A DNA stretch of 64,000 nt, taken from contig CM073322.1 of the NCBI GenBank assembly GCA_037043015.1, positions 12,659,601-12,723,600 on the forward strand. The letters run 5' to 3'. Below the pieces are notes generated by a model. The model was not told the origin of the DNA. It worked only from the letters and a program-made list of their open reading frames with translations, and ran no database searches. The position numbers were made by a program, and so were the translations under genes. Shown in pieces: positions 1 to 64,000 of the stretch (positions within the stretch are counted from its first letter, which is position 1; every line of letters begins with the position of its first letter). The stretch is from Bryum argenteum. Taxonomy: Eukaryota; Streptophyta; Bryopsida; Bryales; Bryaceae.

Positions 1-1131
1 ATACCCACTCTCGCGAACGCGCGCGCTGCCAGCTGATTGCCATCCACTTTACCCCCCATCGCTACCCCTTCTTCCTCTGCAACAATCAATTCCCCTCACA
101 AACCTCACGGATTCAAGACAGCACTCTCAAATTTGGCATTGACTGGTTCTAATTCGATTCCTGGTGATCCCGAACCGAACGACTGTTACATGATTGAACT
201 CCGAGGAGCGTCTGCTGACAAGCAGACTCGAACGAAGCGAGCTCATGCATTCCTGTCAGAACGAAGCGAAATGCGACTAGATGAGAAAAGTACCAGTTTT
301 CATCCGAACATCTCTCTGTGAGTAACTTACGAGTTCATTGAATTGGGTCAATATGTAAGAAGATGCTGTGCATAAACCCCAGGCCCCAGGTGGCATGGTC
401 CCATCGCACCCACTAAGCGAGTTTTGAGGAAATGCTAATATAAAGGGTTAAGTCCTGGAGTATTAGTTTTTAGGGTTATAATTTGGATAATCTGGGGTCT
501 CTGAACTCATTCTTGAAGTTTAAACATGAAAAGAATTGTTTACTCTGCCTTAGGTACGCTCTGTGATGTCAGTTTTTTATCTTGGCCGAGCACAGGGCAG
601 CTCTCGGAGTATTATATTCCAGCTCTTCAGCTGAACAAGGACTGGCCACTACTCGTTCTTTTCTTGAGGAGCTTTCTCCAACACATCCAGATTGTCCACA
701 ATTTCGACTCAATCGCATGTACGCGAGCACCCACTCCAGCATAGAAATGTGACAGCAATTTCATCACGCAGATTTTACAAATTGACCTGTATACAAAAAG
801 TGCTCTTTCAATGGCATGCTCCAATGTCGCGTTTGCAACTTTCTGCAAATTTTAGAGTGGATAGGTCCTTCGTAGGTAGATCTGATGAGCTCCAATTACA
901 CACTTGTTTGCTTCTCACTTCGACAGGGAACTGATTCCCCAGTAACTTGCACAAAAAAGTACGAACTATGTCCGTATCTTGGCTACATAGGTCTGTGCCG
1001 AAGTAGTCGAATATCTGTTGAGGCCTGGTCATGAGTCTCTCTGTGATTGAAGAATTGGTCATATTGTACACAACTGATTGAACTTGTGACAGAGGCCAGG
1101 CAGTGCGACTAGAGAGGAAAGGGTGTTGAAT
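1..1131. other. Gene-free flank downstream of the PPR gene
   Basis: I see no supported gene here. The first 350 bases hold a 94-codon frame that starts at a TTG, follows an in-frame TGA at position 34, and shows no family similarity I recognise. The remainder holds only short overlapping frames. This stretch probably contains the 3' untranslated region of the minus-strand PPR gene plus spacer DNA. Confidence 0.5.
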
Positions 1132-2708
1132 TCAAGCCACCACTTTCCTGTTTTCAGCGTTAGCAATGTTTAGATCAAACCCTCGAGCAAGCAGTCTCGA
1201 GAGGACGAGCTTCTGCATTTGTTCATCGGGAAGGGATTCGATAATGAGTCGACATGCGCGGTCATCGAGCGTGATTCCATCTTCTTCGATAGCCACCCAG
1301 ACATTATCGGCTAATGCGAGCGCTCCAGCGCGTGCATAGGCAGCGAACATGTTTGCATAGGCTACACCAGGCACCGGGACTCCCTTGCGCTTCAACTCCC
1401 GAAAGCAATGCTTCGCCTCCTCCAGCAACCCCGCGTTTCCGAAATGAGCAATGAGCGAAGTCAGTGTAACTGGCCCCGTCCTGATCCCGGCATGTTCCAA
1501 ATCCACCAAGAGCTCCGCAGCTCGCTGCAACATGTTCGCACTGGCATACCCGGAGATCAAGCTTGCGACCGCTCGGTCATCAGGTTTGAGCCCTGCGGCT
1601 CTGAGGCTCTGGAACACGAGCTCCGCATTGGAGTAGTCTTTCGCATTGCTGTACGCTTCCGTGAGCGCTGTGAACGCTTTCAAGTCCCCCCGAAAGCCCT
1701 TCAAATGCATGCGGTCGAAGACTCTCTGGGCGTCAGTGGCGTGTCCCAGTCTTCCGTAGGCAGTCAGTAGCGCGAGGTAGACGTCCCGGCCGACTCCTGG
1801 CACCTCGGCTGACTCCATGCTGGTCACAACAGCCTCTGCTTCTTCCACCATTCCTGCGCTACCGTAAGCGACCACAAGTGTTTTGTAAAACACGGCGTCG
1901 AGCTCAAAACCTGCAAGTGAAATATCTTGCAACACTTGCTGTACCTTTTCTATCCTTTTCGCGCGTCCGTATGCCGCTACCAGCACCGTGTAGGTCCCTA
2001 AATCTGGAACTATACCTCGTTCTTCCATGATGCGAACCATCCGCTCCGCTTCCTCCAAGTTGCCTTCCTTCCCATACCTGTCGATCACTTTGGTATAGTC
2101 TCGCACCCCTGCTTCGAACCAGCTTTGCCCCAATCCCCATTCAGAAACCTGCGAAGCTCAACTCACTCACTTGAGAAGGCACTCGAAGCTCAAAGATGGA
2201 AGTGGAATTCTACCGCATTTCAAAGTGCTAACTTGTGCAACTCAAAGTGCTGCAAAATACGATTCGAAGCTCTTAATCCATTATCGTACAATAAGCCTTA
2301 AACCCTAAAACCCTAGAAACAGGTCTGCTGTACCTTAAAGTAGAGCGTGCGTTCCAATTTGTTGTCAAATTCCTTAAGCACGGTGAGCCAGTCCTTTCGC
2401 GTTGGCTGCATGCTCATTACCCAATTCCGCAAAGCTGCAGCGATTTCAGGACTGTTCGATGAGCGCAGGGTTTTCACGATGTGCATTGCTCTCCTCGTGA
2501 CGCTACCCTTCACCAACGGCTCCGCTTCCCAGAACCTGCTCTTGCTCGCATTCGTCACAACGAGTTCCCTTCTGCCTCTAGGCAGATTATGGTGAGACAG
2601 GCGACATCTTTGACCCGCATTCCAATCTCGGCTGAAAATGCCATCATTCCTGCTGTGCAGATTTGGGCAAGTCGCTGCGGTTCCCCAGAGACAAACACCG
2701 AGCTCCAT
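1132..2708 (-). CDS. P-class pentatricopeptide repeat (PPR) protein, two exons
   Basis: Spliced model: exon 1 is 2708..2334, exon 2 is 2148..1132, giving 463 residues. The 185-bp intron has GT (2333-2332) and AG (2150-2149) ends and is phase 0. Exon 2 carries about eight or nine 35-residue repeats of P type, with recurring motifs such as VLVAAYGRA, LLTAYGRLG and LISGYASAN. No E or DYW extension follows; the protein ends NRKVVA. The segment before the repeats (RNWVMSMQPTRKDWL) is typical of plant P-class PPR leaders. I chose the ATG at 2708 because the longer frame starts only at a TTG. PPR proteins bind organellar RNA, one base per repeat, and act in processing, stability or translation. Chloroplast or mitochondrial location is inferred from the family; the N-terminus (about 60 residues before the conserved part) could be a transit peptide, but its second residue is acidic, so this is uncertain. 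Confidence 0.85.
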
Positions 2709-3112
2709 CTCCACACAATTCTGCGCTATTTGCAAATTAGCTTCGCGTTGAGCATTTTGTACTTCCCAACTTGCAATTGACCTTAAACCCTCAATCTCAA
2801 AGAACTCCTGCAGACGATCTTCTCAACATTGCGAAATAGTGCCTCATTCTTCTCGGGCTGCCCATTTTGAGAAGGTAGCGCACGCTCCTCGGCAATACTT
2901 AAGAGGCTTGCAAATGATGAACGTGAACACCCGCAGGAAAACTTCTCATTCATTCTCCGGACCGATTACGGGACGTAATCACCCGATTCCAATACGGGGT
3001 TTTCCGGGGATTGAAACTTCATCGCATATTTATCCATGTTTTTACTTTCATCTCCGTTTCCGTGTTCATCCAGCAGGTATTTACGTTGTGCATTCATCGA
3101 TGACGAGGGGTG

Positions 3113-3180
3113 ATGCGGGAAATAATCCCTATCTTCTTTCAGGCTCCGCCTCCTCTTCGGAGGAGGATTATTTCCCGCAT
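3113..3180. repeat. Short inverted repeat with a UUCG-type inner hairpin
   Basis: The 16-base arm at 3113-3128 (ATGCGGGAAATAATCC) is the exact reverse complement of 3165-3180. The 36-base loop contains a second small hairpin, CTCCTC-TTCG-GAGGAG, at about 3150-3165, which overlaps the start of the right arm. It could be a miniature transposon remnant. No target duplication is evident. Confidence 0.6.
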
Positions 3181-5528
3181 TGCCATCGTCGCAGGCAATT
3201 GCCCTATAAAGAAGGAGAGAAACTCCAACCTATTAAAAAGGCTGGTGTGAATAGAATGTTCGTTCGATCTATCCTTGTTCTATCCTTGGATGTATGCCCA
3301 GAGGTCATCACACCAATTGCCGGAGGATTTGTTAAGGGGCTTTCTACATCACTTCTGCAAAGAGATGATGTGAGTCACCCATGACGGGACACTAATTATA
3401 TTGACTAAAATAGTCAATAAATCATTTGGGTAGTTATTTCATTTTGATTTTTCTAGTTTTGTTAGTCATATTGAATGGTTGGTTTCTTGTGAATGGAATT
3501 TGGAAGCAAATTTTCTGCTTACAATGATATGCAAAGCATATTTTATTTTCTCTAATTGATGTCTATTAGATGGTGTTTCTTCTAAGTTGATGTAGACATG
3601 ATCGTTCCTAGGAAGTTCATGTTTAGACATGGATGTTTTTTTTCTAATTGATGATTAGGACCTTTTTGGTGATTGATACTAAGTCCATGTCCATCTCTAT
3701 TAGCTAGTCAAAAAAAATTTGTACAAAAGGCTACTATTTACTTTGCATAAATATGTAGGACATGAATATGAATAAATTTGCTATGATTTAATTGATTATT
3801 TGCCCACGTTTGTTCAAGCTTCAAGGCTCATCTTTCAATGGAATCCCTTTCCGAGTTAACAGGGAATAAAAATGACCATTACATCAAGTACAACTTAACA
3901 AAGCTTAGGCAAAGTGTAAATACTGAATAGTCCAAAACTAAGCATGTGATATAGAATCTTCATGTGATTTGTGATTATCACGGTGGTTCATCGTCCGCCA
4001 TTAAAACATTACTTCGCCGAGTGGGTCCGGTATGCACAATGGCATGACGACCAGTTGACACCAATTGTCTCGCACAGTGAGGGGAAATGGGGCTAAGGCT
4101 TCCAACTGTAGAGATGGTGCGAACTTGCAATTGTAACTTGGAGTGAGGAAGTCGGGGTGGGGGACAAGGTGCCATAACAACTAGCCTTTCTTCCTCGAGC
4201 AAAATCTCCTTATGTCCAAATCGAAAGGAAGGTAAATTCTACAGTTGCATGTAACTGCAGCCGTTCATTATTTCTTCGTCTCTTGAACCTCTTGCCCTGC
4301 TCTCATTTTGGCTTGCACAGTTGTCTTCCATGCTCAAAAATAAATACTACTCCTAGGTGGACAACGCTTGAGCCAAAGTCATGTTTGTACAACTTGCCCC
4401 ATATGGCCCAAAGCATCACATCATCAAAAGCCTCCTTATTTTAATATATAACACTTTATATGAGGGTTTTAGATATTATTGATTTTCTTATAGCAAGTTT
4501 GTTCTATAGTACATTTTGGTAATCTCAAATAAATTATACTTCTAGAATTTTTGTTATTTATTTTGATGCTCTTTCTTAAATATAATTCTAGGAATCTAAT
4601 TGACTAATTAAGTTTAAGCGCAACTTTCCAAGGGTTTGGCAAAACAATTCACTCTCAACTCTTGTAACTAGAACTCTAACAAGATGTGCATGCCATTTTT
4701 TTTGTGGTGCGGCCAGTTCACAATGTGAATTCTTTTGGTAAATTTAGGCATTTCTTCTGGATTGGCTAAAACAAAGGTTAAATTTGGTGGAACAAATTAA
4801 TCTTATTCTCCAAAGAATTCCTATTCTTCTTGCAAAATTTGAGGGCTTGCTAAAGAGGGGCCTCGACTTGCCACTACAACTGCAACTTTCCAAGCTCGAC
4901 TACATTTCCGGTCATTTACTTAATTGCCACCCTATCCAAATCACTCTCCCAATCTTTTGAAAGATAAAACTTTTTATTTTATATAGTAACTATTTATCAG
5001 ATTTTTTTCCATACGATTTTATGATTTGAGAAGAAATAAGAAAGTAATTTTCTTGAAAAATGGGATTTTTTCGTGTGATGATATAAGCCTTATCTAAAAA
5101 AGTTGTTATGGTGTGGTAGAGTTGGGCACATGACGGAATACAAAGGAGATTAAACTTTCAAGAAGGACAACTATGAAGGGTTTATTGTAAAGGGGGAGCC
5201 ATATTTAATAACTCCATATTTAGTTTTAGCAACAAGTCCCATTACTAGTCCATAAGGAATGCATCAAATAAGGAATATAGAATTATTCATGAGTGGTGTG
5301 AATTTTTTATATGTTACGATTTAAGCTAACTTTTAAAGGGCAAAAGGTTTACATAAGTAGGTTACGAGAATCGCAACCAAACAATCAACTTAGAACTTCT
5401 TAGCAATGAAGTGAAAATTTTCACTCATTCAATTTTTCAAGTAAACTAGTATGTCCTTAGGGCACTACCACATTTACTTAAATATTTTTACCATGTCCAT
5501 CTTGTTTTTTTCTGCTAGATCAAAATTT

Positions 5529-6040
5529 AGATCATTTCTGGAGATCCTAGTGATTTAGGGCCATAAATTCTTCAAAAGTCAATATCTTGGAACCTGTCAC
5601 CTCATATTGCAATCCGATTGTTTTCCACAAGTCTACAAAAACACCCGCTTCATTGACACTTCATGCGGTCCGATTCAACCGGTGGCCCCGGAGATCATAA
5701 TGTCACAAAGCAAACTACTTGCCTCAAATAATATACTAGTATGGCCTGTACCGTTTTCATGGACATTTTATTTTTAGTATTCATTGTGAAGCTCCAAACG
5801 ACGTGATTCTTGCATGGTTGGGTTCTCTTGTTTTTCTCCTATGTGTGTAATTAGGTCATCTTTGTAATTTTTGGTGATTTGGGAACCATAAATACTTCAA
5901 AATTCAATATCTCTAAACATGTCGGCTTGTTTCAAGTATGATTGTTTTCTACAAACCTACAAAAAATCCCGCTTCCTAGGACACTTCAAGCGACTCGATT
6001 CGATTGGCGATCCCACATATCATAATGTCACAAAATAAAA
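5529..6040. repeat. Diverged direct repeat, two copies of about 185 bp
   Basis: Copies at about 5529-5720 and 5858-6040 lie in the same orientation. Shared landmarks in order are a GTGATTT segment, CCATAAAT-CTTCAAAA, GATTGTTTTC-ACAA, AACACTTCA-like and CATAATGTCACAAA. Divergence is high, so the duplication or pair of insertions is old. No coding potential is visible. Confidence 0.6.
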
Positions 6041-6362
6041 CCCTAAAAGTAGTGGCACCCTTAAATAATCGATTCAATCTTCTATGTCCCTCTAGATATT
6101 GAGACAAATAGTGTATGTTTTTATGACGTCATGATGAGGGGCAGTAGCGGTCGGATTGGGGTGGTTGGATTGGGGCGTACTAGGTGTCTTTGGAAGCAAA
6201 TTTTTACGTAAGAGTGTGGATACCACTCACATCGCCATTCTGGATGACAGATTTCAAGATATTGAATTTCAAAGTGTTGGCGCCAGAAATATTAGAAATT
6301 ATTCGTATGAGTGTAGCTTTGCCGCATGGGCGAACTAGTTGTATATAAAATAACCTTTTTAA

Positions 6363-7336
6363 CCCTTAAACACCCACGATGTCGAAAAACGACATTTTGG
6401 ATGTACATCAGAAACTTTGAAGAGCCATATCTTCTTCATCCAAGTTCCGTTTTGGATGAAATCACTTGGATTAGGTTCCAAATCAAGTCTAGTTTGTGTT
6501 GTAAATTTTTCAAGCCCATACAATAAAGTATGAATTAATGGAATGCACTTTAGTGAAGACAACTCTTGTTTTTGGGTTTCCAAGCATGGGGCATGTATTA
6601 CCATTGCAAGCCAATTATGTGAAATTAAAAATAGTTTTTCATGATTTTTTTTTTTCATGGTCATGATCTTAAGGTGATTCTTAAAAACTTTGTAGTGAGA
6701 ATTTTTTTGATCCAAATGATTTTGCTATTGGATTTGCAATGACGTTTTCTCAACAGAAATAGTGAGAAAATGGATGATATTTGAAGAGCTATATCTCCCT
6801 CATCCACCATTGGATTTCAACTTAATTTTTTGGGATGGCCTCCAATTAGAGTCTAGTCTAAGTGGTAGAAACCTTAACAGGATCGAAGATGTTTTGAAGA
6901 TAAGGCATGAAATTGAATGCAAAGGGTCTAGTTATGGACTATTTTTCCTTTGAAAAATGTTCGGTAGTTTTTACCATTGCATGGCTTTTATTTGAGCCAA
7001 GAAATTTTTTTGATGAATTTTTGTTGGGTAAAGGACTTATTAAGATGAAGGTGAACATCTTTCTAGTTGGTGATTTTTTCATTGCAATAGGTATATTGGT
7101 AGCATTTCCACCTCAAAGTGAAAATGATGAAATTTTGCAGTTTGTTTTTGATATTAATATGTTATGGTCTCCCGATCTATAAGGCCTCATGACTCAAATT
7201 TTGATCCACATGATCTTCGATTAGTCTATAACAAGTTTGTACGGTTGAGATCTTAATAGCTTCTCTTGATTTTCATCTATGACGATTTCTATGGAAATGT
7301 GCTTTTCTGCTAAAAATAGGCTCGGGCGTTTAGGGG
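6363..7336. mobile_element. Putative TTAA-flanked (piggyBac-like) non-autonomous element, 974 bp
   Basis: The left end reads TTAA then CCCTTAAACACCC (TTAA at 6359-6362). The right end reads GGGCGTTTAGGGG then TAAA (7337-7340), an imperfect TTAA. The termini match the inverted repeats of the other TTAA elements in the window. The interior (6410-6950) is related to the dispersed repeat carried inside the hAT-like element at 28-35 kb, with shared landmarks such as CTTTGAAGAGCCATA and GAAATCACTTGG. No transposase frame is present. The assignment rests on termini alone. Confidence 0.5.
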
Positions 7337-7721
7337 TAAAGACAAGAGAATCCATCTATCTCCCACTCTAATGATTTTATAGACATTATTATTTGTGATG
7401 AAATAAATCTTGTAGGACATAAAACCCAAGTACTTGCAAACAACTTACCCTAACTCCTTAATACAAAAAAATTACGGTAAAAATAAAAATTTCATAATAG
7501 CAACTATACGCCAAGTGGAGTTCTAACAGAATATCCTTTGTTGACGAAGAGAAGCTTCGTCTCTGCAGTGTGAACGAGTCCAACCCATACCCCCCTCGCC
7601 TCGAAACCCTAAAGGCAGAGGCTATTTGATACAGGAGCCGCCTCATCGTCGAGCACTCACGCCTTCGCTCTCTCCTCCATCGTCGTCGTCGCTGCTTCGT
7701 AGTCGCTCATCTTCAGCCATC
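7337..7721 (+). promoter_or_regulatory. Upstream region and probable 5' UTR of the eEF1B gene
   Basis: The sequence changes from AT-rich spacer to pyrimidine-rich, GC-richer DNA at about 7600, with CTCTCTCC and repeated CGTCGTCG just before the ATG at 7722. That is the usual look of a plant translation-factor 5' leader. No convincing TATA box position can be fixed. The real extent of the promoter is inferred only from gene position. Confidence 0.35.
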
Positions 7722-8870
7722 ATGGGTGTCTCATTCGATAACCTGTCCACCCCCGAGGGCCTGAAGAAGCTCGACCAACACTTGGCCACCCGCAGCTACA
7801 TCTCCGGGTAAGTTCCAACCCCAGCTCGTCACCCTCTTTCCCTCCATCCCATTGTGCCCACTCATTTCGCTGTTGCCGAGAATACCCATATTTCGTTTGA
7901 TTGTAACCCAAGTTTTTTTCTCCGTTCAGGTATCAAGCCTCCAGGGATGACCTCGCCGTGTACGTCGCCCTCGACAGCGTCCCTGCCGAGTATGTGAACG
8001 CCGCCCGGTGGTTCAAGCATATTTCCGCCTTGGCCGGACCCCAGTATGACTCGAAACCTAGACCCTGCATTGAAGCGGTGACTGGGTTAATTGAGGTGCT
8101 GAATTTGCGTGGTTAATCTTTGTTAGGTTCGCTGCACCCGGAAGTGGCGTGCAGATCGAGAGTGGCGCTGCCCCCGCCGCGGCTTCCAAGGCTGCCGAGC
8201 CTGAGGCTGCTGAGGCCAAGGCTGTCACCCCTCCTGCTGCTGACGATGTACGTGAATTCAACCCTTGCGATGGACATTGCTTACATTACGGAATACGATT
8301 GGAGCATGTTTGCTTAGATGGTGTGATGTGCGTTGTGCAGGATGATGATGATGACCTCGACCTGTTCGGTGACGAGACCGAGGAGGAGAAGGCCGCCGCT
8401 GAGAAGCGTGAGGCGGAGAAGAAGAAGTCCGACAAGCCTAAGGTGATCGGAAAGTCTTCCATCGTCATGGACGTCAAGCCATGGGATGACGAGACCGACA
8501 TGGTGAAGCTGGAGGAGTGCGTCCGCGCTGTCCAGATGGAGGGTCTTCACTGGGGTGCTTCCAAGTTGGTCACCGTTGTTGCTGGTATCAAGAAGCTGTC
8601 GATCATGATGACCATTGTTGACGATTTGGTCAGTATCGATAACCTCATCGAGGACTACCTGACCTCCGAGCCCAATAACGAGTATATCCAGTCCTGCGAC
8701 ATTGTTGCCTTTAACAAGATCTGTGAGTCACCTATCCCGCCATGAATTAATCTTCGTTACTTTCAAATGTGTACTTACCACGAATTGGTGCAGTGTTCGA
8801 TCGATTCAAATGCAGGCTTGGACTTCTATGTTCTTAATGTCTGACATGTTGTCTTTGGGCTTGTGCAGAG
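7722..8870 (+). CDS. Translation elongation factor 1B beta (EF1-beta/delta type), guanine nucleotide exchange subunit
   Basis: Exons: 7722..7807, 7930..8043, 8127..8247, 8341..8722 and 8869..8870, giving 234 residues. All introns are GT-AG. The N-terminal GST-C-like region (MGVSFDNLSTPEGL) is followed by an Ala/Glu-rich linker, an acidic stretch (DDDDDDLDLFGDE) and the C-terminal exchange domain (from about VIGKSSIVMDVKPWDDE to DIVAFNKI). Plant EF1-beta proteins end in FNKI. Here the codon after FNKI is split: T at 8722, intron 8723-8868, then AG at 8869-8870, giving TAG. The neighbouring chimeric copy has the same arrangement, which supports the model. The protein recharges eEF1A with GTP in the cytosol. 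Without this last intron the frame would add six residues (CESPIPP less the stop context), so the alternative cannot be formally excluded. Confidence 0.9.
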
Positions 8871-9964
8871 AGCGATCAAGGATGTGGAATTGCGAATGGG
8901 CTTCTACGATCTTAGTATGAGTTTCAGTAGAAGCCTTATATAAAAGCTCAGACGGACTTGATCTATCTGTGTGACATTTTTGAATCTTATAAAGTGCAGT
9001 TTGTTTATAGGTATTTTCCATCAACTGTTGTGTCAAGTTTCGTGTTTTGTTGATTGCTTATCCGGATTCATTGACTCTCGTTTTTACAAATCTGAGCTGG
9101 TTGAATGATCGCCCGTGAATGCATATCTGGTATTACAATGCTGTAACTGTGCCGAGACAAAATGTTCTATGGATGGAAGTTGGTTTGATAGATATGGAAA
9201 TGTTTTCGTGGAGCTTCTCGCTAGCGAAGACTTGTCGTCTAAGATGATACTTGACACAGATCTGTATTTTATCAGTTGATTAAAATCCTCTGCATCCTAA
9301 GACCACACCCTGAAATCGAGGTGTTGTAACCTGAACATACTGTTCAAGTAAGCCAGTCTGCAAGCCACGAAGTCAACTACAATACCCTAACATTTCCTGC
9401 CAAGTACGATACGGAATGGAAAAGCATTATAAATTGAGATATTGTGAGATATGGAGAGTAGCCAATGTGAGATAGTGATAGTGGCAGATAGTGAAGGTAG
9501 CCTCCTTCGCAGTCCACAGTTCTCCTGTTGAGCTTTTCGCGATAGAGATTTCTTGACAGAGATTGAATCAAAATGGTGCGAAATATAAATTCTCGATTCC
9601 CCCTTAGTTCACATTGTTTGCGGACTTTGTCGTTGTCCATAGGAAGCAGAATGCTGGCACTTCTGAATCTTCTTGAGGGAAGAAAAAACCGCTTTAAAAG
9701 TGTGGTAATTGGGTTTATCAGTCATGCAATTATGATGGAATCTGCAACCACCTCATTCCTTTTAATCTCGTAACATTCTTCTCTAGCTTCAATGATCGAT
9801 TGTGGTCGTCGAGAAAATAAAACATGAGATGTTTGATTGTGTCATCACTAAAACAAAATACAAGATTATCAATGTTGACTATTCAATTGTGTCAGGTTTA
9901 GATTCTTATTTCTTGTTTTTGTCGCCCTACAAAACAAACAACTCTTCTTGTGAAACGGAAGATG
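8871..9964. other. 3' flank of eEF1B gene, no further gene
   Basis: The first 350 bases continue the last exon as the probable 3' UTR. Segments of it (TATAAAGTGCAGT, GGAGCTTCTCGCT) recur in the 3' flank of the chimeric copy at about 10890 and 11093, so the duplication included this flank. From 9250 to 9964 I see no gene. Confidence 0.5.
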
Positions 9965-10154
9965 TGTTATTACAGAATGTGATATTGAAAGAGGGACTCT
10001 GGCATACCGTACAGCAATACCGTAATCGTATCCTACATGCTCTTCGTTGAGCAGGCAGTAAAGTCCCGATTCTTCTGGCAATCACCTGGAACCGACAAGG
10101 GCAATATTCACATCGGTTTTTGCACCGACATAATCCAGGGTTTGATCGATCGCA
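9965..10154 (+). promoter_or_regulatory. Duplicated DJ-1D 5' region driving the chimeric gene
   Basis: This block aligns with 19270-19494 upstream of the DJ-1D gene. Shared landmarks are GTGATATTGAA-GAGGGAC, CTGGCAT-CCGTA, CGTATCCTA, CAGTAAAG and CAGGGTTTGAT-GATCGCA immediately before the ATG. It therefore appears to be a copied DJ-1D promoter end and 5' leader. Whether it is still active is inference. Confidence 0.65.
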
Positions 10155-10785
10155 ATGGCCGAATCCAAGGCGGAGCCCAGCCACTATGACGAAGATTACA
10201 AGGTGGATGGGGCACCCTTCAATCAATCCTTCGAGAATTTGCTGCCGAACTGGAATCATTTCACTTTTTCTTAACGTTGGCCAGATGGAGCGATTTACAA
10301 GTTCGTTGTGTCGTCTTGTGTAGGATGAGAAATTAAAGGATGATCTCGGCGACGAGGAGGAGAAGAAGTCATCCGACAAGCCTAGGGTGGTTGGAAAATC
10401 CTCCATCGTCCTGGACGTCAAGCCATGGGATGACGAGACAGACATGGTGAAGCTGGAAGAGTGCGTCCGCGCCGTCCAGATGGAGGGTCTTCATTGGGGT
10501 GCCTCGGAGGTCGTCACCGTTGTTGCTGGAATCAAGAAACTGAGGATTATGATAACCATCGTTGACGACTTGGTCAGTATCGATGATCTCATCGAGGACC
10601 ACTTGACCTCTGAGCCCAACAATGAGTACATTCAGTCCTGCGACATCGTCGTCTTCAACAAAATCTGTGAGTTACCGATCCCTGGACCTTCACTCAATCT
10701 CTGCCATTATTGCCTTTTTGCTCCCGGATTGAAAGGGGCCTAGCTAGAGTCCTATCCTGATATTCGGTTTTGTGACTTTGCAGAG
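10155..10785 (+). CDS. Chimeric DJ-1D-exon-1 / eEF1B C-terminal-domain gene
   Basis: Exons: 10155..10202, 10324..10666 and 10784..10785, giving 130 residues. Exon 1 (MAESKAEPSHYDEDYK) is a diverged copy of DJ-1D exon 1 ([19 protein letters not shown]), including the ATG context and the donor site after the last codon. Exon 2 starts DEKLKDDLGDEEEKK and continues through the eEF1B exchange domain to DIVVFNKI. The frame is open throughout, the splice phases match (phase 0), and the split T|AG stop of the parent gene is kept. The GST-like N-terminus of eEF1B is absent. If expressed it would be a short exchange-domain protein under DJ-1D control. Changes from the parent are mostly conservative, with a few notable ones (SKL to SEV, AFNKI to VFNKI). 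It could also be a recently silenced pseudogene; no disabling change is visible. Confidence 0.7.
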
Positions 10786-11789
10786 GGAGAGAGATCATCC
10801 AGGCTGTGGAAATGCAACCGGGCTTCTATGATCATAGGACGAGTTTCGGTAAAAGCTTTGAACTGTCCGCGTTGCATTTCAGATCATCGTAAAGTGCAGT
10901 ATGTTAATAGTTACGTGTTTTTGTCCGGCTCTTGTAACGTAAATCTCCTGTTTTGTGGATCCGTTGATTGTTTCGAGCTTGGAGTAAACTTTAGCGGTAT
11001 GGCTGTCGAATCCACTGCTTCTTGGAGGGGTTTAGCTTGGGTGGTATTTGGCTGCTTAAGCTTCAGTTTCGAGTTGCATGCATGTGTTTTCGTGGAGCTT
11101 CTCGCTCATCGTTCAAAACTTGTTGATGATTGATTCGTAGCCGAAACCGAAAACATTTGGTTCCTAGGATTGTGAAAATCCAACTCTACCCTAGGTGCCT
11201 CTAGTACATGTATAAAGTGCCTGCAATTTAATATCTTGTAAAGTTTGGATTTGACGAGTGGTGTAAAAAATCTCGTTTGTTACCTACTTGAAATTACACA
11301 AAAAAAATATTCAACAAAACTTTCTACCCAACCATGTAGATGGAAATAAACTACAATAGATCATTCTTATGTCCGTGGTAGCCTAGGGAGGAGAGCTTAG
11401 TTGAACTCTTTTTGTTGTGTAATTTCAAGTTGGTAACAAATGAGAGGTTCGTTAAAAGTGGCATTAGAGCTCTCGACTCAACCATGGAGATAGAAGTAAA
11501 CCATGATATATCATTCTCCTCCTTTGACTCTATTCATAAGATCCACAAAATGTAGGTTTCTGACTGAAGATTTTTATTTATTTCTCTTTATACCAACCAA
11601 TTGCTATCATAATAGTATTTATCCCAAATAATTATTTTCAAGTTCACCTCGTAATTAAGGAGCCACCTTGAAATTAATAAAACTTGAGGTCACTTTTATA
11701 AATAAATTCGAGGTCACTTTTATAAATACAGTTTCTCAACTTTGGTTCACATATTCTCAAGATAGGGTTGGCTAGCTCCACATCACATT
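10786..11789. other. 3' flank of the chimeric gene, then AT-rich spacer
   Basis: The first 330 bases match the parent eEF1B 3' flank in pieces (TAAAGTGCAGT, TTTTCGTGGAGCTTCTCGCT), showing a DNA-level rather than a cDNA copy. A 101-codon frame at 10828 lies inside this flank and is not supported. The rest is AT-rich and includes a short inverted-repeat element at 11276-11440. Confidence 0.5.
11276..11440. mobile_element. Short MITE-like inverted repeat element (165 bp)
   Basis: The 26-base arms at 11276-11301 and 11415-11440 are inverted copies (TTTGTTACCTACTTGAAATT and its complement) with one mismatch. The interior (ACCATG-AGAT-GAA-TAAAC-A-ATAGATCATTCT) reappears in diverged form just downstream at 11485-11525. 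No target duplication could be fixed. Confidence 0.5.
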
Positions 11790-13779
11790 CACTACTAGAA
11801 TACTGCCCTGGTAGCTACGTTTTTTCCGCTACGTTTTAGGTTTTCGCTACGTTACGGAAATTTGAGACTACGCTCTCTAAGATGTTGAATTCCCTGTCTC
11901 CGGAGCTACGATTGCACTATGTTCTTTGGGAACAGCTCTGTTTTTGGGGTACGCGAAGTTCCCTCGAATGCGACGTCCTTTGTACGCGGTAGTTTTAGTG
12001 TTGCGTGAATCCTGTCAGGTACTGTAACTACACGTGCCCAACGAAGAGGAGGGGTTCAGACTGACTTGGTGCTATTTTAGGCATAGTCTACCTAGGTAGA
12101 TTGAATTATCACTATGTTATATACCTACTCGAATGGAAATCACGATGGTCAATTTCAAGCCGACTTTTTAGAAGACGTAAAAGTAAAAGGTCACTGAGTG
12201 TGTGGATTTCATGGTAAGTTAGTATTTTAACTAAAAAATTGAATATTAGTTGGGATAGGTAAATGATAATCTTGGGTTTGGAGTTGTTCCTGGTTGATTG
12301 AAATTCACTTATGAAGAGGACATATGGAAACACGTAAACCATGAAGTTTTATAGTGAACTTACATTTACTATCGCACAAGTTTCACATTAATTTTTCACC
12401 ACTTTTGTACCGAAATGGAATAATAGTTATGAGATAAAAACAAGGTTGCAAATCTGTTCCGTACGTATGGACATAGTCTATGGTGATTCTTTCTACTTTT
12501 ACTGAAACCAATTACTCGAATTCATACTTATTGGATTTGGTTTTTATTTCATAAGTCCCAAATTATCAATTTAATCCCGCGGCTACGGTTTATGGTGAAC
12601 GTATGATTCCGTCTTATGGGGTGACTCCGATTGCACTCCGGCGGATCAGGCGGATCATGCCTTGAGTCGGGTAGAAGGATGTAAACCAAAAAGTAACTTC
12701 TGGCAGTATTGAATAAGGTGTAGGAAATATTTAAAGTGTATATTGTCCTGTGCAGGAAGGGCGCGAATATTGAGGACCCGCGGATTGAAAGTCCGAATAT
12801 TTCAGCTATGGTGGCAGCGATATCCATTGAAAGGGCGTGTTTGTCGGCAACGAAGGCGCAACAGATGAGATGTGGCGAGTCAGCGTGAATGCAACCTCGT
12901 GAAGTTGCCGAAAAGGCTGGGAGGTACGTAATCTGCAAGGTGCATTCTCCAATAGAGGTCATGCTACGAAGGATGCCGTAAGCAGAAAACAGTAATTCGG
13001 GGTAATTACTCCGTAATTATGGTGCCTTTCGTCAATTTGCAATTCTGCGTAGATGCTTTGTCAGCAAGGAAAGTTGTTGGGTGGCTATACAACCTCCTGA
13101 CGGTGATGGTTGTTTCAATGAAGAAAACGGCGCATGACTTCAATTTCAAGTACGGCAGAGAGGTCTGAAAAGCGAGCAGTAGGATTGCTAGAAACTGTAC
13201 CGTCAACGTAAGAAGCTGCATTTCAAGGTTAGCTTCTGAGACCAACTGGATAGGACTTTTTGGTTCAAACGCATTCACAGTTTACTCGTTTCTGTTCTGC
13301 ATCAAATTCTTTAGATACTTGTGTGCCGAATTAGACTACACAATGCAGAAGTGACATTGCGTGCTATACTTCTTCTTCATGCACTGAAACGCAGGGGGAA
13401 CCAAACGGAGTACCTCATGCGCTTCAGAAATCTCATAAATGTTGATGGCACTCACATCTCGCAGTATAAAGAAACTGGCATTGCCTTGAAATGTGTTGTG
13501 TCTGTGTAGAGAGCATTTTCTGATTCATATTTAGAAAAAGGGTATTCACAAGCTTCTGTGTCGTATAGGGAGACCACGGTTTCGAAATATGGGGCGATGT
13601 CGGAAATCGGGTCGTCTAAGGTCCGCAACTATGTACAGAAAGACAATCCCTCACTTAGGCACGGAATTCCAAATTCATGATGCCGTTAAAGGGCTGCGGA
13701 TCGGACCAGGAGGAAGATACTCAGAGAGAAGAGCCACAGTCTTCATCGGATGATGTTAGTGCGGACGATCGTGACTAAC

Positions 13780-15074
13780 TGTCGCGCACCTCTCCTTGAG
13801 GAGTGCCCGCAACACCAAGGGCCCAAGGGGGACACCGGAGTGACGCCCGGGCCTTGGGGTGCCAAGGTGAAGGGAACCTAAGTGGGCCTAGTGTGGGAGA
13901 GGACCCCGGGCGTTGGATACGCCTCTCACCCACGGAGACTAGGAGCCACGAGGGAATGGACATGAGATTATGGAAGCTCATGTTGCCACGATTCCGGGAT
14001 GCTAAGGAGCACCTCATTTGGAGGTGTGAGCTAAAAGTTATGGGAGTTGGAAGATTGTGGGACTAAAGGGAGTGCTGTCCAGGGACAGTGCTGGACTGGG
14101 AAGCTGGCCCGGGACTCCCGAATCTTCAGAGGGGCATAACTCCCTCAATACTTGTCGGAATGAGGCAAGTAAGGTGTCTATCGGCATCTACTTGACGAGT
14201 AGATGTCGATAGAGTGGTCGCTCGTTGCGTTTGGATGCGGGACGAGGTAGATACGAGCCCTGGAAGGTTCGGGAAGTCTCTCGGGGCCTTCCAGCGGCTA
14301 AGGCATTGGGAGATTGGGTGGTCTTCCAAACTTTAGAGGTGTGAGGGTCCAGCCCTTCACCTAGGACCAGGGGCTGCCGAATCCCACAGAGTATACTATG
14401 GGGAGGGCTGGTCTCCCTCCCCACTCCCATGGTGCCTTGGTGGTGACCAAGGTGGGAATCCCGAGTGGTGTGGCTAGTGTTGGGGCCTCACCATGGGGAC
14501 TCCCAAGCCAAGGTGAGTCCCAATGGGTGGAGCTAGTGTTGGGGCTCCACCATGGGGACTCAAAGTGCAAAATGAGGCACGGTGGGTGGAGCTAGTGTTG
14601 GGGCTTCACCACGGTGGCTCATAAGGACAAGATGAGTCCCGGTGGGGGAGCTAGTGTTGGGGCTTCACCACGGGGACTCATATAGGCAAAATGAGGACCA
14701 TGAGTGCTACCGATGTGGGGTGGTGTCTCACCGCCGGCGTTGTGATTACTTGGTGGCCTTGGGGTCACCATGGTGGTCATGGGCGGTGGTGAGGAGACAC
14801 CACCAAGTGCGGTTAGGCCGAGTGGTATGGGAGTGCCACCAAGTTGGGCCTTGGACATAAGTGGAAGTCCGCACCTAACCATTGGCTACCTACGAAGGGG
14901 TTGAGTCCCGGTTGCATGAGTAGGAGGGATTGATAACCAAGCGGTGAGCTTGGTGGTTGGTATGGGGAGCTAACCTTGTGCATGTGGGGGATGTGCAGAG
15001 TTAGCGCTCGTGACACTTGCTAGAGTTGGGAAAGAGTTGGTGTAAACTAAGGTGAGCTAGCAAGGGTTGCGACA
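13780..15074. mobile_element. GC-rich solo LTR (1295 bp) with CTAAC target duplication
   Basis: The element begins TGTCGC and ends GCGACA, a perfect 6-bp terminal inverted repeat with TG...CA ends. It is flanked by CTAAC at 13775-13779 and 15075-15079, a 5-bp target duplication typical of LTR retrotransposon integration. It is much richer in G and C than its surroundings and contains no gag or pol frame, so it is best read as a solo LTR. An internal tandem repeat lies at 14473-14710. It sits inside the CACTA-like element, so it is the younger insertion. Confidence 0.8.
14473..14710. repeat. 59-bp tandem repeat, four units, inside the solo LTR
   Basis: The landmark GCTAGTGTTGGGGC recurs at 14473, 14532, 14591 and 14650, exactly 59 bp apart each time. 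Each unit continues with CACCA-GG-GACTC. The units diverge slightly. The array probably arose within the LTR. Confidence 0.85.
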
Positions 15075-16108
15075 CTAACTCTGGTAGATAACATTTCTCA
15101 GATTCCATATACAAAATTGTACGAGTTGTATACCATTCTGTACATGTTGTGAATATATAGAACTTATTGGCACGTTCATAGACATTGGCGGTAGTATGCG
15201 GTAATTGCGAGTTTTTCAGTATTATTAACGTATCTCGCAGTGCTCACGCTGTAGTTCTTTTCAAACACTACTTGTTTGCAAGATTTGGAATGTGTGTGCT
15301 CGTTTTTAACTCATTCTTTCGTATATCACAAGTACCGTAGGTATGCGAGTGATATAGTGGAACTACTGGCTCATGCTAATTGATACCGCATTATCAACTG
15401 AGGACTGAAACAGACCCATTCGATTGGCAATACAAATTCTGTATTTCACTAGCATTTCAGCCACTTAAGTATCTGCACGTCTCTAAATCTAAGCCCTTCT
15501 TGAAATGCTTTTAAATTCTTCATTTAACAGTGAGATCGATTACTTTCTCGTATCCACGTCTCGAAATCACAGCCTTTCCTTACTCGAAAATAGAACGCAG
15601 TATGACATCATCGACATTTCCGAGTTCCAAAACCATTCTATTAATAGTAAGTGTAAATCTATTTCAGGCAGTTCCATTCACCTATTCTTTTTACTTATTC
15701 AATTGCTTCATTTTACCACAAACTTGTAATTACTAAAAACTCTAATATTTACCACACCGGACAAATAATTTCACCCGACTAACAATCACAGTACATGTTT
15801 ACTATTTACCTCACGAGTTTAGATATTCATCATCCCGGATAGAAGTTAACTCTCTCGATTACATCTTGGAGTATTGGCCCCCCCTCCCTCCCACGTGCTT
15901 CGTTTGCGGTTGGTAACTCGAACTGCTTGGGAACGACCGGTACCCAACAGGGATGTATAGTGTAGCGGATGCTACACCCCAACGTAGCTTGTTAAATAAC
16001 TACGTAGGCCTGTAACAAAAACGACGAGTTCTGGAGACCAAAGTCGGACAGGCCCAGTGTATTTAGCTACAATTTTGCCGTAGTTCGCAGTGATGAATCC
16101 TTGTAGTG
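15075..16108. other. Right part of the CACTA-like element
   Basis: After the LTR target duplication the sequence returns to AT-richer DNA with no supported gene. Short frames at 15505-15736 have no recognisable content. The region 15960-16020 carries inverted subterminal motifs matching the left end of the CACTA-like element. Confidence 0.4.
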
Positions 16109-16316
16109 ATTGAAGTTCTTTAGCTCTTAGTTCATTATATTTAGGTTGAGGTTCAGGAACTCCCATCATTTCATGCAAGCGATATGAAGTAGTTTAACTC
16201 TAGTGCATATGTTTTCAATCTGGAGTTGTCTAGCCCCACTTGTTTTTTGCTAACACTTTGATACATTTTTGTTTGGTAGTGTTTGTAGAGTGGGTTGATT
16301 TTCAAGCACCTATGTA

Positions 16317-17252
16317 CAGTGGGGTACAGAAATAATTCGAACTGCATTTGAAGGCCGTTTTTGAAAAAAGTTTGAAATGTGCCTGTATACTCAAAAATCA
16401 TCGGATTTGTAATCCGTAAAAGGCGTTGGAACCACGTCAAAGTGTTTTACACTATCATTGCAAAAAAGTGCTTCTTTTTTGTAAAGTTTTTCAAAGAACT
16501 AAAACTTTACATGTTCCATCCACAATTGACCATTGTCGCTTTGTGCTTCAATTACAATGTTCATTTTCACTTGCAAAATTGATATGAGTGCCATAAGTTG
16601 TACTTTAGATACTTGAGCTCATTGTTGAATGTTCAAAAATACTTGCTCCCTCTAAACTTTTGAGTTGGAGTGGTTTCGTGATAAGTTTCCAATCAACACT
16701 TAAGGTGGGAAATTGAACTTTGATTTTAACCTCGGCGAGAATGATAAAGAATTTGAGTTTGGCAATGAGCTTATGAAAGTAATGACCCTAACTTTATCAA
16801 ACCATCCTTTAAGTCCTTGTAGGACATTTCTAGTGATGTGAATGGCTTCACAAAGTTTTGAGAAAAATTGAATAGTCACAAGCACATTCTAAGACATTCC
16901 TCCCACCCAAGAAACAAACAAGGAACATATCAATGATTCAATAAGCATGGGCTCAAGTATTTAAAGAACAACTTATGGCACTTATATCAATTTTGCAAGT
17001 GACAATGAACATCGTAATTGAAGCACAAAGTGATAGTGGTCAATTGTGGATGGAACATGTAGAGTTGTAGTTCTTTGAACAATTTTACAAAAAAGAAGCA
17101 ATTTTTTGCAGTGATAGTATAAAACACTCCGATGTGGTTCCAATGCCTTTTACGGATTGCAATTCCGATCATTTTTGAGTATACAGGCACATTTCAAAGT
17201 TTTTTCAAAAACTGCCTTCAAATGCAGTTCGAATTATTTCTGTACCCGACTG
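16317..17252. mobile_element. Tc1/mariner-like foldback element (936 bp)
   Basis: Termini are CAGTGGGGTACAGAAATAAT at the left and the inverted CAGTCGGGTACAGAAATAAT at the right, flanked by TA on both sides (16315-16316 and 17253-17254). The inverted arms are long: 16317 to about 16605, and about 16968 to 17252. The short matching frames seen on opposite strands (FEYTGTF and related) are just the two arms read outward, not genes. The loop holds no transposase. The TA target and CAGT...ACTG ends are typical of the Tc1/mariner superfamily. Confidence 0.75.
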
Positions 17253-17829
17253 TACATGAGATGCTATCAACTTGGCTGTCAACATTAATGTACACACCTA
17301 CTACCTACTGCTAGTTCTCCGCATATACCACCTTTTGCTTGATGATCTTGCACCAAATTTTCCTCTCATTGCTGAGTATACCTTTAGGTCTTTGGCCAAT
17401 TACGAAAGTTCTTTCTCTTTCTTGCATCTGCTATCTAGAGCACCATTATTTGATGTATGACATTTAGGCTTGCCCTTTATTGCTTTCAAAGACGTTAAAG
17501 ATAACCATAACTTAACTTAGAGTGAATAAATGGTACATATGGAGTGTCCTAGAAATAAGCAAACCACACTTTATTGAGTCAAAAAATACATGTGCACAAG
17601 GAATTTGGAAATACCATAATTCTGAACGTTTTTAAGATGTTCAAGTGTAGATATTTGCCTCTCGGAGAACCCATTGTGCGAGTATCAAATAATACATAAA
17701 AACCAGTAGATGGGAATTTTAATCTGTTCCAAAATGTTCAAAAGAAAAAGTTGTGGTGATGAAATACATCATGCCCATGTAGAAATTAATGAGTGCAAAA
17801 AGAAGATAGGTAAGTTCTTATATAAGACC

Positions 17830-18117
17830 CACTACAACAGATTTAAAGTTTTATGACATTCGGCATAGTTTTATTGTCTGAAGCGACTAAGAGTAAATGA
17901 CTGAAAATATGACTATTGGTAATCATCTTGTAGCCATGTTTTGACAGTTCGTTGTCACATGTCATTACAAACAGTTATAAGATGTAATATGTGAACACAA
18001 GTGATGAGAAGAAGACTTCAGAATGACAATATTCATAATTTCAAGTTATTTATTCTTAAACACTTCGGAAAATATGACTATGCTCATTGTCATAAAACCT
18101 TGAATTTTGTTGTAGTG
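17830..18117. mobile_element. CACTA-type MITE (288 bp) with ACC target duplication
   Basis: Left end CACTACAACAGATTTAAAGT and inverted right end CACTACAACAAAATTCAAGG are followed on both sides by TTTTATGACA and a related GCATAGT segment, so the terminal inverted repeat runs for roughly 55 bp with mismatches. ACC flanks the element at 17827-17829 and 18118-18120, the 3-bp duplication expected for CACTA elements. No coding capacity. Confidence 0.8.
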
Positions 18118-19060
18118 ACCCTAAAAAGCCCCTATTAAAAACAAATATAATACTACCACACCTAAGGTCAAAAATATAGTGCTTCTTAATCCCTACGTAT
18201 CCGTTAAATCGAAAATGAGTTTTAATTTTAGCAACCATTTTGAAGGGACCGAAATTTGCTTAAGATTTTTATAGGGTGCTCTTTACACTAGAGAGTGCAG
18301 GTGGTAAAATTTCCAAAGCCAAATTCCAAATTTAATACCTTTATCTAGAAATTTTAGGTTTCAAGTTCAAAATTGGCCATTTAATTTTAGACTTTTAGAT
18401 AAAATTTCATAAACAAATCATTATTCAAGTTCCAAAATCACCTAAGTCAAAAAGTTTGCCAATTTCACAAGGGCAGCCTCCAACTTCATTAATAATTTCC
18501 AAATTATTTCTTACAATTGAGATATTTTTTATTTTATTTTATATATATATATATATATATATTTAACGAGAATTCACAAACTCATAAAGGCACCTATTCA
18601 CCGTTTGAGAATTAAATAAAATTTATATATTTAAATGTGGTGCATGTTTTTCTATATTATTATTTTTATACCATCGTCAAGAAAACAATTTGAATATAGG
18701 TGAATAAAACAAAATGAGTCTCTAAAATTTTGCTTGAGGGTACCCAACTTGATTACCTACATGGAAAAAAAATCTACCCAAAATGTTTGGAGTAACAAAC
18801 TTCAACTTGCCCTTGGCACCATTTACACTATGTGTCCCTGACAATGGCCAAAAAAAAACTTTTGCATCAACTTCAAATGTTATGATCTCACAAATGGAGA
18901 AGATTCAACAATTGAAAATCAGCAGTAATGTACAAGATGGTACAGTTGGAACTCTAAAAAGAGAGAAAAAAGTTTGCTTCACGTGGCCGGGAGTGCACGG
19001 GACTTAAATAAGGGAGTTTTGAGACTTCTTGCTTACAAAACAACAAGGGAATTTATAAGG
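18118..19060. other. AT-rich spacer with a dispersed repeat copy and an AT microsatellite
   Basis: No gene is supported. A dinucleotide AT tract lies at 18540-18562. The stretch about 18426-18990 is a diverged copy of a dispersed family also seen near 27640-27845 (continuing at 35246), 31900-32130 and 48036-48250. Landmarks are AAGTCAAAAA-TT-CCAA and TACAAGAT-TTA-GGTTGGAA. Confidence 0.45.
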
Positions 19061-19063
19061 TTA

Positions 19064-19224
19064 AGAGACGCTTTACATTGGGAGTCAAGTCGCAGATTGG
19101 GCCGTAAGAGGGGAAAAATTGCACTAAGGTGATTGGTTCATTTTTTGAACTACGAGCAATGAACCAATCACACAAGAAGAAATTTTCCCCTCCTATCGAC
19201 TTGATTTTCCATGTAAAGCGTCCC
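19064..19224. mobile_element. PIF/Harbinger-like MITE (161 bp) upstream of DJ-1D
   Basis: The left end GAGACGCTTTACATTGGGAG and inverted right end GGGACGCTTTACATGGAAAA are related and extend into matching GATTGGTTCATT segments. TTA lies directly outside both ends (19061-19063 and 19225-19227), as expected for Harbinger-type insertions. It lies about 270 bp upstream of the DJ-1D start codon. Confidence 0.6.
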
Positions 19225-19269
19225 TTACTTCTTCATTGGTAGCTCTCTTGATGATTATTAAGAATCATT

Positions 19270-19494
19270 GTTGTGATATTAAAAAGTGTGATATTGAAGA
19301 GGGACCCTGGCATTCCGTATATCAGCACCGTAGTCGTATCCTAAGTGCGCTTCCTGGAGCAAAGCTCACATCACAGTAAAGCTTCGATTCTTCCAGAGGC
19401 GATTACGAAGCTCACACCCACAACCCGATAAGGGCGGCACTCACATCTCACATTCTCTGCTGTACGAATCAGTGCCAGGGTTTGATTGATCGCA
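19270..19494 (+). promoter_or_regulatory. DJ-1D proximal upstream region and 5' leader
   Basis: This segment immediately precedes the DJ-1D ATG. It was copied, with exon 1, to 9965-10202, so the donor copy extends at least to about 19270. No TATA box or named element is certain. The duplicate gives a natural comparison for which bases are conserved. Confidence 0.5.
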
Positions 19495-21720
19495 ATGGCC
19501 AAATCCAAGGCGGTCCTTATGATCGTTGGCGACTATGTCGAAGATTACGAGGTGGGTGGAGCACCCTTGAATGCCTCTCTGTTTCTCCGATTGCTCGCTT
19601 TTGTAACATTCCATCGATTCGATGTTTGAATTTGATACCCTTCCGGTTATTGAATGTGAATTTGGGGTTTTCGAATTTTTGTATTTCGGCCTCCCCTGTT
19701 CACTGTGTGGCGATGGTGTGGCAATGTAGGTGATGGTTCCGTTCCAGGCGCTTCTGGCGTTCGGATTGAAGGTGGACGCCGTTTGCCCTGGAAAGAAAGC
19801 TGGTGAACAATGTGCAACTGCTATCCATGACTTCCTTGGACACCAGGTGTGCACCTTTCGCTTCCATTGATCCTCGAGATTCTTGCGTGTCGTACTGAAG
19901 ATATACGGAGCTGTCTCAATTAAGACCGAAGAACGACGAGCCTTCTGAAGCAGAGTGGAGATTTTACAGCCATGCTGACGAGTTAGTGAACATTTGATAC
20001 ATTCTTTTCTCTACTCCTGAATCATCAGGGGCTCACCGAATAAGAGGAAACCTAGAAGCTTGTTGAAAGCAGGCAAGTAGCCTCATAGGTTCAATCAAGC
20101 ATCTCGTCTGACAATGAAGAAGCGGATCTTCATGTAGTGAGGAATTTATGGTGAAATGAGATGCCTGGAGTTAGGTGAATGCCTTTTCATGTATGTGGTT
20201 CTCATTTTGCAGACCTACTCGGAGAGCAAGGGCCACAATTTCACATTGACAGCTGACTTCAAGGATGTGAACGCCGACAGCTACGATGCGCTCGTGGTGC
20301 CAGGAGGTCGGGCACCGGAGTATCTTTCACTCGACGAGGACGTGCTCAACTTGGTCAAGAAATTCGAAAGCTCTCACAAGCCGATCGCCTCGATCTGTCA
20401 CGGGCAACTCATTCTCGCAGCTGCTGGTGTTTTGAACGGCAAGCAGTGCACGGCATATCCAGCATGCAAACCAGTCGTTGTAGCCGCAGGTACAGCTTCT
20501 TCCTCTCTCTTTTCTTGAAGCCCTGCTGCCAACTATAATCACACTGATAGCCTCCTGTTCGATTCCTTCATATTTAAAGATCCGAGCCCCATTTCAGCCT
20601 CATCATGTCTTTTCGATTGCCGATTTTAGTTCACTAAAAGGCTTCTGTTCGAACACAGGTGGCATATGGAAGGATCCGAGCCCCATTTCAGCGTGCTTCA
20701 CGGACGGCAATCTCGTAACGGGAGCCGCTTGGCCAGGCCACCCCGAGTTTCTGAAACAACTCTTGCAGGCTCTAAACGCCACAATATCGGGCGGTGAGAA
20801 GAAGATCCTCATGTTGTGCGGGGTACGTGCACTTGGACGGATTGAATTCGTCGAGCAAAGGATACAGTTACTGACTTCGCCCTTGTGCAGGATTACATGG
20901 AGGATTACGAGGCGATGGTGCCGTTCCAAACCATGCAAGCATTAGGGTACCAAGTGGATGCAGTATGCCCTGAAAAGAAGGCCGGGGATACTTGCAAAAC
21001 GGCTGTTCACGACTTCGAAGGTGCCCAAACATACAGCGAGAAGCCAGGCCACAATTTTGCTCTCACAGCCACTTTTAGCGACGTGAAGGCGAGCGAATAC
21101 GACGCACTCATCGTGCCCGGAGGCCGTGCTCCTGAATACTTGTCTCTCAACGAGGATGTCTTGAATATCGTCCGCGAGTTTGATAGCGCGAAGAAACCCA
21201 TCGCGTCCATCTGCCATGGCCAACAAATCCTTGCAGCAGCTGGTGTACTCAAGGTACTATCACCACTTCCTCGATATCTGCTGTTTGAATCCGCGATAAA
21301 CAGTGTGCACTTCAGTATATTTAGTACAGTGTCAAGTGGATGTTGTGTTTCTATAAATGTGTGTATGCTTGTCATGCTTTCTCAATATTCAATAGTTTGG
21401 CTGAATATTCAGTTCGCTGTAGGAGTTGTATACCATATATTATCGCTTCGAGATTCAGGATATCGAGATGTGGGTGATTCTTGCCTGGAATAGTAATAAC
21501 TTCGAACGCTGAGCTGAGATTGTGCGTGCAGGGAAGGAAGTGTACTGCTTATCCAGCTGTTAAGAGCCAGGTTGTACAATCTGGTGCACACTGGTTAGAT
21601 GCAGATCCAATTTCCAAATGTTTCACTGACGCCAACTTGGTTACTGGCGCTGCATGGCCGGCGCATCCGGAGTTCGTTGCCCAGCTGATGGCTCTGCTCG
21701 GCACCACCGTTAGCTTCTGA
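19495..21720 (+). CDS. DJ1D: DJ-1D-type protein with two DJ-1/PfpI domains (glyoxalase III / protein deglycase family)
   Basis: Exons: 19495..19551, 19730..19846, 20213..20489, 20659..20822, 20891..21253 and 21532..21720, all GT-AG, giving 388 residues, the same length as I recall for Arabidopsis DJ-1d. Two tandem DJ-1/PfpI domains cover about residues 1-195 and 200-388. Each has the Glu of the active site (GDYVEDYE, E19; DYMEDYE, E212), the [10 protein letters not shown] loop and the nucleophile elbow ASICHGQ with Cys at 120 and 313. The family converts methylglyoxal and glyoxal to hydroxy acids without glutathione, in cytosol and nucleus. Both domains retain catalytic residues, so both may be active. 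Exon 1 and the upstream region were copied to 9965-10202 to form a chimeric gene. Confidence 0.92.
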
Positions 21721-22401
21721 TTATCTTTCTGTTGACTATACGAAGCTTCACTCTCTAATAGTAGATATAGCAAGTGATTAAAATGCTGAATGTAAATTAC
21801 AATATGGTTAAGGACGAGTACCAGCCGATGCTGCACGTTTCCGGCTGGAAGTATGAGTGTCAGCGTATTATCTGCTTCATTAAATATCTGGTATTTATGG
21901 ATGGCATAAGGATCCATTGAGATGTAATAACTGTTGAAATTACGTTCATACACAGCTTGATGCAAGTTTCTATCTTCAATTGTATATTTCAACGCGATAG
22001 TGAGTACAAATTTTCAAATGTTTACCAATATGTAAACATCAAAATGAATGGAAGGGCTGGGATTGCCAATTCCGCTTCCCAGGACCCTGATAAAGAATTA
22101 TGCTTCTAAATTTCTGTTGCTAATTTATGAATTGGGTAAAGTACACTAACTTCTTCTAACAAATCATCATGCTACATTGAATCTCTTTTACAAATTGCCA
22201 TTGGTTACCTGCAAATATGCCCACATAGTGTTAGTAAGCAATGCAGGTGACAGTTACGTTACGGGAAACGCAACTGTAAGTTGAGAATGGGGATGACACA
22301 GAAACCCACGAATGCATTGAATTCACTCACCAGCATATCCAGGTGACGGGACTTTATCGTTACAGGAAGCGGTGGTCTTCATCAAGGCTCGTAATCAACG
22401 G
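21721..22401. other. Intergenic region between convergent DJ-1D and GT92 genes
   Basis: The genes on both sides converge here, so both 3' untranslated regions should lie in this stretch. I see no further gene. The 3' UTR boundaries cannot be set from sequence. Confidence 0.5.
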
Positions 22402-24337
22402 TCACTCCCACGGGAAATACAGAGTCATATTCTTGTCGTAGGAGCCGAAGATGCGCTTGACGTAGGCTTGGAGCATGTGGTCGTGGACGTCGCAGTAGCG
22501 CGACTCCCAGTCCGCAGGCTTAATGGCTCGCGTGCCCAGGTCACGCACGCGATCATTGGAGGCGTGGTTCCGATTCTCGGTCCAGTCCGCGACGTGCATG
22601 GAGGCTCGCCGATGGAACTTGGTCTTGAACTCATCCCACGCCTGGAACTTGTAGTGATAGATCGCTGCCGTCTGCGGCTTGATCAGCTTCCTGCTGAAGC
22701 CCCGCCTCAGAGTAAAGTGGTGGATCACATTCTCCAAGTTGCTCTCCAGCGCGCTCAACAACACAATCGACTTATGCCGCTCCGTCTTCCTCGCCCGGCA
22801 TGTGTAACCCTGCGTCACCCCCTGCGGTGGCGACATCGTCCACCCAGATGGCCCAAAGTTGTAACAAAACACCGAGATTTGCCCCACTTTGTAACGCCCC
22901 GAAGTTTGAGCGGAAATGAAGCGCCTTATGATCGGCGTCTTCGGAGGACTCTTGCCATTCTGCAAGAAATGCCTGTTCGGGAGCAGGTACTCGTCGACGT
23001 CAGTGAAGAGCATCCATTCGCACTCGCTCTTCGCCGTCAAACTGCAATGCGAGAATCCAGCCTCCTGTGTCTTCACCCACGGCCATGCTTGCTTTTGAAC
23101 GTTGAACCCAGCCACGTTCAAGCTCGCAATCACCTCGTCTATGTCATCGTCGCTGTTGTTATCGTACAAGAAGAACTTCTCCACGCCCAAGTGGTTGTTG
23201 TAATGCACCCACTCTTTCAGAAACTTCGCCACGTTGTAGATCATCGTGCACGAGCACACGCGATACCTCGGAGGTGTCCACGTTTCCAAAAGCTTCCTGT
23301 TTACAGAGCCGGCAAGGGCCGGAGATTCGGATGGCTCCCGCCAGGGATAATAATACGCCACGGACGGCAAGAGTTTGTCGTAGTACTTAATGGAGATCTT
23401 CTTCCCCGCCAATTCGGGAACGAGATCCGCCGGAGGAAGCGCGCACCGGAAGACGCCTAGCGATTGCGCGGTCACTTTGGTCTCGTAATACTCGTTGTAC
23501 ACGCACCAATATGATGCCAGTCGTTGCGACTCTGGGACCGGGGGGCGGTGTCGGGCTTTTGTGTCATGGATCCCGTGCACGAACACCACCACGTCGTACT
23601 CCGTGACGACCGCTTCGAACGCCAGTTTGCTGCGTGGGAGCCCCCACGACAACGGCCACCGGTTCACACTAACCTTCGGGAGAATCTCCTCGTCCTGCCC
23701 CACTGCGAGGGAGATAGAGTTCATATCCCAAGGATACTCCTTCGGCGGCGCCGGGCACAGAATTGCCGCGCGGTGGTTGAAGAGATGGGACGCCTTCGCC
23801 TTTAAGTACGTGAAGAGAGTGGAATTTCCGTAGCGGCACTCCACTTCTGATTTGCTTGGAAACTCTGCATCGGGCGACTTCCGAACCAGAACCAGGATCT
23901 CAATGTCCATGTGTATCACATCTTCGATGTACGTCATGGATCCGATGTCCTCCTCCGTGCGGTTCCAGTATTCCGGCACCATCGCCGCCCGTAAACTCTC
24001 CAGCGCCCCTTCTGACGGAACTGCAACAAACAACTTGCCAATGAATCCATTGCCTCCGCACAATGACATGATCCAATACACATCTCTGGCTACCAAAACT
24101 CAAATCTACAATCTTTGAATGCTTGCTCAATATGACCCTACGAGAGCGAACTGAATCTTCAGAGAGCTTACTTCCATTCGGTTGAAATCCCACGAGGGCA
24201 ATGAGGGCAGCGAGGGCGAGGAGGATGAAGCAGAGGCAGGCGCGGCGCAACCACATTGGCCGACGGAGCTTGTCCAGATGCCGCTTAATCGTGGACTTGC
24301 TTTCATGCGAATCCGGATTGAAACCGTTAAACGCCAT
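22402..24337 (-). CDS. Glycosyltransferase family 92 (DUF23) protein, type II membrane protein, copy 1
   Basis: Exons: 24337..24172 and 24020..22402 (151-bp GT-AG intron, phase 1), giving 594 residues. The N-terminus is short and cytosolic, followed by a hydrophobic membrane anchor at about residues 33-51 (LCFILLALAALIALVGF), then a luminal domain. Family landmarks in order are CSCTMIYNVAKFLKEWVHYN, LGVEKFFLYDNNSDDDIDEV, the DxD-type motif FTDVDEY, YNFGPSGW and RCR-like TERHKSI. GT92 includes plant beta-1,4-galactan synthases and less studied members; this one looks closer to the Arabidopsis At1g27200-type group, so its sugar donor and acceptor are unknown. Expected location is the Golgi. It is a paralogue of the gene at 37188-39138, with which it shares intron position and the PSE start of exon 2. 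Confidence 0.88.
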
Positions 24338-25439
24338 CCGCTACGACGTCCTTCTCAATGGCACATTGGCATCCTCATGATCTCCGATCGAACAAAACCC
24401 CAACATCAACCCAACAATATCACCTTCCCTGCAACTAGATCCACCATTGGACTCGCTCCTGCTTCAGATTCCGGTCGAGATCTGCACCTGCAACATTGGA
24501 AGCGACACCACCGACATCGAAGAGGAGAGCAAAGTACATAAGTGAGCATCCGTAGGAACACCCGACATCAGTGCACCCCCCTCCGTCCGCGCCGCCCGGT
24601 CACGCGCTTCGCCCAGCATCCACGCGATCGCTCTCTTCCATTTATGAGTACTGTAAATTCATATCTCGTGCAATGCTGGTGAGATTTGGATGACTTGAAC
24701 AGCATCTGCAGTCGCTGGCTTAAACTTGTGTGATCATTCATTGCATCGGATGAATTGATCGAATCTGGCGCTTGAAAAACAGTAAACAAAAGGGGGAGGG
24801 GGGGTCCAACGGCGCGTCAAAGGCTTTTCCAGAACAGGAGGGGAATATGCGAGCATTTGGGCAACGTTTAGGGTGCGAGAGGCGACTTTGTTGTTGAACG
24901 ACACTCTCCCCACAGTCGCTATAGTTGTCTTGCTGTTGACTCCCCCCCCTTCGTCTTCAATCGCTTTCTTCTTCACCTTTTCTTCATCCTATTCTTTTGT
25001 CTGATCTTCCGTTTATGGCGAGGTACAACGTTCCATTTGAATTTGATTAGCTGCTCAAATTCCTCGCTTTCCTGTCAGATTGTTAAATTAAATGTAAAGA
25101 ATGCAAACGTGGGCCCTGTGATGACCTATGTGAATGAAGCCTGCATTCTCCCCTATGTCCGTGCTTCCTGTGATAGACCTGTTTCGATGAGCCTAAAACT
25201 CCCGCGTTCATACTCTACCGCCCTTCCAAAAGCAATCCTGTGAATGAAGCCTGCATTCTCCCCTATGTCCGTGCTTCCTGTGATAGACCTGTTTCGATAA
25301 GCCTAAAACTCCCGCGTTCATATCTCTACCGCCCTTCCAAAAGCAATCCGTGTAAATGCATGTAATCCCCCACCCATTAATGTGCTCACTAGAAACTACT
25401 TCTATAATGTATACAATAAAAGACACTCATCGATTGGCA
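24338..25439. other. Upstream region of GT92 copy 1
   Basis: The first 600 bases are GC-richer and probably include the 5' leader and promoter. No other gene is supported. A 110-bp tandem duplication lies at 25129-25348 (listed separately). Confidence 0.45.
25129..25348. repeat. 110-bp direct tandem duplication, two copies
   Basis: TGTGAATGAAGCCTGCATTC begins at 25129 and again at 25239, and the following sequence to AAAAGCAATCC is nearly identical. The copies differ by a few bases (for example GATGAGCC against GATAAGCC), so the duplication is recent. Confidence 0.9.
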
Positions 25440-25443
25440 TTAA

Positions 25444-25668
25444 CCCTTAAAAGTCCCTTGGGGATAGTATGTACGCTGTCGTATAATTAGGATTTGCTAC
25501 CAACAAGAAACTCTAAACTGGAATTGTAATAGCTCACTAGAACCGCATTAATTCAAATGTCAACTTCTTCTTTGAACTCAAACCCATTAAAGGTGTGCAT
25601 TCACTCTAAATACAACCAAAATACACCGTATTCTACTGGTCGCCACGGCACGCTCAGACCTTTAGGGG
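25444..25668. mobile_element. TTAA-flanked MITE, 225-bp family, copy 1
   Basis: The element is bounded by CCCTTAAAAGTCCC and, inverted, CCCCTAAAGGTC, and flanked by TTAA at 25440-25443 and 25669-25672. A nearly identical copy of the same length lies in inverse orientation at 48422-48646. TTAA duplications with CCC-starting inverted repeats resemble piggyBac-type derivatives. No coding capacity. Confidence 0.75.
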
Positions 25669-27845
25669 TTAATCACCAAATGGTGAGTTGTCCTCATGCA
25701 CACTTTTAGGATGGAGCTTGAATTTAGGAGCTTGAATTTATGTGAGTTGCAACCATGGTCCATAGGGACATAGGGTAGAGTGAAGGGGTTAAAGTTAGAG
25801 CCTTGCCAGACTACCGGCACCTCGGTGACTTGTGGTGGCTAGGTTTATGGCTATGAAGGCTCGACCAGGTCAGCATCTGCCGGAGCGAGGTACCACACTC
25901 ACACGGAGCGGCGGTTTGTGGGCTTTAGAGCTTCAAGCTTCGAGCGAGCTTCAAGCTTTGAGCGTCAACCGTAAATTGTAAATCCCGGTGCTGACTTGGC
26001 CGATGACATGGACTCGAAATGCAGGATTTCCAGGCTCTTCCGCCCGGTAGTTTTCTCCTGCGAGGTGGCAGGAGAGGTCACGTTGCCTCTGCCGAAACTG
26101 CCTTTGGTGTGGTACTGCCCCTCTCCTCTCCGCCAATCGCTGCGGCCGCTGCCTGCTCACTGCAGGTAGTTTTAGATGGAAATGGACTACCCAATCTCAA
26201 AGCCCCCAATTTCGACCCTTTCTAGGGTGGTTTTTTGTTATTTTGATTCTAAGATTTTGTATTTGTAAGTGTGAAGATATTAGACTTTGACAATGTAGGA
26301 TATGTTAGAATAGCTTTATATTTATAAGCTTACTTTTGTTCACCTTATTTTGAAATGCTAGTCAAATCGACGTTGGGTATCTCGAAGGCACTAGTGGCTA
26401 GGTAGGAATGAACATATTGTTAACTTCGAGAGGAGGTAGTAGCCCCGTTGTAAATGTTATGATCTATGAAGGCACCATGAGTCCTGGTTTGGTGGTTAGG
26501 GCTTATGGCCTCCAATGAAGAGGTCGTGAGTTCTATTCCCCATGTCGGTGTGATGCTCTCCACCATAGTCCACCCAACTATGGTGTGGGGTTCTTGGACC
26601 TCGTTGTATGGCTACCTCAAAGCCCTTTGGGGGATACCATGTTGGATATCTCTAAGTCATTAGCGGCTAGGTAAGAACTAGCATAGTGTTCACCCTCTCA
26701 AGCTTAGTGGTCTCGCCATTGGTGTAATGACCTCCAAGCATACATCCAAGGATAGGTCAAACGAACACTCTATTCACGCCGGCCTCTAAATAGATTGGAG
26801 TTTCACTTCTTATAACTCTGGACATGCATTTAAGGATAGGTTAAATGGAGACTCTTTTCAAGCCGGCCTCTAATAGGGTTACAGTTTTCTTCTTCTTTTT
26901 ACCTTATTCCTTCATATTGGGAACCCAAGAATTTTATGCAAACAATGGGAGGAGGAGAGAGGGGAGGAAGGAGGGAGAGATTGATTGGTTGTTGAATTTT
27001 TTAGTCAAAAACAATGCTCTTCATTAAATCTCTCATTTCCTCAAGGTTGCACCTTCTTGGAGATATCACATGTCTTCATTAATAAAAAAAATTGAGTGGA
27101 ATTTAATTCCTAATGCTCCAAGAGGCCATAAAGTGTCTGTTTTTTCTATGGTCAAGCTCTAAATTACTCAGTATATAAGTTGTATGAATTTGAAATATTC
27201 TCCAACCAGTAGAGTTTTCTAATAACTATACTGAAGAGTCATCTCATGCTTCAAAATTCCTCATAATTTAGGAGATATTCATGGACAAAGTTTGAAAACA
27301 CTATTTGAAATCTGCCCAAAACTACTCAAACTGCGGAATATGCTCATTTATTCTCATAATCTGCCCAAAATCAATTAAATCGTAATAACCTCAAAAATTC
27401 ACCCAAAATTGGGATTTAAATTTTTTTCAAGTTTTATTTTTTATACTTGTAAAGTAGGTTCTAAGGCATAATCCTATGGCTCGGATTTTCAATTGGACAA
27501 TTCTTCATATTCCATTTAAATTGTCAAAACTAGCTTTTATATCTCAATTCCAGCACACCTCCATGTGAGAAATCAAGCATTTCTATAGGTTTTATAGGTC
27601 CTACAAGGGTAAAAATTGCGTAGACATATTCCTTTATCCCTTAGGAACAAGGATTCAAAGAGCCTATATTCAAATTTACTCTTCAAATTGGTTTTTTTGG
27701 CTCACAAAACACTTCGAACCCAATTTGCAATTAGTAAAAAAAACTTTCTTATCAACTTTGAACATTACGATCTCATAATTGGTGAGAAATTTGAATTTGA
27801 AACCTGACACACACTTACATGTACAAGTTAAGTACTAGATCCTAC
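25669..27845. other. Intergenic repeats before the hAT-like element
   Basis: No gene is supported. A GC-rich patch at about 25850-26180 has short frames without recognisable domains. The stretch 26540-26830 is a dispersed repeat also found at about 43340-43600 in the same orientation (landmarks CCTCAAAGCCCTTTGGGGGATA and CACGCCGGCC). The stretch 27640-27845 belongs to the family into which the hAT-like element inserted. Confidence 0.45.
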
Positions 27846-28185
27846 CAGGGTTGTCTTGTTAGACACTATCGGACGTCAGACAGACACGACATGTCAGACA
27901 GACATTGAGCCTCAGAATGTCTAATAGAATATACAGAATCTTTTTTATACCATTGATTTACCCTATCCACGTTGCATCCTACGTGGCTGCCACGTGGCCT
28001 GTACAACTCAGCAATAAGGTGTGCGACTGCGCCACGTAGGACTGGACCGGCGGTTGCCTCGTCTGGACCGGCGGTCGCCTGAGCGACCGACGATCGCCCA
28101 TGAGCGACCGACGATCGCCCATAAGCGACCGACGTTCGCCCCTAGGCGACCACCAATACAGCCGATGGGCAAACGTCGCTCAGTA

Positions 28186-29878
28186 GGGCGACCGCCGATC
28201 TAGGTGATGGGCGAACATAGCTCAGAGGGCGACCGGCGGTCTACCCTCTAGAAACAAAGGACATGAACTTTGAAGAGCCATAACTTTTTCATTTGGACTC
28301 TGTTTTTGACGAAATCACTTGGGTTGGGTCCCAAATGAAGTCTATTTTATGTGGTAAAAATTGCAGACCCATACAATTAAGTATAAAAAATTGGCATGCA
28401 TTTTAGTGAAGGGAGTATTTGTTTTTTTGGGTTTTTAAACATTTGGCATGGTTTACCATTGCAAGCCTATAATGTGACATCAAAAAGGTTTTTGCATGAT
28501 GTGTTTTAGACAAGTGTGATCTTTAGATGCATCCCCCAATCTTTGTAGTTGGAAGTTTTTTGATCCAAATAGTTTTAGTATTGGCTTTGCAATGATATTT
28601 CTACGATGAAAAAAGTGAAAAAGTGGATGATTTTTGAAGAGATAGATCTCCTTCAACCATTGTTAAATTTTGAATTTTTATTTTACAATGGATTCCAATT
28701 ACAGAATGTTCATTGGCGATCGCCGGTTCCGCATGCGCGACCGCGGGTCCCGCATGGGCGATCGCCGATCCCGCATGGCGATCGCCGGTCCGCTGCAATT
28801 GCGGTTTGGGGCGACCGGCAGTCTGGAGGGGCGAGTGCACAAGAGCTCCCGCTCTTGCTCTTGGATCCTCTTTTACGCAATCCCTCAATCCCTCATATTC
28901 AAATTTCAAATTCACCGCTTCAAGCGTCTTTCCCGTTCCCCCTCGTTTCCCTTAAATCTCCCTTCATTTTTCATTCTCCATCTTCTTCAAATTTCATATT
29001 CTCCGCTTCTTCACATTTTCCATAATGAAATGAAAATGATTGTCATGGTCATGGCTTTTGGCCAAGACTCGGGAGCATGATAAATGAAAAATGAATTTTT
29101 GAGTGCCTTGGACACTCTTTTGGTGCAAGATGGATTTAGACATGTACAAGTTTAATCTCAATTTTAAAATAAAATTCTCATCATTCTCTCTTTTACCCTC
29201 CCCTTTTTCTTCATTTCCTTTCTGAATAATTGTACTCTAGCCAATCAATGATTTTTGAGCCTCATGGTCTCCTTGATAGTAGTTGAGTTGAGGCATTTAC
29301 TTCCACTCAACTACAATCAAGGAGACCATAAAATCATTATCCATTATGGATAAATTAGCATACTTTGGGGACTTTGAAGTTAGTGACCATTCTCCTTTCA
29401 TCAAGGTATTGTAAAGCCAAATGGTCAATCTTGAGGGTCCACAATGTAAAGTGAGCCTAAGACAAGTAGAGTAAAGGTACGCTTATTTCAAGTTCCTATA
29501 GTGTCTTAGTAGTGAATACAAGTGTTGAAAATATCTTGACTGTCATGATATTTAAGTTTAATTTATTCATCATAATATGGGCAAGGGATATCAAATACTT
29601 GCACGTCATTCACAAATAATGGGTTAAATATTATTATGAGTAATTGGTTCATTAGAATGTTTGTAAATGGTTATTGTTGTCGACTTATAATATTTACCTT
29701 CATATGGTGGTCACTCAATTTTTTGCCAAATCTATACAATGTTATATATCACACTTTAATTTGACAAGCAACTTTTTCCCTCACTTGTTACTAGGAAAGA
29801 TGCACGAACCCCTTTCTCTTAATTGTATTAGAAGGCGTTAATACTTAACCCGCCAAAATTTTCAAATGCGTCCCCCCA
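28186..29878 (+). repeat. Left 1.69-kb arm of the hAT-like foldback
   Basis: This arm is the reverse complement of 33159-34852 with only scattered differences; the clearest cluster is around 28795-28830 against 34205-34250. It contains a smaller hairpin at about 29258-29332 (GGTCTCCTTGAT...ATCAAGGAGACC). The open frames inside (28606-29025 and overlapping ones) occur identically in the other arm and show no domain, so I treat them as non-genic. Confidence 0.9.
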
Positions 29879-30584
29879 ATCATTTTAACCAATGTTATAA
29901 TGTTATGGGGCCGTAAACTAATTGCAAGGATAATCTATTAGCATATGTATACTCGGATATTGTATATGGAGAAGTTATAATTTATTAAAGACTCTACTGA
30001 TCTTAGAAGAAACTAAAATTTGTTCTTGAATGTGATGTTAGAATATATTATGAAGTTTTGCTGCAAAGATAGTATCTTATCTAAATGCTAGAAATTGATT
30101 GACATGATTAAATTCTAAGGTTGTAGATATTGAAGTGTTTGATGCATTAAAGAGGCTAAGACTTTGTAAATCAATACACATTTTATCTATTATTTTAAAT
30201 AGTTAGGCACAAAATGACTTGCTAAAGTATACACCATATAATAAAATATATATCATGTCATGCCTACCAAGAGGATGAGAAAGTGTCAACCCATCCTCCC
30301 TCCCATTCATTATTTCCAATTTAGAGATTTAGACCTCTCATGTCCATTTTTTATGAACAGAAAGATCATGAAATGGGAATTATGGGACCAATGATCCCAA
30401 ATTACTAGCATGTGCCTACTCCTTGTTAATTTAAACTAATACATTAAAAACTACATGGCTCTTTTACCCCTCCCCCAACCAATGTTCATCCTCATCTCAT
30501 CCTCTTAAGAGCTGATACGAACACTTATGGACTCGCATGCAACATAGGTGGGAGAATTCCCGACTGCAAAAAGAGCCGATCCAG

Positions 30585-31030
30585 GTGATGGGCGACCGTA
30601 GCTGAAAGGGCGACCGGCGGTCTACTTGATGGGCAACGACAAAGTGTCCGCGCGCCTATTTGTACCCCACTTGTTGGGGCGACCGCCGATATAGCCGATG
30701 GGCGAACTTCGCTCAGTAGGGCGAACGTCGCTCAGTGGGGCGACCGCCGATCCAGCAGATGGGCGAACGTAGTTGAGAGGGCGACCGGCGGTCTACCTGA
30801 TTTCCAAGGACAAAGTGTCCGCGAGCCTATTTGTACCAATCTTGTTGGGGCAACCGCTGATACAGCCGATGGGCGAACGTCGCTCAGTGGGGCGACCGCC
30901 GATACAGCCGATGGGCGAACGTATCTTACTGGGGCGACCACCGATACAGCCGATGGGCGAATGTCGCTCAGTAGGGCGACCGCCGATCCAGGTGATGGGC
31001 GAACGTAGCTCATAGGGCGACCGGCGGTCT
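30585..31030. repeat. GC-rich minisatellite, about 42-bp unit
   Basis: Units read approximately GGGCGACCGCCGAT, then A-CAGC-GATGGGCGAACGT, then GCTCAGT. At least six to eight partial units are present, some interrupted. Related shorter blocks occur at 28050-28240, 33015-33150 and 34800-35060 in the same element. On the minus strand the array reads as a 14-residue repeat (VRPSAVSAVAP), but there is no sign of a real gene. Confidence 0.75.
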
Positions 31031-33030
31031 ACCCTCTAGAAACGAAGGACATGAACTTTGAAGAGCCATAACTTTTTCGTTCGGACTCTGTTTTTGACGA
31101 AATCACTTGGGTTGGGTCCCAAATTAAGTCTAGTTTATGTGGTAAAAATTGCAGACCCATAAAATTAAGTATTAAAAAATGGCATGCATTTTAGTGAAGG
31201 GAGTATTTGTTATTTGGGTTTTTAAACATTTGGCATGTTTTACCATTGCAAGCCTATTATGTGACATCAAAAAGGTTTTTGCATGATTTGTTTTAGACAA
31301 GTGTGATCTTTAGATGCATCCCACAATCTTTGTAGTTGGAAGTATTCTGATCCAGATAATTTTAGTATTGGCTTTGCAATGATATTTCTACGATGAAAAA
31401 AGTGAAAAAGTGGATGATTTTTGAAGAGATAGATCTCCTTCAACCATCGTTAGATTTTGAATTTATTTTTTAGAATGGGTTCCAATTACAGTGCTGTATT
31501 GGTGATAGAAACCTCGATCCATTCGAAGATATATTGAAGATAAGGTATAATTTGAGTGTAAGGGGTCTACTATTGGACTATATTAATTACTTTGTAAAAT
31601 GTTTGGCAGTTTTTATCATTGCAAGACTACTATTCGAGCCATAACCCCTAAATTTCCTTAAAAACCGAAACGGTCTTTTGATGTTTTGGGAAGCCTTAGT
31701 TTCTTAGTAAAAATGAATATTTTTGAGATATTTTTTGGAATTGTGTGAGTTACATTGCAAAGTAGGTGTAGCAAAAATTGCAAAGTCAAATTCCAATTTT
31801 TGAGTCTTCTAGGACGATCCTTGGGTTGCGAGCCGAGATGGGGCAGCTCAAATAAGTAACTTTTTTGAATTTTTTTTTTTTTTGAAACATGTTCATTACT
31901 AAATCACTAATCAAATTTCAAAGTGACTCAAGTCAAAAAATTTACCAATTTTACAAGGGCAACCTCCAAAAATTTCAAAACCAATCTTCGCAGTGCCCAA
32001 AAAAACTTGGGAGACAAACTTTGAATGTTATAATCTCTCAAATGGTAAACATCCAATGGTCAATGTTTTGAAAAGTAATCAAGCATATTCTTAGGTACAA
32101 GATCTTACGGTTGGAAGTCCTAAAAAAGGAGAAGAAATTGGTCCACACCCCGACGAGTGCTTAGAGGTGGAGTATTGCAGTTTTGAGTTTTCAAGCTCCC
32201 AAAAAACACCAAGGAAATTTAGGGGATAAGGAAGTGTAAGGTGTATAGGGAAATAGAGAGGGAGAGTAGTATTTATACTTTTCCTATGTATTTTATATGA
32301 AACATGATTAAAAGTTTTGGACTATAAGATGAAGGTAAGTAGTTTCTATTAAATACTTGAGATTAATTAAATTTGTTGAAATGGGGTGTGTGTATAAAAG
32401 GAGGGAAGAGATGATTCAATAATGATAAAAACCGCCAAATATTTCACAAAGTAATTAATATAGTCCAAACCTAGATCCCTAGCACTCAAATTATACGTTA
32501 TCTTCAATATATCTTCGAATGAATTGAGGTTTCTATCACCAATACAACACTCTAATTGGAATTTATTCTAAAATAAAAATTCAAAATCTAACGATGGTTG
32601 AAGGAGATCTATCTCTTCAAAAATCATCCACTTTTTCACTTTTTTCATCGTAGAAATATCATTGCAAAGCCAATACTAAAATTATCTGGATCAAAATACT
32701 TCCAACTACAAAGATTGTGGGATGCATCTAAAGATCACACTTGTCTAAAACACATCATGCAGAAACCTTTTTGATGTCCCATAATAGGCTTGCAATGGAA
32801 AACCATGCCAAATATTTAAAAACCCAAAAAACAAATACTCTCTTCACTAAAGTGCATGCCAATTTTTTATACTTAAATGTATGGGTCTGCAATTTTTACC
32901 ACATACACTAGACATAATTTGGAACCCAACCCAAGTGATTTCGTCAAAAACAGAGTCCGAATGAAAAAGTTATGGCTCTTCAAAGTTCATGTCCTTCGTT
33001 CCAAGAGGGTAGTAAGACGGCCGGTCGCCC
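31015..33030. repeat. Inner inverted repeat pair within the hAT-like element
   Basis: About 31015-31575 (plus) and about 32478-33030 (minus) are inverted diverged copies of the same repeat that also forms part of the outer arms. Landmarks are CTTTGAAGAGCCATAACTTT, GAAATCACTTGGGTTGGGTC and GATAGATCTCCTTCAACCAT. The element therefore has two nested palindromic levels. The loop (31576-32477) is AT-rich and includes a copy of another dispersed family at 31900-32130. Confidence 0.75.
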
Positions 33031-33158
33031 TCTGAGCTACGTCCGCCCATCACCTGGATCGGCGGTCGCCCTACTGAGCGACGTTCGCCCATTAGCTGTA
33101 TCGGCGGTCGCCCAGGGGCGAACGTCGGTCGCTCATGGGCGATCGGCGGGGGAGGCAC

Positions 33159-34852
33159 TGGGGGGACGCATTTGAAAATTTTGGCGGGTTAAGTATTAAC
33201 GCCTTCTAATACAATTAAGAGAAAGGGGTTCGTGCATCTTTCCTAGTAACAAGTGAGGGAAAAAGTTGCTTGTCAAATTAAAGTGTGATATATAACATTG
33301 TATAGATTTGGCAAAAAATTGAGTGACCACCATATGAAGGTAAATATTATAAGTCGACAACAATAACCATTTACAAACATTCTAATGAACCAATTACTCA
33401 TAATAATATTTAACCCATTATTTGTGAATGACGTGCAAGTATTTGATATCCCTTGCCCATATTATGATGAATAAATTAAACTTAAATATCATGACAAATC
33501 AAGATATTTTCAACACTTGTATTCACTACTAAGACACTATAGGAACTTGAAATAAGCGTACCTTTACTCTACTTGTCTTAGGCTCACTTTACATTGTGGA
33601 CCCTCAAGATTGACCATTTGGCTTTACAATACCTTGATGAAAGGAGAATGATCACTAACTTCAAAGTCCCCAAAGTATGCTAATTTATCCATAATGGATA
33701 ATGATTTTATGGTCTCCTTGATTGTAGTTGAGTGGAAGTAAATGCCTCAACTCAACTACTATCAAGGAGACCATGAGGCTCAAAAATCATTGATTGGCTA
33801 GAGTACAATTATTCAAAAAGAAAATGAAGAAAAAGGGGAGGGTAAAAGAGAGAATGATGAGAATTTTATTTTAAAATTGAGATTAAACTTGTACATGTCT
33901 AAATCCATCTTGCACCAAAAGAGTGTCCAAGGCACTCAAAAATTCATTTTTCATTTATCATGCTCCCGAGTCTTGGCCAAAAGCCATGACCATGACAATC
34001 ATTTTCATTTCATTATGGAAAATGTGAAGAAGCGGAGAATATGAAATTTGAAGAAGATGGAGAATGAAAAATGAAGGGAGATTTAAGGGAAACGAGGGGG
34101 AACGGGAAAGACGCTTGAAGCGGTGAATTTGAAATTTGAATATGAGGGATTGAGGGATTGCGTAAAAGAGGATCCAAGAGCAAGAGCGGGAGCTCTTGTG
34201 CACTCGCCCCTCCCGCATCGCCGGCCGCCCCAAACCGCACTGCGCTGGACCGGCGATCGCCATGCGGGATCGGCGATCGCCCATGCGGGACCCGCGGTCG
34301 CGCATGCGGAACCGGCGATCGCCAATGAACATTCTGTAATTGGAATCCATTGTAAAATAAAAATTCAAAATTTAACAATGGTTGAAGGAGATCTATCTCT
34401 TCAAAAATCATCCACTTTTTCACTTTTTTCATCGTAGAAATATCATTGCAAAGCCAATACTAAAACTATTTGGATCAAAAAACTTCCAACTACAAAGATT
34501 GGGGGATGCATCTAAAGATCACACTTGTCTAAAACACATCATGCAAAAACCTTTTTGATGTCACATTATAGGCTTGCAATGGTAAACCATGCCAAATGTT
34601 TAAAAACCCAAAAAAACAAATACTCCCTTCACTAAAATGCATGCCAATTTTTTATACTTAATTGTATGGGTCTGCAATTTTTACCACATAAAATAGACTT
34701 CATTTGGGACCCAACCCAAGTGATTTCGTCAAAAACAGAGTCCAAATGAAAAAGTTATGGCTCTTCAAAGTTCATGTCCTTTGTTTCTAGAGGGTAGACC
34801 GCCGGTCGCCCTCTGAGCTACGTTCGCCCATCACCTGGATCGGCGGTCGCCC
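33159..34852 (-). repeat. Right 1.69-kb arm of the hAT-like foldback
   Basis: This is the inverted partner of 28186-29878. Its outer end carries GCGACCGCCGAT-type repeats continuing to about 35070. High identity between the arms suggests recent duplication or ongoing gene conversion. Confidence 0.9.
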
Positions 34853-35245
34853 CAACAGGAGGGGTACAGATTGGCTCGCGGACACTTTGTCCTTGCCCAT
34901 AAGGTCGCCTAGAAGCGGTTGCCAGGGCGACCGCCGGTCTCCATACTGGACCGCCGGTCGCCTACGCGCGGCAGCCAGGGCGATCGGCGATCGCAGCAGG
35001 CGACTGACGTTCGGCCCTGTGCGACCGTCGGTCGCCTTGCGAGGTCGCCTACCTGCGGTCGCCCACTGTGACGTGTATTTTGATTTTCCACGTCATTATC
35101 AACCTTACGCCACGTTGGAAAATAGCTTTTTACCATGTAATTTTTGGTATGGTCGACATTTTCGTCGATCGGACGTCTAACAGACATGTCCAATACGACA
35201 AATCAGACAGACATTCCGAAAATTGTGTCTAATAAGACAACCCTG

Positions 35246-37187
35246 GATCCTACGGTTATATAGACAAAAATCTCTTAAAGGTGAAAAATTTCCACCTTGC
35301 AATGGAAGAAGGTAGTTTTTAGGCATTTTGGTAGTTTTAAGGCCTGGGATAAATAAGGGAGAGTGCTCAAAATTGGAGGGGTACCAATAATGGAGCATCA
35401 GGTTTCTTCACCTATAGGTACATAATAGCTTCTTTATTGAACAAAAGCATGTACTCACAACAAACATCATAGGGTGCGAAAGTAGGGCACTAGTGTAGGA
35501 ACAAATAAATAAATAAGAACACCAAACCCTTGTAGGTCTAGCGTGAATAAAATGCCCGTTCGACCTACCCTTGATGATATGCCCACTGGACATAACAACA
35601 ATGACGTAGGACTACTAACCCCTCTCAAGGTGGACACTATAACCACAAGTAGTAACCATTAACCATTGAACTAGTAGCTAAATATTTTGTTCTATAACTT
35701 ACGCTTTGTTTGTTCGTTTTAGTGTAGGAACACCTATGAAAGAACCGTCAAAGGTTTATAGAAAATTGTATACAATAGTAAATGAAAAGTCCTTAAACGC
35801 CCAAGCATGCCCCTCGGGCTTGCTTTTCACTGTATTTTGAGAGAGGCTGTGCGTTTAAGGGTTAAGAGCATGCCAAGCCTACTATGTGAGTTGAAGAGTG
35901 GAGCCTCGTATGGAGTGTGAGGAATCACAACCCACATACTATCCCTGTAACTTGGTCAAGAGTGTTGGGGTCTCCAAAATTTTACGATACCATAACTCCA
36001 AGTTATCCCGTGCCTTCATTCACATTTTAGCGTCCCCATTAAGCAATGGAAGAGTACCACATTAAGCAATCATGGAAGAGTACCACATGGTAGAGATTTT
36101 TATGGCAAAAAATCCTTTCTATCATTATAGGCTTATCAGCAAATGTAATTAGTGAGCGGCCTTTTCTTGAGCTGTGTCTCCTTGCCGGGGGTGGGGTTCC
36201 GACGCCCGGCTAAGCGGCGCCTTCAAGCTTTTCATGCAGCCGAACCTGAAGCACAGGGATGGGCATGCTCTAAGAGAGTTTGAAAGGAGGAGCGTTGAAC
36301 GAGGTCTTTTCAAAGTCTCCAAACCTTTTCACGCCTCTTTCTTTTTCTTTGCTTTTCTGTCTGGCGCCATGTCAGCGGAGACGAGCGCTGGCACGTCCGC
36401 CGCAGCCGTCGCGCGGACACGGATTCATTGCCTCTCTCGCAATGACGCCTTAGCCGCACGTCGCGTCGCCTCGCTCTTACGTGGGCTGCCATCACAGCTG
36501 ACGCTACTGTATGTTGCGGCAGCGCTAGGACCCACCAGCTGAACGACGACGAGTCGACGACCGCTTGCACAACGAATTACCACCACGGATCGACGCACAG
36601 AGATGACCTCTGGTGATCGATCACAACTTCACGAGCATCCAAATTTCCCGCCGATCTGAATACGAGCTGCAGTTTGCGTCAGGTGCCCACTGCCCAGAAG
36701 CAGGCGTTCCCCATCCTCCATTCCCATTCCCCTTTGTGCGCGTGCCTGACCCAATTGACTGAGCGGAGCGCGGAGAGCTGGGAGACCTGTCCACTCTCCC
36801 GTACGTGTCAGTTGGGGACACTGAGAGTGTCCAGAGTTGTCCCTTGCCCTGTTGAGCTCACCCGGGTCTACTCAGTCACGTGCCGTATTGAAATCAGTCG
36901 TTGTTGCTCAGCGCTTGATTTGCTCGTAACGAAGCCCAGGCGCTTCCAGTGTAGGATCACCTCGGTCAGTGTCGAGAGTTGTCAGTGTAGCTTCCGGAAA
37001 TCGCGTACTCTTACACGAGATCTCGCAGGATTTGTTTGGGGCGAGGAAGTTGCAAGCAGAATTTGGAAGGCGTAAGCGATGTGGTTCCAGCGAACTCGAT
37101 CTTCTTCGTTCGAGATCGGCCCTTTTTCTGTTGTGGAGTTGTGACAAATGTTGGAGTGAGAGCTGGCAGATTTGCTCCAGGGTTCCG
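35246..37187. other. Spacer and upstream region of GT92 copy 2
   Basis: The first bases continue the repeat interrupted by the hAT-like insertion. A short TTAA-type remnant lies at 35791-35861. From about 36170 the DNA becomes GC-richer and probably contains the promoter and 5' leader of the GT92 gene. A 122-codon frame at 36174-36542 has no recognisable domain and is not called a gene. Confidence 0.45.
35791..35861. mobile_element. Deletion remnant of a TTAA-type MITE
   Basis: Ends read CCTTAAACGCCCAAGC and, inverted, CCCTTAAACGCACAGCC, followed by TTAA at 35862-35865. The inner GCCCCTCGGGCTTGCTT matches the end of the 362-bp family copy at 53599-53960. The left TTAA is missing. Confidence 0.5.
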
Positions 37188-39138
37188 ATGGCGCCCAAAT
37201 TGCCGGCACCGGAGGCCATGGAGAGCAAGTCCATGATCAAACGCCAGGTCGACAAGATCCGTCGGCCCGTGTGGTCGCGCCGCATCTGCTACGGCCTCGG
37301 TTTAGCTGCGCTTGCTGCTCTCATCGCCTTCGTAGTCTTCCAAAGTAAGCTTCCTCACCTTCTCCATCAAAATTCTTCAGACCTAAAAGTCGCCAGTTAC
37401 TGTAGCTTGTAGGTACGAGCGGATCACTATGAGCGTTATACTCTTGCACTATCACTAATTATGCAAGCTAGCAATTGAAGGTCGCAATCTTGCAAATTAA
37501 AGGCCAACAAAGTGTGTAGGATCCTCATTAGCGGTTTGGATTCTGGCAGCGCCGTCTGAAAGATCGCTAGTGACATATTCCGCAATGATGATGCCAAATT
37601 ACTGGAGCGCCGAGACGACGAACAGAACCACAATGTACATAGAGGACGTGATTCACATGGATATCGAGGTCTTAGTTCTGGTGCGAAAGTCGCCCAATGC
37701 GACGTTACCAAGCAACAAGTTAGCGGTGGAGTGCCGCTACGGCAATGCCACAGTCGCGCCGACTGCGCTTCATTTTTACAGCCATCGCGTGGCCATTCTG
37801 TGCCCGGCGCCGCCAAAGGAACACTCTTGGGACATGCACTCCATTAGCATCGCAGTGCCAGGGCAGGGCGAGGAAATTCACCCGAAGGTCAGCATTCGCC
37901 GGTGGCTCTTGGACTGGCTCCCACGCACCAAACTGGCGTACGAAGCTTTCGTCACCGGGAGCGACGTGGTGATGTTCGTGCACGGGGTCACTGACACGCA
38001 CACCCGTCATCGTCCCGTGATTCCGGAGCCGGACCGTATGAAGGCATTTCGGTGCGTGTACGGCGAGTATCACGAGACTAGAGTGACCGCGCAATCGCTA
38101 GGAGTCTTCCGGTGCGCGCTTCCTCCCGCGGATCTGGTTCACCAACTCGCGGGGAGGAAGATCACCGTGAAGTATTACGGAAGAGTGCTGCCATCCGTGG
38201 CGTATTATTACCCCCAGAATGAGAATGTGGCGCTACCACCGGCGGACGAGAACGCCAGGAAAGTACTGGAATCTTGGAAACCTCCGAGCTACTACATCTG
38301 CTCCTGCACGATGATCTACAACTCAGCGAAGTTTCTGAAAGAGTGGGTGCATTACAACAGCCACTTGGGTGTGGAGAAGTTCTTCCTGTACGATAACAAC
38401 AGCGACGACGACATAGACGAGGTGATTTCGAGCTTAAACGCTGCGGGGTTCAACGTTCAGAAGCGGGCATGGCCGTGGGTGAAGACACAGGAGGCTGGAT
38501 TCTCGCATTGTAGTGTGTCAGCGCAGAGCGAGTGCGAATGGATGCTCTTTACCGACGTCGACGAGTTCTTCTTCCCGAACAAGCATTTCCTGAAGCCGGT
38601 TGCAAAAACCTCCATCCTAGCGCATTACATCCGCGACCACTCGTCGAACAAAGTGGGCCAGATTTCGGCGTTCTGTTACAACTTTGGACCATCTGGGTGG
38701 ACGATGTCGCCTCCCCAGGGGGTGACGCAGGGGTACACATGTCGGGCGAGCAAAACGGAGCGGCATAAGTCGATCGTGCAGTTGAGCGCGCTGGAGAGCA
38801 ACTTGGAGAATGTGATCCACCACTTCACTCTGAAGAACGGGTTTAGCAGGAAGCTGGTCCGAAAGGAGACGGCGGCGGTGTACCACTACAAGTTCCAGGC
38901 GTGGGATGAGTTCAAGACCAAGTTCCACCGGCGAGCCTCCATGCACGTTGCGGACTGGTCCTCGACGCGGAACCAGGCCTCCAAGGACCGCGTCGCCGAT
39001 CTGGGCACCGCAGCCATCAAGCCTGCCAACTGGGAGTCGCGGTATTGCGAAGTCCACGACTACGGACTCCAATACTACACGAAGCGCATCTTCGGCACCT
39101 ACGACCTGAACAAGACGCTGCATTTCCCTTGGGAATGA
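37188..39138 (+). CDS. Glycosyltransferase family 92 (DUF23) protein, type II membrane protein, copy 2
   Basis: Exons: 37188..37344 and 37550..39138 (205-bp GT-AG intron, phase 1), giving 581 residues. The start at 37188 (MAPKLPAPEAMESK) leaves a short cytosolic tail before a membrane anchor at about residues 33-50 (YGLGLAALAALIAFVVF). The luminal domain has CSCTMIYNSAKFLKEWVHYN, KFFLYDNNSDDD, the DxD-type motif FTDVDEF and YNFGPSGW. It ends KTLHFPWE, almost as copy 1 ends MTLYFPWE. Identity with copy 1 is high across the catalytic region and lower after the membrane anchor. The two genes are head to head, separated by about 12.8 kb that includes the hAT-like insertion. The sugar acceptor is unknown; a Golgi role in wall or glycan synthesis is inferred from the family. 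Confidence 0.88.
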
Positions 39139-40361
39139 AACCGCCTTTTCACTGAGCTGCTTTGCATGAAAATCCCAACACTCAGAAGTAGACCTGCTGG
39201 CCCCAATGATTCATGTGAGTTCCATTCAGTTACATTCTGGTATTCAGGTCAAATGAATCTACAATCTTACGTTTCCGTTACTTTCACGTAACTGTCGCCG
39301 TGGTTTGGTTCACTGACGCTGGGTTTGGTTTACTTGCAGGTGGCTTCTCACAGTTGATGAAGTTTGCTCTAATGAGTTGATGCAGCTTTGCTCTATTGAG
39401 TTTTTGCTGTGGAAGATGATGACCTGTTCAGTGTTGAGAATCGAGGAAGTGTAAAATATTGTTGCAACCATGAATATCAGAATCATTTGATTGTAGTGAT
39501 GCGCCTTTTGTAGAGAATCTATTTGCACAGATATGGACATCTGTTAGTGACAGTTTTACAAGTAGATCTGGATGATTCCCTTTGTGGTGACTTTAGAATG
39601 TCACGAGCATGATGGGTGCCCCCTTTTTGACCGTTTCGGACTCTTCCAAGAAAGTTGGGTTCCTGAGAGCTTTTGGTGACCACTTCTGATTGTATGCTAC
39701 AAAGATCGTCAGGATGTCAAAAGCAAAAGTGAAAGAGTAAGGTCGTGCAAATGGCTGCATGAATACTTTCTGGCCACTTGGACCTACAAAGCACCCGCAG
39801 AAGATTTAGAAGTAACAACCGGAGGATCTTGTTCAGCGCCATCCAATTAGTCTAGCCACCAAGTTTGATCAGATTTGACCTTGCGAATCCTGAGATATAT
39901 CTAGTCACTGTTCAATTTCTTCAAAAACAGCATTTCTAATTTCAGTAGAGCGACCCAATTCGGGCCTCTCTCGGCTTACTTTCGGGGTTAAGCCCAAGCC
40001 TCAAGTCTAGCTTGACAAAAGAGATGAAAAACATGATGATCAGAAAATGAAGTTGAAGGCAATTTTCATATACAGATCCCGGCCATGTACACTCACATCA
40101 CACACTGAAGCAGAATGGTGTGAAGCTTCTAAGCTCCATACAAGTGAAGCCAATCGTCAAAAGCAACCCCGCCAGTAAGTCTGCAAAGGGTACTAAACAT
40201 TGTGATGAAACTGAAAATAAACTGTTTCTCAAGAACAAAACCTTGTCTGACCACCAAGTCTAAAGTGCGCTCCCGTTCTTCAAACGGTCTTCACGCGGTC
40301 TTCGTAAACCTTGTCTTGGGACACAAGAATTTTCTATGGTACAAGTGCGTCGAAGTGATGG
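39139..40361. other. Intergenic region between convergent GT92 copy 2 and translocator genes
   Basis: It should contain the two 3' untranslated regions. No gene is supported; the frames present are short and featureless. Confidence 0.5.
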
Positions 40362-42821
40362 TTATTGTTCTACATCCTCCTTAGCATCTCTGCTTCCCAT
40401 CTCCATCTCTGAAGGTCCACTCTGCTGCAAAATATTCAAAATCAACAGCGGTGAACACAACGCTAAACATACTGATGAGAGTAACATATACACGAGTTTT
40501 ACAGTTGATGTTTTACCTCGAAATCACAGGTTTTCTCCATCTCAAAAAATGTCATGCTACCTGAGAGCCCCAGTATAATACCTCGATGAATATTGCTATT
40601 GAACAAAAGCTTACAAGTGAAGACATGGAACCTGAAAAATTCTACCACCACTAACCTTATGTTTGATGGTCGTGTCACCTAAAAGGCCCTGGGTCTCCTC
40701 CTTGTAGGCGGCTGTCGCAGCAGCCTCTTTGAGCTTCTGTGAATTGTACAAATAAACGCCGAAAATTGCTGCAAAATGACGAAAAAAATCAGTTTTTCTC
40801 TAAGCATTCTCTGTACGAAAAGGAGAAGGGAGAGCCACGTACCGATCACGTAACCGAAGATGTTGATCATCGTGAGTTTTGTATCTGCAAATAAGTAAAC
40901 AGAGACAAGCACGACTACCCAGTCTTTGATGACTCCTGCGACGCGAATGGTGAGAGCACTTGTGTGTGAGATAACCAAAAACACCGATACGTTCAAAGCA
41001 AATGTGCAAAGAGCGTTGAGAGTCATAATGACTGGATCAAAGTGCCATTGCATTGCTGCATCCATCTTCGGCTTCTCCAAGACCAGCCATGGAACGAAGA
41101 GACAAACAGCACTGCATTCAAACACGAAGTCAATGTATAAGTATTTATTAATTAAGAAAGCAGTATAATGTCCACCATTGATTAAAACAATCCCAATTTC
41201 CCATTTCATGTCCACCATTATACTATTACACAGCCATCTTCAATTTTTAAACTGCTCATGTCGCATTTGTGTATGTATTTAAAATGAAATTCCAAGACAA
41301 CAAAAGGTAAATAATATTTGTCCATTTGAAAATGGAGGTCGGACCTGCAGGGGCTGACGTAATACATCATAGTGATGGGATCCATCTTCAAGCCTTTCCT
41401 CTTCAGAAGAAGCTCAATGAATATCAAGCGAAATGCTTCCCCGACTACTCCCCCCATCATGTAGACAACGCCGATCCAGTTGAAATTGACTTCGCCGTAG
41501 GACGCGATCAATACTCCTCCGCTGATCACCGACATGGTGCCCATCATCTTCATACTCAGCTCTTCTAAGCCGAATGCTGCACCGAGAAGAAACACCGCCA
41601 CCGGCACTGTACACAACAATCTCACCTATGGTCATCATCTTCATAAATGGGCTCAATCTAAACAGCAGGTTTATGAGCTTACTGATGGCTTTCAGCATCT
41701 GGGCGAACGACACGGAGATGTACAAGTAGGACGTGTTGCCAAGCCATAGCGTCAATGCAAATGTTGCTCCAATGGGAACTACTGAAGATAAGTATCTGTA
41801 CATACACACCGTTTCGAACTCTTTATCAGTAACAGAATAGATGGATGTGTTGGTCAAAAATTGAACAGAATGAAGTTCTACTGATAAGTACATGAAGATT
41901 CTCGCTTATATCTAATCAAAGAGTAATATGGTGAGGGTTTTCATGATGACAGACAAACTACCTCGCAAATAGGGGTCAGCAAGGCTCACATGTCAGAGGT
42001 CATGCCCTCCTTCAGCTTCACCCACTGGTTTCATATCACACCACACAAATCCTGTCAGCTACTACAAATTTCACGCTCTCTCTTGTTAAAGTTTAGTTGG
42101 AAGGGTCAAAGAATGATGCATAATTATAGTAGATCATGACGTCCCAATTCCATTGAATCAAGGACGAATCCATTTTCAAACAACAAAGTAGCTTCTTCTG
42201 TATTCGATAGTATCCCAAAACGTCGATACTTTTGAGGATTTTAAGCTGCTCAAGATTGTTAGATTCCTCTTTAGTCTTCAACATGAATGATATACACAAG
42301 GAAACGATAACTGCAATTCTCCAAAAAAAAGAATTCATGTTCATACTCTCCTCTGTCACGCTCTCATGAATACTAATTCTCGAACCATACCTCAAAGACT
42401 CTGACCACCAGAAAACAGAGCACCGTCGAAAACACCATGTGTAGCAGCGTCAAGCCAACAGGGTAAGGAAAATTGAATTTACTATCCGACAGCACCCACT
42501 GCCAACAACAACAAAATAAAAGGTCAAGAACCACATCCAATTAGGGTTCAAAATCGGTACATTCGACACCACCTAATTCTTGAATGATAATACCGATCAC
42601 AATCGCAAATGCTCACAAATCGCACATTCTCATTTTCTTGCTCATCGAGAAAAGAGAAAAATCGTTGACCAAGTTAAAGAAATTTCAACAGATCATTGCA
42701 AGCGTACCTTGTTGAAGAAAATTTGGCCGCTAGAGAGCAGAATGTAGACAAGGAGGTAAGTGTACATGAGCAGGAGCTGCTTCTTGTTGCCTGCTGCGGA
42801 CGGCGGGGTCGCCTCCGCCAT
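40362..42821 (-). CDS. Sugar-phosphate/phosphate translocator-like protein (TPT/drug-metabolite transporter family)
   Basis: Exons (minus): 42821..42708, 42498..42391, 42024..41990, 41795..41683, 41606..41345, 41111..40843, 40768..40656 and 40424..40362, giving 358 residues. All junctions are GT-AG and phases close. The 35-base third exon ([11 protein letters not shown]) was placed because family members have KVEEGMT-EIY there. Landmarks are [83 protein letters not shown] and AGVIKDW. The architecture is about ten membrane helices, closest in my recollection to Arabidopsis At3g14410-type putative phosphate translocators. These are probably Golgi or ER nucleotide-sugar or sugar-phosphate exchangers; the substrate is unknown. 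The last exon (ending KEDVEQ) is the least certain. Confidence 0.87.
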
Positions 42822-43339
42822 ATTGGGATTCCTTGCGCGATCGCGATGGGTGTGTGATTTCTTGCCCTGCCTGGCTGGCTGCTACCGCCGCCACCAGATA
42901 CTACCCCACCTTTCTCAGAATTGGCTTTGCTTTTGGCAAATGCTTGCTTGCTTGAGGGAACTGAAGAAATGGAAATGCGATGCGATGGGAAACAGGGAAA
43001 GCTGGCTGCAAAGTTTCTGTGTGCGGGTTGTCCGTGATCACGTCGTTGGGGCCGCCTGGCGGTGTGAACGAGGTATGATCATGTGTGTGTTTTCTTGTTT
43101 TGACTGCATTGACTCAGTTGCATTGAAAATGTCAATTCGTGATTTTATTCTCCGTTGTAATTGAGTGTAAGGGAGAGTGCTCCAAATACCAATAATGGAG
43201 GGCTAGGCTTCATCACACATCTTTTCTCCCTACACTATAATAGAATACGTTTTTGTGAATATCCATTCTCCACTACCCAATCAAAGAGCCTGTAGTACCC
43301 CAGATAACAATTTTAGTTGATAAATTTGAAAATAAAACT

Positions 43340-43600
43340 ATAGTACACCCAACTATTGTGGGGGGTCCTTGGACCTTGTTGTATGGGTACCTCAAAGCCC
43401 TTTGGGGGGATACTATGTCAAGTATCTTCAAGGCATTAGTAACTAGGCTAGAAACTAGCGTAGTTATAGTGTCCACCCTCGAGAGGGGGAAGTAGTATTG
43501 TTTCAATTTCCCCTTGTCCGGTGGCCATCGGGATATTAGCATTACGAACGGACACTTCATCCACGCCGGCCCCTTGGAAAGGGACCGGAGTTTCTATCTA
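43340..43600. repeat. Dispersed repeat, second copy of the 26540-26830 family
   Basis: Shared landmarks with 26540-26830 in the same orientation: CACCCAACTAT-GTG-GG, TTGGACCT-GTTGTATGG, CCTCAAAGCCCTTTGGGGG, GTCATTAG/GGCATTAG and CACGCCGGCC. No open frame is shared. The nature of the element is unknown. Confidence 0.65.
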
Positions 43601-44945
43601 TCTTTTATCTATCTTGAAAACAAAAGTTTACCAAAAAACTAAGTGGCCATGCACCCAGGCGCTCGAACGGGCTTTGGCCCCTGACTCCGTCCCTTACTCC
43701 TCCCTCCCTTAGTCCTTTGGAGTGTCTTTCTCCTCGTAGGTACATAATAGTCTCACACGTCAACAGAACCAATTACTCATTTGAACATTATAATTTGCTA
43801 AAGTAGGGTATCATTTTAAAAACACCTATGAGTGCATCTTCAAAAATTCATAGCAAATTGTAAAAGAGTCCAAAAATGATGAATTCACTACGACTATCAT
43901 CCCACTTACTTGCCTCATGCACAAAATTACTTACTTTTCATTACATATTAGGAAATTTGAAATTTGATCCATAATTGAGCACACTCCCTTAAACAAATTG
44001 GTAACACACAAGTTGTATTTATTTTTACCTCGCGATTTTTGTTTTTTTGAACACTTTTGACATATTGGAGTAAATTACTTTGCATACATAATCTTGCACT
44101 TAAGACTACTGATGGTACTAAAAAACAAACAATCACTTTTGATGAGGAATATATTATAAAACCAAAACTTCACTGAGGGACATTTTGGGCAGGGAGTCAA
44201 GACGTACATGAGGCCAAAGGAGGGCAAAAATCCTCTCAAAGTGATTGGTCCTCTATTTTAAAAATCAGCAACTATTTCACATGATTGTGTCCCTCTCAAT
44301 ATTATAAATAATTGTTGACTCCATAGAAAAAATCATCAAAATTGTAGTTGATCCTAATCGTGTAGCTTGGCAATACTAAACAAGTATTTTAGTGTAGTGG
44401 AAAATTGTGCAATTTTTTCACTAAGCTCCATTAGGCTTTCTATCAAGCCTAGTGAAATTCTTAGTGAAAATTGTGATGAAAAACTTGGTAGAAATTGCAC
44501 TCTTTTCCTCTAGTACAAACTCCTTATAATTCCTCTTTCAAAAACTTTTAAGAATCCCCCTTTCTCCACGTCTTTGATCTTATTTATATGATGTAGGCTC
44601 CCTATTAGAAACTTGAACGGTAACCTCATTTAAAACTTTCCAAAATTTAAACCATGGATGATTAAAATGAAAAATCATAAGTATTTGAGGCCTCCAAGAC
44701 TCAACCATGAGGTCTATGGTTCGACCCCTATAAACGAACCTCCCCACCTAATGCTTAAAGAAGCCTAAAAAAATCACCTCCTACCTGCCATAAGCTCGGG
44801 CAATGGTTCGTGGCAGCTACCAAGGAGGCACCCTAGAATCCGTGGGGACCTCCCGAGGCGATATTTGATGAATTTGAATTCAAATTTGAGGTCTGCGACT
44901 CCAAGTTACCCTTGGAGCCTACTCCTTGGCATTTAATGTATTAGA

Positions 44946-45055
44946 GAGCGGGCAGGGAGTTGCCTGTTCTGCCGTGCAAGCGGCTATAGGGCGAGCCCGG
45001 CAGGGCGAGACTTGTAGCAGCGAGGGCGGTAGAACAGGCAACTCCCTGCCCGCTC
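44946..45055. repeat. GC-rich inverted repeat with perfect 25-bp arms
   Basis: 44946-44970 (GAGCGGGCAGGGAGTTGCCT and five more bases) is the exact reverse complement of 45031-45055. The interior is also GC-rich with partial self-complementarity. It stands out sharply from AT-rich flanks and is probably a recent MITE. A clear target duplication was not found. Confidence 0.75.
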
Positions 45056-45654
45056 ACTAGCGTTAATAGCAGGGCGTATGTGAAGAATCGTGTATATATT
45101 TTCATAAATATGATATCACTGACCGATTCTTACGACAGAATCAACACCCTCGTCGAATTCCTCAAATTTGCTGCAGATTCTGTCACCTAACAATGACGTG
45201 AAAACGGCTGAATGAGACAGCCCTGCTTTTAACGTCTATACATCAGAAAATTAGGGGGCTCATTACCCCTCCTCCATCCTTCTTGGTAGTTGCTACGAAC
45301 GCTTACCCCATAAGCTCCATGCCCATGTGCGAAAAAATAAAAATAAAAATATATGTAGGCCCACCAACTCGGATTGACTTTTGATAGCGGGCAATTCTGG
45401 GCAGGTCTGGGCAGGTTTGGCCATTTCCACCACAATCGGAACAGCAATTATTTTTATTTTATTTATTTTTTAAAAATTTTATGTAATTTTTCTTTTTCCT
45501 AATTCTTTTTTAGAAGGCCAATGGATAATTGATTGAGAGACAATACGTGTGGTCTATAACATTATATGTATGGAGAATCTACAGCTTTTTAAATTTTTGC
45601 AATATGTAGGGAGGGGTAGAAAGAGATATGATGTGAGGTGAGTAAGAATATTAA

Positions 45655-46014
45655 CCCTTGAAGGTCCTTGCAAGCCCGAGGGGCTCTTTTCCAACAGAAT
45701 ATGCCTTGTAGCTCTCATTACACTCAACTTTTCACTTATATTTTGATGTCAAACTGGTCATCTTCGTATGATTCATTCAAGAAGTGAAATTTTACAATTC
45801 AAATCACAATTTATATGAGTGATTTTGTGCTTGAAAGGATTGTAGTAGGTAGGTTGGGTTGTACATAAACGTGTAGAGGATTGCAAGCTCATCATTGATT
45901 GGTCCATTCATGATGCCCAAGTTTGAAAAGTGCACTATTCATGATGCTCAAGTCCAAAAGATGCTCTGATCCAATTTTGGGTTGTCCGTTTCAGACCCCG
46001 AGGACCTTTAAGGG
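45655..46014. mobile_element. TTAA-flanked MITE, 362-bp family, copy in + orientation
   Basis: The left end is TTAA then CCCTTGAAGGTCCTTGC; the right end is CCTTTAAGGG followed by TCAC, a mutated TTAA. The body is the inverse of the copy at 53599-53960, sharing TTTTGATGTCAAACTGGTCA and TGCAAGCTCATCATTGATTGG. Confidence 0.65.
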
Positions 46015-46765
46015 TCACCACGTTCAGAAGAAGGTGCCAAGTGCGGGAGGTAGGGTGAGTCACTCAACAACCCCTTTACAAAAGACAGTGGTCGGCAACC
46101 ACTGTGCATCAAATCTGTCTAAAGTGGAGGTGGATGTCTAGGAACAAGAGATTTGGACACAACTTGTGGTACATCAAATAGGTAGATTAGTGTTGGAAAC
46201 AGTTATAGCCGAGGAAAACACTAATTATCAATTATCTCCATATTGTTAGAACACTAAATGTCAACCCTAACACTATTTGTACTTATTAGTAACTTCAAAT
46301 ATTTATACAAGCGCAATTCCTGTTGAATAATACTTTGTGAGTCTTGGAATGAGAAATTGAAGAAAGAAGAATATGAGAACCTTTGTTAAATTTATGATGT
46401 GCTCAAAATTTAGTACTACAAAGTTATATATGAATTTAAGTGTGAATATTTAATTTATAGCCAAAGGAGGTAGATAGGCAAAATTTGAGCAGAAGCATTG
46501 CGCACAAGCCAAGATAAGAAGGAGTTGAGCAAAAGCCTATTGTACTTCCAATTGATGCAAAGTTGCCCTAGGTCATCAAACATTGAGGCTTCAACACACT
46601 TAAAGTTTCAAGAGCCACTTACTTCATCGAACATTGAGGCTTTAGCGCACTCAAAGTTGACGTGAAGTTGGCCACTCTCATCAAACTTCGAGGCTTCCCG
46701 AGCAAGCAGTCCGATTGGTCAATTGGTTTCCAATTACTAATTAGTAAAGTGGTCAATATGACTTG

Positions 46766-47100
46766 TTAGATGCAACACTTACCCTGGCAATTACTAATTA
46801 GTAAAGTGGTTTCCAATTACTAATTAGTATAGTGGTCAATTGACTTCCAATTACTAATTATCAATTTAAATTACCATGAGCAGGTTGACTACTTTTTATT
46901 ATCAAAAGCAAGTTGCACATAAGTACTGTCAAATTGAAAGGGGCTAGTTTTGACTGTCCGAAGCAAGTTTCACATTCAAATCAATTTGAAAAATTGTCAA
47001 ATTTTAGAGGCAACCTCAAGCCTAATATAAAACCCTATCCAACACTCATGGTAATTTATATTGATAATTAATAATTGCCATGGTAAGTGTTGCATCTAAC
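46766..47100. repeat. Foldback element with one arm enlarged by internal repeats
   Basis: Left arm 46766-46880 and right arm 47043-47100 are inverted (GTTAGATGCAACACTTACC is shared). The left arm has about 60 extra bases made of repeated CCAATTACTAATTAGTA units. A further outer inverted match (GGTAGATTAGTGTT at 46177 and its complement at 47098) suggests nesting. Confidence 0.55.
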
Positions 47101-47346
47101 ACTAATCTACCTATTTAGTGTAGTTACGTCAATATGGGGATTTTCACATTTACTAGCCATGTATCATCACAAACCGGAGCCACAACACCTTCGATAAATC
47201 TACCGTCAAACAGTACGCGAATACAATTCATACAACTAGGGATTCAACATTTCTTAGGACGACGTTCATCACCAACAGTACCAACAGAGTCCAGTTACTG
47301 TTTACAGCACCCAAATGACAGACAGAGAAACTGAAGAGTTGGCAAT

Positions 47347-47595
47347 TCATCGAAGTAAATCCAGGTTGCACCTTCCCTTGGAACTCTTTCGATCATGCGA
47401 TTCGCCCAACGTGCGAAACGTCTGATCGAGAGCCGGGAAGAGCGCGAAGAGAGACGTGAATACCAACAACTGCAGACTAAAACGCATGCATTGATCTCGT
47501 AAAAGTTGTCTGTAGAGCAGAATTCTCGTCAAGATGCTATCTGAGCTTGTTGTTGTCACGGCATTACCATTTTTATTAGCGGAGTTGGCAGCCAC
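47347..47595 (-). other. Unsupported 82-codon frame with a hydrophobic stretch
   Basis: The frame is open from a TAA at about 47610 to a TGA at 47347 and contains FSLQLLVFTSLFALFPAL, which could be one membrane segment. The first in-frame start is GTG. Base composition is richer than the surrounding spacer. It could be an exon of a small gene or chance; I cannot decide. Confidence 0.2.
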
Positions 47596-48421
47596 TTCAC
47601 AGGCACCTCGTTACTTCCTCGTCTGGTGTCCACAAACCAGTCATCATCGTCGGATTCGATCTTTTTTTTCTCCGACTAACTTACGGCTCTATGGTAGAAC
47701 AAAGCCTCCTGTTCCACAAACAAAGAGTGGAATATGCCATGACTCCTTCATCCAAATGAGAATATTCTTATAGGAACCCATGGTCTTTGTCAACACGTTG
47801 ACTTCATGTGTTAAACAAAGGGTCCCTCGGGGTGACCCTTCAATTAAAATTTTCCTATATTATGTTCATTGAATTTATGAAGTGTTGAGAATTTTTGCCC
47901 ATTGCGAGTCTCTTCAATGATTTTCTAAACTATTAATGATTGTGAAATGAATATATGAATGATAGGTAACTTGCGATCATAGCATATTTTTAAAGAGAGG
48001 GGGCTTTTTTAGTCTCAAATATTTAATAAAGCAATGTTGAAGTTCCAAAGTGACCCAAGTCAAAAAATTTACCAACTCTCCAAGGACAGCTTCCAAATAT
48101 TTAAAAATCAACCCTCACAATGCCCCAAAAAACTTGGAACACAAACTTTGGATTTTATAATCTCACAAATGGTAAACATCCAACGGTGAATTTTTGGAAC
48201 AATAACTAACAATACGCTTTTAGGTACAAGATCTTATGGTTGGGAGCTTGGGGAAAAAAAATAAATAATAATGATTTACACCCCCATGAGTGCATAGGTT
48301 TATATAGTTTTAGTTTCAATAAGCTAGTATAAATAACCCTTGGATCTTGGCGACCCTAAGTTTTACAGAACATGGATCACAATTTTGAATTCTAACTGGT
48401 AAATCCCTCGGTACAAGTTAA

Positions 48422-48646
48422 CCCTTAAAGGTCTGAGAGTGCCGTGGCGACCAGTAGAATACGGTGTATTTTGGTTGTATTTGGAGTGAATGCACACCTC
48501 TAATGGGTTTGAGTTCAAAGAAGAAGTCGACATTTGAATTAATGCGGTTCTAGTGAGCTATTACGATTCCAGTTTAGAGTTTCTTGTTGGTAGCAAATCC
48601 TAATTATACGACAGCGTACATACTATCCCCAAGGGACTTTCAAGGG
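48422..48646. mobile_element. TTAA-flanked MITE, 225-bp family, copy 2
   Basis: Inverse copy of 25444-25668 with the same 225-bp length. TTAA lies at 48418-48421 and 48647-48650. It ends about 220 bp upstream of the alpha-kinase start codon and so may lie within its promoter. Confidence 0.8.
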
Positions 48647-48866
48647 TTAAGAGAAAAGTGACCAATCATACACAATGTGCCATGTTTCGGATTCTAACCT
48701 ACTACACATACAACTCTTTAGCGGGTATCACATTTTGAAACAAGTCCGACTCTGGCTCTTCGTGGGGTCATTGACTAAAAGCAACTGCAATGACGAAGGA
48801 ACCGCGGAATCTTTGAAAGCTGAGAGTCGGACAGTCGGCTGCCGACATCTAGAGAGTACCGTAACC

Positions 48867-51307
48867 ATGTCTGCAAAGCCGTTCCAGCTCACCACCCAAT
48901 TCGCGTATCACCCTCAATTAAGCCAATTCGAAACTCCACAAGGTTTAGAGCCTCTGTCACTCGATTCAGAGTATTCTGATCAATCGATCAGGCTATCAAG
49001 CGATCGCACTATCCAAGTTGCACTAATCTGCAACCTTGTTCGTGTGGCTCAGGCCGAAATCATGCAGAAGCTCGATTTTCTCACGCGGCGTGGGAGCCAA
49101 GCGGAAGAGCCGCCGTCTGGATATCATTCAGAAAGCTCAGTGAGCTCAAAGTCTCGTGCTGTCTACGAGCAAAGAATCGCCGAACTGGAAAAAGCTGCAG
49201 CAAAGAACCGGAAGATTTCGAAGTCAGACACACTGAATTCGAGAGATTTCATGTCTCTGAGTGCTATCAAGCGGAAAGAAGACGCTGAGCGCAATCAAGA
49301 GCTTCGGAAATTGCTACAACAAGCTCAGGAGCTCGACCTCGCTTTCCTGGTGGACGCGACAGGCAGCATGGCGGTACGCATCTGTTCAAAACCAAGCACT
49401 TGCCTGATGGATTTTAGGCTTTGTCGATTGATATGTGCCTGTGGGTTTGCAGAAAGCGATTGTGGAGGTGAAGACGCTAGTGCCGCAAATTGCAACTCGG
49501 GTGAAAGCAGCGTTTCCCAAACTGAAGCTCCGGGTCGCCTTCGTACCATACCGAGACTACTTAGAGAACGACCGCGACGACAAAGAGAAGTGCGACTTCA
49601 CAGTCAGTTTCGAGGGTCCGAAGAGCACATTCGTGATGGCGGTGGAGAAAGTGGAAGCGACCGGGGGTGGTGACACGGCCGAGGACGTCTTCTCCGGACT
49701 AGAGCGCGCGGCGACTCTGAAATGGGTCTCCAAGACGCGAGTGCTCATTCACATCGGCGACGCGCCTTGCCACGGCACAGAGTTTCACAACGGAGTTAGC
49801 GACGCATATCCAAAGGGGGACTCCAAGGGCCGCGACATCAAGACGATTCTGGAGTCGCTCCGGTACGACTGCCAGGTGCTCACTTACATGTTCTGTCACG
49901 TCAATGACTCCACGAAGAAGATGTTGTCGGTGTTTCAAGACCGCGGCCCCCAGGGCGGGTGGATCCAGGAGCAGGCGCTTTCCAATATAAGCCAGCTTCT
50001 GGAGGCTGTGGTGGCCGCTTCCACCACGAGTATCTCCGAATCTGGCCGCGTCTTCGACCGTTCTGGCCCTACCGTGTCCCGCTACGTGCACGTCGATTGG
50101 AAAAAAGAAGTCCCCGACTGGAAAACGATCAAGAAGCAACAAGCCGTTCAGTACAGATACAGGTAAGATCGACCCTCAGCCTTCAATTTAGGCAGAATGT
50201 GAGAGGTTCATTAGTGCAAACCGGTGGTTGAAACACTGTGGTATGTTGAAAAAATTTGGTTGTAACACTGTCTGCATAGTGCGACCTAACAGCTGAACCT
50301 GTGTGAGTGATGCAGGCTCCCGCTTACTCTGAAGGAACTATTCAACATCATCGATAATCATCATTCGTTTGAGATTGTCGAAATGCCTGCTACCAAAGTG
50401 CAAATTGCACGTAAACCATTCACGGACACGGGCAAAATGAGGTGGCCTTACCACGCACTGGTGCACTGGAAAACGCCATGGGATGCCATAAAGCGCTTCT
50501 CTCTTCCAGGGAAACCAAAGTAAGCTACCTCAAATGTAAAATGTTCGACATCTTCATTTCTTCGGAACCCTTCAAATTTATGTCGTTTCAAGAGCGAGGT
50601 ATTGAGTATATGTACGTGTTGCAGAAAAATGATAGTGAAAAGATTCAAGGATCTAGTGGGGGAGGATGCCTGCAAGAATCACACAAACGAGGCATATTGT
50701 CAGCAAATGGAGGTGCAGACAGTGGCATCGTTCATGGCGCAGCTTTTCAACGCCGAGCTTGAGAAGTAAGCATACAACAGCATTTCGCAATCGAAACTAC
50801 AGATTCCTTCGAAGATATCAACTGATTGAATGAATTCGTCTGCGTTGTTATTTTGGCAGATGCTCTGGGGTGGACTACAAGCCGGTGCAGTTCACGACGG
50901 TGTCGGTACTGAGAGTGGGGCTCGCGGATTTGACATACTACAACATGGAGGCGACGTTGGAGGGCACTTGGATTCGTTACAGCAACAACTTGAATTATGT
51001 GAACACGAAGGAGTACGCGGCCACTTTGCATGCGTTCACGCACTGGACGTACCAGCGCTCCGAAGGCAGGCTCATGGTGACGGACTTGCAAGGCGTGCAG
51101 GTGAAAGGATCCAAGGGCAAGAGCGGTGTGTTTATGTTGTGCGATCCTGCTATTCATTGCAGGTTCCTCGATCGGTACGCCCGGACCAAGACGAACTGGA
51201 GCACCGCTGGGATGGAGAGCTTCTTTCAAACGCATAAATGTAACGAGATTTGTCGTGCTCTTGATCTCAAACCTGGTGTGAATTGTGCGGACAAAACCTG
51301 GGCGTAG
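48867..51307 (+). CDS. VWA-domain alpha-kinase (atypical protein kinase, vwkA-like)
   Basis: Exons: 48867..49373, 49453..50162, 50316..50519, 50625..50765 and 50860..51307, giving 669 residues with consistent GT-AG junctions. Residues about 85-150 look like coiled coil (YEQRIAELEKAAAK; LRKLLQQAQ). A von Willebrand A domain starts near residue 156 (LDLAFLVDATGSMA, metal-site motif D-A-T-G-S-M) and runs through IHIGDAPCHG. From about residue 410 an alpha-kinase domain follows: MRWPYHALV, MIVKRFKDL with a likely ATP-binding Lys, TYQRSEGRLMVTDLQGVQ, DPAIHC and a C-terminal GMESFFQTHKCNEIC that resembles the zinc-binding end of the fold. The order matches Dictyostelium vwkA. Substrate is unknown. 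An in-frame upstream ATG at 48675 would add 64 residues; I prefer 48867 because the added part lies next to a transposon and has no conserved content. Confidence 0.85.
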
Positions 51308-52127
51308 ACATCGAGCTCGTCACCGACCACTCACCATTATGGAAACTGAGAATTTGTAGCGAGTGATAGGCTTGTGAATTTCATTTCGGAGCTCATGAAG
51401 CTTGTAGAATACATGAGAATGTAATACTGATGTAGGAAGTGAGAACTCGTTAAGGTTTCACACTGTAGGCATTTGTTTTTGGCACACTCTGTTTACCTCA
51501 CCGACAATCAGAGCAATGCTATCAGAAACAAATTTCAATTCCTTACATCGGCCGGTTTGGATTAGGAAGCTGTATAAGGACCCTAAGATTGGGTAGGTAA
51601 GGTATATTTTCAGGTATCGGACTTCCAAGAAAATGTGTACCCCAAGTGTAAGTTGGGACTGCAGGGCTCATTTTTCGATACAAAATTTCTCTCGTTGGAG
51701 AGCCTACACGCTCAAAGTCAGCTCGGAAGTCCTCTACGGTGCATTTTTAGCCGGCAGTTTGTTCAAATGTAGATTCAAGAGTAGACAGTGATCCGCAACG
51801 CAACCTGAAGCGTGGGTTTAAAGGCATCCTTTTATTGTACATTTCATGCTCAATCCAGGCGCTCTTACAAAAGTTGCACGCTCAGATGAATATCAGCAGA
51901 TACATGATCCAGGGATTTAAGTAACCGACTCGTCTGGTTAAAATCCACTTTCTCTCCACAAATCTATCCTACGATACAACGTACAAGAGACTCCGTATTG
52001 TCAAACAATAAGAGCCTGGGCTATTGTACGTCCACCCACCCCAAGAACCTCACCGCTGCAAGAAACAGCATCAGTTGACAATCTGAGTAAGGTCTGGGTG
52101 TACACTGTCCGGCCGTGAAAATTCAAT
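51308..52127. other. Intergenic region between convergent alpha-kinase and small three-exon genes
   Basis: It should contain both 3' untranslated regions. No further gene is visible. Confidence 0.5.
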
Positions 52128-53189
52128 TCAGTCGATGATTTTGGTGGCGACAAGGTCCGGAGCGATGAGGGCAGGCATTTGCAACTGCTCTCGCACGCTT
52201 CGAACCATACGCCGTCGGGACGAAGGCGCGCTGTAATACTCCATGTGACCAGATTCTCGCATGGACCCCAACAGATCCGTCCCTCGTCGATGAGAGTTTG
52301 CAAGCCTGTCCCTGAACATTATCCCATCCTGCGCACCACCACTTCGATCAGAATCCTACACACTTTCATAGCAAAATTGGACTGTAAGAATGAGGAGGTT
52401 CGAGCGCTCGCACATTGATAATGCAGGGTTCCGGGGGCGGACAGCACACGAAGTTGTCAACATCGGTGGGCTCCAATGGACGCGGCACGAACGTAAACTC
52501 CACGAGATAATCACCAGCTCCGTTTGACGATGCGAAACTCGACCTTGTGGAATTCGCAACCTTCGACTTTGAATTGCTCAGTCCCTGCCATCGTCAAGAA
52601 TTGGAATCAGTTCAACGTTCTGCTTCCGTCGATTGAAGATCTACTTGAAGCGGAGAGTATTTACCGGCCGTGGATGCTCACTACTCGGTGGTCTCAAATC
52701 ACTAATCGGCCGTCTCAAATCACTACTCGGCCGTCTCAAATCACTACTCGGCCGTCTCAAATCACTACTCGGCCGTCTCAAATCACTACTCGGACGTCTC
52801 AGAAACTCCTTCACCGAGAATCCTTTCATTCTCAATCAAACATACTCGAAGTGCTGGACATTGAGAGGCAGTAGGGCAAGAACTTATACCGTTTTTTCCA
52901 TGGCGAGAAGTCAGCAGAATTTTCTCAATAGCGCAGCAGGAGTGCAATGATATTCTTGCCACATGCTAGTCATTCCGAGGAGGGAGCAGTTGGTCGAAGT
53001 GGGTGCACATGGGTGCATGTTGGCCAATGAAGCCTGGGGATTGATTGAATGCAGATGAAATGAGAGCAGAGAGGTGGGCGCGCCAGACACGGACCGGCAG
53101 CTTTGGGCACATTGGCTTTCAGTGCTCACCTCCGCAAATTGAGACCACCGTTTGCCGGCACCTCCGCTGGCTGGCGATCTATCAATCAT
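52128..53189 (-). CDS. Unrecognised 143-residue protein, three exons
   Basis: Model: 53189..53130 (MIDRSPASGGAGKRWSQFAE), 52584..52414 and 52328..52128, all GT-AG and phase 0. I do not recognise the family. The middle exon is Ser/Thr-rich then reads GDYLVEFTFVPRPLEP and DNFVCCPPPEPCIIN. The last exon reads RLANSHRRGTDLLGSM, is basic (SSRRRMVRSVREQ) and ends PDLVATKIID. No signal peptide or membrane segment is visible. Support comes from clean splice sites, phase agreement and protein-like composition in frames that other strands do not share. The first intron (545 bp) contains a 21-bp minisatellite. The exon 1 assignment is the weakest part, and another small exon could exist. Confidence 0.55.
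52676..52800. repeat. 21-bp minisatellite, about six units, intronic
   Basis: The unit CTCAAATCACTACTCGGCCG plus one T is repeated about six times; the first and last units are variant (CTCGGTGG; CTCGGACG). Because 21 is a multiple of three, every frame stays open, producing misleading repeat peptides on both strands. In the gene model it lies in intron 1 of the minus-strand gene. Confidence 0.9.
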
Positions 53190-53594
53190 GAATACCGTGC
53201 TATCAATCAATTAATTAAACGAAAACTTGCTGTTGTTGATGGATGGTTGGATGCGTGCTTGAGAGTGAAAGGCGGGGTGAGGGATGGGGATGAATTGGGT
53301 GCGCACGGGGCCCATTTATAGGGAGAATCATGTCCACCCGGTTTGTTCGTTCGTTCGCTTGGCTTCTTGCAGATCCATTTCCCATGCACTGATGCACGTC
53401 CCTCACTCCCTCGGCCAGTCGGCCCCCTGGAAAAGAAAAGGGGGCTGAACTATCTAAAATTGTCACTTTTGGTGGTCCTGTGCAGCTTTTCTCACCCAAT
53501 TACAGCATCTCCGTGACCCAACCGACATACTGTACTTCGTTGCCTCCCGTAGTCCCGTTAGCCCTTCGCGGCTCTGTGGAGATGACAGTTAGTG
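53190..53594. promoter_or_regulatory. Probable upstream region of the three-exon gene
   Basis: GC-richer than the spacer beyond it, without an obvious second gene. Promoter status is inferred from position alone. Confidence 0.3.
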
Positions 53595-53598
53595 TTAA

Positions 53599-53960
53599 CC
53601 CTTAAACGCCCATGGGGTCTGAAACGGGCAGCCCAAAATTGGATCACAGCATCTTTTGGACTTGGGCATCATGAATAGTGCACTTTTTGAACTTGGGCAT
53701 CATGAATAGGCCAATCAATGATGAGCTTGCAACCTCCTACAAGGTTATGTACCACCCCAACCTACCTACCACAATCCTTTCAAAGCACAAAATCATTCAT
53801 ACAAATTGTGATTTGAATTGTGAAATTTCACTTTTTGAATGCATCAGAAGAAGGTGACCAGTTTGACATCAAAATATGAGTGAAATGTTGAGTACAGTGA
53901 GAGCTACAGGGAAGATTCTGTTGGAATCATGCCCCTCGGGCTTGCTTGGGCGTTTAAGGG
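53599..53960. mobile_element. TTAA-flanked MITE, 362-bp family, copy in - orientation
   Basis: The ends CCCTTAAACGCCCATGG and, inverted, CCCTTAAACGCCCAAGC are flanked by perfect TTAA at 53595-53598 and 53961-53964. A second copy lies at 45655-46014. No coding capacity. Confidence 0.8.
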
Positions 53961-53964
53961 TTAA

Positions 53965-56197
53965 CCACACTAGTTGATACACGATTGTCATGAATATTTA
54001 ACCCTTCTTGACTCCTAAATGTCCCTAATGTAGGTGTTCTTTAGATTTCCAAAAATCTAAAAACTGAAAAAACTGCGGAGATAAGGGCATGCCCACCCGT
54101 AGGGCGCCCTGAACTGAATCCGGTAACTGAATTCACGAAATCCATCACCCTAAATAGTGAGGGCGCAGGAGTAGCCCCACCTATGAACTCATGATTGAGT
54201 TGTGGTGGGTGAAAAAGGCGGATGATGTGGTCATCAAGGCGGATCGGTGGTGGCAGGCAGGGGTGCCTCGTAGTGCACATGACAAAATAGATTCGTTGTT
54301 TGCGTGGTTCCACTGAATCCCCTGTCAGCATTTTCCTCCGCAAATCTCCGCAGTTTCCTCCGCAAATAGATCAGCTGTGAGTTCAAGTCAGTGTACTTCC
54401 CTGCAAAAGGGCTTGGTTTTGCAGGTCGAAGTGAGAAAAGTGGATGAATAGTAGTTCAGTTCAGGGGTTTTGCCAGTTGGTGGGGCATTTCCGCCCTGAA
54501 CTGAACTACTATTCATCCAGTATTCTGTTCAGTTTGCGATGGGTGGGAATGCTCTAATACCCTCCTCGGGTTCTAGATCGCCATTGGCACTCAGATATGT
54601 GCATAATGCTCATCTCGGTCATGATAATGATAGTAAGACGAAGTTTGTATCAACAAGTAGTGTCTTCAAAACTGCAAACCCATAAAGGAAGACTATAATC
54701 TCAATTCCGTAAAATGGGAGTAATTTTGGTGTCATTTTGCCAAAGCCTTAATGTGTCATTTTGCAGGGTTAAATGTCAACTCAAAATAAGAAATATGTAT
54801 GCCTAACGACACGCTTTTTGGTATTGCGCACGTCCTTTGAAATATTAACCGATTTCTATGATATCACACTTATTTATGGTATATGACCTTTGAACGTGGT
54901 CAGAGGGCGATATTCCTCAACAACCGTTTACAAACATTTCTGATTTTGATTGGCGGTTTATATAAAAATGGTCGAAAGGTCAATATTATTGAACAGCCAA
55001 CAGTTCAAAAAAATTGCCACTTGATGTCAAAATTTAACAAAGTCGAATGTTAGTTTTTTCATTTTGCCCACCCCAAAACCCGCCAATTTATCATAATAAC
55101 ACCATTTTAACATAATTGAGGTTGTATGCATTTGGACATATATTGAGAAACGGGGATGCCAAAACATGTTTTTGTTTGGAGAAGATTATGGCTTGCAGTA
55201 CAAATGTAGAATCGCCGAAGCTAAAAAACTACTAATAAGACCAACATATACAGCAAACTCTAAGTACAGGCACGCAAATGTAAGAAGTACAAACATGTAT
55301 GAAATTATATGTAAGTATGGTGAGCAACATTGTTTGTGTGTCTTACCAATACGTTTATAATATGCTTCCAACACACCCTTGTGAAGCACATCTCTTTTCC
55401 GTTTCAGCGAGTTCGCACGATGTAGTTCCCCTTGCAATTGCATATGTATCCATGACTTGAATTGCTTTTGCCAAGCCTCTCATCTGGAAATAGATACAAG
55501 ACAAACCAAGACAACATCATGATTGTGTTGTACCTCTATTAGGTTTTAGACACATATAGAAGTTGAGTTATGCTATGATTGCAAAATGACAAAATAAAAA
55601 AATTTAAAAAAAAATAAAAAATAAATAAATATATATATATATATATATATATATTAATTTAAAGGAGAATGATTGTGTTACTTGAATATGGTTAGACTTT
55701 ACTACGTTATCTCACCGCCGGGTCACCAATTGACTCCAAGGTGTCTACACATTTTTTTGAACGTTTTAAGGAAAAAAACTCAATTAACACTCAATTAAGC
55801 AATTGTGCACTTGGCCAAGTGTGCTAATTGGCGCTCAATAACAATAAGATTTGGAGCAATTTTTTGTTTTTTTTAACTAATAAAACAAAATTCCAATATT
55901 TTTTTTGCTATATTTTTGTAATAATTTCATTAAATATTGGTTTGTTGATGTCTACGTAGGTGAATACTTTTCACTATTTCCTTGAAATTGTGCATAATAT
56001 ATATATATATATATATATATATTACAATATTTCATTCTTATTCCATTTACAGAATGACATTGACCATATACTTACAAGAACCTAATCCTATACATTTTGT
56101 TTCATGTAATGACTTTATAATGTCGTTCTACAAATACAATTTCTAAGAGATGTAATGATAAAACCCCAAATACAATGATAAAGTATAAGGTATAAAA

Positions 56198-56238
<41 letters not shown>

Positions 56239-56361
56239 ATTCAATATCACATACTATAATAAAACATACCATTTCAAAAGCAAACATATCAATCACACTA
56301 TACTAGTCACCTAAACATCATATATGCTAAGTTATGGTATGACTACAAAGTCTCCATCATA
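53965..56361. other. AT-rich spacer downstream of the broken DGQH ORF
   Basis: It contains a perfect hairpin at 54441-54519, three AT dinucleotide tracts (55627-55655, 55996-56022, 56206-56232) and AT-rich DNA. A minus-strand exon-like piece at about 55345-55490 (LQGELHRANSLKRKRDVLHK) ends at a possible donor site and might belong to the neighbouring element; this is weak. Confidence 0.4.
54441..54519. repeat. Perfect 26-bp inverted repeat (short hairpin)
   Basis: 54441-54466 (TGGATGAATAGTAGTTCAGT and six more bases) is the exact reverse complement of 54494-54519, with a 27-base loop. If transcribed it would form a stable small-RNA-like stem. A related CCCTGAACTGAA piece lies at 54104. A recent MITE is the likeliest explanation. 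Confidence 0.8.
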
Positions 56362-59300
56362 TTATGGTGATGCGACTCCCGTAGCGTATTCTATGGCTGT
56401 ATTGACCATTTCAGCCAACACATCCTCTGGCACCGGAGTATCTGCAAGACTGATTGATGTAGACTGTTCATATCTAAAGCTACCAGGGTCGCCATGCCGC
56501 GTGTGCCTTACGCCATCTGCATCATAATAGAAGCCATTTCTAAATGTCATCGGTGTAGTGAAGGTCCTCCTAAATTCAGCAACGTCCCCCGATTCGCTAT
56601 GTCTTGTAACAGATGGCAATATTGGTCCAATGCTTCCTCCAGTATCTTCTGTACTTCTTTGTGTCCCAAATCCAGACTGTGATTGAGTAGGCACCAATGG
56701 TTGCCTACTTCTACTCACAACCGAGAAAAATCTGAGAGAATCAGTAGCATATCCATCTGATTCCGGCCATTGAGAAATAGATATGTTCATTCCCTCCACT
56801 GGTGTCTCTGAATGAACGTTCACTGTACGAGTATCATCCGCCATCTCCATGGGTGTCTCCTCTACACAAACTTCCACATGCGGCGGCGACGTTGGAGTAA
56901 CCACATCTCTCATAGGTGCTCCCTCCTCTTCACCTTCATCTTCGTCTTCATCTTCCTGTCCATCTTCCTCCTCATCTTCTCCTTCTTCTGCTTCACTGCT
57001 TTGCTGCGTGTCGGGTGAACGACTGTCAGGTGTGGATTTGTCCGTCCCATATTCACGTGGCAATCTCTCATTGAACTGAGTGTAGAAATCCACATCATCG
57101 TCACCATCCCTCGATAATGGAATCGCATCTTCGGTAGCATGCACATCACCAGGAGCACTATCCGTTCCACCTATGTTGTCAGACATCAACAACTGGCCGT
57201 GGAAATTGTTGGACAACTCATTGTACAAGAACGAAAGTCTCTCGTTACAATTGTCAATGACAATGATATCGGATCCCTGGAAATTCGAACGCAAGATAGT
57301 CGGAATCGCAGTTGACATGCTACATGCCACCAAACCCCAACCTCGAGGCAAGTATTTAATCCACAAGTCTTGATAACTCGGATGGAGATCTCTCGAGAGC
57401 ATCAACAATAGAAAGCTCTTGTGCTTCACCACGGTTATCGTCAAATAAAAGAGGAAGTCGGCGGCGCCCAGTAACAAAGTTTGGCCCAGCAGATGCTCCA
57501 ATTGGGTGTTGCAGACAAATAATGATATCACCTATTGGTTCAACTGCCTGCTGTAAGCGCCCTCTATTTGTAAAATTTAAAGGATGATTAACCGAGGTCT
57601 GACCAAATGCCCAACATCCACGTCGATGAGAGCAACCCTCCGGAAGCTTGAGCTTCGTAATCAATTCCTCGGTGGCGAACACGGCCGGTGGTAACAGGAA
57701 AATGACATTCCATCGTTCGACGGCTGTCATCCATAACGCCAGGTGTGCAAATACTCTAGTGAATTGTTCATCTTCCCAATGACCATTGCCATGTCTTCCA
57801 CCGCCACGCCGACAATCAATAATCCACAAATACGGCTGTGTCAACTCTGCATACTCTGAACCGAATAATCCTCTTCTAGATCGAATCAAAAGTGGTTCCT
57901 CTCCATTGCTTTGGTCTGGCCTTTGAACGTGCAACTGCCACTCCCAATTGGCCCTGTTTGCAACTCCTCTACGTAGAGATGGTGCATTGTGGCCTTGCCC
58001 TCCTGCTGCAACAACTTCATAATGTACATTGATGAAAGGAGGGATGAGGTCGCATATGTCTTTCAGCTTCGACACTTTCTCTCGCTGCGGTGTACTCCAT
58101 TTGGTTCTTGTTTTGCTATCCAACAACTCGGCAAATTTGTCAAGTTGTTCCTTGCCTCCCCAGTAAATACTTCCGACAGATATACGAAAGAAATCTTCCA
58201 TGGAATTTGGGAAAGATTCCTTGTTGTCTACCATCAACCAACGGATGGTATTTATCACCGCTTCTCGTCTCATAATGCGCTCACATACACCAGCAACGGT
58301 ACGAGTCCTTGGATTCTGCTCTTTGACGCCGTTGAAATAAAAAGCTTGACGAGGTCTTCGTCCATCCTCGCCAACTGGCTTAGCTAAACAGGCTTTTGCA
58401 ACCTCTAGATAGTACGAACTTGGAACTCTACCCAACGGCCTCAACCAATGTCCGGTCATCCGCTTCCGCCTTGGTCGTACATCTACATTTGGGTCTAGAC
58501 TCTTCTTTAGTGCCAACGCCTTCCACCTCTTCTCCTCATCCTCACAGAAAACAAAAAAGCGATTCGTAGTCCTTGGTAACTTGAAGGACAACTTCAAAGC
58601 ATTCATCGTTGGGATTCCAGGCATGCTTAGTTAGGTCTTCCATGTTCTTCCCCAAGCTCGACGTCGTAATCTTGTTGTCACCTCCGTAGGGCATTTTCCG
58701 CACGGCACTTGCTGCGCTCACCAATGCAATAGCCCTGCGTTCATCATCTGAACGAACTGAGTTATCAGGCCTACCATACAGATTCCATATCTGTCGGAGC
58801 TTCACCAAATCCTCACTCATGGTGGATAGTTGTTTTCTTTGCCACTCCGCATTGTTGACTTGTACCGACTGTCGTAACGTGCTTTCCCGATTCGTGCCTG
58901 GATAACCCTTTTTCGTGGTAAAAGAGGTTTCCCAAACAAGAACCCGAGTATTCGTCCACGGAGATCCTGTGAAGTGCAAGGACGACAGTTTCCACCAGTT
59001 AGCAAACCCGGATTTGTGCTATCCGGGTACTGTCCTATCACCCCTTTACCCTGTATCATGTCCTGGAAAAAGCTGCCCGGATAGGAGAAGAGAGGGGGGT
59101 TTAGTCTTTGTGGTTTAGTTTAGCCTCTGTATTCACCTCAGAGGGGTTTTCCCGCGTTTAGATAAGTGGGGGGATTAGACCACTTTTCCCGTTGATTAAC
59201 GTGACCGGAAAGGTCACCGAGACTCTCTCTCTCTTACCCCCGTTAGGAACTTCCCCTTATACCTCCCTCTACGCCCGGACTGCGGGTCCACGCGCATGTC

Positions 59301-62300
59301 ACAAAGGTCGGTATCCGGTTCTCCTATGGTCCGATTATCAAAACTCACTACCCGGGTAGTGGATTCCGGGTTCTTGGATCGGGGGGTGTGCGATCGACCC
59401 GGAGTTCACCACTATCACCTAAACACTAACCACCTACCCGGACTTGAAGAATCCAGGGGGACTCAACCGAGTGCGGCCTCGGGAGTCGGTTAAGCGCGAG
59501 AATCCCTTCTTGGCCGCCGTAATCCCGAATCTTTGCGGATAGGCCGAATCGGTGCCCTCGGTGAGAAGTGCCGTTCATCGGCCGCACTCCTCTCCGTCGC
59601 CTTCTACTCTCCTCACTACTCTCCGCTCAAAGACGGAACCGTTACCTCTTGCCCGGACAGCAAGGGTCCTCTGAACTCTGCAAACACCCCGACCCAGCAA
59701 ACAAGACAGGAAACGAGAAAGAGACACAATCACACACACACGGGAATTGAGAAAGAGGCGTACTTGCGCTGAAATTAGGGTATTGCAAAGGCACAAAAAA
59801 GACCCCGAGGGAGTATCCTTCCCTCGGCTAAGTAGCAGATCCTCCCTGGCATCCCAGAAGAGGACAAAATCCTGCGCCAGGGAATCTTTCTAAATCCGGC
59901 CTTTGTCAGTCTAACGCCGTCATCCTCCTACTCGCCATAAAGGCACTAAAATCTAACCCTATCCTCGGCCAGGTGCACCCGCCATCAATCAACTCGGCCC
60001 TAGTCCTTCCTATCGTGCTCATCCTACTTCGCAGCCTCGGCAGTCTCGGCAGTCTCGGCGGGCTCAACCTTCTGCGCTCCCAACCCGGGTTGGGAGGTGA
60101 CCTCCTCCTCCTCGTTCCCCGTCTCCGGGAGCACTGGAGCGGTCTCTTCACTCCCAAGGATCTCAGTGTCACCCGAAGGCATCGGGGTGAGGTGTCCGGA
60201 GTGCCTCCCGATCTCCGGACCTCGATCAAGTCCTCGGGGATGAGGGGGACGGACTCCGCGATCGGCGCCTTCTCGGGAGGACCTCGGCGTCGAGGGCTCC
60301 GGTGGGGCGGTTAAACCCGGACAAATGAGGTGCCCGCGGCTCCTCGGTTACTGCGAGTCCGGGTGGCCGGGTATCGGCCTCCCTCCTCTGTCTGGTTGGA
60401 TCGTGGCCTCTAGGGCGGAATAGGACTCTGTCCGCGGGGTCCACAATCCGGTCCGGTGCAATGAGGAGGGATTCCTTACCCGGTATCCTCCTCCGCTACC
60501 CGGAAACCTCCTCTTCGACTATCCGGGAACCTCCTCCTCGATCGGGGTATGCCCTTGAGGCTTGCCTCGGCGACTCTCCGGTATGTCCTTGCTGAGGGGT
60601 GCAAAGTCCCTGTCTCCCTCGAGGTCTTCTCCGGGCTCGAGTTCGTAGGCGGGACCGGCTCCTCCATTGCCGCGGGGTCGGTGGGCTCTTCCTCCTCGGC
60701 CCTGGCATCCTCGGTCGCCGGGGTTGCCCCAGGTGCGGGTATCTCTACAACCGCAAGGGAGGTGCCTCCCGGGAAAAGTCCGCCATCTCCCGATGAGGCC
60801 TCTCATCTCCCGGGAGAGCTCCTTCCATCCTTTCTGCGCAGCCTTCTTCATGTACGCCGCCGGGGGTTGTCCCCGCCCGACCCGTTCGTGGCTACCGACC
60901 CGGCCGCCTTTCCCGGTCTTCGACAACCGGCCGGCCTCAACCGTCGAGCCATACCCGGGCCGGGCCGTACCGGTTGGCGTATACCCGGTTGAGCAGCCCT
61001 TTCCTGGTAGGAGTCAACCCACAAGAGCCGCTACGCGTTATTCGGGTCCGCAGCCGGGCCGACCGGATACGACTAGGCGGGATCCTGGCTCGAGAACAGG
61101 AGATACAAAGCAAAAGAAAATTCAAAAGGTAGTGCTACCCTACCCGTCCACTAAGCCTAAGGATGCTCCAGGTGGGCGGGTTCTCTGCCGAGCTAACCTT
61201 ACCCGGTCATTACCCGGGTAGGCCAGGATATGGGCGTTTATTTCTCCTAATTAGCTATAACTAACCGCTATCCGGACTTACGTGGGGCAAAAACGAAAAA
61301 ATGAGGTTTGACACCGACTTGTTAATGTAAAGTCGTGGATTATCATACACAACAAAGGTAGCTTCCCGTTGCTCAAACGTCTTCTGAAACTCGGAATGAG
61401 TGATCTTGCCGCCGCTCATCCATCTGCTCCTTCGCATACTTGCAAGCGGCTACAACGTGTTGCCCATCCACAGCTCCCAAATGATATGGTCTTGAAGCCA
61501 AGATAATCGAGCCCCCATAGTACCGTCTCTGAAAGCATCTCCATTGCTTAAAAACATCCGTTCAAACTCTCGAGCTGCTCCATTAACCGGGAAATCGACT
61601 CCTTCACGTTCAACCATACCAGTGTCGGTAACGATATCCACAAGGTACTTGATAGGACGAAGTACCAATTTACTCACTCCAATCCTATTTTGAGGATCTC
61701 GTAAGAAGGTATATATCTCTGATACCCTCTTCTGCGACAAAATTCGATGGTTTGTCTCCGGATTCTCCACTTCGATAATGCGGTCAATGTGTGCCTTGAA
61801 TACAATGTCGCCCCATATTGAACCTCTCGCAACTTCTTTTTTTGTAGGCACGGGCGCTTTCAGAATCTTAGAAGCTGGAACAGATATTGAGATGTCTGCC
61901 TCTTCCTCCGATTCCCCTGATGGGTGGTCGGAAATGTCGTACAACTCGTCATCTACGTTCGACAAAGTCACAGGAACATCCGCTGTAGATGTTGATGATC
62001 TACGATGGGTAATGATTGGTCCAGCTATCGATCCACGGCCTCTGCCATGCATTGGCGATGCTCTGTCCTGTGATGTCGAGGCCCTGCCACGCGATGGTCG
62101 TCGAACAGAACCTGAAGCTATGTTGCCTTCGTCATGTCGTGGCCGCTTAGATGGACGACCAATTGTTGATGTACGAACATTCGATGCTCGCAATGTAGTG
62201 GATGGCCGCCAATCCAATTGTGTCGGCCTTGCTAACGCACGATAAATAGGTTCGGTCTCCTCTGGATCAGCCGGTAAACTTGCATGTTCAACTCTTGCAT

Positions 62301-62772
62301 GTTCTGGCTCCGACCGCTGTAATGCCTCATACGAGATATGAGCACGCATAAATCTTCTAGCTCGTACCACATCCTCTTCAGATAACGCTAAACATGCCGA
62401 CACATGCTCATGTCTAGCAGTACGCACCGCAAGATCTGTGTTGAGCCAAAACGTCTGCAACGAGGTTATGTTATTCAATCGCCCTGGATTTTGAAGAAGA
62501 TCTGTAGGAATAGGTGCGAGAAGCAACTTTTTTGAAAGGGAAGTCTTTGTCGGCCTCTGACCAACCCCCGGTACGCAAATTGCATAGATCATATCGCCTG
62601 GTCGGAGATTAATTGCCCGAAGTTCGGCGAAGGGCTTCCCCAATGCCGATGTGCGCTTCCCGATTTGAAATGGATGTTCTGTGAGCCATAATATTGGCCT
62701 TGATTCCGCGTCCACTGCGATCCACCATCCGTACTGCTCCCAGACCTTGTCGATTGGAAGCGTTGGTGCCAT
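56362..62772 (-). pseudogene. Broken very long ORF with a ParB/DGQH-like motif, interrupted by a solo LTR
   Basis: Pieces on the minus strand appear to be one ancestral frame of roughly 1300 residues: 62772..61450 (starting MAPTLPIDKVWEQYGW); a shifted piece LDGQH-like DGQHVVAACKYAKEQM at about 61445-61405; GKITHSEFQKTFEQ to YINKS at about 61419-61314; then after the LTR SVQVNNAEWQRKQL from 58869; 58624..57356; and 57400..56362 ending ATGVASP. Small frameshifts separate them, including one extra T in a T run near 58548 and a lost GA near 57398. NPE...R-L then LVLRP then DGQH resembles the ParB/sulfiredoxin-like fold, but the HR of DGQHR is VV here. The C-terminal part is very acidic (EEGEDEEEDGQ). 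The function is unknown; a transposon-borne or domesticated gene now dead is the best reading. Confidence 0.55.
58870..61313. mobile_element. GC-rich solo LTR (2444 bp) with CCGAC target duplication
   Basis: The element starts TGTCGTAACG and ends GGTTTGACA (TG...CA with a TGTC/GACA inverted end). CCGAC flanks it at 58865-58869 and 61314-61318. Removing it with one CCGAC leaves a continuous minus-strand reading frame, YINKS into SVQVNNAEW, which independently confirms the boundaries. It is rich in CCCGGG-type motifs, and its internal long frames (for example 60549-60992) look like a by-product of GC content. No gag or pol is present, so it is a solo LTR or other LTR-derived unit. Confidence 0.85.
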
Positions 62773-64000
62773 GATGTCTCCAACAAGAAACCTGACTTGA
62801 ATCACACAATACATATAGAATTGTAAATACGAGTATTAAAAAAAAAACCTCTAGCTCTTTTGTGCTTTCTTAAAATTCATATCGTAAAATGTTCTTTGTA
62901 TAAAATATCTATGCCGGTTGAAATGTCGGGTTTCATAAAATTATGAACATCATATCAGAGTTGATAACATGGTCACCAATGTTTTGCAAAATGTTAATGG
63001 TTACTAGAAGACAATTTATACGATCACTTATTTTATCCTAAACCATATAAAATTTTATTCAAATTCAGAAAACATTGAATATTCTACGACTAATACCTTT
63101 CATTTTAGAGTAATTTCAATATATAAACTTTATCACGCTCAAATACGATGCCATACATGGCACTTTTTTAGCTACTTTGAAGCATGTACTAGGAGATGCA
63201 ATATTGTAATAAATCATAAGTATTACTTGTCATTACATTGGGCTTATAACAAATACGAATTCTTGTAACTATCATACATCTTGTCAAGATATGGTATCTT
63301 ACATGATGTCTTCGATAAGTAAGTGCTTGGGAAGAAAGCCTAACCGTTAAGTAAGCAAGCTTGATGTGGTTCAAAATTCTTATGAGAGCAATATCCATCC
63401 TACCGAAATAAAGCAAAAAGTATCAATTTTATCAATGTGAATTAGATTATTGGAAACTCATAAAATATTTAGGGAATCTGAAAAATACTATTTTATAGAG
63501 CCTTCAAATGATCATGTTTAAATTCTAATACATTATGAAATGAAGGATAAATTGACACTCAAATACTTCCTCAAAAATCAATATCACACACAAATGTGAA
63601 TGTTAAATTTAGGAGTTTATAATAGTATTTATAAAGCCATGCCTTGACAAGATAATCATCATATAAAAAAATTGAAACTCCACCACCCCCTCCGTTGAAC
63701 TCTTCTATAGAGACAAACTACGAACCCTAAAAAACTAGGTGTAAAAGTATCTGCAAAGAAGCTATAGATGCTACTCGGTATGATACAGATATCAAGACAT
63801 AGTAGTGCTAACCTCAACAAGGTAGAGGGTGGAGTAATATAGAGCATGGTTTAATTTTTCAGGATTGAAGTGATTGTTGCCCATTCTTGCTTTGTTTAAC
63901 CCCTAAATTTCCTTGTTGCAAAACGGTGTAAGTCACAAAATTTGACCTTCCTTTAGATTAAGCTCAAAAAATCTCAATCTAAGCAATATTCAAAAATTCA
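62773..64000. other. AT-rich flank at the window end
   Basis: No gene is supported. TTTAACCCCTAAATTTCC near 63895 resembles the end of a TTAA-type element whose other end would lie outside the window. The region should include the original promoter side of the broken ORF. Confidence 0.4.

Follow-up and report, generated by a model that had tools for sequence, protein, structure and literature searches.

Can a rearrangement between two neighboring genes yield a new protein-coding gene that keeps little of a basic translation factor beyond its catalytic core, and has selection preserved such a gene? The question is raised by a locus in Bryum argenteum, which we analyzed within a window of 64,000 nucleotides (the whole stretch studied, C2:12659601-12723600; coordinates below are those of the window), with genome searches covering 258.8 Mb in 25 contigs. 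A preliminary description of this DNA had proposed that a local DNA-level rearrangement fused the first exon of a DJ-1D gene to the exons encoding the exchange domain of eEF1B, and our results support this proposal. We estimate at about 0.57 the probability of the explanation as a whole, namely, that the locus is a chimeric protein-coding gene that arose through one tandem duplication, retained the exchange domain and acts as an exchange factor for eEF1A.

Gene order and parent genes

On the + strand of the window, eEF1B (7722-8870) is followed by the chimera (9963 to about 11123) and then by DJ-1D (19272-21720). The chimera joins the 5′ end of its downstream neighbor, DJ-1D, to the 3′ end of its upstream neighbor, eEF1B; both flanking parents are intact, and all three lie on one strand. 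The features are as follows.

7722..8870, + strand: parent 1, eEF1B of the plant beta type, 234 aa, open frame intact; exons 7722-7807, 7930-8043, 8127-8247, 8341-8722 and 8869 onward
9236..9962, + strand: spacer between eEF1B and the chimera, 0.7 kb, no other copy found in the genome
9963..10154, + strand: DJ-1D-derived upstream region and 5′ leader, 80% ungapped identity to 19272-19494, no third genome match
10037..10189, + strand: 50-residue frame from an upstream ATG, overlapping the main start out of frame
10155..10202, + strand: exon 1, MAESKAEPSHYDEDYK, from DJ-1D exon 1 (19495-19551), 9 bases shorter, in frame
10203..10323, + strand: intron 1, its first 21 bases from DJ-1D intron 1 and its 3′ end from eEF1B intron 3
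10285..10323, + strand: extra stretch that splicing to a rival acceptor (CAG, last base at 10284) would include, running into an in-frame stop
10324..10666, + strand: exon 2, a short acidic linker and the complete EF1_GNE exchange domain
10667..10783, + strand: intron 2, homologous to eEF1B intron 4 (8723-8868)
10784..11123, + strand: exon 3, the last two bases of a split TAG, then 3′ UTR and flank homologous to eEF1B
11124..19271, + strand: spacer between the chimera and DJ-1D, largely repeats
19272..21720, + strand: DJ-1D, the second parent, 388 aa (exons joined by eye) including two DJ-1/PfpI stretches

The eEF1B parent carries both a CDK-type motif (TPPA) and a CK2 motif (FGDETEE). Searching the genome with the exchange-domain profile returned 3 places, namely, the chimera, the eEF1B parent and, on C6, a diverged copy that has no introns; eEF1B-alpha was not identified among these three EF1_GNE places, of which the chimera and the parent were assigned to a type. 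That copy, an intronless open frame of 241 codons around 11542734 on the minus strand (L027 1498-2223), matches the other eEF1B copies at 37-41% and is possibly an old retrocopy.

The 5′ end derived from DJ-1D

Self-comparison of the window by BLAST aligned 9963-10223 with 19272-19572 of DJ-1D at 68.9% identity (E 2.7e-32), far above shuffled sequences, so that the similarity to the DJ-1D upstream region and exon 1 seen in the preliminary description is real. Its limits need extension, however: the match covers the upstream region and exon 1 but runs on through the first 21 bases of the intron, to 10223. The alignment check that had been suggested for this similarity confirms it: the upstream/UTR part scores 162.5, the best of 50 shuffles reaching 12.5, and exon 1, with 83% ungapped identity, scores 55 against a maximum of 5. 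In the 100-200 bases upstream of 9963 and 19272, we found no residual similarity, the scores falling within the shuffled range. At its sensitivity, a genome search with 9860-10330 recovered 2 places, the query itself and the DJ-1D gene of the window.

What this segment brings to the chimera is, as far as the protein is concerned, limited. Only 16 residues come from DJ-1D exon 1, several hydrophobic residues of which were replaced or deleted in frame, and Pfam finds no DJ-1 domain in the chimera at E 0.001; the DJ-1 part seems to supply a start and a tail but no DJ-1 function. The segment had also been described as a stress-type DJ-1 promoter. Nothing in our data supports either a stress response or the shared 190 bases as a promoter, and any promoter content of 9963..10154, about 190 bases in common with DJ-1D, is presumed from sequence. 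The ATG at 10037 (T at -3, C at +4) has no counterpart in DJ-1D, where no ATG precedes the start codon within 19272-19494; it could reduce translation of the chimera, which matters only if transcription begins upstream of 10037.

Introns, splice sites and the position of the join

Under the proposed splicing (10155-10202, 10324-10666 and from 10784), in which the phases agree, the chimera encodes 130 aa followed by TAG, a stop codon split by the last intron in the chimera and the eEF1B parent alike; the previously noted 130-residue frame ending at an eEF1B-type split stop is thereby reproduced. Both introns retain GT and AG, and the exons as modeled hold neither a frameshift nor a stop. Compared with the corresponding parental exon, exon 2 is shorter by 39 bases, a multiple of three, and intron 2 aligns with eEF1B intron 4 with a score of 30 against a maximum of 6.5 in 50 shuffles. 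Immediately 5′ of exon 2, an in-frame TAG occupies 10321-10323, so that translation from the DJ-1 ATG would reach the exchange domain only after removal of intron 1.

The join had been placed in an intron, between 10202 and 10324. The intronic position stands, but these two coordinates are splice sites, and the rearrangement itself appears to lie inside intron 1, between 10223 and approximately 10280, because the DJ-1D match is firm up to 10223 and a match to the acceptor end of eEF1B intron 3 lies on the right. Indeed, the score of 10203-10223 against the DJ-1D intron was reached by 0 of 1000 shuffles. On the right side, 10224-10323 compared with eEF1B intron 3 gave a score reached by 5 of 1000 shuffles when the acceptor end was included and by 155 of 1000, not a significant result, when the last 12 bases (the acceptor end) were left out; the left edge of the join is thus firm to 10223, whereas the right side is significant only with the acceptor end. 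In the control comparisons for intron 1, the corresponding counts were 890 of 1000 against the DJ-1D intron and 366 of 1000 against eEF1B intron 2. The donor of intron 1, AAG|GTGGAT, looks weaker than that of the parent, GAG|GTGGGT.

The exchange domain

The 3′ part of the chimera matches the end of eEF1B, as had been reported from inspection: 10354-10960 aligns with 8410-9054 at 72.5% identity (E 3e-103 in the window self-BLAST), and in the 3′ flank the match extends to about 9235/11123. A genome search with 10670-11140 found only the query and, at that sensitivity, missed the eEF1B parent too. The Pfam domain PF00736 (EF1_GNE) is recognized at 92 bits, against a cut-off of 20.8, over residues 44-130 and profile positions 2-88 of 88. 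Consistent with the earlier view that the chimera is devoid of the parent's N-terminal part, eEF1B exons 1-3, which encode the eEF1B-gamma-binding region, have no counterpart in it, and neither the CK2 motif FG-(E/D)-ETEE nor the CDK motif TP-(P/S)-(V/A) occurs in its 130 residues.

A structure model of the chimera, built from 3 input sequences only, has a pLDDT of 74, with ten-residue blocks at 71-90 from residue 41 on. In a Foldseek search with this model, all nine PDB matches at E <= 0.001 (ranks 1-9) are EF1-type entries; TM scores by target length are 0.91 for yeast 1f60_B, 0.77 for archaeal 2yy3 and 0.78 for archaeal 7csl, and human 9a9s was matched as well. The lysine aligned with yeast K205 (numbering counted on the 1f60 alignment) is present in the chimera. 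The position of yeast F163 is occupied by Ala in the chimera and in the eEF1B parent, and by Tyr in human 1b64; given that it is common to chimera and parent, the Ala probably predates the duplication. In yeast, F163A raises the Kd approximately 6.5-fold, according to PMC10844748.

Selection on the chimera

All selection tests were pairwise, so that changes are not placed on branches. Those on the exchange domain covered 98 ungapped codons, starting at SDKP; the 16 codons at the head of the 114 in exon 2, which align with gaps, were dropped. Over these codons, 10 of 98 residues differ. The dN/dS comparison suggested as a check on the chimera gave an omega far below 1, by the NG86 method (dN 0.052, dS 0.58, omega 0.089, bootstrap 0.03-0.18) as well as by maximum likelihood (0.073, with omega 1 worse by 2ΔlnL 41.5). 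A neutral chimera branch fits worse by 2ΔlnL 23.3, 24.4 and 25.2 when the parent omega is set to 0.0001, 0.05 and 0.089, respectively. Simulated along such a branch, 0 of 5000 sequences showed as few as 10 residue changes (mean, 45), and 943 of 5000 remained without a stop, so that the residue count carries more weight than the intact frame by itself. Thus, a relic that was neutral throughout its history is rejected by likelihood and simulation alike.

Constraint appears to extend to the 24 aligned exon 2 codons that precede the internal Met (pN 0.053, pS 0.255, from few sites). No protein constraint is apparent in exon 1 (pN 0.176, pS 0.188 over 15 of 16 codons, the deletion codon being dropped). 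Taken together, these comparisons point to purifying selection having preserved the exchange domain, with none detected on the DJ-1-derived residues.

Spacers, repeats and divergence

If a single tandem duplication produced this gene order, some homology between the two spacers would be expected unless repeats or deletions had erased it. None was found: the best alignment between 9230-9955 and 11115-19265 scores 21.1 bits, against a median of 24.0 in 100 shuffles. The second spacer consists largely of repeats, only approximately 1.5 of its 8.1 kb (summed) lying outside those identified. In the following lines, copy counts are lower bounds, as the best 40 candidates were scored per search.

11790-16109: element; a copy on C9 matches it end to end at 96-97%, apart from the nested element
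13780-15074: element nested inside 11790-16109, at least 37 near-complete copies at 98-99%
16313-17256: repeat, at least 40 near-complete copies at 92-98%
18301-19065: repeat, tens of copies at approximately 70-79% among the best 40 of 4385 candidates
11271-11445, 17830-18117 and 19062-19227: inverted repeats

The nested element was probably active recently, and the element that hosts it is older. Because the second spacer is largely made of inserted repeats, the ancestral interval between eEF1B and DJ-1D was probably short, and it is plausible that the homology of the spacers was lost through repeats or deletions; with a spacer so filled, the missing homology is a weak refutation of tandem duplication. 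The K80 distances between the chimera and its parents are 0.24 upstream, 0.36 in intron 2 and 0.30 in the 3′ flank, values that come from gap-optimised alignments and lean low; they suggest divergence of the same order on both sides of the join.

Proposed origin and alternative explanations

In the scenario that we favor, eEF1B-beta would originally have been the close upstream neighbor of DJ-1D, with both genes on one strand. A single tandem duplication, broken on the left within eEF1B intron 3 and on the right within DJ-1D intron 1, would then have produced the order eEF1B, DJ-1D 5′ end fused to eEF1B 3′ end, DJ-1D, leaving both parents whole. DJ-1D would have contributed the upstream region, the leader, the start codon and 16 expendable residues, and eEF1B the whole nucleotide-exchange domain, the stop and the 3′ end. 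Transcription would start from DJ-1D-derived elements, with splicing at 10202/10324, and the product would be a guanine-nucleotide exchange factor for eEF1A of approximately 14-15 kDa, acting outside the eEF1B-gamma complex and free of the parent's CK2 and CDK sites. Most likely, then, judging by sequence and model, the chimera encodes a free predicted eEF1A exchange factor outside the eEF1B complex; competition with that complex, or recharging of eEF1A, as put forward in the preliminary description, is possible given the nature of the domain. Against this explanation, we count the Ala at the F163 position, the reported failure of plant eEF1B-beta, the type of the parent, to complement yeast eEF1B-alpha mutants (PMC4447259), the weak donor, the rival acceptor at 10284, the ATG at 10037 and the eEF1B match in intron 1, which loses significance once the acceptor end is left out; against a single event, specifically, counts the lack of residual similarity between the spacers, even though alignments persist in intron 2 and the 3′ flank.

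Several simpler accounts can be set aside. The homologous segments differ by approximately 12-30%, which rules out an assembly artefact or a recent copy; intron sequence homologous to the parental introns rules out a retroposed copy; and a different origin elsewhere in the genome is rejected, at the sensitivity of the search, for the 5′ segment and for the exchange domain.

The missing spacer homology lends some weight to a history of two or more events, in which a duplicate of the eEF1B 3′ end first came with its own upstream sequence and received the DJ-1D segment later, or in which the capture was transposon-borne. Mobile elements abound in the downstream spacer, as such a history would have it, and K80 is lower for the 5′ segment (0.24) than for intron 2 (0.36) or the 3′ flank (0.30), an effect that constraint on the leader would likewise produce. 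Yet one tandem duplication would give this order and strand for all three pieces, parental intron sequence survives to the left and right of the join as well as in intron 2, so that retroposition was not involved, and the genome search found no further copy of 9236-10330 beyond the DJ-1D match; we regard a multi-step origin as unlikely, though deserving serious consideration. A different doubt concerns the present state of the gene, which could have been functional for most of its history and now be unexpressed or mis-spliced, its frame intact by chance of time. A weaker donor, a rival acceptor leading to a stop and a new overlapping upstream ATG would all fit such a recently dead gene, and if neutrality is confined to the last K 0.05, 1147 of 2000 simulations have 10 or fewer differences and 1374 of 2000 keep the open frame, so that the present state would be ordinary and a recent death remains compatible with the data. 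Nevertheless, GT-AG at both introns, the start and the split stop all remain, and the modeled exons carry neither frameshift nor stop; recent death is, in our judgment, improbable. More improbable still is translation of the exchange domain from another start, be it in an unrecognised upstream exon or at the internal Met (residue 57, in-frame ATG within exon 2, MVKL), with the DJ-1D segment irrelevant. This account sits well with the absence of protein constraint in exon 1, but the 24 aligned codons ahead of this Met, which encode the first strand of the fold, show constraint (few sites), an in-frame TAG stands before exon 2, and the start codon, the splice donor and 21 bases of intron from DJ-1D have all been retained.

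Relation to known exchange factors and significance

The closest comparison for the chimera is the plant eEF1B-beta parent, to which its exchange domain is 88% identical over 104 residues and with which it shares the last intron, the split stop and the Ala at the yeast F163 position; unlike the chimera, the parent has the N-terminal part, TPPA and FGDETEE. In PMC4447259, the plant eEF1B-beta motifs are given as FG-(E/D)-ETEE for CK2 and TP-(P/S)-(V/A) for CDK, and the N-terminal domains are described as binding eEF1B-gamma, the C-terminal domain as binding eEF1A and carrying out exchange. Yeast eEF1B-alpha mutants, according to that study, are not complemented by plant eEF1B-beta. The fragment of yeast eEF1B-alpha crystallised with eEF1A (1f60, 2b7b, 5o8w), 90-94 residues long, corresponds to the part retained in the chimera, which has the K205 equivalent but Ala in place of F163. 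Archaeal EF1B (2yy3, 7csl) likewise is a free-standing exchange domain of approximately 90 residues (TM 0.77-0.78 by target length, as above), although identity is only 20% and the chimera keeps an N-terminal tail of approximately 40 residues; this likeness is one of architecture, not of descent.

Chimeric genes produced by tandem duplication are already known, 76 of them, formed by tandem duplication and exon shuffling, being described for Drosophila yakuba in PMC5460883. Those chimeras were drawn from a population sample, whereas the one described here is old (dS 0.58), its spacer filled with repeats and its domain under constraint. Among the top matches by title or abstract start in the open-licence literature, we found no eukaryotic gene consisting of the eEF1B exchange domain under the 5′ end of another gene. 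Here, the parents flank an old chimera, and the order of the genes allows a mechanism to be proposed. Of its two modules, selection kept the one that a basic translation factor supplied, its catalytic core, and the other became a linker.

On a broader and decidedly tentative reading, against which the odds still lie, a land plant would possess a second, independently regulated eEF1A exchange factor that is a bare catalytic domain, born of one tandem duplication, placed under the upstream region of another gene, off the eEF1B-gamma scaffold and CK2/CDK control, and long kept by selection; this would be a eukaryotic return to the archaeal EF1B plan, with eEF1A recharging adjustable apart from the eEF1B complex. 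If expressed, the chimera offers a natural test of whether eEF1A recharging in plants needs the eEF1B scaffold. If the locus is common to related species, the new gene can be dated and branch-specific tests become feasible.

Other features of the window

A large inverted repeat at 28076-34968 (96% identity) contains additional copies internally, and another, distant one lies at 6413-6999. An inverted pair of long open frames, 22402-24096 on the - strand and 37570-39138 on the + strand, shares approximately 73% DNA identity over 2.1 kb; these presumably resemble glycosyltransferases.
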